A stretch of 64,000 nucleotides of DNA from Thioalkalivibrio sp. XN8 (GTDB lineage: Bacteria; Pseudomonadota; Gammaproteobacteria; Steroidobacterales; XN24), in the NCBI RefSeq assembly GCF_011058255.1, contig NZ_JAALFH010000066.1:124001-188000 (forward strand), in the 5' to 3' direction. How positions within the stretch are numbered: position 1 is the first letter of the stretch; every line of letters starts with the position of its first letter. Of this stretch, positions 1 through 64,000 are shown one piece after another. The notes beneath the pieces are model-generated. The model made no database searches and was not told the origin of the DNA. It saw only the letters and a program-made list of their open reading frames with translations. A program made the position numbers and the translations under genes.

Positions 1-1
1 A

Positions 2-400
2 GCTTTCGCCGAATGCCTGCACCAACGCGTGCGCCGGGAACTCTGGGGCTATGCCCCGGAGGAGCAGCTCGGCAACCAGGCCCTGATTGCCGAGGACTAC
101 CGCGGCATCCGCCCTGCGCCCGGTTACCCGGCCTGTCCCGACCACACCGAGAAGGGCGCGCTGTGGGCGCTCCTGGGCGTCGAGGAGCGCATCGGCATGC
201 GCCTGACCGAGCACTACGCGATGATGCCCGCGGCCTCGGTGAGCGGGTGGTACTTTGCCCACCCCGGGGCGCGCTATTTCCAGGTCGGCCGCATCGATCG
301 CGACCAGGTCGAGGACTACGCGGCGCGCAAGGGCTGGAGCTTGGCAGAGGCGGAGCGCTGGCTGGCGCCGATACTGGGTTACACGCGTTCCGCCGCATGA
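2..400 (+). CDS. metH: Cobalamin-dependent methionine synthase MetH, C-terminal activation domain (partial)
   Basis: This is the last 132 codons of an open frame that enters from the left edge of the window. The residues match the AdoMet-binding reactivation domain of MetH, which remethylates oxidised cobalamin so that homocysteine methylation can resume. Visible signatures are the [15 protein letters not shown] stretch that binds AdoMet, the [10 protein letters not shown] block, and the family's closing DQVEDYAxRKGW...RWLAP segment. The catalytic homocysteine, folate and cobalamin domains lie outside the window. The stop is only 12 bases before the alaA start, so the two genes may share a transcript. 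Family identity is secure; full length cannot be judged. Confidence 0.93.
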
Positions 401-412
401 TTTAATGCGCGC

Positions 413-1645
413 ATGACCCCCGAAATCGTCGAGCCCAGCCGGGCGCTCACCGGCGTCAAGTACGAAATCCGCGGCCGCCTCGCCCGCCGCGCGCTCGAGC
501 TCGAGCGCATGGGCTACGAGATCATCGCCCTCAATATCGGCAACCCGGGCCTGTACGGCTTCCGGACGCCGGAAACGATGCGGCTGGCGATGATCGAGAA
601 CCTGCAGGGCAGCGAACCCTATTGCCACCAGAAAGGCATCTTCCCGGCGCGCGAGGCCGTGGTGATGCAACAGCAGACCCGCGGCGTCGTCGGCGTCACG
701 GCCGACGACGTGTTCATCGGCAACGGCGTCAGCGAGCTGATCGACCTGACCCTGCGCGCGCTGGTCAACGACGGCGACGAGGTGCTGGTGCCGAGTCCGG
801 ATTACCCGCTGTGGACCGCCGCCACGGTGCTCAACGGCGCCCGCGCCGTGCACTATCCCTGCCGGCCGGAGAACGGCTTCCTGCCCGATCCGGAGGAAGT
901 CGAGCGGCTCGTTACGCCGCGTACCCGGGCGCTGGTGGTGATCAACCCGAACAACCCGACCGGCCGCGTCTACCCGCGCGAGCTGCTCGAGTCGCTGGCG
1001 CGGCTGGCCGAGCGGCACCGCCTGGTGGTCTTCAGCGACGAGATCTACGACTCCATGACCTATGACGGGGCCGAGCATGTCCCCATGGCGACCATCGTCC
1101 AGGACACGCTGTGCGGCACCTTTTCGGGGCTGTCCAAGGTCTATCGTGCCTGCGGTTACCGGGTGGGGTGGGTGGTCTTCTCGGGCTCCCGCGACACCGC
1201 TGACCGCTACCTCGAGTCGGTCGAGCTGCTGTCCGCCCTGCGGCTGTGCGCGAACGTGCCCGGGCAATGGGCGGTGCAGACGGCCATCGGCGGCTACCAG
1301 AGCATCCGGGACCTGGTCAGCCCGGGCGGCCGGCTGTACGAATCACGCCAGGCCGTGATCGACGGCGCGGCCGGCAGCAAGTTCATCGACCTGGTGACGC
1401 CCGAGGGCGCCATGTACGCCTTTCCGCGCGTGCGCACCGACGAGCTGCCGGACTTCGACGACGAGCGCTTCGCCTACGAGCTGCTCGAACACAAGCACGT
1501 GCTGGTGGCGCCCGGCGTCAGTTTCAACACGCCCTACAACGACCACTTCCGCATCACCACGCTGCCCGAGCCGGCGGTCATCGGCGAGGTCTTCGCCCGC
1601 ATCGAGGACCTGCTGCACGACTGGGCCGTGGCGGAAGCGTCCTAG
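413..1645 (+). CDS. alaA: Alanine-synthesising aminotransferase AlaA
   Basis: This is a 410-residue fold-type I pyridoxal phosphate aminotransferase that aligns along its whole length with E. coli AlaA, which transfers amino groups between glutamate and pyruvate. Key features are LNIGNPGLYGF near residue 40, the INPNNPTGRVY motif near 180, the SDEIYD cofactor-pyridine aspartate near 206, and SGLSKVYR with the Schiff-base lysine near 240. The RLCANVPGQWAVQTA segment is typical of this subfamily. The start is the ATG that follows a short gap after metH. An AT-rich TTTAAT at 401-406 lies just 6 bases upstream and could be a -10 element of a nearly leaderless transcript, although no good -35 is seen. 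It ends at a GC-rich hairpin facing the convergent peptidase gene. Confidence 0.93.
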   Translation: MTPEIVEPSRALTGVKYEIRGRLARRALELERMGYEIIALNIGNPGLYGFRTPETMRLAMIENLQGSEPYCHQKGIFPAREAVVMQQQTRGVVGVTADDVFIGNGVSELIDLTLRALVNDGDEVLVPSPDYPLWTAATVLNGARAVHYPCRPENGFLPDPEEVERLVTPRTRALVVINPNNPTGRVYPRELLESLARLAERHRLVVFSDEIYDSMTYDGAEHVPMATIVQDTLCGTFSGLSKVYRACGYRVGWVVFSGSRDTADRYLESVELLSALRLCANVPGQWAVQTAIGGYQSIRDLVSPGGRLYESRQAVIDGAAGSKFIDLVTPEGAMYAFPRVRTDELPDFDDERFAYELLEHKHVLVAPGVSFNTPYNDHFRITTLPEPAVIGEVFARIEDLLHDWAVAEAS

Positions 1646-1670
1646 GCGCGCGGCCCTCCGGCCGCGCGCC
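1645..1670. terminator. Bidirectional GC hairpin between convergent genes
   Basis: A perfect 11-bp inverted repeat, GGCGCGCGGCC then CTCC then GGCCGCGCGCC, begins at the last base of the alaA stop codon and ends 8 bases before the peptidase stop. The symmetrical position between two convergent genes suggests a shared transcription stop. There is no T-tract on either side, so rho-independent efficiency is uncertain. Confidence 0.6.
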
Positions 1671-1678
1671 CCGGAAAG

Positions 1679-3775
1679 CTACTCCGCCACCGGCGCCGGC
1701 GCGAGTCGCTCCAGCAGGTAGGCGAACACCAGGGCGTTGAGATAAGCGCTCTGCTTCAGGTTGGCCGCGCCGCCGTGGCCGCCCTCGATGTTCTCGTAGT
1801 AGAGCACCTCGTGCCCCTGGTCGAGCATCTTCGCCACCATCTTGCGGGCGTGGCCCGGATGGACCCGGTCGTCCCGCGTCGAGGTGGCGAAGAAGGCCAC
1901 CGGGTACTCGGCGTCGGCAGACACGTTCTGGTAGGGCGAATACTTGCTGATGTAGGCCCACTGCTCGGGATCGTCGGGGTTGCCGTACTCGGCCATCCAG
2001 CTGGCGCCGGCCAGCAGCAGGTGAAAGCGCTTCATGTCCAGCAGCGGCACCTGCGACACCACGGCATTGAAGAGGTCCGGGCGCTGGACCATCACTGCGC
2101 CGACCAGCAGGCCGCCGTTGCTGCCGCCGCGGATGCCGAGGTGCTCGGGCGAGGTGATGTTGCGCTCCACCAGGTCCTCGGCGACTGCGATCAGGTCGTC
2201 GAAAGCCCGCTGTCGGTTCTCCTTGAGCGCCGCCTGGTGCCAGCGGGGGCCGAATTCGCCGCCGCCGCGGATGTTGGCCAGCACGTACACGCCGCCGCGC
2301 TCCAGCCAGGCAGAGCCGGTGATGCCCGAGTAGCTCGGCAGGTAGGGCACCTCGAAGCCGCCGTAGGCGAAGATCACGGTCGGGTTCTGGCCGTCGGCCT
2401 CGAAGCCCGGCGGCATCACCACGAAATAGGGGATGCGCTCGCCGTCGGCGGACATCGCCTCGTACTGTGCGACCGTCATGCCGGCCGAGTCGAACCAGGC
2501 GGGCTCGCTGCGGACCAGTTCGCTCTTGCCGGTGGCGGCGTCCGCCCGGTACAGCGAGGTCGGCGTCAGGAAGCCCGTGTACGTGAAGAAGAGCCTGTCC
2601 GAGCGGTCGTCGGTGGACACCACGCTGACGGTACCCAGCGGCGGGACCTCGACCTCGGCGCGGTGCCAGCCCTTGTCGTCATGGCTGAAACGCAGCAGCT
2701 TGCCCACCACGTTGTCCAGCAGCGAAACCAGCAGCACGCCCTCGGTCGTGCTGACGGCGGTGATGGAGGAGCGTTCGTCCGGGGCCACCAGCAGCGACAG
2801 CTGCGGGGTCTCCATCAGGAAGCTCTCCACCGGTCCCGCCACCAGCGCGCCCTGCGGGAAGGTCTGCTCGCCGACCTGCCAGTCGGACTTGAGCTGGATG
2901 GCTACCTGCCCGTCGAGGATCCCGGCGAGCTCCGCGTCTCGGGGCACGTTCAGTTCCATTACCTCGTCGTCCCGGTACAGGTAGTAGATCCGGGAGAAGA
3001 AGTCGGGCACGCGGACAATCAGGTCGTAGTAATCCTCGCCGTCCCACTGGCGGGAGCCGAAGCTGGCGACGTCGGTGCGCTCGCCGGTGAAGATGGTGCG
3101 GGCCTCTTCCTTCGGCGTGCCGCGCTGCCAGATCTGCACCAGGCGCGGATACCCGGAGTCCGTGACCTGGTCATCGCTGAAGACCGGCCCTAGAAACACC
3201 GAGTCCCGGTCGCGCCAGCCAAGGCTGCTCTTCGACTCGGGGAGCTGGAAACCGTCGGCGACGAACTCGCGCGTCGCCAGGTCGAACTCGCGCCGGACGG
3301 CCGCGTCGGCGCCGCCGATCGAGAGCCCGACCAGGCAGCGGTCGTACTCGGGATAGCGGCAGCTGGCGCCCGCCCAGACCCAGTTCCGGTCCTCGGCTTC
3401 GGCCAGCCGGTCCACGTCGAGCAGCAGCTGCCACTCCGGCTCGTCCTGGCCGTAGCTGGCCAGGGTGGTGCGGCGCCAGATGCCGCGCACATGCTCGGCG
3501 TCGCGCCAGAAGTTGTAGACCTGGCCGCCGCGCAGCGCCGGATAGGCAATGCGGTCGTCGGAGGTCAGGATCTCCAGGTTCCGGGCGTGGATCGCCGCGA
3601 ACTCGGGGTGCGCCTCGAGGCGGCCCAGCGAGCGCTCGTTCTGGGCGCGAGCCCAGTCCAGAGCTTCTTCGCCCTCCACTGCCTCGAGCCACAGGAAGGG
3701 ATCGTCTTCTGCAGCCATTGTGTTTCCTGCGATCACCAGGGCGCCGGCCAGCGCCAGCAGACTCGTTCTCATCAT
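1679..3775 (-). CDS. Secreted prolyl oligopeptidase family serine peptidase (S9)
   Basis: This 698-residue protein has an N-terminal signal peptide of about 22 residues ending near NTMAAED, then the prolyl oligopeptidase beta-propeller and a C-terminal alpha/beta hydrolase domain. The catalytic triad is visible: serine in GGSNGG, aspartate in the DDRVHPGHARK segment, and histidine in EGGHGG near the C-terminus. The open frame runs upstream, but the true start is the ATG at 3775, where ATGA overlaps the moeB stop and opens a proper signal sequence. Members of this family cleave proline-containing oligopeptides in the periplasm. It is the distal gene of a prmC-moeB-peptidase operon; no functional link to those partners is evident. 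Confidence 0.9.
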   Translation of the reverse strand: MMRTSLLALAGALVIAGNTMAAEDDPFLWLEAVEGEEALDWARAQNERSLGRLEAHPEFAAIHARNLEILTSDDRIAYPALRGGQVYNFWRDAEHVRGIWRRTTLASYGQDEPEWQLLLDVDRLAEAEDRNWVWAGASCRYPEYDRCLVGLSIGGADAAVRREFDLATREFVADGFQLPESKSSLGWRDRDSVFLGPVFSDDQVTDSGYPRLVQIWQRGTPKEEARTIFTGERTDVASFGSRQWDGEDYYDLIVRVPDFFSRIYYLYRDDEVMELNVPRDAELAGILDGQVAIQLKSDWQVGEQTFPQGALVAGPVESFLMETPQLSLLVAPDERSSITAVSTTEGVLLVSLLDNVVGKLLRFSHDDKGWHRAEVEVPPLGTVSVVSTDDRSDRLFFTYTGFLTPTSLYRADAATGKSELVRSEPAWFDSAGMTVAQYEAMSADGERIPYFVVMPPGFEADGQNPTVIFAYGGFEVPYLPSYSGITGSAWLERGGVYVLANIRGGGEFGPRWHQAALKENRQRAFDDLIAVAEDLVERNITSPEHLGIRGGSNGGLLVGAVMVQRPDLFNAVVSQVPLLDMKRFHLLLAGASWMAEYGNPDDPEQWAYISKYSPYQNVSADAEYPVAFFATSTRDDRVHPGHARKMVAKMLDQGHEVLYYENIEGGHGGAANLKQSAYLNALVFAYLLERLAPAPVAE

Positions 3776-4512
3776 TGCTCCGCTCCACAAGCCGGACACG
3801 CGGGATCGCGTTCCAGTTTCAATTGTCGCCAGTCGTTCTCGACGGCGTCGTACAACACCAGCTTGCCGTCCGCCGACGGCGCGCAGCCGCTGGCGATCTT
3901 CAGCGCCTCGACCGCCATCAGGCTGCCGATCACCCCGGGGACAGGCCCCAGCACGCCGTTGCCGCGGCAGCTCTCCAGCTCCTCGGCCTCTTCCTGCCAC
4001 AGGCAGCGGTAGCACGGCCCGCCCGGCCGGTCGAGGCGGAACACCGCCAGCTGGCCCTCGTAGCGAATCGCCGCGCCGGAGACCAGCGGCTTGCGCGCCT
4101 GCACGCAGGCCTGGTTGAGAGCGAAGCGCGTGCCGAAATTGTCGGTGCAGTCGAGCACCACGTCGGCCTGCCGCACGGCCGCCAGGAGTTCAGCGTCCAG
4201 CAGCCGGCTGCCTACTGGAGTGACCGTGGTGTCGGGATTGAGTTCCCGCAAGTGTCCGGCCGCGGCCTCCGCCTTGGGGCGGCCGACGTCGGCCACCGTG
4301 AACAGCACCTGGCGCTGCAGGTTGGTGACGTCGACGGTGTCGAAGTCGCTGACTACCAGCTCGCCGATGCCGGCTGCCGCGAGGTAGAGCAGGGCAGGGG
4401 AACCGAGCCCGCCGGCGCCGATGACCAGGGCGGTCGCGGCGCGCAGGCGCGCCTGCTCGGCCGCGCCGAAGCCGGCCAGGGCGAGATGGCGGGCATAGCG
4501 GTCGACGCTCAT
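3772..4512 (-). CDS. moeB: MoeB/ThiF-family adenylyltransferase
   Basis: This is a 246-residue E1-like enzyme that adenylates the C-terminal glycine of a small sulfur carrier, MoaD in molybdopterin synthesis or ThiS in thiamine synthesis. It shows the ATP-binding GAGGLGSPALLYL loop near residue 32, a conserved Asp region (SDFDTVDVTNLQRQ), the DCTDNFGTR motif, and two CxxC pairs (CYRC near 167 and CPAC near the end) that form the structural zinc site. The order prmC then moeB is widely conserved in gammaproteobacteria, which favours moeB over thiF, although one enzyme often serves both pathways. It lies 4 bases after the prmC stop and overlaps the next gene by ATGA. Confidence 0.88.
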   Translation of the reverse strand: MSVDRYARHLALAGFGAAEQARLRAATALVIGAGGLGSPALLYLAAAGIGELVVSDFDTVDVTNLQRQVLFTVADVGRPKAEAAAGHLRELNPDTTVTPVGSRLLDAELLAAVRQADVVLDCTDNFGTRFALNQACVQARKPLVSGAAIRYEGQLAVFRLDRPGGPCYRCLWQEEAEELESCRGNGVLGPVPGVIGSLMAVEALKIASGCAPSADGKLVLYDAVENDWRQLKLERDPACPACGAEQ

Positions 4513-4516
4513 GGCT

Positions 4517-5377
4517 TCACTCCACGAAGCGGCACTCGGTGACGCGGTCGCGCCCGGCCGCGTCCTTGTGCAGGGTGATGTCGTGGTAATGCTGTGCCTC
4601 CATCAGCCGCCGCAGGGGCATGTGCTGCGCCGGCCCGTGTTCCAGCAGCAGCCAGCCCTGGCGCACGATGTAGTTGTGGGCGCGCTCCATGATGGCGCGA
4701 AAGCAGTTCATGCCGCCGGCGCCGGCGTCCAGGGCGAGACGCGGTTCGAAGCGCGCGTCGCCGCGGCCCAGGTGCGGGTCGTCCTCGGCCACGTAGGGCG
4801 GGTTGCCGGCCACCACGTCGAATTTCTCCCCGCGCACGGCGTCGAACCAGTCGCTCTCCCGGAATTCCACGTTGCCGATTTTCAGCAGGCGGGCATTGTC
4901 CCGGGCCAGCTCGAGCGCGGCCTGGGAGATGTCCAGGCCGATGACCGCGGCCCGCGGGCGCTCGCGGGCAATGGCCAGCGCTACCGCGCCGGAGCCGGTG
5001 CCCAGGTCCAGGACCCGCAGGTCCTGGTCCTCCGGCAGCCGCCGCAGGGCCAGTTCCACCAGCAGCTCGGTGTCGGGCCGCGGGATCAGCACCGCCGGGC
5101 CGACGCGCAGCGGCATCGACCAGAACTCGCGAACGCCCGTCATGTAGGCGATGGGCTCGCCGGAGAAACGGCGCCGCAGCAATTGCTCGTACTGCTGCGC
5201 TTCCTCGCGGTCGAGGACGCGCTCCGGCCAGGCATGCAGGAAGCTGCGCGGGCGCCGCAGCACCATGCCCATGAGCAGCTCCGCATCGAGGCGCGGGCTG
5301 TCGCTGACGCCGCTCAGGATTGCGGCGCCGTCGTCGAGGTATTGCCTGATCGACAGGTCGTAATCGATTTCCGTCAT
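4517..5377 (-). CDS. prmC: Release factor glutamine methyltransferase PrmC
   Basis: This 286-residue AdoMet-dependent enzyme methylates the glutamine of the GGQ motif in peptide-chain release factors. Evidence is the N-terminal helical substrate domain, the ARRRFSGEPIAYMTG-like region (RRFSGEPIAYMTGVREFW), the LDLGTGSGAVALA cofactor loop near residue 115, and the catalytic NPPYV motif near 185. I chose the ATG at 5377, MTEIDYDLS, because the 21 residues encoded upstream in the same frame are not part of the family. In most relatives prmC directly follows prfA. Here a sulfur amino acid block has separated them, and prmC has its own upstream region of 95 bases divergent from the beta-synthase gene. 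Confidence 0.93.
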   Translation of the reverse strand: MTEIDYDLSIRQYLDDGAAILSGVSDSPRLDAELLMGMVLRRPRSFLHAWPERVLDREEAQQYEQLLRRRFSGEPIAYMTGVREFWSMPLRVGPAVLIPRPDTELLVELALRRLPEDQDLRVLDLGTGSGAVALAIARERPRAAVIGLDISQAALELARDNARLLKIGNVEFRESDWFDAVRGEKFDVVAGNPPYVAEDDPHLGRGDARFEPRLALDAGAGGMNCFRAIMERAHNYIVRQGWLLLEHGPAQHMPLRRLMEAQHYHDITLHKDAAGRDRVTECRFVE

Positions 5378-5472
5378 GCCCGGCCCGGTGGCCCCGATAG
5401 GGGCGTGTAGAATACGCGCAGCTTGCCGGATGCGCGACACCCGCGCGTCCGGCCCGGGGCTGGAGAGGGGCG

Positions 5473-6867
5473 ATGAAGATCTACCGCAACGTGCTGGACA
5501 TGGTGGGCGCGACGCCCATGCTGGAGGTCACCCGGATCGATACCGGGCCGTGCCGGCTGTTCCTGAAGCTGGAGCTGATGAACCCCGGCGGCTCCATCAA
5601 GGACCGTATCGGCGTCTCCATGATCGAGGAAGCGGAGCGCCGCGGTGACATCAAGGCGGGCGACCTGCTGGTGGAGGCGACCGCCGGCAATACCGGCATC
5701 GGCCTGGCGCTGGCGGCGGCGCAGAAAGGTTACCGGCTGCTGCTGGTGCTGCCCGACAAGATGAGCCAGGAGAAGATCTTCAACCTGCGGGCCATGGGGG
5801 CGGAGATCGTGCTGACGCGGTCCGACGTCGGCCGGGGCCACCCGGAGTACTACCAGGACCTGGCCCAGAGCATCGCCCGCGAGCGGGGCGGCTATTACAT
5901 CAACCAGTTCGGCAACCCCGACAACCCGCGCGCCCACGAGCTGACCACGGCGCCGGAGATCTGGCAGCAGATGGAACATGACGTCGACGCCATTGTGTTG
6001 GGCGTCGGCTCGAGCGGCACCATTTCGGGCATGACGCAGTTCTTTCGCGAGGCTGCGCCCGAGCTCGAGTTCGTGCTGGCCGACCCGCAGGGCTCCATTC
6101 TCGCGCACTACATCGAGACCGGCGAGATCGTGCCCGGCAGCCCGTGGCTGGTCGAAGGGATCGGCGAGGATTTCCTGCCCGACATCTGCGACCTGTCGAT
6201 GGTCGGCAAGGCCTATACCATCACCGACGCCGAATCCTTCTCCGCGGCGCGCGAGCTGCTGCGCGCGGAAGGCATCCTCGCCGGCTCCTCCTCCGGCACC
6301 CTGCTGGCCGCGGCGCTGCGTTACTGCCGCGAGCAGACCGGACCGAAGCGCGTGGTGGCCTTCGCCTGCGACACCGGCAACAAGTACCTGTCCAAGCTCT
6401 ATAACGACTTCTGGATGGAAGACCAGGGCTTCATCAAGCGGCCGCAGCACGGCGACCTGCGGGACCTGATTGGCCGGCCCCACGAGCACCGCGCCACCAT
6501 CACGGTCGGCGCGGACGACATCATCACCACCGCCCACAACCGCCTCCGCAATGCCGGGTTTTCGCAGTTGCCGGTGATGGAGGGGGAGCGGCTGGCCGGT
6601 GTCATCACCGAGGACGACATCATCCGCTACACCTTCGGCCGCCCCGCGCGGATGGGCGAGAAGGTGCGCAGCGCCATGCGCACCAGCTTCCTCAAGGTCG
6701 ACAAGGACACCTCGGTGGACAACCTGGTCGCCCTGCTGCACGGCGACTCCTATGCCGCCGTCACCGAGGACCGCGGCGAACGCTTCCTCGGGCTGATCAC
6801 GCGTTCGGACGTCCTCAATTACCTGCGCCGGCTCCACCAGGATGACACCCATGAGCAGCAAGACTGA
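5473..6867 (+). CDS. cbs: Cystathionine beta-synthase with two C-terminal CBS domains
   Basis: This 464-residue pyridoxal phosphate enzyme condenses serine or O-acetylserine with homocysteine to give cystathionine, the first step of reverse transsulfuration. The fold-type II catalytic core spans roughly residues 1-320. It carries NPGGSIKDR with the Schiff-base lysine, the EATAGNTGIGLAL substrate loop, and GSSSGT near residue 275. Two CBS domains follow (about 340-455), recognisable by the VITEDDIIRY and GLITRSDVLNYL ends; in the family they bind adenosyl ligands and regulate activity. A TAGAAT at 5408-5413 could be its -10. The gene overlaps the downstream gamma-lyase gene by up to 26 bases, making a two-gene transsulfuration operon. 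Confidence 0.92.
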   Translation: MKIYRNVLDMVGATPMLEVTRIDTGPCRLFLKLELMNPGGSIKDRIGVSMIEEAERRGDIKAGDLLVEATAGNTGIGLALAAAQKGYRLLLVLPDKMSQEKIFNLRAMGAEIVLTRSDVGRGHPEYYQDLAQSIARERGGYYINQFGNPDNPRAHELTTAPEIWQQMEHDVDAIVLGVGSSGTISGMTQFFREAAPELEFVLADPQGSILAHYIETGEIVPGSPWLVEGIGEDFLPDICDLSMVGKAYTITDAESFSAARELLRAEGILAGSSSGTLLAAALRYCREQTGPKRVVAFACDTGNKYLSKLYNDFWMEDQGFIKRPQHGDLRDLIGRPHEHRATITVGADDIITTAHNRLRNAGFSQLPVMEGERLAGVITEDDIIRYTFGRPARMGEKVRSAMRTSFLKVDKDTSVDNLVALLHGDSYAAVTEDRGERFLGLITRSDVLNYLRRLHQDDTHEQQD

Positions 6868-8017
6868 CCGCCTGGGTTTCGCGACCCGGACCATCCATGC
6901 CGGCCAGGCGCCGGACCCGGCCACGGGCGCCGTAATGCAGCCCATCTACGCGACCTCGACCTATGCCCAGTCGAGCCCGGGCATGCACCAGGGCTACGAG
7001 TACTCGCGTACCCAGAACCCGACCCGGATGGCCTGGGAGCGGTGCCTGGCGGACCTGGAAAGCGGCACCCACGGCTTCGCCTTCGCCTCCGGCATGGCGG
7101 CGACGGCGACCTTGCTGGAACTCCTGGATGCCGGCAGCCACGTGGTGGCGATGGACGACCTCTACGGCGGCACCGGCCGGTTGTTCAACCGGGTACGGGC
7201 GCGCACGGCGGGCCTGCGGTTCACCTACGCCGACCTCTCCGATCCGGCCGCCCTCGAAGCCGCGCTGGAGCCGGACACGCGGCTGGTGTGGATCGAGTCC
7301 CCCACCAATCCGATGCTCAAGCTGGTGGACCTGGCCGCGGTCAGCGCGGCGGCGAAGGCGCGCGGCGCGCTGGTGGTGGTGGACAACACCTTCGCCAGCC
7401 CCTGGAGCCAGCGGCCACTGGAGCTGGGGGCCGACATCGTGATGCACTCGGCCACCAAGTACCTGAACGGCCATTCCGACGTGGTCGGCGGGGTCGTGGC
7501 GGTGCGGGACGCGGGCCTGGCCGAGCAGCTCGCCTTCCTGCAGAACTCGATCGGCGCCGTGGCCGGGCCGTTCGACAGTTTCCTCGCGCTGCGGGGCGTG
7601 AAGACCCTGGCCCTGCGGATGGAACGTCACAGCGCCACCGGGCTGGCGATCGCGCGCTGGCTGGAAACCCGCCCCGAGGTGGAGCGGGTGATCTATCCCT
7701 GGCTGGAGTCGCATCCGCAGCACGAGCTGGCGCGGCGCCAGATGGCGGGCGGTGGCGGGATCGTGAGCTTCGTCATCCGCGGCGGGCTGGACGCGGCCCG
7801 TCGTTTCCTCGAGCGCACCCGGCTGTTCACGCTGGCGGAGAGCCTCGGTGGCGTGGAGAGCCTGGTCAATCACCCGGCGATCATGACCCACGCCTCGGTG
7901 CCGGCCGAAACCCGCGCCCGCCTGGGCATCAGCGACGCGCTGATCCGGCTGTCCGTGGGTATCGAGGACGGCGACGACCTGGTCGCGGACCTGGAACAGG
8001 CGCTGGTCAGCGCCTGA
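6842..8017 (+). CDS. Cystathionine gamma-lyase / gamma-synthase (Cys/Met PLP family)
   Basis: This 391-residue enzyme belongs to the Cys/Met metabolism PLP family. Recognisable features are the [11 protein letters not shown] entry motif near residue 47, the FASGMAA cofactor loop, [20 protein letters not shown] near 180, and [11 protein letters not shown] with the cofactor lysine near 205. Lyase and synthase cannot be separated by sequence alone. Pairing with the beta-synthase argues for the lyase direction, which would release cysteine. The start could be the ATG at 6842 or the ATG three codons later; both overlap the upstream stop, so translational coupling is likely. Its 3' end overlaps the convergent cysteine synthase by 11 bases. 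Confidence 0.9.
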
Positions 8018-9011
8018 GGAAGTCCGGCACCGGCAGGCCCTTGGCGGCCAGGAACTCGGGATTGAACAGGCGCTGGCGATAGCGCAGGCCGGAGTCGCAC
8101 AGGATGGTCACGATGGTGTGGCCGGGCCCGAGCTGCCGCGCCAGCCGGATCGCCCCGGCGACATTCACGCCGCTCGAGCCGCCGAGCAGCAGGCCCTCTT
8201 CCTGCAGCAGCCGGAACACCAGCGGGATTGACTCGCTGTCGGGGACCTGGAAGGCGTGGTCCACCACGGCCTCGGCCAGGTTCTTCGTCACCCGCCCGTT
8301 GCCGATGCCCTCGGTGATGGAGTTCCCCTCGGATTTCAGCTCGCCGTGGGCGAAATGGTTATAGAGGGCCGAGCCCGCCGGGTCGGCGAGGCCGACCTGC
8401 ACCCGCATGTCGCGCGCCTTGAGCGCCCGGCCGACACCCGCCAGGGTGCCGCCAGTGCCCACCGAGCAGATGAAGCCGTCGATCTTGCCGCCGGTCTGCG
8501 CCCAGATTTCCGGGCCCGTCGTGGTGAGGTGGAAGGCGTAGTTGGCGGTGTTGTCGAACTGGTTGGCCCAGAGGGCGCCGGCGGGCTCGCTGGCGGCCAG
8601 CGCCTCCGCCAGCCGGCCGGAGACGTGGACGTAATTGTCCGGGTTCTTGTAGGGCACCGCAGGCACCAGCCGGACCTCGGCGCCATAGGCGCGCAGGGTG
8701 TCGATCTTCTCCTGGCTCTGGGTCTCGGGCATCACGATCACCGTGCGGTAGCCGCGCGCGTTACCGACCAGCGCCAGCCCGATGCCGGTATTGCCGGCCG
8801 TGCCCTCGACGATCACGCCGCCGGGCCGCAGCTGGCCGCGGGTCTCGGCGTCGCGCACGATCCCGAGCGCCGCCCGGTCCTTGACCGAGCCGCCGGGGTT
8901 CATGAACTCCGCCTTGCCGAGAATCTCGCAGCCGGTTTCCTCGGACGGCCCGCGCAGTCGGATCAGCGGCGTATTGCCGATGGCGTCGAGGACAGTGGGC
9001 AGCACTCCCAT
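8007..9011 (-). CDS. cysK: Cysteine synthase family protein (O-acetylserine sulfhydrylase type)
   Basis: This 334-residue fold-type II PLP enzyme shows the IGNTPLIRL opening near residue 12, NPGGSVKDR with the cofactor lysine near 43, the EGTAGNTGIGLAL loop and GTGGTLAGVG. This signature set forms cysteine from O-acetylserine and sulfide. It has no CBS domains. A C-terminal tail with LCDSGLRYRQRLFNPEFL resembles the longer CysK subgroup often annotated as cysteine synthase A rather than CysM. It lies 19 bases after prfA on the same strand, so it is probably co-transcribed with hemA-prfA. It converges with and overlaps the gamma-lyase gene by 11 bases. The exact paralogue group is uncertain. 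Confidence 0.88.
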   Translation of the reverse strand: MGVLPTVLDAIGNTPLIRLRGPSEETGCEILGKAEFMNPGGSVKDRAALGIVRDAETRGQLRPGGVIVEGTAGNTGIGLALVGNARGYRTVIVMPETQSQEKIDTLRAYGAEVRLVPAVPYKNPDNYVHVSGRLAEALAASEPAGALWANQFDNTANYAFHLTTTGPEIWAQTGGKIDGFICSVGTGGTLAGVGRALKARDMRVQVGLADPAGSALYNHFAHGELKSEGNSITEGIGNGRVTKNLAEAVVDHAFQVPDSESIPLVFRLLQEEGLLLGGSSGVNVAGAIRLARQLGPGHTIVTILCDSGLRYRQRLFNPEFLAAKGLPVPDFLRR

Positions 9012-9030
9012 GGCACTCGCCTCCCGTGGG

Positions 9031-10113
9031 TCAGTCGGTCAGGGCGGCCAGCTGGTCCGCCTGGTATTCGTCGGCCAGCGGCCCGATCACCTGGTCGAGG
9101 TCGCCCGCGAGCACGTCCTCGAGCCGGTAGAGCGTGAGGTTGACCCGGTGGTCGGTGATGCGGCCCTGGGGGTAATTGTAGGTCCGGATGCGCTCCGAGC
9201 GGTCGCCGGAGCCGACCTGCAGGCGCCGGCTCTGCGCCTGGGCGGCCACGCGCCGCCCGCGCTCGGCGTCCATCAGGCGGGCCTGCAGCAGCGACAGGGC
9301 CCGGGCCCGGTTCTTGTGCTGCGAGCGCTCGTCCTGGCATTCCACCACGATACCCGTCGGCAGGTGGGTGATGCGCACCGCCGAGTCGGTCTTGTTGACG
9401 TGCTGGCCGCCGGCGCCGGAGGCGCGGTAGGTGTCGATCCTGAGCTCCGTCGGGTTGACCTCGATCTCCTCCATCTCCTCGGGCTCGGGCAGCACCGCCA
9501 CGGTGCAGGCCGAGGTATGGATGCGGCCCTGGGACTCGGTTTCGGGCACGCGCTGGACGCGGTGCGCGCCCGATTCGAACTTGAGCCGCGAATAGACGCC
9601 GTGGCCCGCCACCCGGCTGATGATCTCGCGATAGCCGCCGTGCTCGCCCTCGCTGGCCGAGAGGATCTCGATGCTCCAGCCCATGCGCTCGGCGTAGCGG
9701 CTGTACATGCGGAACAGGTCGCCGGCGAAGATCGCGGCCTCGTCGCCGCCGGTCCCGGCCCGGATTTCCAGGAAGATGTTGGCCTCGTCCAGCGGGTCGC
9801 GCGGCACCAGGTGCTTTTTCAGCGCCACTTCCAGGCGCTCCAGGCGCGCCTCCAGCCCCGCCAGTTCCTCCTCCGCCATGGCGCGCAGCTCGGCGTCGCG
9901 ATCGCCCGCCATCTCGCGCGCGGCGTCGGCCTCGGCGCGGGCCCGGCGCCAGGCGCGATAGTCGCGCACCACCGGCTCCAGCCGGGCGTATTCGCGCGAC
10001 AGCTCGCGGAACCGGTCCTGGTCGGCGATGGTGCCGGGATCGGCGAGCAGGGCGGCGACCTCCTCGTGGCGGTCCACCAGGCCCGCCAGCTTGGCGACCA
10101 GGGAGTCTTTCAT
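9031..10113 (-). CDS. prfA: Peptide chain release factor 1
   Basis: This 360-residue class I release factor reads UAA and UAG stop codons. The GGQ catalytic tripeptide is in [15 protein letters not shown] near residue 232. The stop-codon recognition loop reads VPETESQGR, where the usual RF1 PxT tripeptide is PET. Codon-recognition and acidic segments around [14 protein letters not shown] are as expected, and the length is normal. Its ATG shares one base with the hemA stop (TGATG), indicating tight coupling. The GGQ glutamine is the target of PrmC encoded about 4 kb away. Confidence 0.96.
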
Positions 10114-11369
10114 CAGTCCTCGGCTTCGAGGCCGAACAGGCGGCGCGCGGCGCTCAGCAGTTCCTGGTCGCCTTCCTCGCCGGCCCGGCGCAGGCTGACG
10201 CTGGGCAGGTGCATCAGCTTGTTGGTCAGCGTCTTCGAGAGGAAGTCCATGACCTCGGCCGGGGAGCGGCCGGACTCCAGCATCCGCACGGCCTGGGCGT
10301 TGACGGCGGTGCGGATCTCCTCGGCCCGGCTGCGCACGGAGCGGATGGTGGGCGCGGCGTCCCGGGTCTTCAGGGTCTGGGCGAAGCGCAGCACCTCGAC
10401 GTCGATCAGCCGCCGGGCGTGCGCGGCCGCTTCCTCCCGCGCCTTGATGTTCTCGTCGATGACGCCCTGCAGGTCGTCCACCGTGTACAGGTAGACGTCC
10501 TGGAGTTCGGCCACCTCCGGTTCCACGTCGCGCGGCACGGCGAGGTCGACCATGAAGATCGGCTTGCGCTTGCGCGCCTTGAGCGCGGCCTGGACCATCG
10601 CCTTGTCGATCAGCGGGTCGGGGCTGGCGGTGGAGCAGATCACTATGTCGGCCGCCGGCAGGTGGTCGGGGATCTCGGCCAGCTCGATGGCGAAGCCCTT
10701 GTGTTCCTGCGCCAGCTTGCGGGCCCGTTCGATGCTGCGATTGGCGATCACGATCCGCCCGATGCCGCGCCCGGAGAGATGCTGGGCTACCAGCTCGATG
10801 GTCTCGCCGGCGCCCACCAGCAGCGCCGTGTGCGGCGAGAAATCGGCGAAGATCTGCCGCGCCAGGTTGACGGCCGCATAGGCCACGGAGACCGCCGAGC
10901 TCCCGATCTCCGTGTCCGTGCGGATCATCTTGGCGACGGAGAAGGCCTGCTGGAACAGGGAGTGCAGCATCGGCCCGGCGCTGCCCGCCTCGGTCGCGAT
11001 GCGGTACGCCTCCTTCATCTGGCCGAGGATCTGCGGCTCGCCCAGCACCGCCGAGTCCAGCCCGCAGGCCACCGTGAAGGTGTGGCTGACGGCCAGCTGG
11101 TTGTCCAGCTGGTAGAGGCAGCCGTTCGCGCGGTCGCCGAGGTGATGGTAGTCGTTGAGCCAGTCGCGCACGTGCGCGAGTCCCTTGTCGGCGCAGCGGC
11201 CGTAGAACTCGGTCCGGTTGCAGGTCGAGACGATCAGCATCTCGTCGACCTGCGGCAGCTGTACCAGTTCCTGCAGCGCCGACGGCAGGAGGTCCGGGTT
11301 GAAGGCGAGCTTCTCCCGAATCTCGACCGGGGCCGAGCGATGATTGACGCCGAGGACTTTAAGGGACAT
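10113..11369 (-). CDS. hemA: Glutamyl-tRNA reductase
   Basis: This 418-residue enzyme reduces glutamyl-tRNA to glutamate-1-semialdehyde, the first committed step of tetrapyrrole synthesis. It starts with the family-typical [15 protein letters not shown] segment. The active-site cysteine is in [14 protein letters not shown] near residue 50, with the [20 protein letters not shown] block near 100 and a Rossmann NADPH site around [16 protein letters not shown]. The C-terminal dimerisation helix ends near LFGLEAED. It is the first gene of hemA-prfA-cysK and is divergent from the TPR lipoprotein gene, as in pseudomonads. Confidence 0.96.
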
Positions 11370-11409
11370 CTGCTTGGGTCGCGTGGTCGCCCGGATGAAA
11401 TGACTGGTA

Positions 11410-11439
11410 ATTGTCTGGCAAGCGGCCCTGTGGTGACAA
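11410..11439 (-). promoter_or_regulatory. Candidate hemA promoter
   Basis: On the minus strand TTGTCA (11439-11434) and GACAAT (11415-11410) are separated by 18 bases and lie about 40 bases upstream of the hemA ATG. The -35 matches consensus at 5 of 6 positions and the -10 at 4 of 6. Confidence 0.4.
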
Positions 11440-11508
11440 GCTGCGCATGTTCACGGAGCCGGGTTTTACTGCGGTATAGTGGCTTTCCGATAGCCCGCCC
11501 CCCAGGCC

Positions 11509-13179
11509 ATGAGACTACTGATCCCGTTCCTCCTGCTGCTTGCGGCCGGTTGTGCCGCCCCCGTCCCGGACCCGCCGCCGGCGGTCGACCAGGCGCCGGA
11601 TTTCGGCTCGCCCGGGGAGCCGGAGTACCACGTCTTCATGGGCGAACTGGCGCTGCAGCGGGAGCGTCCCGCCCTGGCCGCCACGGAGTTCCTGCGCGCT
11701 GCCCGGGTCAGCGACGACCCGGAGCTGGCGGAGCGGGCGGCCCGCTACACGGGCGCCTACGGGACGCCGGCCGAGGCCGCCGAGGCAGCCGAGCGCTGGG
11801 CGGCGCTGGCTCCGGATTCGCTGCATCCGGTCAGGCTGCTGGTGCGCGCCCGGCTGGCGCTGGGCGAGGCCGGAGCTGCCGCGGCGGGCCTGGCGCGGTT
11901 GCGGGCTGCCGGCGGCGAGGGCGGGCGCGCCTTCCTGGCGCTGCTGCCGCTGATGGGCGAGGGATCCGACCCGGAGGTCGCCCTGGCAGCGATGGCGACG
12001 GCGGCTGCGGGCTATCCCGCCGATCCGAGCGGCGCCTATGCCGAGGCATACCTGGCCCTGCGTGCCGGGGCACTGGACCGGGCGCGAACCGCGGCCGAGC
12101 GGGCCCTGGAGCTGGATCCCGACTGGGCCGAGGCGGGGCTGCTGTATGCCCGGGTCCTGGCCACGGCCGGGGACGTCGAGCCGGCGCTGGAATGGCTCGC
12201 GGCGCACCCGGCCGCCGGCGACCGCGAGTACCGCCTCGAACGCGCGACCATCCTGATCAACGCGGACCGCGCCGCGGAGGCGCGCGTGCTGCTCGAGGCG
12301 CTGCTGGAGGAGTTCCCGGCTGACCCGGAAGCGCTGCGGGCGCTCGGCTTCCTGGAATTCCACGCCGGCAATGCCGACGCCGCCCAGGCCGCCTTCATGA
12401 CCCTGCTGGCGCATGGCCAGTATCGCAACGAAGCACTGTTTTATCTCGGCGGGTTGCTGGAGCAGGAAGGCCAGACCGAGCAGGCGGCCCAGTTGTACGC
12501 TCGCATGGACGGCGGCGAGCACCTGCTGACCGCACAGGTCAGGCTGGCGCTGCTGATGGTGCAGATGGGACGCCCCGAGCTGGCGCTGGAGCACCTCGAG
12601 CGCTTCGCCGAGCGCAACCCCGGCACCGCGGCGCAGCTCGGCGTGGCGCGGGCGGAACTGCTGGCGCGCCTGGGCCGCCCGGAAGACGCAGTGCCGGTCT
12701 ACGACGAGCTCCTCGCGCGGGAACCGGATGACGTCGGGCTGCGCTACGCCCGCGGCCTGCTGCTGGTCGAGCTCGACCGGATCGAGGACGCGGTCGAGGA
12801 CTTCACTCATATCGTCGGCCTGCGGCCCGACGACCCGACCGCGCTGAACGCCCTTGGCTACACGCTGGCGGACCGGACCGGGCGGCTCGACGAAGCGTTG
12901 GCGCTGATCGGCCGGGCGCTGGAGCTCGAGCCCGACAGCCCGGCCATCCTCGACAGCAAGGGCTGGGTGCTGTTCCGCCTCGGGCGCGCGCAGGAGGCGC
13001 TGCCGTACCTCGAGCGCGCGCTCGAGCTGCAGCATGACCCCGAGATCGCGGCCCACCTGGGCGAGGTCCTGTGGAGCCTCGGGCGCATCGACGAGGCGCG
13101 CGAGGTCTGGCTGGCGGCGCTGGTCGAGTTCCCGGACAGCGGCATCCTGCGCGATACCATGGGCCGGCTGGACCCCTGA
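11509..13179 (+). CDS. TPR-repeat lipoprotein
   Basis: This 556-residue protein has a lipoprotein signal peptide (LLLLAAGCAAP, lipid cysteine at residue 15) followed by a long array of tetratricopeptide repeats. The best-formed repeats are at the C-terminus, for example ALNALGYTLADRTGRLDEAL and DSKGWVLFRLGRAQEALPYL. Its order next to hemA and directly before lolB matches the TPR protein seen at this position in Pseudomonas. The function is not established in detail; a scaffold role in the cell envelope is reasonable. A TATAGT at 11475-11480 may be its -10. The stop is followed after 2 bases by the lolB ATG. Confidence 0.85.
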   Translation: MRLLIPFLLLLAAGCAAPVPDPPPAVDQAPDFGSPGEPEYHVFMGELALQRERPALAATEFLRAARVSDDPELAERAARYTGAYGTPAEAAEAAERWAALAPDSLHPVRLLVRARLALGEAGAAAAGLARLRAAGGEGGRAFLALLPLMGEGSDPEVALAAMATAAAGYPADPSGAYAEAYLALRAGALDRARTAAERALELDPDWAEAGLLYARVLATAGDVEPALEWLAAHPAAGDREYRLERATILINADRAAEARVLLEALLEEFPADPEALRALGFLEFHAGNADAAQAAFMTLLAHGQYRNEALFYLGGLLEQEGQTEQAAQLYARMDGGEHLLTAQVRLALLMVQMGRPELALEHLERFAERNPGTAAQLGVARAELLARLGRPEDAVPVYDELLAREPDDVGLRYARGLLLVELDRIEDAVEDFTHIVGLRPDDPTALNALGYTLADRTGRLDEALALIGRALELEPDSPAILDSKGWVLFRLGRAQEALPYLERALELQHDPEIAAHLGEVLWSLGRIDEAREVWLAALVEFPDSGILRDTMGRLDP

Positions 13180-13181
13180 TC

Positions 13182-13838
13182 ATGCTGCGGCTTGCAGTAC
13201 ACTGGCGCGGCGTTGCCGCCGGCGGCGCGCGGTTTCTTATAATCTCGGTCCTCGCCGCGCTGGCCGCGGCTTGTGCAGGGCCGCCGGACCGGGCGCCGGC
13301 GCCGGGAGTGAATTGGTTGGAACGACGGGACATGCTGCGCGACATCGAGGAATTCCGCATGGAAGGGCGCCTGGCGCTCAATACCGGCAGCCGCGGCTAC
13401 AGCGGCACGGTATCGTGGGAGCAGAACGACGACATCGTCGATTTCCGCTTCCGGGGACCCTTCGGCTTCGGCGGTTTCCGGATCCACGGCGACCTGGACC
13501 AGCTGCGCGTCAAGACGACCTCCGGCGACGAGTTCCTGCTGCGCGACCCGGAACAGGAAATGACGGAGCGGTTCGGCTGGAGCCTGCCGGTCCACAGCAT
13601 GCGCTACTGGATTCTCGGCGTGTCCGACCCCGCGCTGCCGGCGACCGAGGTGCCGGGCGCGGACGGCCTGCTGGAGAGCATGGAGCAGGCCGGCTGGCTG
13701 GTGCGCTACGACAGCTTCGGCGAGAGCGAGGGGCTGATCCTGCCGCGCCGCTTCGACATGGAACGCGGCCAGGTCCGGATCCGCGTCATGACGGACCGCT
13801 GGGACATCCCGGGCGGCGGCGCCACGGCGCGGCGATGA
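13182..13838 (+). CDS. lolB: Outer-membrane lipoprotein insertion factor LolB
   Basis: This 218-residue lipoprotein has signal peptide FLIISVLAALAAACAG (lipid cysteine near residue 32), longer than average at the N-terminus. The mature part matches LolB, the outer-membrane receptor that takes lipoproteins from LolA. Diagnostic segments are DFRFRGPFGFGGFRIHGD and the later WSLPVHSMRYWILG. The start at 13182 follows the TPR stop by two bases; longer in-frame openings upstream overlap the TPR gene and are rejected. Its TGA overlaps the ispE ATG (ATGA). Confidence 0.9.
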   Translation: MLRLAVHWRGVAAGGARFLIISVLAALAAACAGPPDRAPAPGVNWLERRDMLRDIEEFRMEGRLALNTGSRGYSGTVSWEQNDDIVDFRFRGPFGFGGFRIHGDLDQLRVKTTSGDEFLLRDPEQEMTERFGWSLPVHSMRYWILGVSDPALPATEVPGADGLLESMEQAGWLVRYDSFGESEGLILPRRFDMERGQVRIRVMTDRWDIPGGGATARR

Positions 13839-14680
13839 GCCCGGCGTGGCCGGCGCCGGCCAAGCTGAACCTGTTCCTCCACGTCACCGGGCGGCGGCCC
13901 GACGGCTACCATCGCCTGCAGACCGTCTTCCAGCTGCTCGACTACGCGGACGAGATCGTCCTGGAGCCGCGCGCCGACGGGGTGATCTCGCGCTCGGCGG
14001 GGCTGGCGGAGGTGCCGCCGGAGGCCGACCTGGCCGTGCGGGCCGCGCGGCGGCTGCAGGCGGCGGCCGGCGTCGCGCTCGGGGCGGACATCCGCGTCCA
14101 CAAGCGCATCCCGGCAGGCGGCGGTCTCGGCGGGGGCAGTTCGGACGCCGCCACGGTCCTGGTCGCGCTGAACCGCCTGTGGGGGCTGGACTGGCCTGCC
14201 GACCGGCTGGCGGCCCTGGGGCTGGAGCTCGGCGCCGACGTGCCGGTGTTCGTCCACGGGCGCTCCGCCTGGGCCGAGGGGGTGGGCGAGGACCTGACCC
14301 TGGTCGAATTGCCGCCGGCCTGCTACCTGGTGGTCTGCCCCGGCTGCGCGGTTTCCACTGCGGCCGTGTTTGCGCACCCTGAATTGACACGTGATACCCC
14401 GGAAACGACAATTAAGGGCTTTGTTTCGAGCGGTGGACGCAACGATTGCGAAGCCGTGGTGCGGCGCCTGTACCCGGAGGTAGGGACGGCGCTGGACTGG
14501 CTGGCGGCGCGGTCCCCCGACGGGGCGCGCCTGACCGGGACCGGCGGTTGCGTGTTTGCGCGGTTCGAGACGGCAGCGGCGGCCGAGGGGGTGCTGGCGC
14601 AGCTGCCGGATGGCTGGACGGGTTTCGTGGCGCGTGGCGTGGCGGCGAGCCCGTTGCTGGCCCGGGTGGGCGCCGGCTGA
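13835..14680 (+). CDS. ispE: 4-diphosphocytidyl-2-C-methyl-D-erythritol kinase
   Basis: This 281-residue GHMP kinase phosphorylates CDP-methylerythritol in the MEP isoprenoid pathway. It opens with PAPAKLNLFLHVTGRRPDGYH, has the glycine-rich ATP loop IPAGGGLGGGSSDAA near residue 95, and the late GARLTGTGGCVFARF motif near 235. The ATG at 13835 overlaps the lolB stop; the upstream in-frame extension is a lolB shadow. A noticeably AT-richer patch around 14380-14440 inside the gene coincides with the variable region before the third motif. Confidence 0.93.
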   Translation: MSPAWPAPAKLNLFLHVTGRRPDGYHRLQTVFQLLDYADEIVLEPRADGVISRSAGLAEVPPEADLAVRAARRLQAAAGVALGADIRVHKRIPAGGGLGGGSSDAATVLVALNRLWGLDWPADRLAALGLELGADVPVFVHGRSAWAEGVGEDLTLVELPPACYLVVCPGCAVSTAAVFAHPELTRDTPETTIKGFVSSGGRNDCEAVVRRLYPEVGTALDWLAARSPDGARLTGTGGCVFARFETAAAAEGVLAQLPDGWTGFVARGVAASPLLARVGAG

Positions 14681-14717
14681 AGCCAGGCGAGGCCGGCCCC
14701 GGGTTTGGACAGGCGAC

Positions 14718-14792
14718 TGGGGTGTAGCCAAGTGGTAAGGCAACGGGTTTTGATCCCGTCATGCGGAGGTTCGAATCCTCCCACCCCAGCCA
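14718..14792 (+). tRNA. tRNA-Gln (anticodon TTG)
   Basis: A complete cloverleaf is visible. The acceptor strands are TGGGGTG and CACCCCA, with an encoded CCA. The anticodon stem ACGGG/CCCGT flanks the loop TTTTGAT with anticodon TTG at 14750-14752. The T arm GGAGG-TTCGAAT-CCTCC is intact. The ispE-tRNA-Gln-prs order is conserved in gammaproteobacteria. Confidence 0.97.
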
Positions 14793-14853
14793 ATCTCGCG
14801 GCGCGCAGGGTCGGCGCCGGAACCATTCAGGTGCGGCCCCATGGGAGGCAGGC

Positions 14854-15813
14854 GTGGTTAACGAAGTAGGTCACATGGCGGTGTTCTCGGGGAATGCCAA
14901 CCGGGAACTGGCCGAGAGCATTGCGCGCCACCTGGGCTTCGCGCTCGGCAAGCTGCAGGCGGGCCGCTTCAGCGACGGCGAAGTGTCCGTCGAGGTGCTG
15001 GAGAACGTGCGCGGCCGGGACGTGTTCATCGTCCAGCCGACCTGCCCGCCGGTGAACGACAACATCCTCGAGCTGCTGGTGATGGTCGACGCGCTGCGGC
15101 GTGCCTCGGCCGCCCGCATCACGGCAGTCATTCCCTATTACGGCTACGCGCGCCAGGACCGGCGCCCGCGGGCCCAGCGCGTGGCGGTCTCGGCCAAGCT
15201 GGTCGCCAACATGATCACCCACGCCGGGGTCGATCGCGTGCTGACGGTGGACCTGCATGCGGACCAGATCCAGGGCTTCTTCGACATCCCGGTCGACAAC
15301 GTCTACGCCTCGCCGGTGCTGCTGCACGATGCCTGGAAGCAGCGCTACGAGAACATGATCGTGGTGTCCCCGGACGTCGGCGGCGTGGTCCGCGCCCGCG
15401 CGCTGGCGAAGCGGCTGGACGACGCGGACCTGGCCATCATCGACAAGCGCCGGCCGCGGGCCAACGAGGCCCAGGTGATGCACATCATCGGCGACGTGCG
15501 CGACAAGACCTGCCTGCTGGTGGACGACATGATCGACACTGCCGGCACGCTGTGCCAGGGCGTGGCCGCGCTGAAAAAGCAGGGCGCCGCCAGGGTCTAC
15601 GCCTATATCACGCACCCGGTGCTCTCGGGCCCCGCGGTGCAGCGTATCAATGACTCGCTCCTCGACGGCCTGGTGGTTACCGACACCATCCCGCTGTCCG
15701 AGGCGGCGCGGGCCAGCAGCAAGATCCGCCAGCTGAGCGTGGCGGAAATGCTGGCCGAGACCATGCGCCGGATCAGCGACGAGGAATCCGTCAGCTCGCT
15801 CTACGTGGACTGA
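14854..15813 (+). CDS. prs: Ribose-phosphate pyrophosphokinase
   Basis: This enzyme makes PRPP from ribose 5-phosphate and ATP for nucleotide, histidine and tryptophan synthesis. Clear family blocks are [23 protein letters not shown], the [20 protein letters not shown] segment, the catalytic flap region [11 protein letters not shown], and the PRPP-binding [13 protein letters not shown] prefer the GTG at 14854 (319 residues) because GGGAGG sits 5 bases before it. The ATG at 14875, which gives MAVFSGNAN, is the alternative and has only a weak ribosome site. The frame continues further upstream into the tRNA gene and that part is not coding. Confidence 0.92.
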
Positions 15814-15817
15814 GCAG

Positions 15818-15849
15818 CCCGGAAGCGGCGTTCCGGGGTCGGAACGCCG
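15818..15849 (+). other. Two mutually exclusive hairpins between prs and rplY
   Basis: CCCGGAA (15818-15824) can pair with TTCCGGG (15831-15837). Alternatively CGGCGTTCC (15826-15834) can pair with GGAACGCCG (15841-15849). The two stems share bases, so only one can form at a time. This resembles an attenuator or leader switch, but no T-tract follows and no ligand is known; it may simply be the prs 3' end. Confidence 0.4.
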
Positions 15850-15917
15850 GGTCGGTATGCGCGCCAGCCTGGTCGCGGGCCCGCGCCGCCGTGTGTGTTG
15901 TTACTTGGAGAAAACCA

Positions 15918-16580
15918 ATGAGCCAGAAATTCGAGCTGTTTGCCGAAGACCGGCCAGACCAGGGCAAGGGTGCGAGCCGCCGCCTGCGTCGGACCGGCAA
16001 GGTGCCTGCCATCCTGTATGGCGCCCACCGTGATCCCCGCGCCCTGGCGCTGGATCACAACGCCCTGCTGCACCAACTGGAGAACGAAGCCTTCTTTTCC
16101 AGCATCCTGACGGTCACGACCGGCGACAAGTCCCAGCCGTGCATCCTCAAGGACGTGCAGCGCCATCCCTACAAGAACCAGGTCCTCCATGTCGATCTGC
16201 AGCGCGTGCTGGAGGACGAGGAAATCCGGGTCACGGTGCCCTTCCATTTCCTCGGCGAGGACACTGCGCCGGGCGTCAAGGGCGGCGGCGTGGTCTCGCG
16301 CGTCATGACCGAGCTGGAGATCACCTGCCTGCCGAAGCACCTGCCCGAGTACATCGACGTCGACGTGTCGAAGCTCGAGCTCGAAGTCGCCCTGACGCTG
16401 GGCGAGGTCGCGCTGCCCGAGGGCGTGTCGATCTACGGCGGCGAGGAAATGCTCGAGCAGCCGGTCTTCATCATCCATCGCCCGCGGCGCGAGGAAGAGA
16501 TCGAGGGCGAGGGCGAAGGCGAGGGCGAGACGCCGCCAGGCGAAGTGCCCACGACTACGGGCGAGCCCGAGGAGGACTGA
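15918..16580 (+). CDS. rplY: 50S ribosomal protein L25/CTC
   Basis: This 220-residue protein is the long CTC/TL5 form of L25, which binds 5S rRNA. The N-terminal L25 domain has SRRLRRTGKVPAILYG near residue 20, and the CTC beta domain contains VTVPFHFLGEDTAPGVKGGGV. The tail is a glutamate/glycine-rich run with EGEGEGEGE. The start at 15918 follows GGAG; the nine residues encoded upstream lack the family motif. The position between prs and pth is the conserved one. Confidence 0.94.
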   Translation: MSQKFELFAEDRPDQGKGASRRLRRTGKVPAILYGAHRDPRALALDHNALLHQLENEAFFSSILTVTTGDKSQPCILKDVQRHPYKNQVLHVDLQRVLEDEEIRVTVPFHFLGEDTAPGVKGGGVVSRVMTELEITCLPKHLPEYIDVDVSKLELEVALTLGEVALPEGVSIYGGEEMLEQPVFIIHRPRREEEIEGEGEGEGETPPGEVPTTTGEPEED

Positions 16581-16607
16581 CCTCCGCGACGGCCGTTCCC
16601 GGGCTTT

Positions 16608-16631
16608 CCGGGCCGCCTGCGGGCGGCCCGG
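16608..16631 (+). terminator. GC-rich hairpin in the rplY-pth gap
   Basis: A perfect 10-bp stem, CCGGGCCGCC and GGCGGCCCGG, closes a TGCG tetraloop. No T-tract follows, so it may be an mRNA processing or stability element rather than a terminator. Confidence 0.4.
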
Positions 16632-16663
16632 GACCCGCCCGGCCACGCTGAGGACAGCAGGCG

Positions 16664-17287
16664 ATGAGCACCCGCGCCCCGATCCGCATGATCGTCGGCC
16701 TCGGCAATCCGGGGCCGGACTATGCCGACACGCGCCACAATGCCGGTTTCTGGCTGGTGGACCTGCTGGCGCAGCGCCACGGCGGCAACTTCCGGGCCGA
16801 GCGCAAGTTCGCGGCCGAGGTAGCCGCCTGTCGCGTCGGCGGCGCCGACGTGCTGCTGCTCAAGCCCCAGACCTTCATGAATCGCAGCGGCCAGGCCGTG
16901 CAGGCGGCGTCGGCCTACCTCAAGATCCCCGTCGAGCAGGTATTGGTTGCGCACGACGACCTCGACCTGCCGCCGGGCACGGCACGTCTCAAGCTCGGCG
17001 GCGGCCATGGCGGCCACAACGGGCTGAGGGACCTGGTCGCCCATCTCGGCCCGGGCTTCTGGCGCTTGCGGCTCGGCATCGGTCATCCCGGCGATCGCGC
17101 CGAGGTCATCGACTACGTGCTGCGGCGCCCGGCCCGCGAGGAAGAGGCGTCGATCCGCGAGGCCGTGACCGAGGCGGCGGACGTCATCCCCATCCTGCTC
17201 GGCCGCGGCGAGCAGCCGGCCATGCATCGTCTGCACACGCGCGCGCCGCGTGCCGAACCCCAACCAGGGCCCGAGGCCCCGGAGTAG
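16664..17287 (+). CDS. pth: Peptidyl-tRNA hydrolase
   Basis: This 207-residue enzyme frees tRNA from prematurely released peptidyl-tRNA. It has the [19 protein letters not shown] opening with the catalytic histidine in TRHNAGF, the [10 protein letters not shown] motif near residue 68, HDDLDLPPG near 97, and [10 protein letters not shown] near 113. The C-terminal tail after residue 185 is proline- and arginine-rich and longer than usual. It is followed by ychF in the conserved order, with only 4 bases between them. Confidence 0.96.
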
Positions 17288-17291
17288 GCCC

Positions 17292-18383
17292 ATGGGCATC
17301 CGTATCGGAATCGTCGGCCTGCCGAACGTCGGCAAGTCCACCCTGTTCAACGCCCTGACCCGCGCCGGGATTGCGGCCGAGAACTATCCGTTTTGCACCA
17401 TCGATCCGAACGTCGGCGTGGTGCCGGTCCCGGACCCGCGCTTGCAGGAACTCGCGGCGATCGCCAAGCCGCAGAAGGTCCTGCCGACCACCATCGAGTT
17501 TGTGGACATCGCCGGGCTGGTGCGGGGCGCTTCCAAGGGCGAGGGGCTCGGCAACCAGTTCCTGGCCAACATCCGCGAGACCGACGCCATCGCCCACGTG
17601 GTGCGCTGTTTCGAGGATCCCGACGTCGTGCACGTGGAAGGCCGCGTGGACCCGGTCGGCGACATCGAGGTGATCAACCTCGAGCTGGTGCTGGCCGATT
17701 TCGAGACCGTCACCCGCCACCTCGAGCGCGCGGTGAAGGCGGCCAAGACCGGCAAGAAAGAGGACCTGGCCCGCCGCGACCTGCTGGCGCGCGTCGCCGA
17801 GCATCTCGACCACGGCCAGCCCGTGCGGTCGCTGGACCTGCGGGCCGAGGCACGCGCCATGCTCCGCGAGCTGCACCTGCTGACCGCCAAGCCCACGCTG
17901 TACATCGCGAACGTGCTGGAGGACGGCTTCCGGGACAACCCGCAGCTCGAAGCCGTGCGCGCGATCGCCGCCCTCGAAGGCGCGGAGGTGGTGGCGGTGT
18001 GTGCGGCCATCGAGGCCGAGATCGCCCAGCTGGACGAGGCCGACAAGGGCGAGTTCCTCGCCGAGCTCGGCCTGGCGGAGCCCGGCCTGGACCGCGTCAT
18101 CCGCGCCGGCTACAAGCTGCTCGGGCTGCAGACTTTCTTCACCGCCGGCCCGAAGGAGGTCCGCGCCTGGACCGTGCCGATCGGTTCGACCGCGCCGGAA
18201 GCCGCAGGCGAGATCCATACCGATTTCCAGCGCGGCTTCATCCGCGCCGAGACCATCAGCTTCACGGACTACGTGGCCTGCGGCGGCGAGGCGAAGGCGA
18301 AGGAAACCGGCAAGATGCGCGTCGAGGGCAAGGACTACGTCGTCCAGGACGGCGACGTGATGCACTTCCGCTTCAACGTCTAG
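17292..18383 (+). CDS. ychF: Redox-regulated ATPase YchF
   Basis: This 363-residue Obg-related P-loop NTPase prefers ATP and binds ribosomes. It has G1 [14 protein letters not shown] at the N-terminus, G3 as [12 protein letters not shown], and the atypical NVLE sequence in place of the GTPase NKxD. The C-terminal TGS-like domain contains [14 protein letters not shown]. The ATG at 17292 follows GGAG at the pth stop. The last codon TAG is shared tail to tail with nsrR: both stops lie within the four bases CTAG. Confidence 0.95.
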
Positions 18384-18829
18384 CGGCGCGTTTGCGCCGG
18401 TTGCACCAGCAGCGATCGCATCTGCGCTTCCTGGCCCCGCACGATGTCCGCCAGGGTCTGCTGGTCCAGTTCTGCGATGAAGGCCTTCAGGCCCCGGCTG
18501 ATGGCGCCGGCGAGCGCGCAGCTGGGCGTCAGGCGACAGGCGTTGTCGGGCCGGAAGCACTCGACCAGGGCGAGATCTTCCTCAGTCTGACGCACGACCT
18601 GGCCCAGCCGGATCTCTTCCGGCGGCACCGCCAGCGTCAGGCCGCCGGTAGGTCCGCGCTGGGCGACCACCAGTTCCGCCCGCGCCAGGGTGTTGACGAC
18701 CTTCATGAGGTGGGCCCGCGAGATGCCGTAGGCGGTCGAGATCTCCTTGATGGTGCAACGCCGGTCCGGGTTCAGGGCCAGGTAAATCAGGACGCGAAAT
18801 GCATAATCGCTGAAGTAAGTCAGTCGCAT
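18380..18829 (-). CDS. nsrR: Rrf2-family nitric-oxide-sensing regulator NsrR
   Basis: This is a 149-residue Rrf2 repressor with an N-terminal winged helix ([17 protein letters not shown], then [16 protein letters not shown]). Three cysteines follow in the order [17 protein letters not shown], at about residues 92-104. This spacing is that of NsrR, which carries a [4Fe-4S] or [2Fe-2S] cluster destroyed by nitric oxide, and not of IscR. The start at 18829 gives the [10 protein letters not shown] family opening; the 39 codons upstream are rejected. No hmp, nor or dnr gene is adjacent, so its targets must lie elsewhere or be itself. Confidence 0.88.
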
Positions 18830-18845
18830 GGCGCGAATCTCCAAC

Positions 18846-18862
18846 GGCGCGGTCACCGCGCC
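18846..18862. promoter_or_regulatory. Perfect 17-bp palindrome in the nsrR leader
   Basis: GGCGCGGT and ACCGCGCC flank a single central C, 17 bases before the nsrR start. It could form a hairpin in the leader or bind a dimeric regulator. It does not resemble the known AT-rich NsrR operator. Confidence 0.35.
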
Positions 18863-18939
18863 ATTGATGTATGCTATGTGAACCAAAAGGCTTGCGCAAA
18901 GCTCACACCGGCGCGCCACCGCCCGCCGCTTGCCGCGCC

Positions 18940-18968
18940 TTGACACGCTTCCGGCGCGCGGGGAGAAT
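18940..18968 (+). promoter_or_regulatory. Sigma-70 promoter for tRNA-Met
   Basis: A perfect -35 hexamer TTGACA (18940-18945) is separated by 17 bases from GAGAAT (18963-18968). Predicted initiation lies about 37 bases before the mature tRNA, which is normal for a tRNA transcript. Confidence 0.65.
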
Positions 18969-19011
18969 TTCCGGCCCTCCCGGGACCTGCGCCGGCGGGC
19001 GCGAATTCAGG

Positions 19012-19088
19012 GGCTACGTAGCTCAGTCGGTCAGAGCGCGGCACTCATAATGCTGAGGTCGGTGGTTCGAGCCCACCCGTAGCCACCA
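19012..19088 (+). tRNA. Elongator tRNA-Met (anticodon CAT)
   Basis: The acceptor strands GGCTACG and CGTAGCC pair fully, and CCA is encoded. The anticodon loop CTCATAA carries CAT. The 5' half GGCTACGTAGCTCAG is the same as in E. coli elongator tRNA-Met, which argues against tRNA-Ile2 or initiator. A 6-bp hairpin CACCCG/CGGGTG (19090-19107) follows immediately and may help end or process the transcript. Confidence 0.95.
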
Positions 19089-19136
19089 TCACCCGCCACG
19101 ACGGGTGAGCGGTGCTTCCAAGGCGGACCACACACG

Positions 19137-20261
19137 ATGCTCGATCCCAGCCTGTCCCCTCCTGACCGCTACGCCCTGATCAGCGCGCTGCTGATCCTGC
19201 ATGAAGAAGCGCCCGAGCTCGACGAGTTCAACGTCGGCCTGCGGGCTGCCGAGCTGGCGGAGGAGCTCACCGAAAGCCAGGCCGGTTACCTGCACGTGGT
19301 GGAGGAGGGCGGCGGCATCCGGCTCGCGGCCTGGACCGGGCGCACCCTGGCGTCCTGCGGCATGCAGGCCGAGAGCCACTATTCCCTCGAGCACGCCGGG
19401 ATCTGGGCCGATTGCGTCCGCCGCGGCGAGCCGGTGGTCCACAACGAGCTGCGCGCCGAGGATTACCGGCGCGGCCTGCCGGCGGGGCACACGCCGCTGC
19501 AGCGGCACCTCGCGGTGCCCGTACTCGAGCAGGGCCGGCCGGTGATGGTGCTTGGGGTGGGCAACAAGCCGACGCCCTACGGCGACCGGGACGTGGAGGA
19601 GGTCCGCCTGCTGGCGGAGAGCGCCTGGGGGCTGCTCCGCCGCAAGGCGCACGAGGAGCGCGAGGCCCGGCACCTCAGGTTCCTGGAAGACAACATGCTG
19701 GCGACCATCGAGGTGGTGAACACCATCGTCTCGATGCGCGACCCCTACACCGCCGGCCACGAGCGCCGGGTTTCGCACTTGGCGCGGGCGATCGCCGCCG
19801 AGATGGGACTGGGCGAGGAGCTGCAGGACCGCGTGCGCGTCGCGGCGCTGGTGCACGATGTCGGCAAGCTCGCGCTGCCCGCCGAGGTGCTGGCCAAGCC
19901 GGGGCGGCTGACGCCGATGGAAATGGAGATCGTCAAGACGCACAGCCGCCAGGGCAGCGAGATCCTGCGCAAGAGCCATTTCTCCTGGCCGCTGGCGGAC
20001 ATCGTGCTGCAGCACCATGAGCGGCTGGACGGCTCGGGCTACCCGGACGGGCTGCGCGGCGACGCCATCATGCTGGAGGCGCGGATCATCGCGGTGGCGG
20101 ACGTGGTCGAGGCCATGGGCAGCCATCGGCCCCACCGGCCGCCGCGGGCCCTGGAGGACGCGCTGGCGGAGATCGCTTCCGGCGCCGGGACGCGGTATGA
20201 CCCGGCGGTGGTGGCCGCCTGTCTCCGCCTGTTCCGCGAACAGGGTTACACGCTGTCCTGA
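19137..20261 (+). CDS. GAF and HD-GYP domain cyclic-di-GMP phosphodiesterase
   Basis: This 374-residue cytoplasmic protein has an N-terminal GAF-like sensor domain (about residues 15-165) and a C-terminal HD-GYP domain. The metal motif HDVGK is near residue 240 and the GYP motif is intact in HHERLDGSGYPDGL near 295, so phosphodiesterase activity against cyclic-di-GMP is expected. GHERRV near 205 provides the upstream metal histidine. There is no receiver domain or membrane segment, so the input is probably a small cytoplasmic ligand or redox signal. It starts 48 bases after tRNA-Met, and its 3' end overlaps the convergent RND pump by 16 bases. Confidence 0.88.
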   Translation: MLDPSLSPPDRYALISALLILHEEAPELDEFNVGLRAAELAEELTESQAGYLHVVEEGGGIRLAAWTGRTLASCGMQAESHYSLEHAGIWADCVRRGEPVVHNELRAEDYRRGLPAGHTPLQRHLAVPVLEQGRPVMVLGVGNKPTPYGDRDVEEVRLLAESAWGLLRRKAHEEREARHLRFLEDNMLATIEVVNTIVSMRDPYTAGHERRVSHLARAIAAEMGLGEELQDRVRVAALVHDVGKLALPAEVLAKPGRLTPMEMEIVKTHSRQGSEILRKSHFSWPLADIVLQHHERLDGSGYPDGLRGDAIMLEARIIAVADVVEAMGSHRPHRPPRALEDALAEIASGAGTRYDPAVVAACLRLFREQGYTLS

Positions 20262-23200
20262 GCCGCCGGCGCCGGGCGCGCCCCGCCCATCAGCAGCCGG
20301 TACAGCGCCGGGATCACCACCAGCGTCAGCAGCGTGGAAGCCAGCAGGCCGGAAATGATCGCCCAGGCCAGCGGCGGCCACAGCGTGGACTGGGTCAGTG
20401 TCAGGGGCAGCAGGCCGGCGATGGTGGTTGCGGTCGTCATCAGGATCGGCCGCGTGCGCCGGGCCACCGCGGCGACGATCGCCTCGGCCCGGTCCGCGTA
20501 TTCCCGCTCGAGGCGCCGCACCAGGTCGATCAGCACGATGGCGTTGTTCACCACGATGCCGACCAGCGCCACCATGCCGAGCATGGCCGTGAAGCTGAAC
20601 GGCTGGCCCGTCAGCAGCAGCCCCGGCGTGACGCCCACCACCGCCAGCGGCACGGTCACCAGCACGATGGCCATCAGGCGGAAGGAGTTGAACTGGTAGA
20701 GCAGGAAGGCGAGCAGCATCAGCACGCCGATCGGCAGCGTCTGGAACAGTGCTGAATTGGCCTCGCCGGCTTCCTCCGCGGCGCCCCCGAACACCAGGCG
20801 GACCTCCGGCGGCAGGCCGAGCGCCTCGAGTCGCGGCGACAACAGCGAGATCACCTCGTCGTAGGTGTAGCCGTCGGCGGTTTCCGCCAGCACCGAGGTC
20901 ATGCGGCGCAGGTCCCACTGGCGAATCACCGCCGGCTTCCATTCCAGGCTGGTCCGGGTCACCTGCCCCAGCGGCACGGTGCCGCCGTCCGGCAGCACCA
21001 GCGGCAGGCCGGCCAGCCCTTCGAGCGGGAAATTGCGGCCCTCGGGCGCGCGGATGATCATCGGCAGCGGTTCCCGCTGCACCCGCCAGGTCGAGAACTC
21101 GCGGCCCAGCGTGGCGGTGGCCAGGGCTGCCGCCACGTCGGTGCGGGACAGGCCGAGGCGGGCGGCCGCGGCATCGTCGATATCGAGCCGGAGGGTGGCC
21201 AGCCCGGTGCCGAGCGTGTGCCGCACGTCGATGGCGCCGGGTGTTTCCCTCAACTGGCGCATCACCTTTTCGGTGGCCTCCACCAGCTGGGCGGGCTCTT
21301 CGGCGAAGACCCGGATTTCAACCGGGGCATCCACCGGCGGGCCCTGGCCCAGCCGGCTGGCCGTCACATGCGCGTCCGGCACGCGGGCCCGGGCGTAGCT
21401 CCGCACCCAGTGCATCAGCGCCGGGAGGTCTTCGTCGCTGCCGGTGATCGCCACGATCCGGCCGAGGTGCGGCGAGTTCGGGATCTTCATCAGGTTGTAG
21501 TAGAAGCGCGGACCGCTGGAGCCGGCGAAGACGTGGGCGTCGCTGACCTCCGGGCGGCGCGCCAGTTCGTCGGCCATGAGGTTGGCCTGCAGCGCCGTGT
21601 ACTCCAGTTCGGTCCCCTCGGGGAAGCGCAGGTCGATGATGAGCTGGTTGCGGTCGGTGCTGGGAAAGAAGTCGCGCTGCAGCTGGTCGCTGAGCAACAC
21701 GCCCCCGGCCACCAGGAGCGCCGCGATGGCGAGCGTCCAGCCGGGCCGGCGCACCGCCACGCGGCCGAGGAAGGCGCCGAGCGCCTGGGTGCGCAGCCCG
21801 GAGCCGCCACTGCGCGGCTGGAGGATGACCGTCGCCATGACCGGCGTGGCGAACACGGCGTAGAGGTAGCTCACCACGAGGGTCAGCATCACCAGGATCG
21901 GGATGCCGCGCGTGAAGTCGGCGGTATTGCCCTGCGAGAGCAGCAGGGGCATGAAGGCCGCAAGGGTGGTGCCGGTGGCGGCGGCCAGCGGTCCGGCCAG
22001 TTCCCGCACCGAGAGCATCGCCGCCTCGCGCTTGCCGCGGCCCTGGTCGAGGTGCCACTGCAGGTTCTCGACCATGACGATGGCGTTGTCGACCAGCATG
22101 CCGAGGGCGATGACCAGCCCGGCCACGGCGATCTGGTGCATCACGCCGCCGCCCATGGCGTAGATCGCCAGCGAGGACAAGGTCACCAGCGGCAGCACGG
22201 CGGCCACTGTCAGGCCCAGCCTCGGGCCCATGAACAGCAGCAGCACCAGGATCACGACCGCCATGCCGAGCAGCAGCGAGCGGGCCAGCTCGGCCAGCCG
22301 GTCCTCGACCCACCGCGGCTGGTAGAACATTTCGTGGATTTCCAGCGGGGCGTAACCGGGCCGCACCTCGTCCACCACCGCGCGCACGCGTTCGCCGAAG
22401 CGCACGGCATTGAGGCGGTTCTCCGGGATCACGATGCCGAGCCCGACCGCGGGCCGGCCGTTGAACCACATCCGCTCGGTCGGAGGATCGTCGGGCTCAA
22501 GATACAGCGCCGCCACGTCGCCCAGCGGCACGAGGTCGCCGGAGGGCAGCCGGACCGGCGTCCCCGCGAGTTCTTCCAGGCTGGCGAAATCGGCGCGCGG
22601 CCGCAGCACCACCGAGCGCCCGTCCCGGCTCAGCAGGCCGCCGGGCATGGTGACGTTGCGCGCGGCCAGCTGGGTGCCGAGGGTCCCGGCATCCAGCCCC
22701 CGGGTTTCCGCGGCCGCCGGGTCGATGCTGACGACCAGTTGCTCGCCGGGATCGGCCAGCAGCTCGATACGCGCGATGTCGGGCACGCGAAAGAGGTCCC
22801 GCCGCAGCGCGCGCGCCGCCTCGGTGAGCGCCATGAGGTCGTCGCTGCCGGTCACGACCAGCACGATGCCCTCGGTGTCCATCATGCGGTCGAACAGCTC
22901 CGGCCGGCCGGCGCCTGGCGGGAAGTCGCGCTCGGCCCGCTCGATGGCGACGCGGACCCGCTGCCAGACCTCCTCGGTGTCGTAGACATGGTCGTGCATG
23001 CCGACCACGATCTGGGCGAAGCCGAGCCGCGCGATCCCGCGCAGCTCGTTGACCTCGTCGACCTGCGCGATCTCTTCCTGCAGCGGGTTGAGCAGCAGGC
23101 GCTCGACCTGCTCGGCGTCGGCACCCGGCCAGCTGACGTGCACCTGGCCGAAGCGATAGGGAAAGAATGGATCCTCCTGGCGGTTCATGCCCAGCCAGGA

Positions 23201-23281
23201 CGCCAGCCCGATCAGGGAGAGCGTGAGCACGAGGGCGAGGACCAGCCGCCGCCGCTCGATGCTGGCGATGATCAGGTTCAG
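20246..23281 (-). CDS. RND efflux pump inner-membrane subunit
   Basis: This is an AcrB/HAE-like permease of about 1011 residues with twelve predicted membrane helices and two large periplasmic loops. It uses proton-motive force to export drugs, toxins or lipophilic compounds with an adaptor and an outer-membrane channel. Visible are the RQEDPFFPYRFGQV segment after the first helix, GMLVDNAIVMVENLQW in helix 4, and the MLGMVALVGIVVNNAIVLID counterpart. The first ATG/GTG/TTG start available, GTG at 23230, would cut away the amphipathic N-terminus and half of helix 1. Reading back, NLIIASIERRRLVLALV is in frame. I propose the CTG at 23281, which overlaps the adaptor stop as CTGA and has GAGG 8 bases before it. 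No outer-membrane channel gene is adjacent. Confidence 0.85.
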   Translation of the reverse strand: MNLIIASIERRRLVLALVLTLSLIGLASWLGMNRQEDPFFPYRFGQVHVSWPGADAEQVERLLLNPLQEEIAQVDEVNELRGIARLGFAQIVVGMHDHVYDTEEVWQRVRVAIERAERDFPPGAGRPELFDRMMDTEGIVLVVTGSDDLMALTEAARALRRDLFRVPDIARIELLADPGEQLVVSIDPAAAETRGLDAGTLGTQLAARNVTMPGGLLSRDGRSVVLRPRADFASLEELAGTPVRLPSGDLVPLGDVAALYLEPDDPPTERMWFNGRPAVGLGIVIPENRLNAVRFGERVRAVVDEVRPGYAPLEIHEMFYQPRWVEDRLAELARSLLLGMAVVILVLLLFMGPRLGLTVAAVLPLVTLSSLAIYAMGGGVMHQIAVAGLVIALGMLVDNAIVMVENLQWHLDQGRGKREAAMLSVRELAGPLAAATGTTLAAFMPLLLSQGNTADFTRGIPILVMLTLVVSYLYAVFATPVMATVILQPRSGGSGLRTQALGAFLGRVAVRRPGWTLAIAALLVAGGVLLSDQLQRDFFPSTDRNQLIIDLRFPEGTELEYTALQANLMADELARRPEVSDAHVFAGSSGPRFYYNLMKIPNSPHLGRIVAITGSDEDLPALMHWVRSYARARVPDAHVTASRLGQGPPVDAPVEIRVFAEEPAQLVEATEKVMRQLRETPGAIDVRHTLGTGLATLRLDIDDAAAARLGLSRTDVAAALATATLGREFSTWRVQREPLPMIIRAPEGRNFPLEGLAGLPLVLPDGGTVPLGQVTRTSLEWKPAVIRQWDLRRMTSVLAETADGYTYDEVISLLSPRLEALGLPPEVRLVFGGAAEEAGEANSALFQTLPIGVLMLLAFLLYQFNSFRLMAIVLVTVPLAVVGVTPGLLLTGQPFSFTAMLGMVALVGIVVNNAIVLIDLVRRLEREYADRAEAIVAAVARRTRPILMTTATTIAGLLPLTLTQSTLWPPLAWAIISGLLASTLLTLVVIPALYRLLMGGARPAPAAQDSV

Positions 23282-24378
23282 GGCAGGACCCTCAGCCGGT
23301 CACCATCGAGGAGGTGGTGATGGCCGGCGACGACCACCTGGTCGCCGGCCGCCAGCGCGCCCCGCACTTCGACCCGGTTGCCCAGCGGCCTGCCGACCTC
23401 CACCTGTGTCTGCTGCGCGCGGCCGTCCACCACCTTGTAGACGCGCGTACGGCCGGTGCCGGGATCCACCACTGCGGCGAGCGGCACGGCGAGGGCTTCG
23501 ACCGGACCCTGCGCCACGGTCACCTGGACCGACAGGCCGGGCTGCCAGCCTGCCGCCGCAATTGCCGGTTCTGCCAGTTCGACGATGGCGGGCGCCAGCC
23601 GGCCGGCGCGAGCGACTCCGAACTCCCGGATCACGCCCGGCAGGACCTGGCCGGACGCCAGGCTGCGAACCTCCACCGGCAGGCCGGTACTCAGCCGCCC
23701 GGACAGCCCTTCCGGCAGGCTGATTTCGATTTCCAGTGCGCCGGTGCCGGACAGGACCAGCACCGGCTGGCCCGCCGCAACGAAATCCCCGGGTTCGGCC
23801 AGCAGGTCGCCGACCACGGCGTCGAAGGGCGCGCGCAGGGTCGCCTCGGCCACCTGTTCGCGCGCTTCCGCTGCCCCCGCCACCGCCTGCTCGCGTGCCG
23901 CGCGGGTAGCGTTGCGCGCGGCCAGTGCCCGGTCCAGCTCGTCGGTCGGCACGAGGCCGCGCTGGTGGAGCTTCACGGCGCGCTCGTAGTCCGCCTCCAG
24001 TTGCACCAGCCGTTCGTCCAGCTCGCGGACCCGGGCGCGGGCCGCGTCCAGGGTGGGGGCCAGCGCCGGGTTGGCGAGGATCGCCAGCGCCTGGCCGGCT
24101 GCCACCTGGTCGCCGCGCGCCACCAGGCGCTCGGCCAGGTAGCCGGGTTGCAGGAAGGCAGGCTGGGCGCGTCGCTTGGCGCGCAACATGCCGGGAAGCC
24201 GCAGGCTCTGTTCGTCACGGACCAGTTCGACCGCGGCGACGCGCACCGGGCTCAGGTGTGCGCCGGGCTCTTCGGGCGCGGGCTGCCCGTTGTCGCCATT
24301 GCAGCCCGCCGCCAGGGCGGCAAGCACCAGCAGGGCCGGCGTCGCCCACCAGCCGCGGGACGGAACCCTCGCGTTCAT
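23278..24378 (-). CDS. RND efflux periplasmic adaptor lipoprotein
   Basis: This 366-residue membrane fusion protein bridges the RND pump and an outer-membrane channel. It carries a lipoprotein signal (LAALAAGCNGD, cysteine near residue 26). A biotinyl-lipoyl half motif (ERLVARGDQVAAGQALAIL) comes before the coiled-coil hairpin (about 105-180), and the second half motif follows as ATLRAPFDAVVGDLLAEPGDFVAAG. Beta-barrel and membrane-proximal domains follow. It overlaps the TetR gene by four bases and the pump at the other end, giving a TetR-adaptor-pump operon. Confidence 0.9.
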   Translation of the reverse strand: MNARVPSRGWWATPALLVLAALAAGCNGDNGQPAPEEPGAHLSPVRVAAVELVRDEQSLRLPGMLRAKRRAQPAFLQPGYLAERLVARGDQVAAGQALAILANPALAPTLDAARARVRELDERLVQLEADYERAVKLHQRGLVPTDELDRALAARNATRAAREQAVAGAAEAREQVAEATLRAPFDAVVGDLLAEPGDFVAAGQPVLVLSGTGALEIEISLPEGLSGRLSTGLPVEVRSLASGQVLPGVIREFGVARAGRLAPAIVELAEPAIAAAGWQPGLSVQVTVAQGPVEALAVPLAAVVDPGTGRTRVYKVVDGRAQQTQVEVGRPLGNRVEVRGALAAGDQVVVAGHHHLLDGDRLRVLP

Positions 24379-24995
24379 GAGCCCTCCTTCCCGTCGCGCG
24401 GCAGCAGGCCCCCCATGACGATCTTCAGGAAGTCGTCGAGGAATTCCTCGTCGTCGCCTACGCCGGGCCAGTGCGCATGGTGCGCCCGGGCCTGGAACCA
24501 GTGGGTGCAGCAGCCGACGAACAGGGTCACGACGTTGGCCGGGTTGACGTCGGCCCGGAGCAGGCCACGGCCCTGGGCCTGGCGAATCCGCTCGGCGCCC
24601 AGGCGGACCAGCTCGGCGTCCAGCTTGCCGCAGCTCTGGTCCGCGTCCAGGTGGGTCCAGGCAAACAATCGCGCCACTTCCGGGTGTTCCTGGAGAAAAC
24701 GGAAGTAGCGCTCAATGGAGTCGTGCAGGAGCTGCGGGCCCGGCTCCTCGGCGGCCTCCAGCTCGGCGACCTGGCCCTTGGCGTAGGCCTCGATGGCGCG
24801 CTCCTTCACCAGCTCCCACAGCGCTTCCTTGCTGCCGAAATGGTGATGGATCAGGCTCTTGGTGACACCGGACTCTTCCGCCAGGTCCCGCATGCTGACG
24901 GCGGCGAAACCCTTGTCGACGAAGAGCTTGTACGCGGCGTCGAGGATGCGTTCCCGGGTCTGGTCTGGGTCCCGGGTACCCGTGGGGCTGTTCAT
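24375..24995 (-). CDS. TetR/AcrR-family repressor of the RND operon
   Basis: This 206-residue regulator has the TetR helix-turn-helix from about residue 12 to 58 (RERILDAAYKLFVDKGF, SMRDLAEESGVTKSLIHHHF), then a ligand domain with several cysteines (QSCGK and VGCCTHW). The family normally represses adjacent efflux genes until an effector binds. The ATG at 24995 is chosen because a strong promoter lies immediately upstream; the longer open frame would start upstream of that promoter. Its TGA overlaps the adaptor start (ATGA), so the repressor is co-expressed with the pump. Confidence 0.88.
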   Translation of the reverse strand: MNSPTGTRDPDQTRERILDAAYKLFVDKGFAAVSMRDLAEESGVTKSLIHHHFGSKEALWELVKERAIEAYAKGQVAELEAAEEPGPQLLHDSIERYFRFLQEHPEVARLFAWTHLDADQSCGKLDAELVRLGAERIRQAQGRGLLRADVNPANVVTLFVGCCTHWFQARAHHAHWPGVGDDEEFLDDFLKIVMGGLLPRDGKEGS

Positions 24996-25002
24996 GGTTC
25001 GA

Positions 25003-25031
25003 ACAATAGTATTAACTGGCCGACCGGTCAA
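25003..25031 (-). promoter_or_regulatory. Promoter and palindromic operator of the TetR-RND operon
   Basis: On the minus strand TTGACC (25031-25026) and TATTGT (25008-25003) are spaced by 17 bases. The 8-bp palindrome GACCGGTC (25022-25029) overlaps the -35, a natural place for autorepression by the TetR protein. Initiation would fall at about 24996, next to the ATG, so the transcript may be leaderless. Confidence 0.6.
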
Positions 25032-25085
25032 TAAGGGCACCCGGAAAAACCCCGGGGGCCGGATGCGCGCCCCCGGGGTCCCGTG

Positions 25086-25541
25086 TCAGTCGCGGGCGCT
25101 GAAGTCCTGGGCGAAGGGATTGCCCTCCGCCGGCGCGATGCGGATGAAACCATGGCCAGCCACCAGGTGGCAGGCATTACAGGATTTCAGCAGCTTGGCA
25201 AAGCGGGCATCGCTGGTTTCCCAGTCCCCCGCCTTGATCGACGCTTCCAGCGCTTCCACCGCGGGCAGCAGCATCTCGCGGGTCAGTGCCCCGACCGGGT
25301 AACCGTCGTATTCCTCGATCCCGATGGCGATCGCCACGGTGGTTTCCTCGAGCTCGTGGACGTAGAAATACGCCAGCTCGCGATTGCGCGCGGCCACCGA
25401 GAGCTGCAGCTTGTGGGCGTGGGTCTGGAGGGCATGCATCAGCGCGGCCAGGCCTTCCGGCCCGTCGCCGCGCACGGGTCCGGCGGCGAGGAGGGTGATG
25501 GCGACGAACACCCACGAGATGCGGAACAAAGCGGCCTGCAT
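25086..25541 (-). CDS. Periplasmic c-type cytochrome (cytochrome c'-like)
   Basis: This 151-residue protein has a signal peptide of about 25 residues (FVAITLLAAGPVRGDG) and a single haem motif CNACH near residue 121, close to the C-terminus. It is mostly helical before the motif, which is the layout of four-helix-bundle cytochromes c' and related Cyt556-like proteins. These bind nitric oxide or transfer electrons in the periplasm. It is divergent from feoA, and a Fur-like site lies between them, so iron control is possible. The precise subfamily is not certain. Confidence 0.72.
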   Translation of the reverse strand: MQAALFRISWVFVAITLLAAGPVRGDGPEGLAALMHALQTHAHKLQLSVAARNRELAYFYVHELEETTVAIAIGIEEYDGYPVGALTREMLLPAVEALEASIKAGDWETSDARFAKLLKSCNACHLVAGHGFIRIAPAEGNPFAQDFSARD

Positions 25542-25580
25542 GGAGCTCTCCTCGGACGGAACCCGGACCCGGGGTCCGGT

Positions 25581-25599
25581 CTAACTGAGAATCATTTAG
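25581..25599. promoter_or_regulatory. Fur-like box between cytochrome c and feoA
   Basis: The 19-base segment centred on TGAGAATCATT matches the Fur consensus at 11 of 19 positions, with the central ten almost intact. It lies in the 165-bp divergent region, 108 bases before feoA and 40 before the cytochrome start. The local AT content is clearly above the surroundings. A TATACT at 25636-25641 may be a feoA -10. Confidence 0.6.
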
Positions 25600-25706
25600 G
25601 GCAATTACTTATCCACTCGGCTGCTGCGCCGCACCTATACTGGAACCAGTTCGCGGGGGCGGCGGCAGCGCCGGAAGACCCCAAAGGTTAACGACAGGAA
25701 TTCATC

Positions 25707-25961
25707 ATGACCAGCGCCAATGAATTCATCCTCAGCGACCTGCCGGATGGATTCCGCGGCATCGTTGCCCGCGTCACCGGCGGCCGCGACCTCGCGGCGC
25801 GCCTCGCGGCCATGGGGCTGACGGCCGGGACCCAGATCGTCGTGCTGCAGAATCGCGGCTTCGGCCCGATGCTCGCCTGCGTGCGGGACACGCGTATCGC
25901 CCTCGGGCGCAGCCAGGCCGGGCTGGTGACCGTGTATGAGTGCCCGACCGCAGCCAATTGA
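25707..25961 (+). CDS. feoA: Ferrous iron transport protein FeoA
   Basis: This 84-residue SH3-like protein is a FeoB partner. It has the family pattern DLPDGFRGIVARVTGG, then RLAAMGLTAGTQIVVLQN and a closing RIALGRSQAGLVTVYE. The gene overlaps feoB by 26 bases, so the two are almost certainly translated together. Confidence 0.92.
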   Translation: MTSANEFILSDLPDGFRGIVARVTGGRDLAARLAAMGLTAGTQIVVLQNRGFGPMLACVRDTRIALGRSQAGLVTVYECPTAAN

Positions 25962-27990
25962 GCTCGGTGCCGGCCCCGCCGCGAGCGCCGTGCCGCGCCC
26001 GCTGGTCATCGGCCTCGCCGGGCAGCCGAACGTCGGCAAGTCCACGGTCTTCAGCATCCTGACCGGGCTCACGGCCGAGGTCGGCAACTGGCCCGGGCGC
26101 ACCATCGAGCGGCGGGAAGGCTCGGCCCGCATCGGCGGGCGCGAGTTTCACGTGGTCGATCTCCCCGGGACCTACAGCCTGACCTCCAACTCGGAGGAGG
26201 AGCGGATCGCGCGCGAGTTCATACTCCGCGAGCGGCCCGACGTCATCATCATGCTGGCGGACGCGGCGGCGCTGGAGCGCAACCTCTACCTGCTCGCCGA
26301 GCTGCTCCTGCTGCCCATCCCCGTAGTGCTGGGCGTCAACATGGTGGATGTCGCGCGGCGCGAGGGCGTGGAGTTCGATGCCCACGTGCTGGAGGCCGCG
26401 CTGGGGCTGCCGGTGGTGCCGATGGTGGCCAGCCGCAACGAGGGCGTTGCCGAGCTGTTGCAGGCTGCGGCGGCGGTGGCCGACGGCCAGCGCGACTATG
26501 CGCCCGACCGGCCCGAGATTGCCGCGGCCCACCGGGAGGTTTACGAGGAGGTCTGTACGCTGGTGGCGGGCGCAGTGCCCGAGGGCGTGCCCGACAGCTG
26601 GGTGGCGCTCAAGCTGCTGGAGGGCGACCGGGAAGTCACGGAGCGCGCCGCTGAATGGCTGGCGCCGGAGCCGCGGGCGCGCGTGCAGGCGCTGCTGCGC
26701 GAGCACGAGGACGCAGTGCTCGACGTGGCCGGCGCGCGTTACGAGTGGATCGGCCGCATGGTGCGCGCCGCGGTGCGGCGGCCGAAGCTCGGCCAGGTCA
26801 GTTTCACCGACCGGTTCGACCGGATCGCCACCCATCCCGGCTGGGGCCTGGCGCTCCTGCTCGGCGTCTTCGCCCTGGTGTTCTGGGTGACCTTCTCGGT
26901 CGCCGGGCCCGTGCAGGGCTGGCTCGAGGAAGGCGTGGTGGCGCGCGTTGCGACAGGGCTCGGCGCCCTGCTGGGCGGCGCGCCGGCCTGGGTCCAGGGG
27001 CTGGTGATCGACGGCCTGCTGGCCGGCGCGGGCATCGTGGTGACCTTCGTGCCGATCCTGTTCGTGTTCTATCTCGCGCTGGGGTTCCTCGAGGACACCG
27101 GCTACCAGAGCCGCATGGCCTACGTGATGGACCGCTTCATGCACGGCATCGGCCTGCACGGCAAGAGCTTCCTGCCGCTTTTCCTCGGCTTCGGCTGCAA
27201 CGTCCCCGCGGTGATGGGGAGCCGGGTGATCGAGTCCCGCCCGGCACGGCTGCTCACCATCATGCTGGCGCCCTTCGTTCCCTGCAGTGCGCGCCTCCTG
27301 GTGCTGGCCTTCCTGGTACCGCTGTTCTTCCCGGCCTTCCCCACGCTGGTTGCCTGGAGCCTGGTGGTCGCCAACCTGCTGGTGCTGGTGCTGATCGGCG
27401 TGCTGCTGGACCGCTTCGTGTTCCGGCGCGAGCGGCTGGCCTTCGTGATGGAGATGCCGCTCTACCACCTGCCGAACCCGCGCACCATCCTGGTCTACGC
27501 GGCCACCAACGTGTGGACCTTCATCAAGCGCGCCGCCACCATCATCGTGGTGGTGTCGATGGTCATCTGGGTGCTGGTGTCGTATCCGGGCGCCGGCGTG
27601 GACGACAGCTACCTCGCCATGTTCGGCCGGTCGCTGGAGCCGGTCGGCAGCCTGCTCGGCCTCGACTGGCGGCTGATCGTCGCCACGCTGTCGTCCTTCG
27701 TGGCCAAGGAGAACTCCATCGCCGCGCTGGGCATCATCTTCGGCAGCGAGGGCGAGAGCCTGGGCCAGACGCTGGCCATGGTCATCACGCCGGCAGCGGC
27801 GCTGTCCTTCCTGGTGGTGAACATGCTCTTCGTGCCCTGTGTGGCGACCGTGGCGGCGATCCGGGCCGAGACCCGGAGCTGGGGCTGGACGTTGGCGAGC
27901 GCCGGCCTGATGCTGGCGTCCGCGCTGCTGTTCGGGCTGCTGGTCTACCGGCTGGCGCTGCTGTTCGGCCTGGGAGGCGCAGGTGCTTAA
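25936..27990 (+). CDS. feoB: Ferrous iron transporter FeoB
   Basis: This 684-residue inner-membrane Fe(II) transporter has an N-terminal G domain. G1 is GQPNVGKST near residue 30, the switch region is NWPGRTIERREG, G3 is DLPGTYSL and G4 is NMVD near 133. The membrane part carries the two Gate motifs, the first with FLGFGCNVPAVMGSR near 415 and a cysteine in FVPCSARLL. It is shorter than E. coli FeoB (773), mainly in the helical spacer and C-terminus. Its TAA lies inside the first codons of the FeoC-like gene. Confidence 0.94.
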   Translation: MSARPQPIELGAGPAASAVPRPLVIGLAGQPNVGKSTVFSILTGLTAEVGNWPGRTIERREGSARIGGREFHVVDLPGTYSLTSNSEEERIAREFILRERPDVIIMLADAAALERNLYLLAELLLLPIPVVLGVNMVDVARREGVEFDAHVLEAALGLPVVPMVASRNEGVAELLQAAAAVADGQRDYAPDRPEIAAAHREVYEEVCTLVAGAVPEGVPDSWVALKLLEGDREVTERAAEWLAPEPRARVQALLREHEDAVLDVAGARYEWIGRMVRAAVRRPKLGQVSFTDRFDRIATHPGWGLALLLGVFALVFWVTFSVAGPVQGWLEEGVVARVATGLGALLGGAPAWVQGLVIDGLLAGAGIVVTFVPILFVFYLALGFLEDTGYQSRMAYVMDRFMHGIGLHGKSFLPLFLGFGCNVPAVMGSRVIESRPARLLTIMLAPFVPCSARLLVLAFLVPLFFPAFPTLVAWSLVVANLLVLVLIGVLLDRFVFRRERLAFVMEMPLYHLPNPRTILVYAATNVWTFIKRAATIIVVVSMVIWVLVSYPGAGVDDSYLAMFGRSLEPVGSLLGLDWRLIVATLSSFVAKENSIAALGIIFGSEGESLGQTLAMVITPAAALSFLVVNMLFVPCVATVAAIRAETRSWGWTLASAGLMLASALLFGLLVYRLALLFGLGGAGA

Positions 27991-28237
27991 GCAGGTGCTG
28001 GTCACCATCGCGTCAGGCCGCGTCGGCAACACCCAGGAGCTGGCCGCAGCCCTCGGCACTTCGCCCGCCATGGTCGAGGCGATGGTGGGGGAGCTGGAGC
28101 AGCGCGGGCTGCTGGAGCGCGTCGGCGATTGCGGCGATGCCTGCGCGGGCTGCCCGGTCGAGAGCGCCTGCGGGCCGGCAGTGCGAGGCAGCGCATGGAT
28201 GCTGACAGCGGCGGGGCGCCGCTACGCGGCCCACTGA
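27983..28237 (+). CDS. feoC: FeoC-like winged-helix iron-sulfur protein
   Basis: This 84-residue protein begins at a GTG inside the feoB end. A winged helix (residues 1-45, SGRVGNTQELAAALGTSPAMV) is followed by a cysteine cluster CGDACAGCPVESACG, similar to the [4Fe-4S] site of FeoC. FeoC controls FeoB stability or activity. The assignment rests on the fold pattern, cysteine spacing and position after feoB. Its TGA shares the A with the next ATG (TGATG). Confidence 0.75.
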   Translation: MLKQVLVTIASGRVGNTQELAAALGTSPAMVEAMVGELEQRGLLERVGDCGDACAGCPVESACGPAVRGSAWMLTAAGRRYAAH

Positions 28238-28917
28238 TGCGCGTTCACTGGCTGGCGCTGCTGTGCTGGGTTATGCCGACGCTGGCCGTCGTCATCACCT
28301 ACACGATTTCCGCCGCCACCGGCCAGGTCCCGACCTGTTTCCCCTTCCTCGAAGGCTGCACCTCGATCAGCGGCGCGGCGCGGCGCGATCCCTCGATCCA
28401 CGTGTTCCGCGGCATGATGCTGCCCACGGCCACCGTGATCGCCGCCTACTGGATCCTGGTACGCCACTGGCTGGGACACCTCGGCGACCGCGGGCGCGGC
28501 CGCGACTGGATCACAGGCCTCGGCGTCATCGGCGCGCTATTCCTCGTTTTCTACGTGGTCTTCCTCGGCACCGAAGGCGACGCCTATGAGTTCATGCGCC
28601 GCTACGGCGTCACCGTGTACTTCGCGTTCACGGCGCTGGCACAGCTGCTCCTGGCCTATCGCCTGCGGCGCCTGCCAGCCGGCCTGGAGGCCGCGGTCGG
28701 CACCGGGCTGGTACGAGCCAAGGTCGGGTTCTGCGGCGCCATGCTGCTGTTCGGCCTGGTCAACGTGCCGGCGAAGAACTTTTTCCCGGAGTGGCCGGTG
28801 GACAACATGGTGGCCTGGAATTTCGCCCTGCTGATGCACGGCTATTTCGGGCTTACCGCTGTCGCCTGGCGGCGGGCCGGCTATCGCCTCACGGCAGCCT
28901 TCGCAGCAGGCCGCTGA
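28237..28917 (+). CDS. Six-helix membrane protein coupled to feoABC
   Basis: This 226-residue protein has about six hydrophobic helices and no recognised catalytic motif. The first loop, with CFPFLEGCTSIS followed by a segment ending IHVFRGMM, loosely resembles the Frag1/DRAM/Sfk1 membrane family, but I hold that at low confidence. The ATG at 28237 overlaps the FeoC stop as TGATG, so it is translated as part of the feo operon. A role in iron transport is suggested only by this coupling. Its 3' end overlaps the convergent kinase gene by 29 bases. Confidence 0.65.
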   Translation: MRVHWLALLCWVMPTLAVVITYTISAATGQVPTCFPFLEGCTSISGAARRDPSIHVFRGMMLPTATVIAAYWILVRHWLGHLGDRGRGRDWITGLGVIGALFLVFYVVFLGTEGDAYEFMRRYGVTVYFAFTALAQLLLAYRLRRLPAGLEAAVGTGLVRAKVGFCGAMLLFGLVNVPAKNFFPEWPVDNMVAWNFALLMHGYFGLTAVAWRRAGYRLTAAFAAGR

Positions 28918-30418
28918 GCTCGGGGTCGTCGCTGGTGTCCACCGCGACGGCATATTGCCGCTCCAGCGGTCCGGACTCCGGCGGGCGCGCGAGCTGCGCC
29001 TCCAGCACGTCGAGCCCGGCGTCGGATGGATCACCGCTGCGGTTCGCCACGCGCGCCCGCAACAGCGCGGCCGGCGCTTCGCAGCGCAGGACCGCAGGCC
29101 GGGCGCCCGCGTCCAGGCCAAGCTGCAGGAAGGCTTCGCGCCGGCTGCTCTCGAGGAAAGCCGCGTCCACCACCATGCTCCAGCCGGCGCCCAGCCCGAG
29201 CCGGGCGATCTCGGCCAGACGCGCATAGGTCCGCTCGCTCGCGGCGGCGTCGTACAGGCCATGGCCCACCGCCGCCGCTGCCGGGCGGGCCGGGTCGATG
29301 CCGTGCAGGCGCTTGCGTTCCACGTCGGAGCGCACCATCACGGCGGGCAGCTCCGGGGCCAGGCGCTGCGCCAGGCGGCTCTTGCCGGAACCGGAATAGC
29401 CGGACATCAGCAGCAGGCGAGGCGGCGCGGGCGCAGCGTGGGCCGCGGCCAGCTCGACGTGCCGCGCCAGTTCGCGCGCCAGCGCGGCGGCTTCGTCCGC
29501 CTCGAGCGTCCCCTGCGAATGCCGGATGGCCGCGATCTTCGCTCTTACCAGGTGGCGGTACACCAGGTACCAGCGCAACACGCGCAAGCCTTCGTAGTCG
29601 CCGCTCGCCTGCAGCCAGGCGTTGTACCAGCGCCAGCCGAGCGCCGCGTACCCGCGCGACTCGAGGTCCATGAGCAGGAACGCGACCTCGCTCTGCAGGT
29701 CGATCCAGCGCAGCGCCGGGTCGAACTCGATGCCGTCGAAGGCCACGATCCGGTCGGCCAGCATGACCAGGTTGCCGAGGTGGAGATCGCCATGCCCCTC
29801 GCGCACGCGGCCGGTCGCCAGCCGCGCGTCGAACACGGGCGCCAGTTCGTCCGCCGCGTTCCGCGTCCAGGTCGCAAGCGCGTCCAGGCGCGCGGTGGTC
29901 CCGCTATCCAGCGGCGCATCGCGGAGCATGTCGAAATTCGCCAGCGCCGGCCGCACGACCTGGGCGGCACTGCCCAGTGCCTGGTCGGTGCCGGCCGGGG
30001 GCAGGCCCTGCTGGAACCCGGCCAGCGCGCGGGCGAAGCGCTCCAGCGCAGCGGCCGGCAACCGGCCGGCCTCGAGCCGGCGATCGAGCCGGGCCGCGGC
30101 CGGGAAACGGCGCATGCGCACGGCGGGCTCGGCGCCTTCGCGCCACGGCCCGACGCGCCAGCCGGCCGGGGTCCGGGTTGCGCCGGCGAGGTCGAGGTAG
30201 ATCTCCGGCGCCAGCCGCCCGTTAAGCCGCAGTTCCTCGCGGCAGAAATGCAGCCGCCGCGCCGGCTCGCGGAAGTCCAGGAAGCCCAGGTCGAGGGGCT
30301 TCTTGAACTTGTAGGCATAGTCGCCGGCGAGGAAGACCCAGGAAATGTGCGTTTCCGCCAGCTCGACCTCGGTGACGGCACCGGGGTAGGCCTGCGGTGC
30401 CCGCAGGCCGCGCACCAT
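28889..30418 (-). CDS. Two-domain kinase: APH-like domain fused to P-loop kinase
   Basis: This is a 509-residue fusion. The N-terminal half (about 1-320) resembles aminoglycoside-phosphotransferase/choline-kinase folds (COG2187 type), with the Brenner-like motif EGHGDLHLGNLVML near residue 210 and FDGIEFDP as the metal site. The C-terminal half (about 335-509) is a P-loop kinase with Walker A GYSGSGKS and a KRLHG region (COG0645 type). The joined form is a known family of unknown substrate. Its ATG is 7 bases after the porin-like gene, so it is the last gene of the MMPL operon. Confidence 0.8.
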   Translation of the reverse strand: MVRGLRAPQAYPGAVTEVELAETHISWVFLAGDYAYKFKKPLDLGFLDFREPARRLHFCREELRLNGRLAPEIYLDLAGATRTPAGWRVGPWREGAEPAVRMRRFPAAARLDRRLEAGRLPAAALERFARALAGFQQGLPPAGTDQALGSAAQVVRPALANFDMLRDAPLDSGTTARLDALATWTRNAADELAPVFDARLATGRVREGHGDLHLGNLVMLADRIVAFDGIEFDPALRWIDLQSEVAFLLMDLESRGYAALGWRWYNAWLQASGDYEGLRVLRWYLVYRHLVRAKIAAIRHSQGTLEADEAAALARELARHVELAAAHAAPAPPRLLLMSGYSGSGKSRLAQRLAPELPAVMVRSDVERKRLHGIDPARPAAAAVGHGLYDAAASERTYARLAEIARLGLGAGWSMVVDAAFLESSRREAFLQLGLDAGARPAVLRCEAPAALLRARVANRSGDPSDAGLDVLEAQLARPPESGPLERQYAVAVDTSDDPELSGLLRRLP

Positions 30419-30425
30419 GTCGGGC

Positions 30426-31739
30426 TCAGTAGTGATAACGCACCCGCAGCCAGGCGTTGCTGTTGTCCTCCAGCTGGCCGAAGAAGGTGTGCTCCTCGCT
30501 GCCGCCGAAGACGTTGAAGCCGCCGGTGAACAGCCACCGGTCGTCGCGGCGCCAGGCGACCGAAGGCCGCAGGTAGTAGTCGCTCTCGGTCGGCGAGGCG
30601 AAGACGAACAACGAGCTCGTCAGCTTCTCCTGCAGCGCGCGGTGCGTGAGGCGCAGGGTCACCACCGTCCGCCACCGCTCGCGCTCCCGGGCCGGATCGG
30701 GCGAGTTGGCCAGCAGCCGGTCGTGGTGCTGGATCCGCTCGACGTAGAACTGGGTTCCGGCGGTGAGATTGCGCACCAGTTCCTGCTCGTAGCCGGCCAG
30801 CAGGCGCAGCTCCGAGTTGGGCGTCGCCGGGTCGGTGCCGTCGCGGTCGTCGCGGGAGTCGTACCAGGCGAATTCAGCGTTGAACAGGCCGCGATACAGG
30901 GGCCGGCGCACGCTGGCGCCGAAGGTGCGCAGCCGGGGGAAGCGGGGCAGGCCCTGGGCGTCCAGGCCGACCGGCTGCTTCCAGCGCCCGGTGTAGCCAT
31001 AGGCGGCATATTCGATCGGCCCCACGGTGCGGAACAGCCGCAGCGCCAGCTCATAGGTGTCGGGGGTGTCGGCGCGCCGGGGCGGCTGGGGCGCTACGAC
31101 CGCGCCGGCCGCGGGGTTCCAGAAGGCGAAGCGCTCGCCGTAAAGGTAACCGTCCGGTTCGAAGCGCGGCATCCAGGCCAGGTCGAGGTTCACCAGGTCG
31201 GTAAACACGCTGACCCGCGCTGCATCCGACGGCAGCTTGAGGTAGTCCTCGTCGCGGCCGGCGAAGAAGGAGATGAAGTCCTTCGGGAACAGGTCATTGA
31301 GGAACAGCAGGTCGCCGGTGCCCCAGGTGAGCACCTGGCGGCCGACCTTGGCGTCCACGCTCGCCAGCGGGCGGAAGGCTACCGACAGCTCGCGCAACTC
31401 GGTCTCGAGCGAATCGATGACCTCGTCCCACACCAGGTCGCCCTTGAACTCGACCTGGAAGTCGGCATGGTCGTAGCGCGTCTCGGCACGCACGCGCAGC
31501 TCGCCCAGCGTAAGGCGGTCCAGCCCGGCGACGTCGCTGTTGCGCGCGCCGAGGCCGCCTTCGACGAACCCCGTCCAGCGCAGGCCCTGGTCCTCGGTGG
31601 CCCAGGGATCGTCCCACTCCTCGTCGAAGCCGGCGAAGGGGTCGTCCTCCGGCGGCGTCTGCGCCTGGGCCCAGGACGCCCCGGGGCCGGCCGCCAGGCC
31701 CAGCAGCACCAGCGCGATGACGCGGCGCGACCCGGCCAT
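30426..31739 (-). CDS. Outer-membrane beta-barrel protein
   Basis: This 437-residue exported protein has a signal peptide of about 25 residues (VLLGLAAGPGASWAQ) and an acidic linker. A long run of alternating hydrophobic/aromatic strands follows and ends in YHY, typical of an outer-membrane barrel. An internal VGRQVLTWGTGDLLFLND segment resembles the conserved core of DUF1302-like channels, but the length is shorter. It lies directly after the LolA-like gene in an MMPL-LolA-barrel set, suggesting a trans-envelope lipid or hydrophobic compound route. Substrate unknown. Confidence 0.72.
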   Translation of the reverse strand: MAGSRRVIALVLLGLAAGPGASWAQAQTPPEDDPFAGFDEEWDDPWATEDQGLRWTGFVEGGLGARNSDVAGLDRLTLGELRVRAETRYDHADFQVEFKGDLVWDEVIDSLETELRELSVAFRPLASVDAKVGRQVLTWGTGDLLFLNDLFPKDFISFFAGRDEDYLKLPSDAARVSVFTDLVNLDLAWMPRFEPDGYLYGERFAFWNPAAGAVVAPQPPRRADTPDTYELALRLFRTVGPIEYAAYGYTGRWKQPVGLDAQGLPRFPRLRTFGASVRRPLYRGLFNAEFAWYDSRDDRDGTDPATPNSELRLLAGYEQELVRNLTAGTQFYVERIQHHDRLLANSPDPARERERWRTVVTLRLTHRALQEKLTSSLFVFASPTESDYYLRPSVAWRRDDRWLFTGGFNVFGGSEEHTFFGQLEDNSNAWLRVRYHY

Positions 31740-31742
31740 CGC

Positions 31743-32549
31743 CTATTCCCCGCTGCGCCGCAGCCAGTCCACCGGCGGACTACGCAGGTAGCGCTCCGAG
31801 AAGATGTCGGCCGGCAGCCCTACGTCGTACTCGATGTAGCGGAACTCCATCAGCGTATTGCCGCCGTCGAGGGGCGCCGACATCCGGGAGCGCGTGACCG
31901 TCGGGTAGCCGCCGATCTCCTCCACGGCCAGCACCTCCATCAGGCGGTAGACCCGGTCACGGTCGTCGTAATACTCGGTCCGCATCGGCAGGAAGGTGTT
32001 GCGATCGATGCGCGTCACGTAGCGGTCGAACTCCACCGCGCCCGGGTCCTTCGGCCGGCTCTCCAGCACGTAGTGCTCGGCGGTGGTTTCGACCAGCGTA
32101 TGCTCGTCCGCTTCCGGGTGGCGGCCGGAGACGTCCTCGTAGAAGAAGTTCGAGCCGACGAAGCTGGTGCGCTTGTCGCCCGCGCTGATCCGCCGCACCA
32201 GGTCGAGGCCCGGCAGGTAGAGCCAGCGGTCGTCGTCGCGATCGACGTGCTTGGCCACCAGGAACACGGTGCCGCGCACGTCCGAGGGCCGCGAGAAGAA
32301 CACCATGAAGTCCTGGTCGCCGCCGTCGGCATGGTCGCGGCGGAGAATGGTGAACTGGCGCAGCTGGCGCCGTCCCTGGGCGTCCTCGATCGCCATGCGG
32401 GCTTCGCTGCGGCCGTCGTCGCCGTTGTAGTAGGAGGCGAGATTCGCGCGCGCGACGATCTCCTTGGCGTCGGTCAGCGGCTCCGCGCGTGCGCCCGGCG
32501 ACAGGGCCAGGGCGAAGATCGAAAGGCCGATGAGCTGCAGGTATTTCAT
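31743..32549 (-). CDS. Periplasmic LolA-like outer-membrane lipoprotein-sorting protein
   Basis: This 268-residue protein has a signal peptide (LIGLSIFALALSPGARAEP) and then the LolA/LolB-type curved beta sheet of the family annotated as outer membrane lipoprotein-sorting protein. Recognisable parts are FMVFFSRPSDVRGTVFL, the DRWLYLPGLDLVRRIS segment and SFVGSNFFYEDVSGR. These proteins occur beside MMPL transporters and probably carry a lipid across the periplasm. I chose the ATG at 32549 because AAGGAG lies 8 bases before it. An upstream ATG at 32573 overlaps the transporter stop but has no good ribosome site. Confidence 0.82.
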   Translation of the reverse strand: MKYLQLIGLSIFALALSPGARAEPLTDAKEIVARANLASYYNGDDGRSEARMAIEDAQGRRQLRQFTILRRDHADGGDQDFMVFFSRPSDVRGTVFLVAKHVDRDDDRWLYLPGLDLVRRISAGDKRTSFVGSNFFYEDVSGRHPEADEHTLVETTAEHYVLESRPKDPGAVEFDRYVTRIDRNTFLPMRTEYYDDRDRVYRLMEVLAVEEIGGYPTVTRSRMSAPLDGGNTLMEFRYIEYDVGLPADIFSERYLRSPPVDWLRRSGE

Positions 32550-32572
32550 CTGGGTTTCTCCTTGCGCCGGCA

Positions 32573-35128
32573 TCAGGCGGCGCGCTTGCGGTCGGCGAGG
32601 AACGGCTGCATCGCCGCCGGCAGCAGCACCAGCGTGACGAGCGCCGATACCGCCATGATCGAGGCCAGGAAGACGCCGACCGTGATATAGGGTACCAACG
32701 GCGCGAGCAGCAGCGGGGTGAAGCCGACCGCGATGACGATGGCGTTGCGGCTGATGGCGCGGGCGGGTTCCTCGAACACTGCCGCCATGGCGGCCCGGAA
32801 GTCGCCGAGTTCCGCCAGTGCCTCGCGCGACCGCTCGATGAAGTGAATGGCAAAGTCGATCGACAGGCCCAGCGTGAGCGCCGAGAGCACCGCGATGGGC
32901 ATGTCGTAGTCCTTGCCGATCCAGCCGATCAGGCCGTAGATGAAGGTGATGGTGATGGTCAGCGGCAACATCGCCAGCAGGCCGTAGCCGAAGGACCGGA
33001 ACAGGATGGTCATCATGATCAGGACGGCCAGGAAGGCGCTGGCCAGGCTGCCGACCATGCCCTTCACCATGGCCTCCTGCCAGACGACGTTGAGGTAGGT
33101 CTTGCCCGCCCACTGCAGGTCCATGCCGGCGGGCAGCGGGTGCTGTTCCAGGTAGGCGTCGACGTGCTCGATGACGGCGGTCATGTCCTGGTTGTCGCCG
33201 CTCGGGAGCTGCAGCCAGACCACGGCCCGGCTGAAGTCCGGGGTCACCATGTGCCAGAGATCCTGCGGGCGATGCGAGGACTGGAACTGCAGCAGTGCCT
33301 GGGCGACGCCGGCACTGCGCTCGGGGATCCGGTAGTCCTCCGGCGCGCCGCTGCGCAGCTCGCGGTTCACGGTCTTCACCAGGTCGGGCAAGCCGTTGCT
33401 CTTGCCCGCCAGGCCGCTGGCCTCCAGGTCGGCCTGCAGCGCCGCGATCCAGCGCAGCACCTCGGGCTGCTGGAAGTACTTCGCCTCGCTGGCCACCGAC
33501 TCGACCGCGCGCAACAGCGCTTCCAGCGCCTCCGCCGCTGCGCCGTCCGCGTCGAACAGGCGGTCTTCCAGGGCCGAGATCAGGCCGGTCAGCCGCTCGC
33601 CGCCCAGGGTCTCGTCCGTGGCCGGCGCCAGCTCGCCCCAGAACTCGCGCACGCCGGCCGGTGCCGCCGCCAGCGCCGGCTGGACGCGTTCCGCCAGCAG
33701 GGCCCCGTCGGGACGGTCGACATGGTCCAGCACTATCCAGGCGTCGTAGGTGCCGGCGAAATGGCGATTGAGCACCTCGTCCGCGACGCGGATCCGGTGG
33801 TCGGACTTGAACCAGCGGGTCGGGTTGTCGTTGATCTGGATCTGGGTGATGCCGGCCACGCTGAGCGCGAATACGACGGCGAAGCCCAGCAGCACCAGCT
33901 TGCCGTGCCGCAGGGCGCCGCGACCGGTGCTGCGCAGAAGCCGCGCCAGCAGCGAGTCGCCTTCGCCGCTATGGATCGCCGCCTGCATCCTGGCCAGCTT
34001 CTCCGGCTTCATGCGGGAGATCCAGGCGGGGATGAAGACGATGGTCAGCAGGAAGGCGAGCATGATGCCGAAGGCCACGTAGGCGCCGAAGACCTGCACC
34101 GGGGGGATGGGCGTCAGGGCGAGCGAGGCGAAACCGACGGAGGAGGTGACGGAGGTAAAGAGCATGGGCCTGAACAGGTGCCCGACCACCTCGCGGATGG
34201 TCTCGTTCCGATCGCGGCCTGGCCGGTAGCGATCCGCGAACTCGGACATGATGTGCACCGAGTCCACCACGGCGATGGGCATCAGGAAGATGGGAATCAT
34301 GGAACTCATGATGTGGACCGTGAAGCCCATGCCGATCAGCAGGCCCATGGTGGCGATCACGGTCACCATCGCTACGATCATCGGCGCCACGATCAGTGGG
34401 ATGCTGCGGAAGAAGAACCACAGCAGCAGGAAGATCGCGAGGCCGGCCAGCGGGGCCGAGATGCCCATCTGCACGAACATCTCGTAGCCGAAGGTGTCTT
34501 CCGCCACCGGCAGGCCGGTGACGTGCCATTCCCCCGGGGCGCCGTACTCGGCCGAGGCGGCCGCCGTGATGGCGGCGATTTCCCGCGCCAGCCGGTGGCT
34601 CTCGTCCTTGTCGCGGATCGGCACGTAGATGGCGGCCGCCTTGCCGTCGCCCGAGGCGAGGGTGTCCTTGAGCAGGGGCAGCCGCTCGACGGCTTCCCTG
34701 ATCGCCAGCGCCTCCTCGCGGCTCGCGGGCGGTTCCGGCATGAGCCACTCGAAGCGCACGGTGCCGGGCCCGGCCTGGTCGATGTTGTCGGCCACCGGGA
34801 GCGCCATCAGGTCGCGCGCGACGACGCCCTCAAGCTCGATGATCTCCTCGGTGGCGCGGTGGAGCGCGCCGAGCGAGGCCGGGTTGTAGATGCCGTCCGC
34901 ATGATCGGTGGCCACCAGCCCGACCACGATCGCGTCGTGCAGGGCCATCTCTTCCTTGACCTCGTTGTGGAACACCCGGTCGGCCTGGGTTTCGGGCAGC
35001 ATGTTCTCCGGATCGGTGTCCACCTGGATCCGGGGGATCTGCAGCCCTAGTACCAGCGCGAGCAGCAGCGTCACGAGGTACACCGTGCGCGGACGTTGCA
35101 GGGCGAATTCCAACAGGGCCTGTTTCAC
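32573..35128 (-). CDS. MMPL/RND-family lipid transporter
   Basis: This 851-residue inner-membrane permease has two repeats of a helix, a large periplasmic loop and five helices, as in MMPL and HpnN-like exporters. Helix 1 ends in LGLQIPRIQVDTDPENML, helix blocks include MPIAVVDSVHIMSEFADRY near residue 285, and the second repeat has the matching AVLSALTLGLSIDFAIHFIERS. It begins at a GTG with GGAG 8 bases before it. Together with the periplasmic LolA-like protein and the barrel it forms a plausible complete export chain. The substrate is not shown by sequence. Confidence 0.82.
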   Translation of the reverse strand: MKQALLEFALQRPRTVYLVTLLLALVLGLQIPRIQVDTDPENMLPETQADRVFHNEVKEEMALHDAIVVGLVATDHADGIYNPASLGALHRATEEIIELEGVVARDLMALPVADNIDQAGPGTVRFEWLMPEPPASREEALAIREAVERLPLLKDTLASGDGKAAAIYVPIRDKDESHRLAREIAAITAAASAEYGAPGEWHVTGLPVAEDTFGYEMFVQMGISAPLAGLAIFLLLWFFFRSIPLIVAPMIVAMVTVIATMGLLIGMGFTVHIMSSMIPIFLMPIAVVDSVHIMSEFADRYRPGRDRNETIREVVGHLFRPMLFTSVTSSVGFASLALTPIPPVQVFGAYVAFGIMLAFLLTIVFIPAWISRMKPEKLARMQAAIHSGEGDSLLARLLRSTGRGALRHGKLVLLGFAVVFALSVAGITQIQINDNPTRWFKSDHRIRVADEVLNRHFAGTYDAWIVLDHVDRPDGALLAERVQPALAAAPAGVREFWGELAPATDETLGGERLTGLISALEDRLFDADGAAAEALEALLRAVESVASEAKYFQQPEVLRWIAALQADLEASGLAGKSNGLPDLVKTVNRELRSGAPEDYRIPERSAGVAQALLQFQSSHRPQDLWHMVTPDFSRAVVWLQLPSGDNQDMTAVIEHVDAYLEQHPLPAGMDLQWAGKTYLNVVWQEAMVKGMVGSLASAFLAVLIMMTILFRSFGYGLLAMLPLTITITFIYGLIGWIGKDYDMPIAVLSALTLGLSIDFAIHFIERSREALAELGDFRAAMAAVFEEPARAISRNAIVIAVGFTPLLLAPLVPYITVGVFLASIMAVSALVTLVLLPAAMQPFLADRKRAA

Positions 35129-35182
35129 GGATGGATCTCCATCTGGCGGGGGCGCGTCCGGCGGGACCGCCCTGATGATGGC

Positions 35183-35213
35183 GAATATTAGTTTAGGGAT
35201 TGCTAATATTCAA
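35183..35213 (-). promoter_or_regulatory. MMPL operon promoter inside a perfect inverted repeat
   Basis: GAATATTAG (35183-35191) and CTAATATTC (35203-35211) are exact inverted copies 11 bases apart. On the minus strand the same bases supply -35 TTGAAT (35213-35208) and -10 TAATAT (35190-35185), with a 17-base spacer. A dimeric repressor binding the repeat would cover the whole promoter. The AT-rich block stands out sharply from its surroundings. Confidence 0.65.
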
Positions 35214-35354
35214 GCCCGTGGCCATGTCCTTTATCGCCCGCATGGACGCCGGCGGCATTGACCTGTATCAGCCGTCGTTGCGCTGGCGGGGGCCACTCTG
35301 GAAGGATAGCCCTTCTGGGCTCATCCAGCCGGAGCCTGCCCGAGGGAGAGCGAG

Positions 35355-35594
35355 ATGAACGAACGCGACCTGGAGACCGCCGTGCTCAGGGCCCTGGCCC
35401 AGGCGGCGGGCGAGATCGGCGACCGCCCGATCGAGCCCGAGGTGCCGCTGGCCGAGCAGTTCGACCTGGACCACGAGAAGTTCTACCGGGCCCTGGCCCG
35501 GGAGACCGGGCTGGATATCCCCGCCGGCGACCGGGAGCGGCTGGCCACGCTCTCCGGCTGCCTGGATTACCTTGCCGGCGGACCGGACGATTGA
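35355..35594 (+). CDS. Acyl-carrier-protein-like protein lacking the phosphopantetheine serine
   Basis: This 79-residue acidic protein follows the carrier-protein pattern: helix 1, IEPEVPLAEQFDLD, then KFYRALARETGLDIP and a closing LATLSGCLDYLAGG. Where carrier proteins have Asp-Ser-Leu with the serine that takes phosphopantetheine, this one has Asp-His-Glu (FDLDHEKF). It therefore probably cannot carry an acyl group in the usual way. A GAGGGAGAG ribosome site lies just upstream. Its stop overlaps the TTG start of the transferase gene. Function unknown. Confidence 0.7.
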   Translation: MNERDLETAVLRALAQAAGEIGDRPIEPEVPLAEQFDLDHEKFYRALARETGLDIPAGDRERLATLSGCLDYLAGGPDD

Positions 35595-37132
35595 CGACGG
35601 CGGTCGGTGTCGCGGGCCCGTCGGAGATCGCCGTCCGCGCGGGGGCCGAGGTCACGGAAGCGGGCGGTAACGCGGTCGACGCGGCGATCGCCACCACGCT
35701 GGCCGCGATGGCCACGGAAGTCGGGATCGTCGGCCTGGACGCCGGCGCCTTCATCACCATCTGGCGTCCCGGCGAGCCACCCTGCGTGATCGACGGCGGG
35801 ATCGGGATGCCCGGCCTCGGCCGCGACGCCGCGCGTTTCGGCGCGGCCGGCCGGCCGGTGGCGCTGGATTACGGCGGCGGGATGCAGACCATTGTCGGCC
35901 ACGGCGCAGTCGGCGTGGGTGGTGCGGTCGCTGCCTTGGGCGAGGCCTCGCGCGGTTGGGGCCGGCTGGCATGGCCCGATCTCGTTGCGCCGGCGGCGGC
36001 TCGAGCCCGCGCGGGCTTCCCGCTGGGCGCGGCGTCCAGCACATGGCTCCAGTACAGCCACCGCGAGATCTTCGGCTGGCAGCCGGAGAGCGCCGCCGTC
36101 CTCCACGACCGGCATGGCGAGTTGCTTCCCCCGGGCGCCACGCTGCATGTGCCGGGCCTGCCGGCGACACTCGCCACGCTCGCGCAGGACGGCCCGGAGA
36201 GTTTTTACACGGGGCGCCTCGGCGCGGCCATCGCCGGCTGCGTGGACACAGGCGGCGGATTGATGAGCCTGGCGGACCGGCAGGCTTACCGGGCCGTGCG
36301 GCGCGAACCCCTGCACTGCGTCATCGACGACTGGGAAGTGGCGGTTCCGCCGCCGCCGGCCATCGGCGGGGCAGCGCTCGCGGCGATGCTGCTGCGCATG
36401 GGACCGGTGCCGGTGGCCGGCTGGGATGCGTCGGCGGTCGGCAGGCTGGCTGCTGTCCAGCGGGAAGTCTTCGCCCGCCTGCGTGACCTCGCCGGGCACG
36501 ACGGCCCGGCGGCGGACGTGTTCTTGGCGGCGCTGCTGGACTGGGCGCGGGACGGGGCGGCCGGCGTCACCGGCCGCGCGTCGCCCTCGACGGTGCATGT
36601 TTCCGCGCTGGACGCGGCTGGACTCGCCTGTGCCGTCACGGCCTCGTCCGGGTACGGCTCCGGCGTGCTGGTGCCCGGCACCGGCATCTGGCTCAACAAC
36701 TGCCTCGGCGAGCTGGAGCTCAACCCGCAGGGTTTCCATGCCCTGGCGCCTGGCACACGCATGGGTTCGAACATGTCGCCGGTCGTCGCCTGCGGTCCCG
36801 GCGGCGCGATGCTGTCGCTGGGCAGCCCCGGCGCCGAGCGGATCACGACGGCGCTGCTGCAGGTGCTGCTGAATTTCATGCGGGTCGGCCACAGCCTGGA
36901 GGAGGCGCTGGCCGCGCCCCGGCTCCACGTGGAGCGTGCGGCGGCTGGCTGGCAGGCGGCGGTCGAGCCGGGACTGCCGCTGGAGGGCATCGCCCTGCCG
37001 GTACGAGCCTTCGAGGCGCTGTCGATGTTCTTCGGCGGCGCCGGCGCGGTGCTGCGCCAACCCGATGGCGAACTGGTGGCCGCGGCCGATCCGCGGCGGC
37101 AGGGCGCGGCCCTCGTGGCGCCGGCCGGCTGA
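35591..37132 (+). CDS. Gamma-glutamyltransferase family protein
   Basis: This 513-residue Ntn-hydrolase of the gamma-glutamyltranspeptidase family normally cleaves itself and then hydrolyses or transfers gamma-glutamyl groups. The self-processing threonine is kept (PSTVHVSALD near residue 335), followed by SGYGSGVLVPGTGIWLNN and LAPGTRMGSNMSPVV. The N-terminal part has the EAGGNAVDAAIAT motif near 25. There is no signal peptide, unlike the periplasmic enzymes, so it may be cytoplasmic. The start is a TTG at 35591 overlapping the carrier-like stop (TTGA); no ATG or GTG suits the family opening AVGVAGPSEIAV. Confidence 0.82.
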   Translation: MTTAVGVAGPSEIAVRAGAEVTEAGGNAVDAAIATTLAAMATEVGIVGLDAGAFITIWRPGEPPCVIDGGIGMPGLGRDAARFGAAGRPVALDYGGGMQTIVGHGAVGVGGAVAALGEASRGWGRLAWPDLVAPAAARARAGFPLGAASSTWLQYSHREIFGWQPESAAVLHDRHGELLPPGATLHVPGLPATLATLAQDGPESFYTGRLGAAIAGCVDTGGGLMSLADRQAYRAVRREPLHCVIDDWEVAVPPPPAIGGAALAAMLLRMGPVPVAGWDASAVGRLAAVQREVFARLRDLAGHDGPAADVFLAALLDWARDGAAGVTGRASPSTVHVSALDAAGLACAVTASSGYGSGVLVPGTGIWLNNCLGELELNPQGFHALAPGTRMGSNMSPVVACGPGGAMLSLGSPGAERITTALLQVLLNFMRVGHSLEEALAAPRLHVERAAAGWQAAVEPGLPLEGIALPVRAFEALSMFFGGAGAVLRQPDGELVAAADPRRQGAALVAPAG

Positions 37133-37148
37133 GCCTGCCGGCGCGCCC

Positions 37149-37685
37149 TCAGCTGCCGAAGCCGAGCGCGACCTGCGCCAGCAGGGCGCCGAGCAGGGCG
37201 CCCGCCGCCACGTCGCTGGGGTAGTGCAGGCCGAGGACGACCCGCGACATCGCCACCAGCACCGCGAACGGCACCAGCAGCCAGCCGAGCTCGGGAAAGC
37301 TGCTGGTGGCTACCAGGGTGAAGGAGACCGCGTGCAGCGTGTGCCCGGAAGGGAAGCTGTAGCGGTCGAGCGCCCGGGCGCCGGCGCGGATGTGCGGATG
37401 CAGGTTGCAGGGCCGCTCCCGTACCAGCCGCTCCTTGAGTATCCGGTACAGCATCAGGCCGGCAAGTCCCACGCCCGCCATCTGCAGCGCCACGGCGATC
37501 CCGGCGCTGCCGTACCAGAACGGCAGGGCCAGCATCAGCCCGTACCAGAACATGCCGTCGCCGAGGCGGCTGACCGCGGCGAACGGCCACAGCACCATGG
37601 GGCGCTCGCAGCCGCGGTTCACCCGCTGGCAGAAACGCACCTCGGCATTCTCGAGTCGAGCCAGCCAGCTGGTCGCGGTTGCCAT
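37149..37685 (-). CDS. PAP2-family membrane phosphatase
   Basis: This 178-residue integral membrane protein carries the three motifs of PAP2/acid phosphatases: KERLVRERP near residue 85, PSGH near 113, and SRVVLGLHYPSD near 150. Members dephosphorylate lipid phosphates such as undecaprenyl diphosphate or phosphatidic acid. The ATG at 37685 is preferred over an in-frame GTG at 37706, which lies inside an inverted repeat. It is the last gene of the corA-protease-rimK-deacylase run. Confidence 0.85.
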   Translation of the reverse strand: MATATSWLARLENAEVRFCQRVNRGCERPMVLWPFAAVSRLGDGMFWYGLMLALPFWYGSAGIAVALQMAGVGLAGLMLYRILKERLVRERPCNLHPHIRAGARALDRYSFPSGHTLHAVSFTLVATSSFPELGWLLVPFAVLVAMSRVVLGLHYPSDVAAGALLGALLAQVALGFGS

Positions 37686-37692
37686 GTCGTGT

Positions 37693-37710
37693 ACCGGTGA
37701 CTTCACCGGT
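37693..37710. repeat. Perfect inverted repeat upstream of the PAP2 phosphatase
   Basis: ACCGGTGA and TCACCGGT are separated by two bases. The repeat lies 8 bases before the preferred phosphatase ATG and so may form a hairpin over its ribosome site or serve as an operator. Confidence 0.45.
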
Positions 37711-37754
37711 TGCAGAGCATGGCGCCGCTGCGCTACCGCAGCGTGACGGAACGG

Positions 37755-38792
37755 CTACGGCGAGATGACTGCGCCCGGCTCGCCGAAGGCGCCGGAAATC
37801 GCCTCCACGGCCGCCAGCGCCTCCCCCGGACGGGCCATGCGGGCGACGTGGAACAGGCCGTCGCCTTCGTTCACCAGCGGCAGGCTGTTGCGCCCGATGA
37901 CGATGCCCTCGTGCGGCGCGTCCACGCGCAAGTCCCGGTCGCCGGCGGGATCCGAGATGCGGCCGAGCAGCTCGCCCGGCTTGACCCGCTGGCCCAGGCG
38001 GATGGCGGTGCGGAGGATGCCGCCGGCCGGCGCCCGCACCCAGTGGCTGCTGTCGGCGATGACGGGCCGGACCGGGCGGGCGCGTCCCTCCGGCCGCGGG
38101 CGGAGCATGTCGAGCCGCCGCATCACCTCGATGATCCCGGCCGCGCCGACCCGGATCGACATCTCGTCGAAGCGCAGCGCTTCGCCGGCCTCGTAGATCA
38201 GGGTGGGAATGCCTTTTTCCGCCGCGGCCTCGCGCAGGGACCCGTCCCGCAGGCGGGAGTCGAGCACCACCGGCGCGCCGAAAGCGAGGGCGAGTTCCCG
38301 CGTGGCGGGGTCGTCGAGCTGGGCGCGGACCTGCGGCAGGTTGCTGCGATGGACCGCCCCGGTATGCAGGTCGATGCCGTGCGTGCACCGGGCCACGATC
38401 TCGCGCATGAACAAATGGGCCAGCCGGGCGGCGAGCGAGCCGCGCTCGGAGCCGGGGAAGCTGCGGTTGAGGTCGCGGCGGTCGGGCAGGTAGCGGGTGT
38501 GTTGCAGCAGGCCGAACACGTTCACCACCGGCACCAGCAGGAGCGTGCCGCGCAGGCCGCGGAGCGGCCGCGCGCGGATGCGCCGGATGATCTCGATGCC
38601 GTTGAGTTCGTCGCCATGGATCGCGGCGCTGATGAACAGGCGCGGGCCGGGCCGGCGCCCGTGGATCACCCAGACCGGCATTTCCACGGGGACATGGGTA
38701 TGGAGCATGCCGACTGGCAGGGCGATACCGCGGCGTTCGCCCGGCGCCACGGTGACGCCCCCGATCTGCAGCGGTGCGGCGGCCGGCGGCAT
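37755..38792 (-). CDS. Succinylglutamate desuccinylase/aspartoacylase family zinc hydrolase
   Basis: This 345-residue M14-like metallohydrolase has the zinc motif AAIHGDELNG near residue 57, VPVVNVFGLL and RYLPDRRDLNRSFPG near 103, and the third ligand in GIDLHTGA near 140. A C-terminal domain from about 255 resembles a lipoyl-like barrel (SSHWVRAPAGGILR). Homologues are commonly encoded next to rimK-like ligases and retropepsin-like proteases, as here. It starts 4 bases after the rimK stop. It might remove an amino-acid or acyl tag, but the substrate is unproven. Confidence 0.85.
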   Translation of the reverse strand: MPPAAAPLQIGGVTVAPGERRGIALPVGMLHTHVPVEMPVWVIHGRRPGPRLFISAAIHGDELNGIEIIRRIRARPLRGLRGTLLLVPVVNVFGLLQHTRYLPDRRDLNRSFPGSERGSLAARLAHLFMREIVARCTHGIDLHTGAVHRSNLPQVRAQLDDPATRELALAFGAPVVLDSRLRDGSLREAAAEKGIPTLIYEAGEALRFDEMSIRVGAAGIIEVMRRLDMLRPRPEGRARPVRPVIADSSHWVRAPAGGILRTAIRLGQRVKPGELLGRISDPAGDRDLRVDAPHEGIVIGRNSLPLVNEGDGLFHVARMARPGEALAAVEAISGAFGEPGAVISP

Positions 38793-38796
38793 GGCG

Positions 38797-39702
38797 TCAG
38801 CCCTTGCCGCGCGTGCGGGTGCGGCCCGGCTGCGCCTTTTTTTCGATGAAGCCGATCACCGTCCCCGCCACGTCCCTGCCGGTCGCCTGTTCGATGCCCT
38901 CGAGGCCCGGCGAGGAGTTAACTTCCAGCACCAGGGGCCCGTCGTTGCCGCGCACGATGTCCACGCCGGCCACGTTGAGCCCCACGGTCCTCGCCGCAAG
39001 CACGGCGGTGCGGCGCTCCTCCGGGCTGAGCTTGACCACCGAAGCCGAGCCGCCACGATGGAGATTGGAGCGGAACTCGCCTTCTTTCGCCTGGCGCAGC
39101 ATGGCCGCCACGACGCGGTCGCCGACTACGAAAGCGCGGATGTCGGCGCCGCCGGCCTCGCGGATGAACTGCTGTACGAGGAAGTTGGCATCGAGTTCGC
39201 GGAACGCGTCGATCACGCTCTCTGCCGCCTTGTTGGTCTCGGCCAGCACGACCCCGCGGCCCTGCGTGCCTTCCAGCAGCTTCAGCACCAGCGGCGCGCC
39301 GCCCACCAGCTTCACCAGGGTCTGGGTGTCGACCGGCGAGTGGGCGAACGCGGTCACCGGCATGCCGATCCCGGCCCGGGCGAGCAGCTGCAGGGAGCGC
39401 AGCTTGTCGCGGCTGCGCCCGATGGCCACCGACTCGTTGGCCGGGTAGACCCCCATGACTTCGAACTGCCGCAGGACAGCGAGCGCGTAGAAGGTGATCG
39501 AGGCGCCGATGCGCGGGATCACGGCGTCGAAGCGCGGCAGCGTCTCGCCGCGGTAATGGACCGACGGGCGGCGCGAGGTGACGTCCATCACGCACTTCAG
39601 CGGGTCGATCACGCTGACCTCGTGGCCGCGCAGGCGCGCGGCTTCGATCAGCCGGCGGGTCGAGTACAGCGCCCGGTTGCGCGACAGGATGGCGATATGC
39701 AT
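38797..39702 (-). CDS. rimK: RimK-type ATP-grasp ligase
   Basis: This 301-residue ligase is homologous to RimK, which adds glutamates to ribosomal protein S6 and makes poly-glutamate. It has the N-terminal [18 protein letters not shown], the [10 protein letters not shown] segment, the ATP-grasp core [11 protein letters not shown] near residue 150, FREAGG-like RDA loop ([14 protein letters not shown]), and the metal site [14 protein letters not shown] near 270. The open frame extends upstream, but the ATG at 39702 overlaps the protease stop (ATGA) and gives the family N-terminus. Confidence 0.9.
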
Positions 39703-40175
39703 CAGGAAACCTCCGGCGGCCGGGCCGGCGCGGCGGGCGCCTTGCCCAGGCAGTAGGAACGGGCGGGATCGACGACGAAGCGCCCGCGCAGCGCGGTGCG
39801 CCCCAGCAGCATGCGAAAGCGCATGGTGTCCCGGTCGGTCAGGGTCATCTCGATCGGCCAGGCCAGGCCGCCGAGATGCACGGTGCTGGCGATCACCCAG
39901 CGCTGCTCGCGATGGCCGCCCGAGTCCGCGACCAGGCGGCGGTCGATGACCGGGGCCTCGCAGCGGATGACCCGGCTGCGATCGTACTGGTCCGGGTGCA
40001 CGGCGAAGCGCACCCAGCGCGTGGCGTGGCGCTCGAAAGCCTCCAGCTCGAAGGCGTGCAGCGCCGAGGTGCGCGCGCCGGTGTCCACCTTGGCCTTGAT
40101 GCGGGCGATGCCAAGTTCGGGCAGCGCGACCCATTCGCGCCAGCCGAGCACCGTCAAGGCTGCAGCGCCGGGCAT
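39702..40175 (-). CDS. RimB-like ATP-dependent zinc protease (retropepsin-like fold)
   Basis: This 157-residue protein belongs to the putative ATP-dependent zinc protease family (COG4067), called RimB in pseudomonads, where it modulates RimK. It opens with [13 protein letters not shown] and has the pepsin-like [16 protein letters not shown] near residue 27 and the late [12 protein letters not shown] near 120. Its place directly before rimK supports the role. Confidence 0.85.
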
Positions 40176-40178
40176 TGC

Positions 40179-41261
40179 TCAGAGCCAGTCCCGGCGCCGG
40201 AACAGCCAGACCATGAGGCCGGCGACCCCCAGGCACACCAGCAGGACCAGCGGGTAGCCGAAGCGGAAGCCGAGTTCGGGCATGTTCCAGCGGCTGACCG
40301 TGGTGTCGAAATTCATGCCGTACAGGCTGGTGATGAAGGTCAGGGGAATGAAGATCGTCGCGATCACGGTCAGCAGCCGCATCACGTCGTTCATCCGCTG
40401 GCTGATCGCGCTGAGGTGCATCTCGTGCAGGCTGGCCGTGAGCTCGCTGAGGTTGTCGACCTGGTCGCCGATCCGTGCCTGGTGGTCGAGCACGTCGCGC
40501 ACGTAGCGGCGCGTGCTCGGGTGCAGCGGCGACTCTTCGTCGTGCAACAGCTGCTGCAGGGCGGTCAGGCCGGGCAGCACGAGCCGGCGCAGCCCGGAGA
40601 GCTGGCGGCGCACGCCGTGGATCTCCGTCGCCTCGACCCCGCCCGGCTTCTCCAGCAGCCGTTCCTCGAGGTCCTCGATCCCCTCGCGGATGGCCTCGAG
40701 CACCGGGAAGCAGCTGTCGATCGCCACGTCCACCAGGCAGTAGAACAGGTAGTCGGCGCCACGCTTGCGGATCCGTCCGCTGACGCTCTTGCGCAGCCGC
40801 TGGCGCACCGGTTCGAGCAGGGCGGGATCGCCGCCCCAGAAACTGATCACCCAGTGCGGCCCGAGAAACAGGCTCAGCTGCTCCAGGCCCAGGCCTTCGG
40901 CCGAAGGCACCGGGACGGAGACCACCATGAAGCTGTGCCCTTCGTAGAACTCCAGCTTGCTGCGTTGCTGGCCATTGTGGACGTCCTCCAGGGCCAGCGG
41001 GTCGAGCCCGAGCCGCTCCTGGAGCCAGCGCAGGGCGGTAGCGTCAGGCACGCTGGCGAAGTGCAGCCAGTCCACGGTGTCCGGGCGCATGCCGGTCAGC
41101 GCCGCGTCGAGCCCGGCGGCGGGCTGCTCCTCGAACACCGTGTCGCTGTAGCGCTGCCAGTGCACGGTGACGCCGCCGCTGTCGGCGGCGACCGACTCGA
41201 TGGCGTGGCCGGGCGCCGTGCCGGGCCGGCTGCGCGGGGACCTGGGCTTGCGCGGCGTCAC
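40179..41261 (-). CDS. corA: CorA-family metal ion channel
   Basis: This 360-residue protein has a long cytoplasmic alpha/beta domain, a stalk helix and two C-terminal membrane helices. The signature YGMNF follows helix 1 at about residue 320, and the C-terminus is basic (FRRRDW). CorA and ZntB relatives move magnesium or zinc. The long basic N-terminal tail and the [16 protein letters not shown] segment are closer to the zinc transporter ZntB/CorA-like branch, so the substrate is open. It begins with GTG, and the protease gene follows after 3 bases. Confidence 0.85.
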
Positions 41262-41350
41262 GACATCCTCCTCGCCGGCGACGGGTTGGCAAGGCTATAG
41301 CGTCGCACGGGACGCCGGCGCGTAACAGGGGCGCGGTACAATCGGCGCCC

Positions 41351-42208
41351 ATGGCCTGCCTCTTCGTCGAACAGCTGACGGTGCTCGATTTCTCGCGCCT
41401 CGACCGCGAGCGCGGACTCGTGGGCGAGAGCTGGATCGTGGATCTCGAGCTGGAAGGCGAACTCGATCCGCAGTCCATGGTGCTCGACTTCGGCGAGGTC
41501 AAGCGGGTCGCCCGCGACGCGGTTGAGGAGTTCGCCGACCACAAGCTGCTGGTGCCCGGCGACTGCGGCTGGCTGGAGATCGAGGTTGCCCGGGGCAGCG
41601 GCGAGGTGCGGATCGAGGCGCCGGCCGCGGGCCTGCGACTGCGCTCGCCGGGCGAGGCGGTGTGCCGTCTCGAGGCCCGGGCCGTCACCATGCCCGTGCT
41701 GCGGCGCTGCCTCGAAGACTGCGTGGCCGCGCTGATGCCGCCGAACGTGAGCGCGGTGCGGATCGCGTTGCGCGAGGAGGAGGCGCCCGGCGCTTACTAT
41801 CACTACAGTCACGGCCTGAAGCGCCACGCCGGCAACTGCCAGCGCATCGCCCATGGCCATCGGTCGCGGCTCGAGGTTTACGCCGACGGGTTGCGCAACG
41901 ATCACTGGGAACGCTACTGGGCCGACCGCTGGCGCGACGTCTACCTGGCGTCCGAGGAGGACCTGGTCGCGGAGACGACCCTCGGGGACCGGCCGGCCTG
42001 GCGCTTCGCCTACCGGTCGGGCCAGGGCGAGTTCGAGCTGGAGCTGTGGGCGGAGCGCTGTGAGCAGGTGCCGGCGGATACGACCGTAGAATGCCTGGCG
42101 GATCATATCGCTGCCGAACTGGCCCGGCTCAGTCCGGGCACGGCATTCCGCGTCCGTGCTTACGAGGGCGTGAACAAGGGCGCGGTCGCGAGCGCCGGCG
42201 GCGACTGA
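41351..42208 (+). CDS. Two-domain 6-carboxytetrahydropterin synthase-like protein
   Basis: This 285-residue protein contains two tandem PTPS/QueD-like units. The first (about 1-110) keeps the MVLDFGEVKR and FADHKLL motifs but reads LVGES where QueD has the zinc ligands LHGHS. The second (about 145-285) keeps the zinc and catalytic set: YSHGLKRHAGNCQRIAHGH. Single-domain QueD is about 120 residues, so this is a duplicated or fused form. A role in queuosine or another pterin is inferred. TACAAT at 41337-41342 lies 8 bases before the ATG. Confidence 0.78.
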   Translation: MACLFVEQLTVLDFSRLDRERGLVGESWIVDLELEGELDPQSMVLDFGEVKRVARDAVEEFADHKLLVPGDCGWLEIEVARGSGEVRIEAPAAGLRLRSPGEAVCRLEARAVTMPVLRRCLEDCVAALMPPNVSAVRIALREEEAPGAYYHYSHGLKRHAGNCQRIAHGHRSRLEVYADGLRNDHWERYWADRWRDVYLASEEDLVAETTLGDRPAWRFAYRSGQGEFELELWAERCEQVPADTTVECLADHIAAELARLSPGTAFRVRAYEGVNKGAVASAGGD

Positions 42209-42315
42209 GGCGGGGGAACCTCGCCAGCCGCCAGAAGGTCTGTTAAAAGTCTCGGTCTGGCGGCCAACGTCTCCAGATCGTCGGGGCGCCCCGCTGGCGC
42301 ATGAGGAGAGTAGTG

Positions 42316-43206
42316 ATGAAGCGCATCTTCCTGTTCCTGGCCACCAATATCGCAGTGTTGCTGGTGATGTCGGTCGTGCTCAGCCTGATCGGTTTCGAGG
42401 GTATCCTCGACGAGCAGGGCGTCGATCTCGATCTCGGCCAGCTGCTCATCTTCGCAGCCATTTTCGGCTTCGGCGGCTCGTTCATCTCGCTGGCGATCTC
42501 CAAGTGGAGCGCCAAGCGCATGACCGGCGCCAAGGTGATCACCGAGCCGTCCGGCCCGGTCGAGACCTGGCTGGTCGAAACCGTCCGGCGCCAGGCCCGG
42601 GAAGCCGGCATCGGCATGCCCGAGGTCGCGATCTACGCGGCGCCGGAGCCCAATGCCTTCGCCACCGGCGCGCGGCGCGACAACGCCCTGGTCGCCGTGA
42701 GCACCGGGCTGCTCAACGGCATGCGCCGCGAGGAAGTCGAGGCCGTGCTCGCCCACGAGGTCAGCCACGTCGCCAACGGCGACATGGTCACGCTGACCCT
42801 GATCCAGGGCGTGGTGAACACCTTCGTGATCTTCTTCTCGCGCGTCATCGGCCACCTCGTCGACCGGCTCGTGTTTCGGAACGAGCGCGGCCACGGCCCG
42901 GGTTTCTGGATCGTGACCATCGTCGCCCAGGTCTTTCTCGGCATCCTCGCCAGCATGATCGTCATGTGGTTCTCGCGCCAGCGCGAGTTCCGGGCCGACG
43001 CCGGCGGGGCGCGCCTGGCCGGGCGCCAGAACATGATCGCGGCGCTCGACCGGCTCAAGCAGGGGCACAACGCGGCCCTGCCGGACCAGCTATCGGCCTT
43101 CGGCATCTCCGGCCATCGCGCGGCGGGGCTGAAGCGGCTGTTCATGACCCACCCGCCGCTGGACGAGCGCATCGCCGCCCTGCAGCGCATGGGGCACCCG
43201 GGCTGA
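42316..43206 (+). CDS. htpX: Membrane zinc metalloprotease HtpX
   Basis: This 296-residue M48 protease degrades misfolded membrane proteins. It has two N-terminal membrane helices, the zinc motif HEVSH near residue 140, two further helices, and the third ligand in [13 protein letters not shown] near 220. The ATG at 42316 follows AGGAG; the ATG five codons earlier lies on that ribosome site. The 107 bases upstream contain no heat-shock promoter that I can defend. Confidence 0.94.
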
Positions 43207-43313
43207 TCGCGGCGCGATCCCCGGCGTGACGGGGCGCACAGTTACGGGCCGCGACGGCTTGCGCCGGGGCGGCTGCCGGAACTAGTCTTGGGCCGTCTCG
43301 GTCTGAGTTGAGC

Positions 43314-43703
43314 ATGAAATCGCTTCGTCGCCATCGCCGCGGTCTCGCCAGTATCGCCGCCAGCATGTTCCTGGCGGTCTGGGCGAGCATGGCTGTCGCC
43401 CCCTGCCTGATGGCGGCGGAAGCGCTGCTGGATGGGGACTGTCCCCATTGTCCTGACCCGCCGCCGCCCTGCCACGAGCCGGGGGGTGCGGGCAGCTGCA
43501 CTTACCTCGACGGCTATGATTTCGACGGCCGCTCGCCCGCCTTGCCGAAGGTCGAGGTCGAGCTGGTGGCGGTCACGGGCCCCGAGGCCGCGACCCTCGT
43601 CCCGCTGCCTGCGGCGCGCGTCACGGCGCCGCCGTCCATCCGGGCGCCGCCTGAACCGCACGGCCCGCGACTCCACCTGAGGCACTGCGTCCTCAACGAC
43701 TAG
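43314..43703 (+). CDS. Small cysteine-rich exported protein of the copper efflux operon
   Basis: This 129-residue protein has a signal peptide (SIAASMFLAVWASMAVAPCLM) and a cysteine/proline-rich patch (CPHCPDPPPPCHEP) that could bind soft metals. The rest is low in complexity, with many prolines and alanines. It has no catalytic motif. It lies 46 bases before the efflux channel gene, and similar small exported proteins are often found ahead of CusCBA-type operons. A metal-sensing or handling role is inferred from position and cysteines. TTGCGC...TAGTCT (43259-43288, 18-base spacing) may be a weak promoter. Confidence 0.6.
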   Translation: MKSLRRHRRGLASIAASMFLAVWASMAVAPCLMAAEALLDGDCPHCPDPPPPCHEPGGAGSCTYLDGYDFDGRSPALPKVEVELVAVTGPEAATLVPLPAARVTAPPSIRAPPEPHGPRLHLRHCVLND

Positions 43704-43749
43704 CACCTCCGCTTCGAGCCCCTGTTCCTCGAAGTCACGGAGGTGTTTC

Positions 43750-45111
43750 ATGTCCTGTTTTCGCGCGGCCGGTGCCGGCCGCAGACCCTGGTCGCTACGG
43801 CGGCTGATCCTTGCCCTGCTGCTGGGCGGCGTTGTCATGGCGAGCCCGGCGGTTCGGGCCAGCACGGCGGCCGGCAGCCTCGAACTGCCGGCCGCAGCCG
43901 GGCTGCCCGAGCTGATCGCTCATGCCGAGGCGCACAACCCCGCCCTGGCCGCGGCCCGCCACCGCTGGCAGGCGGCCGCAGCCCGCGTGCCCCAGGCCGA
44001 TGCGCTGCCGGAACCCCAACTGGGTCTCGGGCTGGTGTTCGACCAGGTCGACGCCGACTCCGAGTACATGGGCGAGCGCTACTCCGTCTCCCAGGCGTTG
44101 CCGTGGTTCGGCAAGCGCGGCCTGCGGGCCGACGTCGCGTCCAGCGCGGCCGGCGCGGAGGAACAACGCTACCGGGCGCTCCGGCTCGCGCTCGGCGAGC
44201 GGGTCACCGCAGCCTGGTTCGACTATGCCTGGGCCCGCCAGGCGGTCGCGACGGCCCGTGAGAATCGCGACTTGCTCGTGCGGCTCGAGGGCGTGGCTCG
44301 CGCCATGTACCGCTCCGGCATGGGGAACCAGGCGGACGTCACCCGCGCCCAGGTGGAACTGGGCCGGCTGGACGACCACTTGCGCTCCCTGCTGGATGCC
44401 CTCGGCCCGGCAGCCGCGCGCCTGAACGCCTTGCTCGGCCGGCCCGCGCACGCCCGGCTGCCGGAGCCGCCGGCACCGGCAGCACAGGCAGTCCCGGCGC
44501 TCCCCGAGCGCAGTGACGAGGCCTGGCTGCAGGCGGCGCTGGCCGCCAATCCCGAGCTCGGCGCGGCGCAGCGCGAGATCGAGCGCGAGACCCATGCCGT
44601 GGCGCTGGCGCGCAAGGACTATTACCCGGACATCCGGCTCGGGCTCGAGTACGGGCGCAACAGCGCGGGGCGCCTCGCCGCCATCGACGGCGGCGGCACG
44701 GACATGCTGGTGGGGATGATTTCGGTGAACCTGCCGATCCGGCAGCGCCGTTACGACGCGGCGCTGAGCGAGGCGGAAGCCCGCCTCATGGCCGCCGGGC
44801 GCGATGCGCGGAGCCGGGAGCTGGCGCTGGAGGCCGAGCTCAAGGCGGCGCTGTTCGACTATCGCGACGGCGTGCGCAAGCTGCAGCTCTACGGGGGCAC
44901 GCTGGTGCCGCGGGCGCGGCACGCGCTCGAGGCGACCGAGGCCGCTTACCGGGCCGGCCAGGTGGGCTTCATCGAGCTGGTCGACAGCCAGCGCACCCTG
45001 CTCGAGTTCGAACTGGCGCGGGAACGCGCCGCCGCCGACCGGGCCGCCGCTGCTGCGCGGGTCCGCGCCCTGGCCGGCGAACCCCTCTACCCGATCGCCC
45101 GCGAGGACTGA
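43750..45111 (+). CDS. cusC: Outer-membrane efflux channel (CusC/TolC type)
   Basis: This 453-residue outer-membrane factor has a signal sequence, two repeated long-helix units (from about 50 and 255), and typical segments such as LIAHAEAHNPALAAARH and AEATEAAYRAGQVGFIELVDSQRTLLEFE-like helices (the latter seen as YRAGQVGFIELVDSQR). It forms the exit duct for the RND pump encoded downstream. Its stop is 3 bases before the adaptor ATG. Confidence 0.85.
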   Translation: MSCFRAAGAGRRPWSLRRLILALLLGGVVMASPAVRASTAAGSLELPAAAGLPELIAHAEAHNPALAAARHRWQAAAARVPQADALPEPQLGLGLVFDQVDADSEYMGERYSVSQALPWFGKRGLRADVASSAAGAEEQRYRALRLALGERVTAAWFDYAWARQAVATARENRDLLVRLEGVARAMYRSGMGNQADVTRAQVELGRLDDHLRSLLDALGPAAARLNALLGRPAHARLPEPPAPAAQAVPALPERSDEAWLQAALAANPELGAAQREIERETHAVALARKDYYPDIRLGLEYGRNSAGRLAAIDGGGTDMLVGMISVNLPIRQRRYDAALSEAEARLMAAGRDARSRELALEAELKAALFDYRDGVRKLQLYGGTLVPRARHALEATEAAYRAGQVGFIELVDSQRTLLEFELARERAAADRAAAAARVRALAGEPLYPIARED

Positions 45112-45114
45112 GCC

Positions 45115-46943
45115 ATGCGTGGTCTATCCCCCAGGATTCTTTATCCCCTGCTGGTGCTCGGCGGACTGCTGGGCGGGTACGTCGTGGCCGCGTGGCTGGG
45201 CGGCGAGCCGGGGCCGGCCCCCGGGCACTCGGCGGCGACGGCCGGAGCCGACGCCGCGGAACCCGTGGTCTACACCTGCTCCATGCATCCGCAGGTGCGC
45301 AGCACCGATCCCGATGCCCCGTGCCCGATCTGCGGCATGGACCTGATCCCGGTGCCGACGGACGAGGCCGACGACGCCGCGGGCGGCGACTTGCCGCGAC
45401 TCGCCGTCTCACCGCGCGCGGCCGCCCTGATGCAGGTGGAGGTGCAGCCGGTGATCCGCCAGGCCGCCAGCGTGAGCGTGCCGGTGGTCGGCCTGCTGGA
45501 ATACGACGAAACCCGGCTGCGCACCATTGCGGCCTGGGTCCCCGGCCGGCTCGACTGGCTGCACGTGGACTTCACCGGCGCCGAGGTGGACGCCGGCCAG
45601 CCCATGGCCCGCGTGTTCAGCCCCAGGCTGATTGCCGCGCAGGAGGAGCTGCTGCACGCGATCCGGGCCGCGCGGGAACTCGAGGCGGACGGCATCGGCA
45701 TCGTGCTCGAGGCGACCCAGAGGACGGTCGAGGCCGCGCGCGACCGGTTGCGGCTGCTCGGCCTGGCCGACGCGCAGGTGGCGGAGCTCGAGCGCCGCGG
45801 CACCGTCGAGGACTACGTGACCCTGCCGGCGCCGGTCGGCGGCGTGGTCCTCGAGCGCCTGGTGGCGGTCGGCGACTACGTCGCGACCGGCGAGCCGATC
45901 TATCGCCTGGCCGACCTGTCGCGTTTGTGGGCGCAGCTCGAGGTCTACGAGTCGGACCTGCGCTGGCTGCAGGTCGGACAGGAGGCGCGCTTCACCACGC
46001 AGAGCTATCCCGGCGAGGAGTTCAGCGGCAACATCACTTTTATCGACCCCACGCTCGACCCGCGCAAGCGCACCGCCGCAGTTCGCGTCGAAATCGACAA
46101 CAGCGCCGGCCGCCTGAAACCCGGCATGCTCGTCCGCGGCACGGTCGCCGCGGGCGATCCGGAGCAGGGCGAAGACGCGACGACAGCGCCCTTGCTCGTG
46201 CCGGCGTCCGCGCCCTTGCTCACCGGCAAGCGCGCGGTGGTGTACGTGCAGCAGCCCGCGGCCGACCGCCCGACCTACGAGGCGCGCGACGTGTTGCTCG
46301 GGCCGAAAGCCGGCGACTGGTACGTGGTGCGGTCGGGGCTGAGCGAGGGCGAGCTCGTGGTCGCCAACGGGGCTTTCCGGATCGACGCGGAGCTCCAGCT
46401 CCGCGGGCGCCCGAGCATGATGCAGCCGGAGGGCGGCATGCCGCCCGGGCACGACCACGGCGCGGCGCCCGAGGCGTTCCAACATGACGTGGGCCGGCTG
46501 GTGACCGCGCAGTTCGCGCTGGTCCAGGCGCTGGCCGACGACGACCCGGCCGCGGCCCGCGACGCGGCGCTGGCGGTGGATGCCGTGCTGCACGAGGCGG
46601 ACGCGACGGTGCTGGGAGCGCCGGCGGCGCGGGAGCACTGGAACGAGCTCGCCGCCAGCATGCACCGCGGGCTGGCCGGCGTGGCGCAGGCTGCGGAGCT
46701 GGCGCCGCAGCGCCGGTCCTTCGAGACCTTCAGCGATGCGCTGACCAGCGCCGTGCTGGCCTTCGGCGTGGCGGGCACCGGGCCGGTGTATCGCGCCGTC
46801 TGCCCGATGGTGCAGGGACGCGACGGCTTCTGGCTGCAGGACGAGGAGCAGATCGCCAACCCCTACTATGGCGCCGCGATGCTCCGCTGCGGCTGGGTGG
46901 CCGAGACGCTGGTGCCCGCTGAGGCGGCCGGCGAGAACGGGTC

Positions 46944-46947
<4 letters not shown>
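45115..46947 (+). CDS. cusB: CusB-type adaptor with heavy-metal-binding and DUF3347 domains
   Basis: This 610-residue membrane fusion protein is larger than CusB (about 407). After one N-terminal membrane segment comes a heavy-metal-binding domain with CSMHPQVRSTDPDAPCPICGMDL (given here in two parts: CSMHPQVRS and CPICGMDL) near residues 48-75. The adaptor core follows, with FSPRLIAAQEELLHAIRA and a lipoyl-type LPAPVGGVVLERLVAVGDYV segment. A C-terminal DUF3347-like module (about 460-600) ends in YRAVCPMVQGRDGFWL and NPYYGAAMLRCGW, with probable metal-binding cysteine and methionine. It overlaps cusA by four bases. Confidence 0.87.
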
Positions 46948-50894
<3,947 letters not shown>

Positions 50895-50948
50895 TCTGCC
50901 CGGATTGATCCTCCATTCGCCATGGCGATGCCCGGGGGATGCCCGTCC

Positions 50949-50989
50949 CGGGGAGTGCAATGACTCCCCGCGGCGGACATCCCGTCCGC
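50949..50989 (+). other. Two tandem hairpins upstream of the OmpA-like gene
   Basis: CGGGGAGT and ACTCCCCG (50949-50956 and 50963-50970) form an 8-bp stem, and GCGGAC with GTCCGC (50973-50978 and 50984-50989) form a 6-bp stem. They lie in the 116-base gap after cusA. There is no T-tract. They may be a cusA 3' end or a structured leader. Confidence 0.4.
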
Positions 50990-51010
50990 AGCTGTAACGG
51001 AGGATCGAGC

Positions 51011-51748
51011 ATGAGCAGGAAATTCATCGTACTGGCCGCGCTGGCGGCCCTCGCCGCTGCCGCCACGCCGGCCGGTGCCGCCACGCCGGAGAGCGGGCAG
51101 GGCGCAACCAGCATCGGGATCGTGGTGGGCGGCGTACTCGGCGCGGTCGTCGGCGGGCCGCCGGGCGCCATCGCCGGCATGACGCTGGGCGGCATCGCCA
51201 CCGAGCGTGAGCTCGAGGCGCGTCGCAACGGCGAACTCGAGGCGGAGACCGCGAACCTGGCCCGGGAGCGGGACCGGCTCGCGGCAGAGCGCAGCGGCCT
51301 GCAGGCGCGGGTGACCGAACTCGACCGGCATCTCGAGCACGAGCGGCGGCTGGCGGCCGCGCGCCCGGATGTCTCCGAGCTGGCCGACGGCCTGGCCTTC
51401 AGCGTGGGCTTCAGGACTGACAGCGCCGAGCCGCCGGCGACCGCGGACGACAGCCTGGCAGCGCTGGCGCTGCTGATTGCGGCGGTGCCGGGCCTCGAGG
51501 TGCGACTCGACGGCTATGCCGATCCGCGCGGCGCCGACGAGCACAACCTGGCGCTGTCCGAGGCCCGTGCCGCGGCGATTCGCGACCGGCTGGTGGCGGC
51601 GGGCATCCCGGCCAGCCGGATTCGCCTCGCCGGCCATGGCGCGACGGCGGACGGGGAGGTGATGACTGACCCCGACGGCTGGGCACTGCAGCGGCGGGTC
51701 GAGATCCGGTTGGAGCGCGATGAGGAGCGCGTGGTCGCGCGGCCCTGA
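51011..51748 (+). CDS. OmpA-like protein with glycine-zipper segment
   Basis: This 245-residue protein has a signal peptide (AALAALAAAATPAGA), a glycine-rich hydrophobic segment (IVVGGVLGAVVGGPPGAIAGM), a coiled coil (about 70-120), and a C-terminal OmpA domain for peptidoglycan binding. The OmpA motif appears as DPRGADEHNLALSEARA with QRRVEIRLE at the end. The layout resembles the sortase-associated OmpA protein PdsO, but no sortase or target gene follows here. The ATG at 51011 has GGAGG about 7 bases before it. It is closed by a clear terminator. Confidence 0.78.
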   Translation: MSRKFIVLAALAALAAAATPAGAATPESGQGATSIGIVVGGVLGAVVGGPPGAIAGMTLGGIATERELEARRNGELEAETANLARERDRLAAERSGLQARVTELDRHLEHERRLAAARPDVSELADGLAFSVGFRTDSAEPPATADDSLAALALLIAAVPGLEVRLDGYADPRGADEHNLALSEARAAAIRDRLVAAGIPASRIRLAGHGATADGEVMTDPDGWALQRRVEIRLERDEERVVARP

Positions 51749-51772
51749 GCGCGACGCCGCGTACAATAGCGA

Positions 51773-51809
51773 CTGCCCGGCGGGCCGCGCCCGCCGGGCA
51801 GCTTTTCTT
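51773..51809 (+). terminator. Rho-independent terminator after the OmpA-like gene
   Basis: A perfect 12-bp stem, CTGCCCGGCGGG and CCCGCCGGGCAG, with a CCGCG loop, is followed by C and then TTTTCTT. It lies 25 bases after the stop codon. Confidence 0.85.
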
Positions 51810-51835
51810 GCCCGGCCAGGATCCGACCCGCCACG

Positions 51836-52492
51836 ATGCAATTCGAGCCGCAACTGCTGCCCCCCCATGCGCTGCCGTGGACCTGGGGCCTTGCGGTCAT
51901 GCTGCTGCCGGCCTTGCGCGGCCTCGGCGCGCTGCGCGGCCATCCGGAGCGGCTGCACCTCCTGTTGGGTACTGCCGTGGCGCTGGCCGTATTGTGGAGC
52001 GTCAGCGCGCGGGTCGACCCCGGCGTGTCGGTACATGTTCTCGGCACGCCGCTCGCGACGCTCTTGCTGGGCTGGCGACTGGCGCTCGTGGCGGCTGCCC
52101 TGGCGGAGGCGGCGCTGGTCGTGAGCGGCAACGTGGCCCCGGGAATCGCGCCCGTGAACTGGCTGTTGAGCGGCGTGCTGCCGGCTTCCGCGAGCTGGCT
52201 CGTGGCCTGGGCGGCCCGCTTCCGGCTGCCGCGCAATCCCTTCATCTTCATCTTCGTGTGCGGTTTCTTCGGCGCCGGCAGCGCGCTGCTCGTCACCTGG
52301 CTGGCGGCCAGTGCGCTCCTGCTGACGGCGGGCCAGCCATTGCCGAGCGGCCCCGGCGTCGCGTTGTGGAGCTTCCTGCCCCTGGTGCTGTTCCCGGAGG
52401 CCTTCATCAACGGGGCCCTGGCCAGCATGCTGATCGTCTATCGCCCCGACTGGGTGCGGCTCTACGACGAGCATTTCTATGCCCGGAGCTGA
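51836..52492 (+). CDS. Predicted integral membrane protein (COG3235, CbiM-like)
   Basis: This 218-residue protein has about six membrane helices. It resembles the COG3235 family of predicted membrane proteins, distantly related to the permease of energy-coupling-factor transporters. Visible features are LGTPLATLLLGWRLALVAA in the third helix region and FPEAFINGALASMLIVYRPDWV near the C-terminus, which fits that family's closing motif. No ATPase or substrate-binding subunit is nearby, so transport is unproven. Confidence 0.7.
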   Translation: MQFEPQLLPPHALPWTWGLAVMLLPALRGLGALRGHPERLHLLLGTAVALAVLWSVSARVDPGVSVHVLGTPLATLLLGWRLALVAAALAEAALVVSGNVAPGIAPVNWLLSGVLPASASWLVAWAARFRLPRNPFIFIFVCGFFGAGSALLVTWLAASALLLTAGQPLPSGPGVALWSFLPLVLFPEAFINGALASMLIVYRPDWVRLYDEHFYARS

Positions 52493-52594
52493 CCCTGCGG
52501 CCACGGTGGCGCCGCGTCATCCGGCCGGACCGCCCGCTGCCGGGCGCTGTGATAGGCTTCCGTTCCGTCTTCATCCGAGCCGGAGTTCCACGCC

Positions 52595-53320
52595 ATGCAG
52601 AGGTCCCTGTCGCTCGCGCTGATGCTGCTCGCCGTGCTGTTCGCCGGTTGCGCGAGCGGCCCGATCGTCCTCCACGACAATGCGGTACCGGCGGACGAGG
52701 TGGCGACACTGGTGTTGCCGGAACAGCTCGAGGTCGCCCGCGTCAACGGGGTCGAAATCGAGGGCGCCAGCGGCATGCTGACCAGCGGGGACCGGACCCT
52801 GGAACTCGCGCCGGGCCGCTACGAGATCCTCGCCTTCTACCGCGAGTTGTGGGCCCTGGGAGAGCAGCATGAGATCCTGCGTTCCGATCCGGTCCTGTTC
52901 GAACTGGAGGCCGCCGCAGGCGGCCGCTATCGCATGGATTACCAGCGGCCTGAGAACCTCGAGTCGGCGCGTGGGCTGGCGGCCGATTTTCACGGCTGGA
53001 TCGAGGATCTTGCCGCGGGGGAACGGACTCCTTCACAGGCCAGTGGCCTGCGGTTTCGCGGCGGGCTCGCCTCCGCATTCGCCTTCGACGACGTGCTGGT
53101 GCCCTCCGGCGACGGTGGCGGAAGCCAGGCCGTGGCACCGCTGTCCAGTTCCGCGACCGCGCCTGCGGCGACGGCAACGACGGTGCCGGAAGCCGCCCTG
53201 GAGAGCGCTTCTGCGCCCACGCCGGAGGGGAGCTGGCTGGACCTTATGAAGAGCTGGTGGCATCAGGCCAGCGAGGACGAACGCCGGGCATTCCTGCGCT
53301 GGCTGGCGGAGCCGCGCTAG
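52595..53320 (+). CDS. DUF2057-like exported lipoprotein
   Basis: This 241-residue protein has a lipoprotein signal (LLAVLFAGCASG, cysteine near residue 19) and a domain like DUF2057/YccT (residues 35-150, with VARVNGVEIEG, TLELAPGRYEILAFY and YRMDYQRPENL). A low-complexity alanine/threonine/serine linker follows, then a short helical tail rich in tryptophan (LMKSWWHQASEDERRAFLRWL). The tail looks like a short helix that could bind membrane or a partner. Function unknown. Confidence 0.68.
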   Translation: MQRSLSLALMLLAVLFAGCASGPIVLHDNAVPADEVATLVLPEQLEVARVNGVEIEGASGMLTSGDRTLELAPGRYEILAFYRELWALGEQHEILRSDPVLFELEAAAGGRYRMDYQRPENLESARGLAADFHGWIEDLAAGERTPSQASGLRFRGGLASAFAFDDVLVPSGDGGGSQAVAPLSSSATAPAATATTVPEAALESASAPTPEGSWLDLMKSWWHQASEDERRAFLRWLAEPR

Positions 53321-53357
53321 CTGCGGGTTCCTCTTCAAGAGCACCGCGTCCGGCCGC

Positions 53358-53391
53358 CTGCAACATTACTGCAACATTTCCCGCCTAGTAT
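53358..53391 (+). promoter_or_regulatory. Pho-box-like promoter of the TonB operon
   Basis: Two 11-base direct repeats, CTGCAACATTA and CTGCAACATTT, lie head to tail at 53358-53379. After 6 bases comes the -10-like TAGTAT at 53386-53391. No -35 is present, and the repeats take its place as in PhoB-activated promoters. Initiation would be near 53398, about 110 bases before the first gene. Confidence 0.6.
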
Positions 53392-53509
53392 CGCAGCCAC
53401 GCAACGAAACCAGGCAGGCCAGCCCGTCACCGGCGCGGCCTCTCCTGCTTTCGACCTCTAGCCGTCTCCGCGGCGGCGCACCTGCGCCCTCATGACCCCG
53501 GGAGCTGAC

Positions 53510-54298
53510 ATGCGATCTCGAGCCAGTACTTTGAATTCATTCATGCTAGCGGGCGTCTTGCTCGCAGCGTCGACCTGCCCGTCGCTCGTGCTGGGCGCCG
53601 AGGTGGACAGCGTCATCCGCAAGGGGGCCGAGCGCGTGCGCGTCGCCCAGGCCGCCCAGGACCGGGTGGACGACATCGTCGAGTCGACCCGCACGCTCGA
53701 GGACCAGTACCGGACCGCGCTGAAGGAGATTGAAGGCCTGGAGGTCTACAACGGCTTGATGAACACCCAGATCTCCGGCCAGATCAACGAGATCGAGGAA
53801 CTCGGTGCCGCCATCGACCAGGTCACGGTCATCGAGCGCCAGATCACGCCGCTGATGATCCGGATGATCGACGGCCTGGAGCAGTTCATCGCCCTGGACG
53901 TGCCGTTCCTGCTGGAAGAGCGGGAAGAGCGCGTGCGGGGCCTGCACGAGCTGATGGAGCGCGCCGACGTGACCGTCGCCGAAAAATTCCGGCGCGTCAC
54001 CGAGGCCTACCAGATCGAGATGGATTACGGCCGGACGGTGCTGGCCTATGAGGGTACGCTCGAGCTCGACGGCGGCCTGCGCGAGGTGAATTTCCTGCGC
54101 GTCGGCCGGATCGGGCTCTATTACCAGAGTGCCGACGCCGCCCGTACCGGCGTCTGGAACCCCCACGTCGGGCAGTGGCAGGTGCTGGATTCCGCCGCGG
54201 CTCGCAACCAGGTCCGCATGGGAATCAGGGTGGCCAACAAGCAGGTCGCGCCCGACCTGCTGCTGCTGCCCGTCCCCGCCCCGAGGGTTGGCTCATGA
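53510..54298 (+). CDS. DUF3450 periplasmic protein of the TtpC-TonB cluster
   Basis: This 262-residue exported protein has a signal peptide of about 25 residues and then a mainly coiled-coil domain (45-160), ending in a beta-rich portion with LRVGRIGLYYQSAD. It matches DUF3450, the usual first gene of the six-gene TtpC clusters of marine gammaproteobacteria and Vibrio. The family is thought to assist the TonB complex in the periplasm, but its mechanism is not established. The ATG at 53510 has GGGAG 5 bases before it. Its TGA overlaps the ttpC start. Confidence 0.85.
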   Translation: MRSRASTLNSFMLAGVLLAASTCPSLVLGAEVDSVIRKGAERVRVAQAAQDRVDDIVESTRTLEDQYRTALKEIEGLEVYNGLMNTQISGQINEIEELGAAIDQVTVIERQITPLMIRMIDGLEQFIALDVPFLLEEREERVRGLHELMERADVTVAEKFRRVTEAYQIEMDYGRTVLAYEGTLELDGGLREVNFLRVGRIGLYYQSADAARTGVWNPHVGQWQVLDSAAARNQVRMGIRVANKQVAPDLLLLPVPAPRVGS

Positions 54299-55710
54299 AC
54301 CGACTGAAGATCGTGGCCGTCGCGCTCAGCGCCGGCATGCTGGCTGCCCCGGCAGTCGCCCAGGAACAGGCGCCTTCGCTGGCCGAGCTGCTCCAGCGGG
54401 TGGAGCAGGGCCAGGTGCAGGATCGCCGGGAGTTCCAGCAGCGTGAGGCCGAGTTCCGTGCAGCGCAGGCAGACCAGGAGCGGCTGTTGCAGGAGGCGCG
54501 CGCCGAGCGCGGGGCCCTCGAGGCCGAGAGCGAGCGGCTCGAAGGTGAGTACGAGGCCAACGAGGCTCGCGTCGCCGAGCTGGAGGAGGCGCTCAACCGG
54601 CGCCTGGGCTCGCTGAAGGAGCTGTTCGGCGTGCTGCAGCTGGTCTCCAGCGACACCCAGGGCCTGTTCGAGAACTCGATCATCAATATCCAGTACCCTG
54701 ACCGCACCGATTTTCTGCAAGGCTTGACCGCCAAGATGAGTTCGAGTTCGCAGCTGGCCTCGATCGACGATCTCGAGCGGCTGTGGTTCGAGCTGCAACG
54801 CGAGATGACCGAACAGGGCCGGGTGCTGCGCTTCCCCACCGAGATCTTCGCGCTCGACGGCACCCGCGTACAGGAGGAGATCGTCCGGGTCGGCGCCTTC
54901 AATATCATCGCCGGAGACAAGTTCCTGCAGTTCACGCCCGAGACCGGGAACGTCGCGGTGATGCCGCGCCAGCCGGAGCGGGCCCGCTTCACGCGCTCGG
55001 CCGGTAATTTGTTTGCGGCTGTCGGCGAGGACACGATGGTGCCCTTCGCCGTGGATCCGACACGGGGCCAGATTCTCGGCCTGCTGACCGAGAAGCCCAA
55101 CTTGGTGGAGCGTATCCAGCAGGGCGGCGTGGTCGGCTACGTGATTATCGGCCTGGGCATCCTGGCGCTGCTCCTGGCGGCCGAGCGACTCATTTCGCTG
55201 GGGCTCGCCAGCCGCAAGGTCTCGGCCCAGCTCAATGCTTCCGCCCCCGACAGCGGCAACCCCCTGGGACGGCTGCTGCTGGTCGCGCAGCAGAACGCCG
55301 GGCGCGACACGGAAACCCTGGAGCTCAAGCTCGGCGAGGCGATGCTGCATGAAATGCCGGCGTTGAATCGCGGGGTGCTGTTCCTGAAGATCATCTCGAT
55401 CGTGGCGCCGCTGCTCGGCCTGCTGGGCACGGTGACGGGCATGATCGTCACCTTCCAGGCCATCACGCTGTTCGGCACGGGCGACCCCAAGCTCATGGCC
55501 GGCGGCATTTCCCAGGCGCTGGTAACCACGGTGCTGGGACTCGTGGTGGCGATCCCGGTGGTGTTCCTGCACACGCTGGTGAACGGCCGCGCCCGGCGCA
55601 TCCAGCATATCCTGCAGGAGCAGGCCGCCGGCGTAGTGGCGGAGCGGGCGGAGGAGCTCGGCGGCGACGGCCACGGGCCGGCCATGTCTGCCGTTGCGAT
55701 GCGGGCCTGA
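54295..55710 (+). CDS. ttpC: TtpC-type MotA/TolQ/ExbB proton channel protein
   Basis: This 471-residue protein has a signal sequence (VAVALSAGMLAAPAVAQ), a long coiled coil (about 25-120), and a periplasmic beta domain. A C-terminal MotA/TolQ/ExbB domain (about 280-440) has three helices, with the conserved SIVAPLLGLLGTVTGMI followed by SQALVTTVLGLVVAIPVV. The extended N-terminus distinguishes TtpC from ExbB. In Vibrio, TtpC is a fourth component required by the TonB2 system. It starts in an ATGA overlap with the DUF3450 gene. Confidence 0.87.
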   Translation: MNRLKIVAVALSAGMLAAPAVAQEQAPSLAELLQRVEQGQVQDRREFQQREAEFRAAQADQERLLQEARAERGALEAESERLEGEYEANEARVAELEEALNRRLGSLKELFGVLQLVSSDTQGLFENSIINIQYPDRTDFLQGLTAKMSSSSQLASIDDLERLWFELQREMTEQGRVLRFPTEIFALDGTRVQEEIVRVGAFNIIAGDKFLQFTPETGNVAVMPRQPERARFTRSAGNLFAAVGEDTMVPFAVDPTRGQILGLLTEKPNLVERIQQGGVVGYVIIGLGILALLLAAERLISLGLASRKVSAQLNASAPDSGNPLGRLLLVAQQNAGRDTETLELKLGEAMLHEMPALNRGVLFLKIISIVAPLLGLLGTVTGMIVTFQAITLFGTGDPKLMAGGISQALVTTVLGLVVAIPVVFLHTLVNGRARRIQHILQEQAAGVVAERAEELGGDGHGPAMSAVAMRA

Positions 55711-55729
55711 ATGCGCGGCGGGAACGGTC

Positions 55730-56257
55730 ATGCAGATGCTGTTTGACGGCTACGTTGCGATCCGGGACTTCCTGGAGCTCGGCGGCGACGTGCTGGTCCT
55801 GATTGTGTTCGTGATCTTCGCCATGTGGGTGCTGATCGTCGAGCGGTTCATGTTCTTCAGCCGCCGTCGCCGCGAGATGGAGCGCGCGGTGCGCGAGCGC
55901 TGGGCCGCACGGCCGGAACGGGAGTCCTGGAATGCCCACCAGATCCGGGACGCCCTGGTGTCGCGATTCAAGCTCGAAGCCACGGCGGGCATCCCGATGA
56001 TCAAGACGCTGGTCGCGCTGTGTCCGCTGCTCGGCCTGCTGGGCACGGTCACCGGGATGATCGCGGTGTTCGAAGTCATGGCCGTCTCGGGCACCGGCAA
56101 CGCCCGCTCGATGGCCGCCGGGGTAGCCATGGCGACCGTGCCGACAATGGCCGGGATGGTCGGTGCGCTGTCCGGCGTGTTTGCCGGGACCACACTGGCG
56201 CGCAAGGCGGATCGCTCCGTCGAGAAGCTGCGCGACAGCCTGACGATGGATATCTAG
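55730..56257 (+). CDS. exbB: ExbB-family proton channel subunit
   Basis: This 175-residue protein has three membrane helices with the MotA/TolQ/ExbB core PLLGLLGTVTGMIAVFEV, then the VAMATVPTMAGMVGALSGV helix. It couples the proton gradient to TonB together with ExbD. The start at 55730 or 55736 gives nearly the same protein. An earlier in-frame ATG at 55694 overlaps ttpC and is less likely. Confidence 0.9.
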   Translation: MQMLFDGYVAIRDFLELGGDVLVLIVFVIFAMWVLIVERFMFFSRRRREMERAVRERWAARPERESWNAHQIRDALVSRFKLEATAGIPMIKTLVALCPLLGLLGTVTGMIAVFEVMAVSGTGNARSMAAGVAMATVPTMAGMVGALSGVFAGTTLARKADRSVEKLRDSLTMDI

Positions 56258-56267
56258 GGAGCAACCC

Positions 56268-56684
56268 ATGCGCCAACGCTTTGCCACCTTCGGGCAGGAA
56301 GAGGAGGATCAGGAGATCAACATCACGCCCATGCTGGACGTGGTGTTCATCATGCTGATCTTCTTCATCGTGACCGCTTCCTTTGTCAAGGAAGCGGGGA
56401 TCGACGTCAACAAGCCCGAGGCAGCTACCTCGGAGCCCAAGGACAAGGCGAACATCCTCATCGCCATCGACGCCAACGACAAGATCTGGATCGACCGTCG
56501 CCAGGTCGATGCGCGCGCGGTGCGCGCCAATATCGAGCGGCTGCACGCGGAGAACCCGCAGGGCACGGTGGTTATCCAGGCGGACAAGGACTCGAGAACG
56601 GAAGTGCTGCTCGGCGTGATGGACTCCGCGCGCATGGCCGGAGTCTATGACGTGGCGATCGCGGCACCGAGGATCGGGGACTAG
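56268..56684 (+). CDS. exbD: ExbD-family transport protein
   Basis: This 138-residue protein has a short cytoplasmic N-terminus, one membrane helix with the proton-path aspartate (INITPMLDVVFIMLIFFIV), and a periplasmic domain with DANDKIWIDRRQVD and GTVVIQADKDS. A GGGAGC ribosome site precedes the ATG. The order exbB then exbD then tonB is that of TonB2 clusters. Confidence 0.92.
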   Translation: MRQRFATFGQEEEDQEINITPMLDVVFIMLIFFIVTASFVKEAGIDVNKPEAATSEPKDKANILIAIDANDKIWIDRRQVDARAVRANIERLHAENPQGTVVIQADKDSRTEVLLGVMDSARMAGVYDVAIAAPRIGD

Positions 56685-56690
56685 CCGCAG

Positions 56691-57296
56691 ATGCTCGGAC
56701 GCTATGCCATTGCCGTCCCGGCCGGGCTCCTGGTCACGCTGCTGCTGGTCATCGCCATGCAGGCGCTGATCGCCATGGGCAACCGGGAGCTGGATGAATC
56801 CCAGACGCGTCACTTCGTCGACTTCGTCCAGGCGCAGCGGGAGGAAGTCGTGGAGCGGAAGGACCGCAAGCCGGAAAAGCCGCCGGAGCCTTCCGAGCCG
56901 CCGCCGGACCAGCCGCAGCCGCGCACCGACAGCATCGACCCCGTGGCCGACAGCATCAGCATTGCGGCCGCGCCGGTGTCTACCGACGTGCAGCTCGGCG
57001 GCATTGGCCTCGGCGGCGGCGACGGCGACTACCTGCCGATCGTCAAGGTGGCGCCGGTGTACCCCCAGCGAGCTTTGGCGCGCGGCATCGAGGGGTACGT
57101 GGTCGTGGAGTTCACAGTGACCCGGGCCGGCACCGTGACCGATGTCAGTGTCCTGGAGGCCGAGCCGCCAGGCATGTTCGAGGAAGCGGCGCGTAACGCG
57201 GCCCTCAAGTTCAAGTACAAGCCCCGCGTCGTCGACGGCGAGGCTATCGAGGTCCATGGCGTGCAGAACCGCATCACCTTCCAGCTGGAGCGTTGA
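56691..57296 (+). CDS. tonB: TonB energy transducer
   Basis: This 201-residue protein has an N-terminal membrane anchor (VPAGLLVTLLLVIAMQALIAM), a charged and proline-rich spacer (EKPPEPSEPPPDQPQP), and the C-terminal TonB domain (YPQRALARGIEGYVVVEFTV, FKYKPRVVDGEAIEV). It is short, like Vibrio TonB2. It transfers energy to an outer-membrane receptor; the receptor encoded 1.5 kb downstream is the obvious client. The TPR gene ATG follows its stop by 2 bases. Confidence 0.92.
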   Translation: MLGRYAIAVPAGLLVTLLLVIAMQALIAMGNRELDESQTRHFVDFVQAQREEVVERKDRKPEKPPEPSEPPPDQPQPRTDSIDPVADSISIAAAPVSTDVQLGGIGLGGGDGDYLPIVKVAPVYPQRALARGIEGYVVVEFTVTRAGTVTDVSVLEAEPPGMFEEAARNAALKFKYKPRVVDGEAIEVHGVQNRITFQLER

Positions 57297-57298
57297 GC

Positions 57299-58597
57299 AT
57301 GAGTAACCGCGGCACTCGCAGCAACCTTCCTGCCCTGGCCGTTGCCCTGCTGCTCGCGGCCGGCGCGGCCGGCGCGGGCGGCATGGCTCTCTGGCCCGAA
57401 GCGGCCGCGGCGCAGGCGCAGCAAACCCGCAAGACCCCGGCCATGCGCGAGAGCGTCTTCCGTGAATTGAGCCAGGCACAGTCGGTGGCCGATACCGGCG
57501 ATATCGCCGAGGCGCTCCGGCTGCTGGATCGCGTCAAGCAACGCGACGACCTCAACAGCTACGAGCTCGCGCAGCTCTACAACTTCTACGCCTTCATCTA
57601 TTACTCGCAGGAGCAGTATGCGAAGAGCATCGAGGCTTATCGCAACCTCCTGTCGCAGCCCGACCTGCCGGAGGCGCTCGAAGTCAGCACCCTCTACGGC
57701 ATAGCACAGCTCAGCCTCGTGACCGAGGACTACGCCGGTGCGGTGGGCTACCTGGAGCGCTGGTTCCGCCTGGTGCCCGACCCGGGTCCCGACGCCTATG
57801 TGCTGTTGTCCCAGGCCTACTACCAGCAAGGCCAGGTCGAGAAGGCCCTGGTGCCGATTGAGAACGCCATGCGCCTTGCCCGCGAACAGGGCACGGCCGC
57901 GAAGGAGAACTGGCTGTTGCTGGCGCGGGCGCTGAATTTCGAGCTGGAGCGCTACGGCCAGGTCGTGGACGTGCTCGAACAGCTGTTGACGGATTATCCG
58001 CGCCAGGAGTACTGGGTGCAGCTTGCTGCGATGTACGGCGAGACCGGGCGCGAGCGGGAGCAGCTGGTGGCGTACGAGATTGCCTACGAGCAGGGCTACC
58101 TGGACAAGGACCGCGAGCTCGTGCTGCTGGCGCAGCTGTACCTGCAGCAGGACGTCCCCTACAAGGCTGCCCGCGTCCTGGAGGACGGCATGGCGAAGGG
58201 CGCGGTGGAGCGTTCGGCCCGCAACCTCCGCCTGCTGTCCCAGGCCTGGACGCTGGCGATGAACAACGAAGAGGCCATTGCGGCGCTGCAGGAGGCCGCC
58301 AGCCTGTCAGGCGACCCCGAGCTGTACCTGCGGCTGGCGCAGCAGTACGCCGGCCTGTCCCGCTGGGAGGATGCGCTCGGGGCGGCGCGTACCGCGCTCG
58401 ATCGAGGCATCGATGACCGCGCCGACGCGCACCTCATGGTCGGCATGGCGCTCTACAACGTGGGCCGGCTGGACGAAGCCGTCGGCAACTTCCGCCAGGC
58501 CGCGGCGGACGAGCGCCTGGCCGTTACTGCGCGCCAGTGGATCGACTACATCGGCAAGGAAAAGGAGCGGCGCGAGCAGATCGCGCAGGCCGGCTGA
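57299..58597 (+). CDS. TPR-repeat exported protein of the TonB cluster
   Basis: This 432-residue protein has a signal sequence (ALAVALLLAAGAAGAGGMALWP) and about nine tetratricopeptide-like repeats through the mature region. Examples are FAVAL-type helix pairs such as LAQLYNFYAFIYYSQEQYAKS and AVLLSQAYYQQGQVEKAL-like units (seen as LLSQAYYQQGQVEKAL). A TPR protein is the regular last gene of TtpC clusters and is thought to bind complex components in the periplasm. A gap of 187 bases with a second Pho-like element follows it. Confidence 0.85.
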   Translation: MSNRGTRSNLPALAVALLLAAGAAGAGGMALWPEAAAAQAQQTRKTPAMRESVFRELSQAQSVADTGDIAEALRLLDRVKQRDDLNSYELAQLYNFYAFIYYSQEQYAKSIEAYRNLLSQPDLPEALEVSTLYGIAQLSLVTEDYAGAVGYLERWFRLVPDPGPDAYVLLSQAYYQQGQVEKALVPIENAMRLAREQGTAAKENWLLLARALNFELERYGQVVDVLEQLLTDYPRQEYWVQLAAMYGETGREREQLVAYEIAYEQGYLDKDRELVLLAQLYLQQDVPYKAARVLEDGMAKGAVERSARNLRLLSQAWTLAMNNEEAIAALQEAASLSGDPELYLRLAQQYAGLSRWEDALGAARTALDRGIDDRADAHLMVGMALYNVGRLDEAVGNFRQAAADERLAVTARQWIDYIGKEKERREQIAQAG

Positions 58598-58648
58598 GCG
58601 TCCCCGGTCCCGGCCACTGCAGAGGTGATCCTGAAATTCCTCGGCGCG

Positions 58649-58682
58649 CCGTAACGTCGCTGTAATGTTACAGCCCTAGACT
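58649..58682 (+). promoter_or_regulatory. Pho-box-like promoter of the receptor/lipoprotein unit
   Basis: CCGTAACGTCG (58649-58659) and CTGTAATGTTA (58660-58670) are adjacent 11-base repeats, followed after 6 bases by TAGACT (58677-58682). Spacing is identical to the element at 53358-53391, and most bases agree when the two are aligned in the same direction. Predicted initiation is near 58689, about 95 bases before the receptor ATG. Confidence 0.55.
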
Positions 58683-58784
58683 GCCGCACCATCAAGCCCA
58701 CCCGGGTTGCGTCACGCCGCGGCCGTGGCGCGCAGCAAAATCGTAACGAAAAGCATCCATTAATCGATCTGGAGTTTGTAAACC

Positions 58785-61700
58785 ATGCGCTTACTGGCAG
58801 CAGTCTGGCTCTTCGCGCTCTCGAGCATGGCCTTGGCGGTCGAGTACGGCCCCGGCGACGTCACCGTGTTCGTGTTCGATCGCGGCGTGCCGGCAGAGGG
58901 CCTGGCCGTCGTGCTGGACGAGATGGAGCTCGGCCGGACGGATGCCTCGGGCGCCGTCGATTTCGCCGTGGCGGCGGGCGCCCACGAGCTGCTGCTGCGC
59001 CGTGGTACCAACGTGGTTGCTACAGTTCCCTTCAGCCTCGCCGAGGGCCGGTCGGCCGAGATCTCGGTGACGCTGATGGGTCTTGGCCGCGAGCCCCGCC
59101 TCCAGGTCCGCCAGTTCAGCGGCGGCGAAGGCCGGGCGACCGTCGGCGGCACCGTGTACGACCCCTTCGGCGAGCCGCTCGCCGACGCCACGGTCAGCGC
59201 CCCGGCAGTTGGCGTCGAGGTGCGCACGGCGGCCGACGGCACCTTCAGCATGGATCTCCCGCGCGGCGAATTCGAGCTCGTCGTCGCCCATCCGGACTTT
59301 GCCACCATGAATCTCCGCGAGGTCCGCGCCCTGGCCAGCCTCGGCGCCTCGCTCGACCTGGTGATGCGTCCCGCCGCTGCGGCGGGCGCGAGCGGCGTTA
59401 TCGAGGAGGTGGTGGTGACCGGCCGCTACATCCCGGACACCTCCATGGCCAATGAGCGCACCGCCCAGTCGGTGCTCGACGTGATCACGGCGAAGGAGAT
59501 CGCGATCGCCGGCGACTCGACCGCAGCCGGGGCCCTGCAGCGCGTAACGGGCGTGACCGTGCAGCGCGACCTGCCGGTGGTCCGCGGGCTCAACGACCGC
59601 TTTTCCACGACCCTGCTCAATGGCGCCGAGATTCCCAGCCCGGATCCCTCGCGTCGCGCCATCGGCCTCGACATCTTCCCTACCGACCTGATCGGCGGGA
59701 TTACCGTCCAGAAGACCTTCTCCCCCGATTTGCCCGCCGACTTCTCGGCCGGCGTGATCCGCCTCCAGACGCGCGGCATTCCAGATGAGACCGAAGGCAG
59801 CATCTCCGCCTCGACGGGCTACAACACCCGTTCCACCGGGGAGCGCGGCCTCATCTACCAGGGCAGCGACACCGACCGCTGGGGCTACGACGACGGTGCA
59901 CGCGACCTGCCCGACACCGCCGCGCGGCTGACCAACAACGGGCGGCTGCCGCTGAACCAGCTTTCGGCAGCGGACAACGAGGCCGTCGCCGAGTCGCTGC
60001 CGAATAACTACAACATCATGGGTTCCGAGCTGGACCCGGACTTCGGTTTCGCCGGTACCTTGGGCGGCCGCACCACCCTGGGCGACACGCCGGTGGGCGC
60101 GATCCTCGCGCTGCAGTACGACAACAGCTGGCGGTTCCGCCGCGAGGACCGCGCTGATTTCACCACGGTCACCAGCACCGGGCTGTTCGGCGACACCTCG
60201 GAACTGCAGCGCACCGAGAACACGGTGGCGACCGGCGCGATGCTGACCGCCAGCGCCGAGCTCGACCCCCGCAATACGATCAATTTTCTCTCCCTGCTCT
60301 CGCGCCGCTCGCTCGACGGCACCTACCTGGAGCAGGGCTTCAACACCAGCGACTCGCGTGACTTCCGCAGCGTCACCTTGGAGTGGTCCGAGTCCCAGCT
60401 GCTTTCCAACCAGCTCAGCGGCCGCCATGAAACCTCCTGGCTCGACGGCGTGATCGCGAACTGGCAGGTGTCGTTCTCGGCGGCGGACCGCGAAGAGCCG
60501 GCCACCCGCGAATACACCTATTCGAAACCCGCCGGCTCGGATGAGTTCTTCCGTCTGGCCACCGGGCCCGGCGAAGCTGGCCTGCCGCCGGTCTGGAGCT
60601 GGGAAGACCTCGACGAGGACACGCTCGACGCCGGGTTCAGCTTCGACATCCCCGCCGAGCTGTTCAGCAACTGGAGCGGCGAATGGAAAGTCGGCTTGTC
60701 GGCAACCCAGCGTGACCGCGACTACGAGATCGTGCGCTGGCGCTTTGCGCTGGCCCCCGGCGCCGGCGTGAACGACCCGTTCTTCTTCGAAACCTTCGTC
60801 TTCCCGTCGCCGGAGATGATCCTGATCCCCGAGCGGATCGGTCCGAACGGCTTCCAGCTGGTGAACGCCAGCACGGCCGCCGCCGGGGGCGAGAACGCCG
60901 ACAACTACCAGGGCACGCACGACATCCTCGCCGGCTATTTCATGGGCGATTTCTACATCGGCAGCGACTACCGCCTGCAGGCCGGGTTCCGGGTCGAGTC
61001 CTCCGACCTGACCGTGACGACCAACTCCCTGGTGGCCCAGGGCGCCATCAGCGAAGGTCGCATCGACGAGACTGACATCCTGCCGGCAGTGAACTTCACC
61101 TGGTTCATCGACGACCAGAGTCAGCTGCGCGCAGCGTTGAGCCAGACGTTGAACCGGCCCCAGTTCCGCGAGCTTTCGCCCGCGCCCTATCGCGATCCAG
61201 AGACCCGGTTCGAGGCCGTCGGCAACCCCAACCTCGACCAGGCGGAGATCCTCAACCTCGATCTGCGCTACGAGCGCTACTGGTCGAATGACGAGGGCTT
61301 TACGGTCGCGGCCTTCTACAAGGACTTTACGGATCCCATCGAGGTCGTGACCATCGGCGGCGGGTCGGACGACCGCGGGGTGCGCTCCTTCGCCAACGCC
61401 GACAGCGCCACGCTCTACGGCCTCGAGCTGGACGGACGCTACAGCATGGCGAGCATGTTCGAGGCCACCCCGATCGTCTCCAATATGTACCTGGCGGCCA
61501 ACTTCGCCTGGATCGACTCGGAGGTCACGGTCGGCGTCAGCGACATCGGCGTGGCGACCAACGCCGAGCGGCGCCTCCAGGGCCAGTCCCCCTGGGTTGC
61601 CAACCTGACCCTGGGCTACAGCAATCCTGAGCGCGAGATCGACGCGGCGCTGCTGCTGAACGCGTTCGGCGAGCGCATCACGGAGGCCGGCGTCAACGGC

Positions 61701-61895
61701 GTCGAGGACGCCAAGGAGCAGACCGCGCCGCAGCTCGACTTCAACTACACCCAGGCGCTGTTCGATAACTGGGTGCTCGGGCTGAAGGCCCGCAACCTCC
61801 TCGACAGCAGGATCGAGGTGGAGCAGGGCGACTTCATCCAGCGGAGCTACCGCACCGGCAGGACCTACTCAGCTTCGCTCAAGTACCGCTTTTGA
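58785..61895 (+). CDS. TonB-dependent outer-membrane receptor with N-terminal regulatory-like domains
   Basis: This 1036-residue receptor has a signal peptide (LFALSSMALAVEYG) and two tandem carboxypeptidase-regulatory-like beta domains (about 25-105 and 118-190; the second has GGTVYDPFGEPLADATVS). A TonB-box-like segment EEVVVTGRY near 205 and the plug domain (VTGVTVQRDLPVVRGLNDR) follow. The 22-strand barrel region ends in a terminal phenylalanine (SASLKYRF). Such receptors import large or scarce nutrients. Its barrel has no close named substrate that I can recognise. A GGAG ribosome site lies 11 bases before the ATG, and the beta-helix lipoprotein gene follows after 72 bases. Confidence 0.9.
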   Translation: MRLLAAVWLFALSSMALAVEYGPGDVTVFVFDRGVPAEGLAVVLDEMELGRTDASGAVDFAVAAGAHELLLRRGTNVVATVPFSLAEGRSAEISVTLMGLGREPRLQVRQFSGGEGRATVGGTVYDPFGEPLADATVSAPAVGVEVRTAADGTFSMDLPRGEFELVVAHPDFATMNLREVRALASLGASLDLVMRPAAAAGASGVIEEVVVTGRYIPDTSMANERTAQSVLDVITAKEIAIAGDSTAAGALQRVTGVTVQRDLPVVRGLNDRFSTTLLNGAEIPSPDPSRRAIGLDIFPTDLIGGITVQKTFSPDLPADFSAGVIRLQTRGIPDETEGSISASTGYNTRSTGERGLIYQGSDTDRWGYDDGARDLPDTAARLTNNGRLPLNQLSAADNEAVAESLPNNYNIMGSELDPDFGFAGTLGGRTTLGDTPVGAILALQYDNSWRFRREDRADFTTVTSTGLFGDTSELQRTENTVATGAMLTASAELDPRNTINFLSLLSRRSLDGTYLEQGFNTSDSRDFRSVTLEWSESQLLSNQLSGRHETSWLDGVIANWQVSFSAADREEPATREYTYSKPAGSDEFFRLATGPGEAGLPPVWSWEDLDEDTLDAGFSFDIPAELFSNWSGEWKVGLSATQRDRDYEIVRWRFALAPGAGVNDPFFFETFVFPSPEMILIPERIGPNGFQLVNASTAAAGGENADNYQGTHDILAGYFMGDFYIGSDYRLQAGFRVESSDLTVTTNSLVAQGAISEGRIDETDILPAVNFTWFIDDQSQLRAALSQTLNRPQFRELSPAPYRDPETRFEAVGNPNLDQAEILNLDLRYERYWSNDEGFTVAAFYKDFTDPIEVVTIGGGSDDRGVRSFANADSATLYGLELDGRYSMASMFEATPIVSNMYLAANFAWIDSEVTVGVSDIGVATNAERRLQGQSPWVANLTLGYSNPEREIDAALLLNAFGERITEAGVNGVEDAKEQTAPQLDFNYTQALFDNWVLGLKARNLLDSRIEVEQGDFIQRSYRTGRTYSASLKYRF

Positions 61896-61967
61896 TCCAT
61901 GAACCGCAACACCCAACCCAACCATCAACCTGACCAAGCCCCGTCCAGAGCTGGAGGAATCTCCGAT

Positions 61968-63863
61968 ATGTTTTCCAAGAAGACTGCCTTTATCGCTGTC
62001 ATTGCCGGTGCGGCGTTCATCGCCGGCTGCGATAGCGACGACGGGTCCGATTTCGGCCCCGGGTCCCCGTCCATCGTGATCAACCAGCCCCCGGTGACGG
62101 TGGTTATCAATAACACCGGCGGCGGTGGCGGCCCGGTCGATCCGGGCGATCCGGACGACGACACTGTCGGCGGCCAGCCGGCCGGCCCGTGCCGCGTCGA
62201 CAACCCGAACGACCCGATTCCCGACGGCGCCCTGCTCGGCTGCGTGGCCTCGGATGATGGCGCCAGTGACACCGGCGCGACCCCGGCGCCCGACGCCATC
62301 GTGAACGACCCCTGGGCACTCAGCGATTTCTTCGCCGGCATCAGTGCCGCGCCCGCGCTGAACAACACCGAAGACGTGCGTGGCGCCATCGACAGCACCG
62401 GCATGCCGATCGGCTCGCCGGCGCGCTTGTCGGCCAGCTTCTCGGCGCCCGCCGAGTGGCCCCCGGCCTCCGCGACGGACGCGACCTCGCTGCCGGTGCC
62501 GAGCTATATCGGCAACACCAGCTACATCGGCGCGTTCCCCCCGGGGGTCACTCGCGACCAGCAGTGGACAGCCGACTGGACCATCCGGGTCAACGGCAAC
62601 GATGCCGTATGGGGCTTCGCGGGCGGCGAGCCGGGCACTGCGCTCGCCGGTAACACCTCGGCGCCGGTGGCCGACGGCAACTGCCCGGCCGGCACCACCC
62701 TGGCCGGCACCTTCTCGGACCTCGTCGGCGCGCTGGCGGACGACGAGGCCGAGCTGTTCACTGGCAGCGCCGCCACCGGCGACTACGACGTCTGCACGCT
62801 GGCGGTGCGCTATGACACCGACGGCGCCACGATTACGCTGACCAACGACAACGTCTACAACATCGCTGACGGCTTCCCGGGCACCAAGGTCGGCCTTGGC
62901 GACGATGCCGATCCGGCCAACGACGTGGACGTGACCCTGGTCATCGAGGCCGGGACACTGATCTACGGCGAGCCGCAGGAAGCCCTGGTCGTGACCCGCG
63001 GCGCCACCATCGAGGTCAACGGCACGCAGAGCGCGCCGGTGGTCATGACGTCGCTGGAGCAGCTGAGCGGCCGCTTCGACGGCGACCCCAGCACCAACGT
63101 CGACGGCAGCCAGCAGGGCGAGTGGGCCGGCTTCGCGCTGATGGGCCGCGCCCGCAGCAACCAGTGCGGCGCCAGCTTCGCGGACTGCAACGTGCTGGCC
63201 GAGGGCGGCATCGGCAACTATGGCGGCGACGTCGACGACGACTCGTCGGGCAACGTCAACTACCTGATCATCCGCCATGCCGGCAACGACCTCGACGGCC
63301 AGGGCAACGAGCTCAACGGCTTCACCCTGTTCGGCGTCGGCCGCAACACCGAGATCCAGAACGTCCAGATCCACCGCGGCTTCGATGACGGCATCGAGTT
63401 CTTCGGTGGCGGCGCGTTCGTGCGCTACCTGGTGCTGACGGGCAACGGCGACGACAGCCTCGACTACGATTCGGGCTGGACCGGCGGTGCCCAGAACGTC
63501 CTGATCATCCAGGAGGGCGCGCCGCGCGGCAACAACGGCATCGAGGCCGATTCCCGCTTCGCACTGGAGCCGATCACCTTCGAGCTCCTCGCCAACGTGA
63601 CCATCCTGGGTCCCGTGAGCCGCGCCTCGAACAACCCGGCTGCCGGGGACGAGGGCATTCGCTTCCGCGAGGGCAAGCGCGGCCAGGTGCACAACACGAT
63701 CGTCTCCGGCGATTACAGCGGTTGCATCAACTTCAATGACGTGGAAACCTTCGACCGCGCGGCGGAAGAGGGCGGCACGCCGCCGGATGCGCCGGGCCCG
63801 CACCTGGTGTTCCGCAACACCATCGTGGATTGCGTCGGCGGTCCCAACTACAAGCAGGAGTGA
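61968..63863 (+). CDS. Acidic beta-helix lipoprotein paired with the TonB receptor
   Basis: This 631-residue protein has a lipoprotein signal (AGAAFIAGCDSDDGSD, cysteine at residue 20). A low-complexity Gly/Asp/Pro linker follows (to about residue 85), then an N-terminal globular region. The C-terminal half looks like a right-handed beta helix: LVIEAGTLIYGEPQEALVV, ALMGRARSNQC, NVQIHRGFDDGIEFFGGG and LTGNGDDSLDYDSGWTGGAQ. Aspartate at +2 would mean inner-membrane retention under the E. coli Lol rule. The strongly acidic start could instead mark surface export. The ATG at 61968 has GGAGG 10 bases before it; the upstream in-frame ATG is rejected. It probably binds or processes the receptor's substrate. 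Confidence 0.75.
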   Translation: MFSKKTAFIAVIAGAAFIAGCDSDDGSDFGPGSPSIVINQPPVTVVINNTGGGGGPVDPGDPDDDTVGGQPAGPCRVDNPNDPIPDGALLGCVASDDGASDTGATPAPDAIVNDPWALSDFFAGISAAPALNNTEDVRGAIDSTGMPIGSPARLSASFSAPAEWPPASATDATSLPVPSYIGNTSYIGAFPPGVTRDQQWTADWTIRVNGNDAVWGFAGGEPGTALAGNTSAPVADGNCPAGTTLAGTFSDLVGALADDEAELFTGSAATGDYDVCTLAVRYDTDGATITLTNDNVYNIADGFPGTKVGLGDDADPANDVDVTLVIEAGTLIYGEPQEALVVTRGATIEVNGTQSAPVVMTSLEQLSGRFDGDPSTNVDGSQQGEWAGFALMGRARSNQCGASFADCNVLAEGGIGNYGGDVDDDSSGNVNYLIIRHAGNDLDGQGNELNGFTLFGVGRNTEIQNVQIHRGFDDGIEFFGGGAFVRYLVLTGNGDDSLDYDSGWTGGAQNVLIIQEGAPRGNNGIEADSRFALEPITFELLANVTILGPVSRASNNPAAGDEGIRFREGKRGQVHNTIVSGDYSGCINFNDVETFDRAAEEGGTPPDAPGPHLVFRNTIVDCVGGPNYKQE

Positions 63864-63870
63864 TCCTGGC

Positions 63871-63893
63871 GGGCGCCGGCCCCACCGGCGCCC
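63871..63893 (+). other. Hairpin just after the lipoprotein stop codon
   Basis: A perfect 9-bp stem, GGGCGCCGG and CCGGCGCCC, with loop CCCCA, begins 7 bases after the stop. It may stabilise the mRNA 3' end ahead of the main terminator. Confidence 0.45.
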
Positions 63894-63912
63894 CCTGACC
63901 AGGCAGCTACGT

Positions 63913-63950
63913 GGCGGCGTCACAGGTGACTGTGGCGCCGCCCTTTTTTT
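63913..63950 (+). terminator. Rho-independent terminator of the receptor/lipoprotein unit
   Basis: A 13-bp stem with one G-T pair, GGCGGCGTCACAG and CTGTGGCGCCGCC, with loop GTGA, is followed by C and seven T residues. The remaining 50 bases to the window end hold nothing that I can identify. Confidence 0.9.
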
Positions 63951-64000
63951 GGCGCGGCCAAAGCAGCGTCCCGGCACCACGATGGCCGTGCGGCGGGGAT

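Follow-up and report, generated by a model that had tools for sequence, protein, structure and literature searches.

Genes and promoter elements of the locus

Our analysis of the window, the whole 64,000-nucleotide stretch of DNA, showed a six-gene TonB operon followed by the genes of a TonB-dependent receptor and a lipoprotein, the same gene content as claimed by the original prediction. All six genes of the TonB2-type order TtpB-TtpC-ExbB-ExbD-TonB-TtpD are present in that order, and the lipoprotein gene adjoins the receptor gene. The features are the following.

53358..53379, + strand: putative Pho box 1, two 11-base direct repeats upstream of the TonB operon (found by pattern; matrix 35.6 bits)
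53386..53391, + strand: -10 hexamer TAGTAT, 6 bases 3' of box 1, without a -35; spacing as in the pstS promoters of relatives
53492..54298, + strand: DUF3450 protein, TtpB-like, first gene of the operon (PF11932, 273 bits; alternative ATG at 53510)
54295..55710, + strand: TtpC-like protein with a MotA/TolQ/ExbB domain
55730..56257, + strand: ExbB
56268..56684, + strand: ExbD
56691..57296, + strand: TonB
57299..58597, + strand: TPR protein, TtpD-like, last gene of the operon
58649..58670, + strand: putative Pho box 2, upstream of the receptor (found by pattern; matrix 15.9 bits; counterpart in a second species of the genus, G002, 20.2 bits)
58677..58682, + strand: -10 hexamer TAGACT, 6 bases 3' of box 2, without a -35; CCCTAGACTGC also at the G002 receptor promoter
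58785..61895, + strand: TonB-dependent receptor of 1036 aa with carboxypeptidase-regulatory domain, plug and barrel
61968..63863, + strand: ElpS-like lipoprotein, its C-terminal part predicted to be strand-rich (beta-helix-like); start set by reading the signal peptide

Site 1 (53358-53391) reads CTGCAACATTA CTGCAACATTT CCCGCC TAGTAT, and its two 11-mers are identical at 10 of 11 positions. Site 2 (58649-58682) reads CCGTAACGTCG CTGTAATGTTA CAGCCC TAGACT, with 7 of 11 positions identical between its halves. No -35 was found at either site, as the hexamers at spacings of 16-18 match TTGACA at only 0-2 of six positions. The observation of two matching Pho-box-like elements is confirmed: the design described in the original prediction (two adjacent 11-mers, a 6-base gap, a TAG-starting -10 and no -35) is found at both 53358 and 58649, GYAAYRT is present in every half of both sites, and CCTAG overlaps the start of the -10 at both. 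The two sites also agree at most positions when aligned as had been claimed, with 20 of 34 identical in register versus a maximum of 13 when shifted by up to 6 bases in either direction on either strand. Site 2 is clearly weaker than site 1.

The ElpS-like lipoprotein has no Pfam or NCBIfam match, and no sequence of a solved structure was matched by it, by the receptor or by a lipoprotein profile. In the structural model the strand-rich C-terminal part was predicted well. A fold search with the model returned weak matches only, none at E <=0.001, and many of the top ones were polygalacturonases, pectin/alginate enzymes and tailspikes.

Scans of the window and the genome

A 20-base pattern, CTGYAAYRTNNCTGYAAYRT, was drawn from the two sites themselves and scanned against the window with up to 3 mismatches. 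It gave 4 matches versus 0.29 expected, and none of 100 shuffles reached 4; two of these matches are an opposite-strand overlap at site 2, and another lies at 26444 with 3 mismatches. Because the pattern was drawn from the sites, the genome scan and the matrix built from the pstS promoters of other genomes are the stronger tests.

Over the 3.11-Mb genome, the two-site pattern matched six places: pstS, phoB, the two sites it came from and two more. Read backwards, the pattern gave 1 match. The matches at pstS and phoB directly precede these genes. The test set beforehand, a search for matches before the pst/pho genes of the genome, was thus passed at pstS and phoB, and the prediction was not refuted; the two phoX genes, also among its targets, have no good site (at most 5.1 bits with the pstS matrix). 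A broad regulon including PhoX was therefore unsupported with this matrix. PhoB (TIGR02154, 354.8 bits against a cut-off of 296.2), PhoR (TIGR02966, 398.5 bits against 334.2), PhoU and PstB all exceed their curated cut-offs in this genome.

The pstS promoter of the genome has the same layout as both sites, with a 22-base box, 6 bases and TACACT. The majority consensus of the pstS promoters of relatives is CTGnAATAATTCnGTAACAAT, which accounts for the incomplete agreement with E. coli CTGTCAT that had been noted at the outset. A pattern taken from this consensus was scanned through the own genome (G000) and G002, allowing up to 3 mismatches. Its matches in G000 were confined to pstS, phoB, the TonB operon and a low-molecular-weight phosphatase/arsenate-reductase-like gene; those in G002 were the TonB operon, the start of a pst-like cluster and one further place. 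Read backwards, it gave no match in either genome. Site 2 was not reached by this pattern at that threshold.

The matrix was built from the pstS promoters of 22 relatives, out of 27 pstS loci from which the own one (L073) was deliberately excluded and L096-L099 were removed (for lack of a clear box, for N runs or for a distant pstS). It ranked site 1 first in the window (35.6 bits) and site 2 second (15.9 bits), the third-best place having 11.5 bits. Among 30 simulated windows the top score was 14.6 bits and the mean of the maxima 6.3, so that site 2 by itself just exceeds the simulated maxima. The consensus used to choose the 22 pstS sites was written once both window sites and part of the pstS upstream regions had been viewed, which makes the likeness of their boxes partly circular. 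That consensus contained neither the -10 nor its spacing, and the genome scan with the two-site pattern is free of this circularity. Some other places in the genome score like pstS with the matrix and have no clear target. A calibrated sequence model, R1, gave four matches in the genome (box 1, C33:591386, C25:143893 and C15:68719) and missed site 2 and the own pstS and phoB sites, and for this reason it was not taken as the main test.

Conservation and comparison with known systems

Two other species of the genus were searched, and the one that has the locus, G002, retains both sites. Synteny is kept there, and the sites score 40.2 bits (operon), 20.2 bits (receptor) and 20.3 bits (lipoprotein). 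More widely, we examined the lipoprotein-related loci that were the best 79 of 539 confirmed relatives, which are mutually related; 49 of them span at least 20 kb, and in the 30 below 20 kb absent linkage means little. Among these best 79, the lipoprotein adjoins a receptor in 66, phoBR lies within the locus in 15 and pst in 6 (either in 19), a TonB2-type operon adjoins in 14 (15 counting one truncated at the end of a contig), and a TonB operon of another type in 9.

Eight of the 15 linked TonB operons have a strong box (at least 14.6 bits, with none of 300 shuffles as high), including those of Alteromonas, Salinimonas, Ningiella, Aestuariibacter and HTCC5015. The linked operon of L138 also beats all shuffles, but its box lies 275 bases upstream and has 11.7 bits. 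The shuffle values were 0.007 for L132, 0.010-0.030 for L189, L166, L179 and L140, and 0.26 for L134. Receptor promoters were tested in 16 of 30 loci (L028 and L030-L042 left out; G014 and G027 are near-copies): 6 exceed all 200 shuffles, 3 have a weak box and 7 have no box.

None of the 28 TonB operons without linkage in relatives of the same order has a strong box, 2 of them having less than 180 bases of upstream sequence; their non-linkage was read from coordinates, and contig ends may hide linkage. No receptor match lies on the same contig except weak relatives at about 8 kb (G014, G027) and about 90 kb (G018), and no receptor, lipoprotein, pho or pst gene was found within about 1.5 kb, the span visible in the 28 short operon loci. 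In trees made by a quick method with long branches flagged, the motor linkage may have a single origin with later losses.

Earlier publications describe control by phosphate starvation both for receptor/lipoprotein pairs and for an exbBD-tonB set. In Caulobacter crescentus, the lipoprotein ElpS (CC_0170) and the receptor CC_0171 lie beside type II secretion genes, and ElpS is produced under phosphate starvation (PMC2996285). The window resembles this arrangement in that a lipoprotein adjoins a TonB-dependent receptor, the likeness to CC_0170 being by description and not by sequence; it differs in that no secretion genes adjoin the pair, while the excerpted Caulobacter account describes no TonB operon. 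In four loci of our set (L144, L149, L164 and L195), type II secretion genes come after the lipoprotein family and receptor, the arrangement published around CC_0170/CC_0171; these are four of the six loci with listed neighbours (not L163 and L177), with Pfam confirmation for the genes tested. In Hyphomonas atlantica (L170), secretion genes were expected after the receptor from the description of H. neptunium (PMC2996285), and other genes were found there.

PUSIV of Flavobacterium johnsoniae comprises phoBR, the transporter Fjoh_0545 and the lipoprotein FII (Fjoh_0546), a relative of the Caulobacter lipoprotein for which a polygalacturonase-like model was obtained (PMC8115612). Like the window it has a receptor and a lipoprotein, in its case within a phoBR cluster induced by low phosphate, but it belongs to the Bacteroidetes and the excerpted account describes no TonB motor genes. 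The Pseudomonas aeruginosa phdA-pdtB-exbB2D2-tonB4 transcript is under phosphate and PhoB control through a Pho box (PMC4971064). It shares with the window ExbB/ExbD/TonB genes with a Pho box, and differs in requiring the sigma factor VreI and -35/-10 elements downstream of the box, and in having another gene set. The TonB2 and TonB3 operons of Vibrio vulnificus have the identical six-gene order, ttpB-ttpC-exbB-exbD-tonB-ttpD; the TonB3 operon begins with a receptor gene and its expression was shown in human serum, and TonB2 is induced by iron limitation and has a Fur site (PMC6957404). They differ from the window in that no phosphate control is described in the excerpts of that article. The excerpts of PMC2536512 and PMC7029141 held nothing relevant. 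What is new in the window is the putative Pho box on a TonB2-type motor adjoining a receptor/lipoprotein pair, and such a box was possibly acquired more than once.

Interpretation of the two putative promoters

Both elements are very probably PhoB-dependent promoters, serving a TonB2-type motor and a receptor/lipoprotein pair that would import a phosphorus compound. The 22-base Pho box would substitute for the -35 in both. Under phosphate starvation PhoR would phosphorylate PhoB, which would bind the repeats as a tandem dimer, recruit RNA polymerase and turn on the six-gene motor (TtpB/DUF3450, TtpC, ExbB, ExbD, TonB and TtpD/TPR) together with the adjoining outer-membrane receptor and lipoprotein. 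Powered by the proton gradient, the motor would energise the receptor. The cargo of the receptor is most likely a compound containing phosphorus, which the ElpS-like lipoprotein may help to capture or expose. The sequence shows the boxes and the likeness they bear to the pstS and phoB promoters of this genome and to pstS promoters in relatives; a second species has kept them, and the gene set is repeatedly linked to phoBR/pst. The PhoB control originally proposed is supported on these grounds, and from them we infer PhoB binding, induction, dedication of the motor to the receptor and a phosphorus substrate.

TonB motors usually serve many receptors, and it is possible, though less likely than not, that the promoters are real PhoB promoters of a motor which serves all receptors and whose level simply goes up in phosphate stress, a reading compatible with the proposed regulation. 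By coordinates, the nearest such operons of order relatives have no box and do not stand beside the best receptor match. However, the second DUF3450 operon of the genome (C30, L105) has no good site, the best being 5.1 bits across 14 kb, and the adjacency of motor and pair recurs in G002 and in the TonB2-type and other-type loci counted above. The OmpR/PhoB family has a common DNA-binding architecture and the half-sites differ from CTGTCAT, so another member of this family, or another repeat-binding regulator, might bind the sites; this is unlikely, given that the motif also precedes phoB and that pstS, in the own genome as in 22 relatives, shares both the motif and the spacing.

A chance likeness, the genome being 70% GC and both repeats AT-richer, is less likely still. 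The weakness of site 2 and several well-scoring sites without an obvious target speak for it, but the shuffle and simulation controls, the genome co-matches with pstS and phoB, and the retention in G002 argue against it. We hold it equally improbable that this is a Fur-regulated TonB2 system with incidental repeats, despite a gene order equal to that of the iron-regulated Vibrio operon (PMC6957404). No Fur consensus match was found in the window at up to 3 mismatches, the best in the two promoter regions being 9/19 and 11/19, and Fur control was rejected for this reason. Judged from its sequence, the operon is TonB2-like in its genes but not in Fur/iron regulation.

Several observations count against PhoB control of both units: the weak site 2, which the pstS-consensus pattern did not reach, the misses of R1, the receptor promoters without a box (7 of 16) or with a weak one (3), the low phoX scores, the targetless places scoring like pstS, and the report that the counterpart receptor of Caulobacter, CC_0171, is expressed constitutively (PMC2996285).

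TonB motors are known mainly for iron, B12 and glycans. We suggest, tentatively and as somewhat short of an even chance, that in Proteobacteria a phosphorus-scavenging receptor with an ElpS-like lipoprotein has on several occasions acquired a PhoB-controlled TonB motor of its own, once each of TonB2 type in the G000/G002 and Alteromonas lines, and of a different ExbB/ExbD/TonB type in other lines. If this is true, uptake of bulky phosphorus compounds limits growth often enough to warrant dedicated outer-membrane power. A Pho-boxed motor beside the pair, near phoBR/pst in relatives, would make active outer-membrane import part of the phosphate-starvation response, alongside porins and secreted phosphatases. 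Alteromonas, Salinimonas, Ningiella and Aestuariibacter are culturable genera with the locus and a strong box, in which the receptor substrate and the role of ElpS could be tested. In the organism studied here, running out of phosphorus probably leads the cell to activate an energy-driven system of uptake.

Putative promoter sites before the TonB and receptor units

Our analysis showed that both putative Pho-box promoters have the layout originally claimed for them.

Features of the window
53358-53391: site 1, two adjacent 11-mers, 6 bases and a TAG-starting -10, without -35; before the TonB operon
58649-58682: site 2, two adjacent 11-mers, 6 bases and a TAG-starting -10, without -35; before the receptor/lipoprotein pair
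43750-50894: upstream heavy-metal RND efflux set (outer-membrane efflux protein, CusB-like adaptor with heavy-metal-binding domain, AcrB/CusA-type pump)

The operon starts about 100 bases 3′ of site 1 and has six genes, in the order DUF3450 (TtpB-like), TtpC-like, ExbB, ExbD, TonB and TPR (TtpD-like). The gene of a 1036-residue TonB-dependent receptor starts about 100 bases 3′ of site 2. It is followed by the gene of a lipoprotein that had no match in Pfam or NCBIfam; its start is likely 61968, since the sequence from there on reads as a signal peptide with a lipobox-like AGC.

A matrix was built from the pstS promoters of 22 relatives, a choice of sites partly circular for the box but not for the -10. 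All of these promoters have a -10 with A as its second base, and at least 90% have T as the first; the spacing between box and -10 is again the same. Sites 1 (35.6 bits) and 2 (15.9 bits) ranked first and second in the window, the third-best place scoring 11.5 bits. Because the maximum of 30 simulated windows was 14.6 bits, site 2 is weak on its own score as a predicted site, and its support comes from its place and conservation.

We scanned the whole 3.11-Mb genome with the pattern CTGYAAYRTNNCTGYAAYRT, derived solely from sites 1 and 2, allowing up to two mismatches. The nine rows found represent six places. Two overlapping rows fall on site 2 and three on phoB (C27:53974-54004); the other places are site 1, pstS (C27:48438), C33:475259 and C33:519485. 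The control, the same pattern read backwards, had one match. The original prediction had staked itself on such sites standing before pst/pho genes, and both pstS and phoB were matched. The genes phoU, pstB, pstS, phoR and phoB all lie on contig C27; PhoB, PhoR, PhoU and PstB passed their NCBI cut-offs, while PstS matched its own subfamily model with a score below the cut-off. The pstS promoter, CTGCAGCATTT CTGTAACATCC CGGCCG TACACT, is laid out like sites 1 and 2 and scored 28.7 bits with the matrix (phoB, about 11.5).

A second pattern, the pstS consensus of the relatives with up to three mismatches, was run on this genome and on that of a second species of the genus (G002). In the former it found only pstS, the TonB operon, phoB and an LMWPc (Pfam) gene resembling low-molecular-weight phosphatases and arsenate reductases, and did not reach site 2; G002 was matched at three places, before the TonB operon, in front of a pst-like cluster and at one further position. 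Read backwards, it matched neither genome.

Other Pho-type sites
L118 (own genome, C25:143893), 3887-3920: 28.9 bits, before the LMWPc gene, 3357-3848 (-)
L011 (own genome, C33:475259), 9246-9279: 23 bits, before a pyruvate-kinase gene, 7722-9239 (-), divergent from an FMN-reductase gene
L121 (own genome, C41), 3545: 18.2 bits, 85 bases 5′ of the start of a second TonB-dependent receptor, 3630-6416 (+)
L120 (G002), 11773: 31.5 bits, heading a long pst-like cluster, 1637-11776 (-)
L117, 3385 (28.7 bits) and L119, 3718 (29.3 bits): good scores, without clear target gene

The site before the LMWPc gene would be sensible if Pst admits arsenate under phosphate starvation, and the pyruvate-kinase gene is a possible further regulon member. 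The G002 cluster differs from the pst operon of the window's genome. It begins with a PBP-superfamily binding protein, followed by frames resembling permeases and ATPases and by one of 730 residues containing a 43% PstS match.

Conservation in the genus and the order

Two further species of the genus were searched. In one, G002, all eight genes are present in unchanged order, with sites of 40.2 (operon), 20.2 (receptor) and 20.3 bits (lipoprotein); CCCTAGACTGC is common to both species' receptor promoters at the -10. The other (G001) had nothing matching the receptor; its sole DUF3450 match was of a more distant kind. Among 30 DUF3450 operons tested in the order, only those of the window's genome and G002 carried the box, the other 28 scoring at most 2.4 bits. 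Of 16 receptor promoters tested, six (window's genome, G002, G020, G011, G027 and G014) exceeded all 200 shuffles, three had a weak box (p 0.01-0.035) and seven had none.

Family f12 loci
L106:9219-17218 and L107 (genomes G017 and G053): receptor, tandem lipoprotein, then directly phoB, phoR

PhoB of G017 was above its cut-off and phoB of G053 is putative; neither genome matched the PstS of the window's genome.

Linkage in wider relatives

Scanning the lipoprotein alignment over the genome collection gave 79 loci, the best of 539 confirmed relatives. In 66 loci the receptor was no more than 1.5 kb away from the lipoprotein; 15 loci contained phoBR, six contained pst genes, and 19 contained either. 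Fourteen loci had a TonB2-type operon (15 if an operon truncated by a contig end is counted), and nine had another ExbD/TonB type. A strong box (14.6 bits or more, equalled by 0 of 300 shuffles) preceded the DUF3450 gene in 8 of the 15 linked operons, e.g., TCGTAATAAAACTGTCACAGAAAACTCCTATCCT in Alteromonas abrolhosensis; in the other seven, including Pseudoalteromonas and Colwellia-type loci, it was weaker, far upstream or missing. Compared with 0 of 28 order-level operons this gives Fisher p = 4e-5, which is optimistic because the rows are related. In Aestuariibacter halophilus the cluster runs on into pstS with its own box.

In a DUF3450 + TtpC tree (quick method, long branches flagged), the operon shared by the window's genome and G002 branched with the other operons of the order and not with the linked ones of Alteromonas type. 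In a separate receptor tree the window receptor was placed with Nevskia; a looser grouping took in further receptors, two of them with a different type of TonB genes upstream. Read plainly, though not proven given rooting and sampling, this means that a TonB motor joined this receptor more than once.

In four loci (L144, L149, L164, L195) type II secretion genes follow lipoprotein and receptor. This is the arrangement published for Caulobacter crescentus ElpS (CC_0170) and its neighbouring TonB-dependent receptor CC_0171 (PMC2996285), and by synteny ties this lipoprotein family, as a putative relative, to ElpS. Our lipoprotein model (22 sequences, mean pLDDT 64.8) was strand-rich and well predicted mostly from about residue 270 onward; its weak fold matches were mostly beta-helix enzymes and tailspikes. 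Such a fold would agree with published models of the Flavobacterium relatives of ElpS, which are polygalacturonase-like (PMC8115612).

Predicted phosphate control

Various Caulobacter TonB receptors are reported to be under PhoB control (PMC11208175), and a receptor and lipoprotein of a Flavobacterium phoBR cluster are induced by low phosphate (PMC8115612). The exbB2D2-tonB4 of P. aeruginosa is described as phosphate- and PhoB-dependent (PMC4971064), and the six-gene TonB2 operon of Vibrio as iron-regulated (PMC6957404). No TonB2-type operon under PhoB appeared in the top-ranked titles and abstract openings of the open literature, subscription journals being mostly outside it. Pho box, ElpS-like pair and TonB2-type motor are known parts; their combination, which we did not find described, recurs in other bacteria.

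The proposal that PhoB controls both units is supported as a predicted regulation. The boxes are read from sequence; PhoB binding, induction and a phosphorus substrate are inferred as most likely. Upon phosphate starvation, PhoR would phosphorylate PhoB, which would occupy both boxes and recruit polymerase without a -35; motor, receptor and lipoprotein would then be made jointly, and the motor-driven receptor system would most likely import a phosphorus compound.
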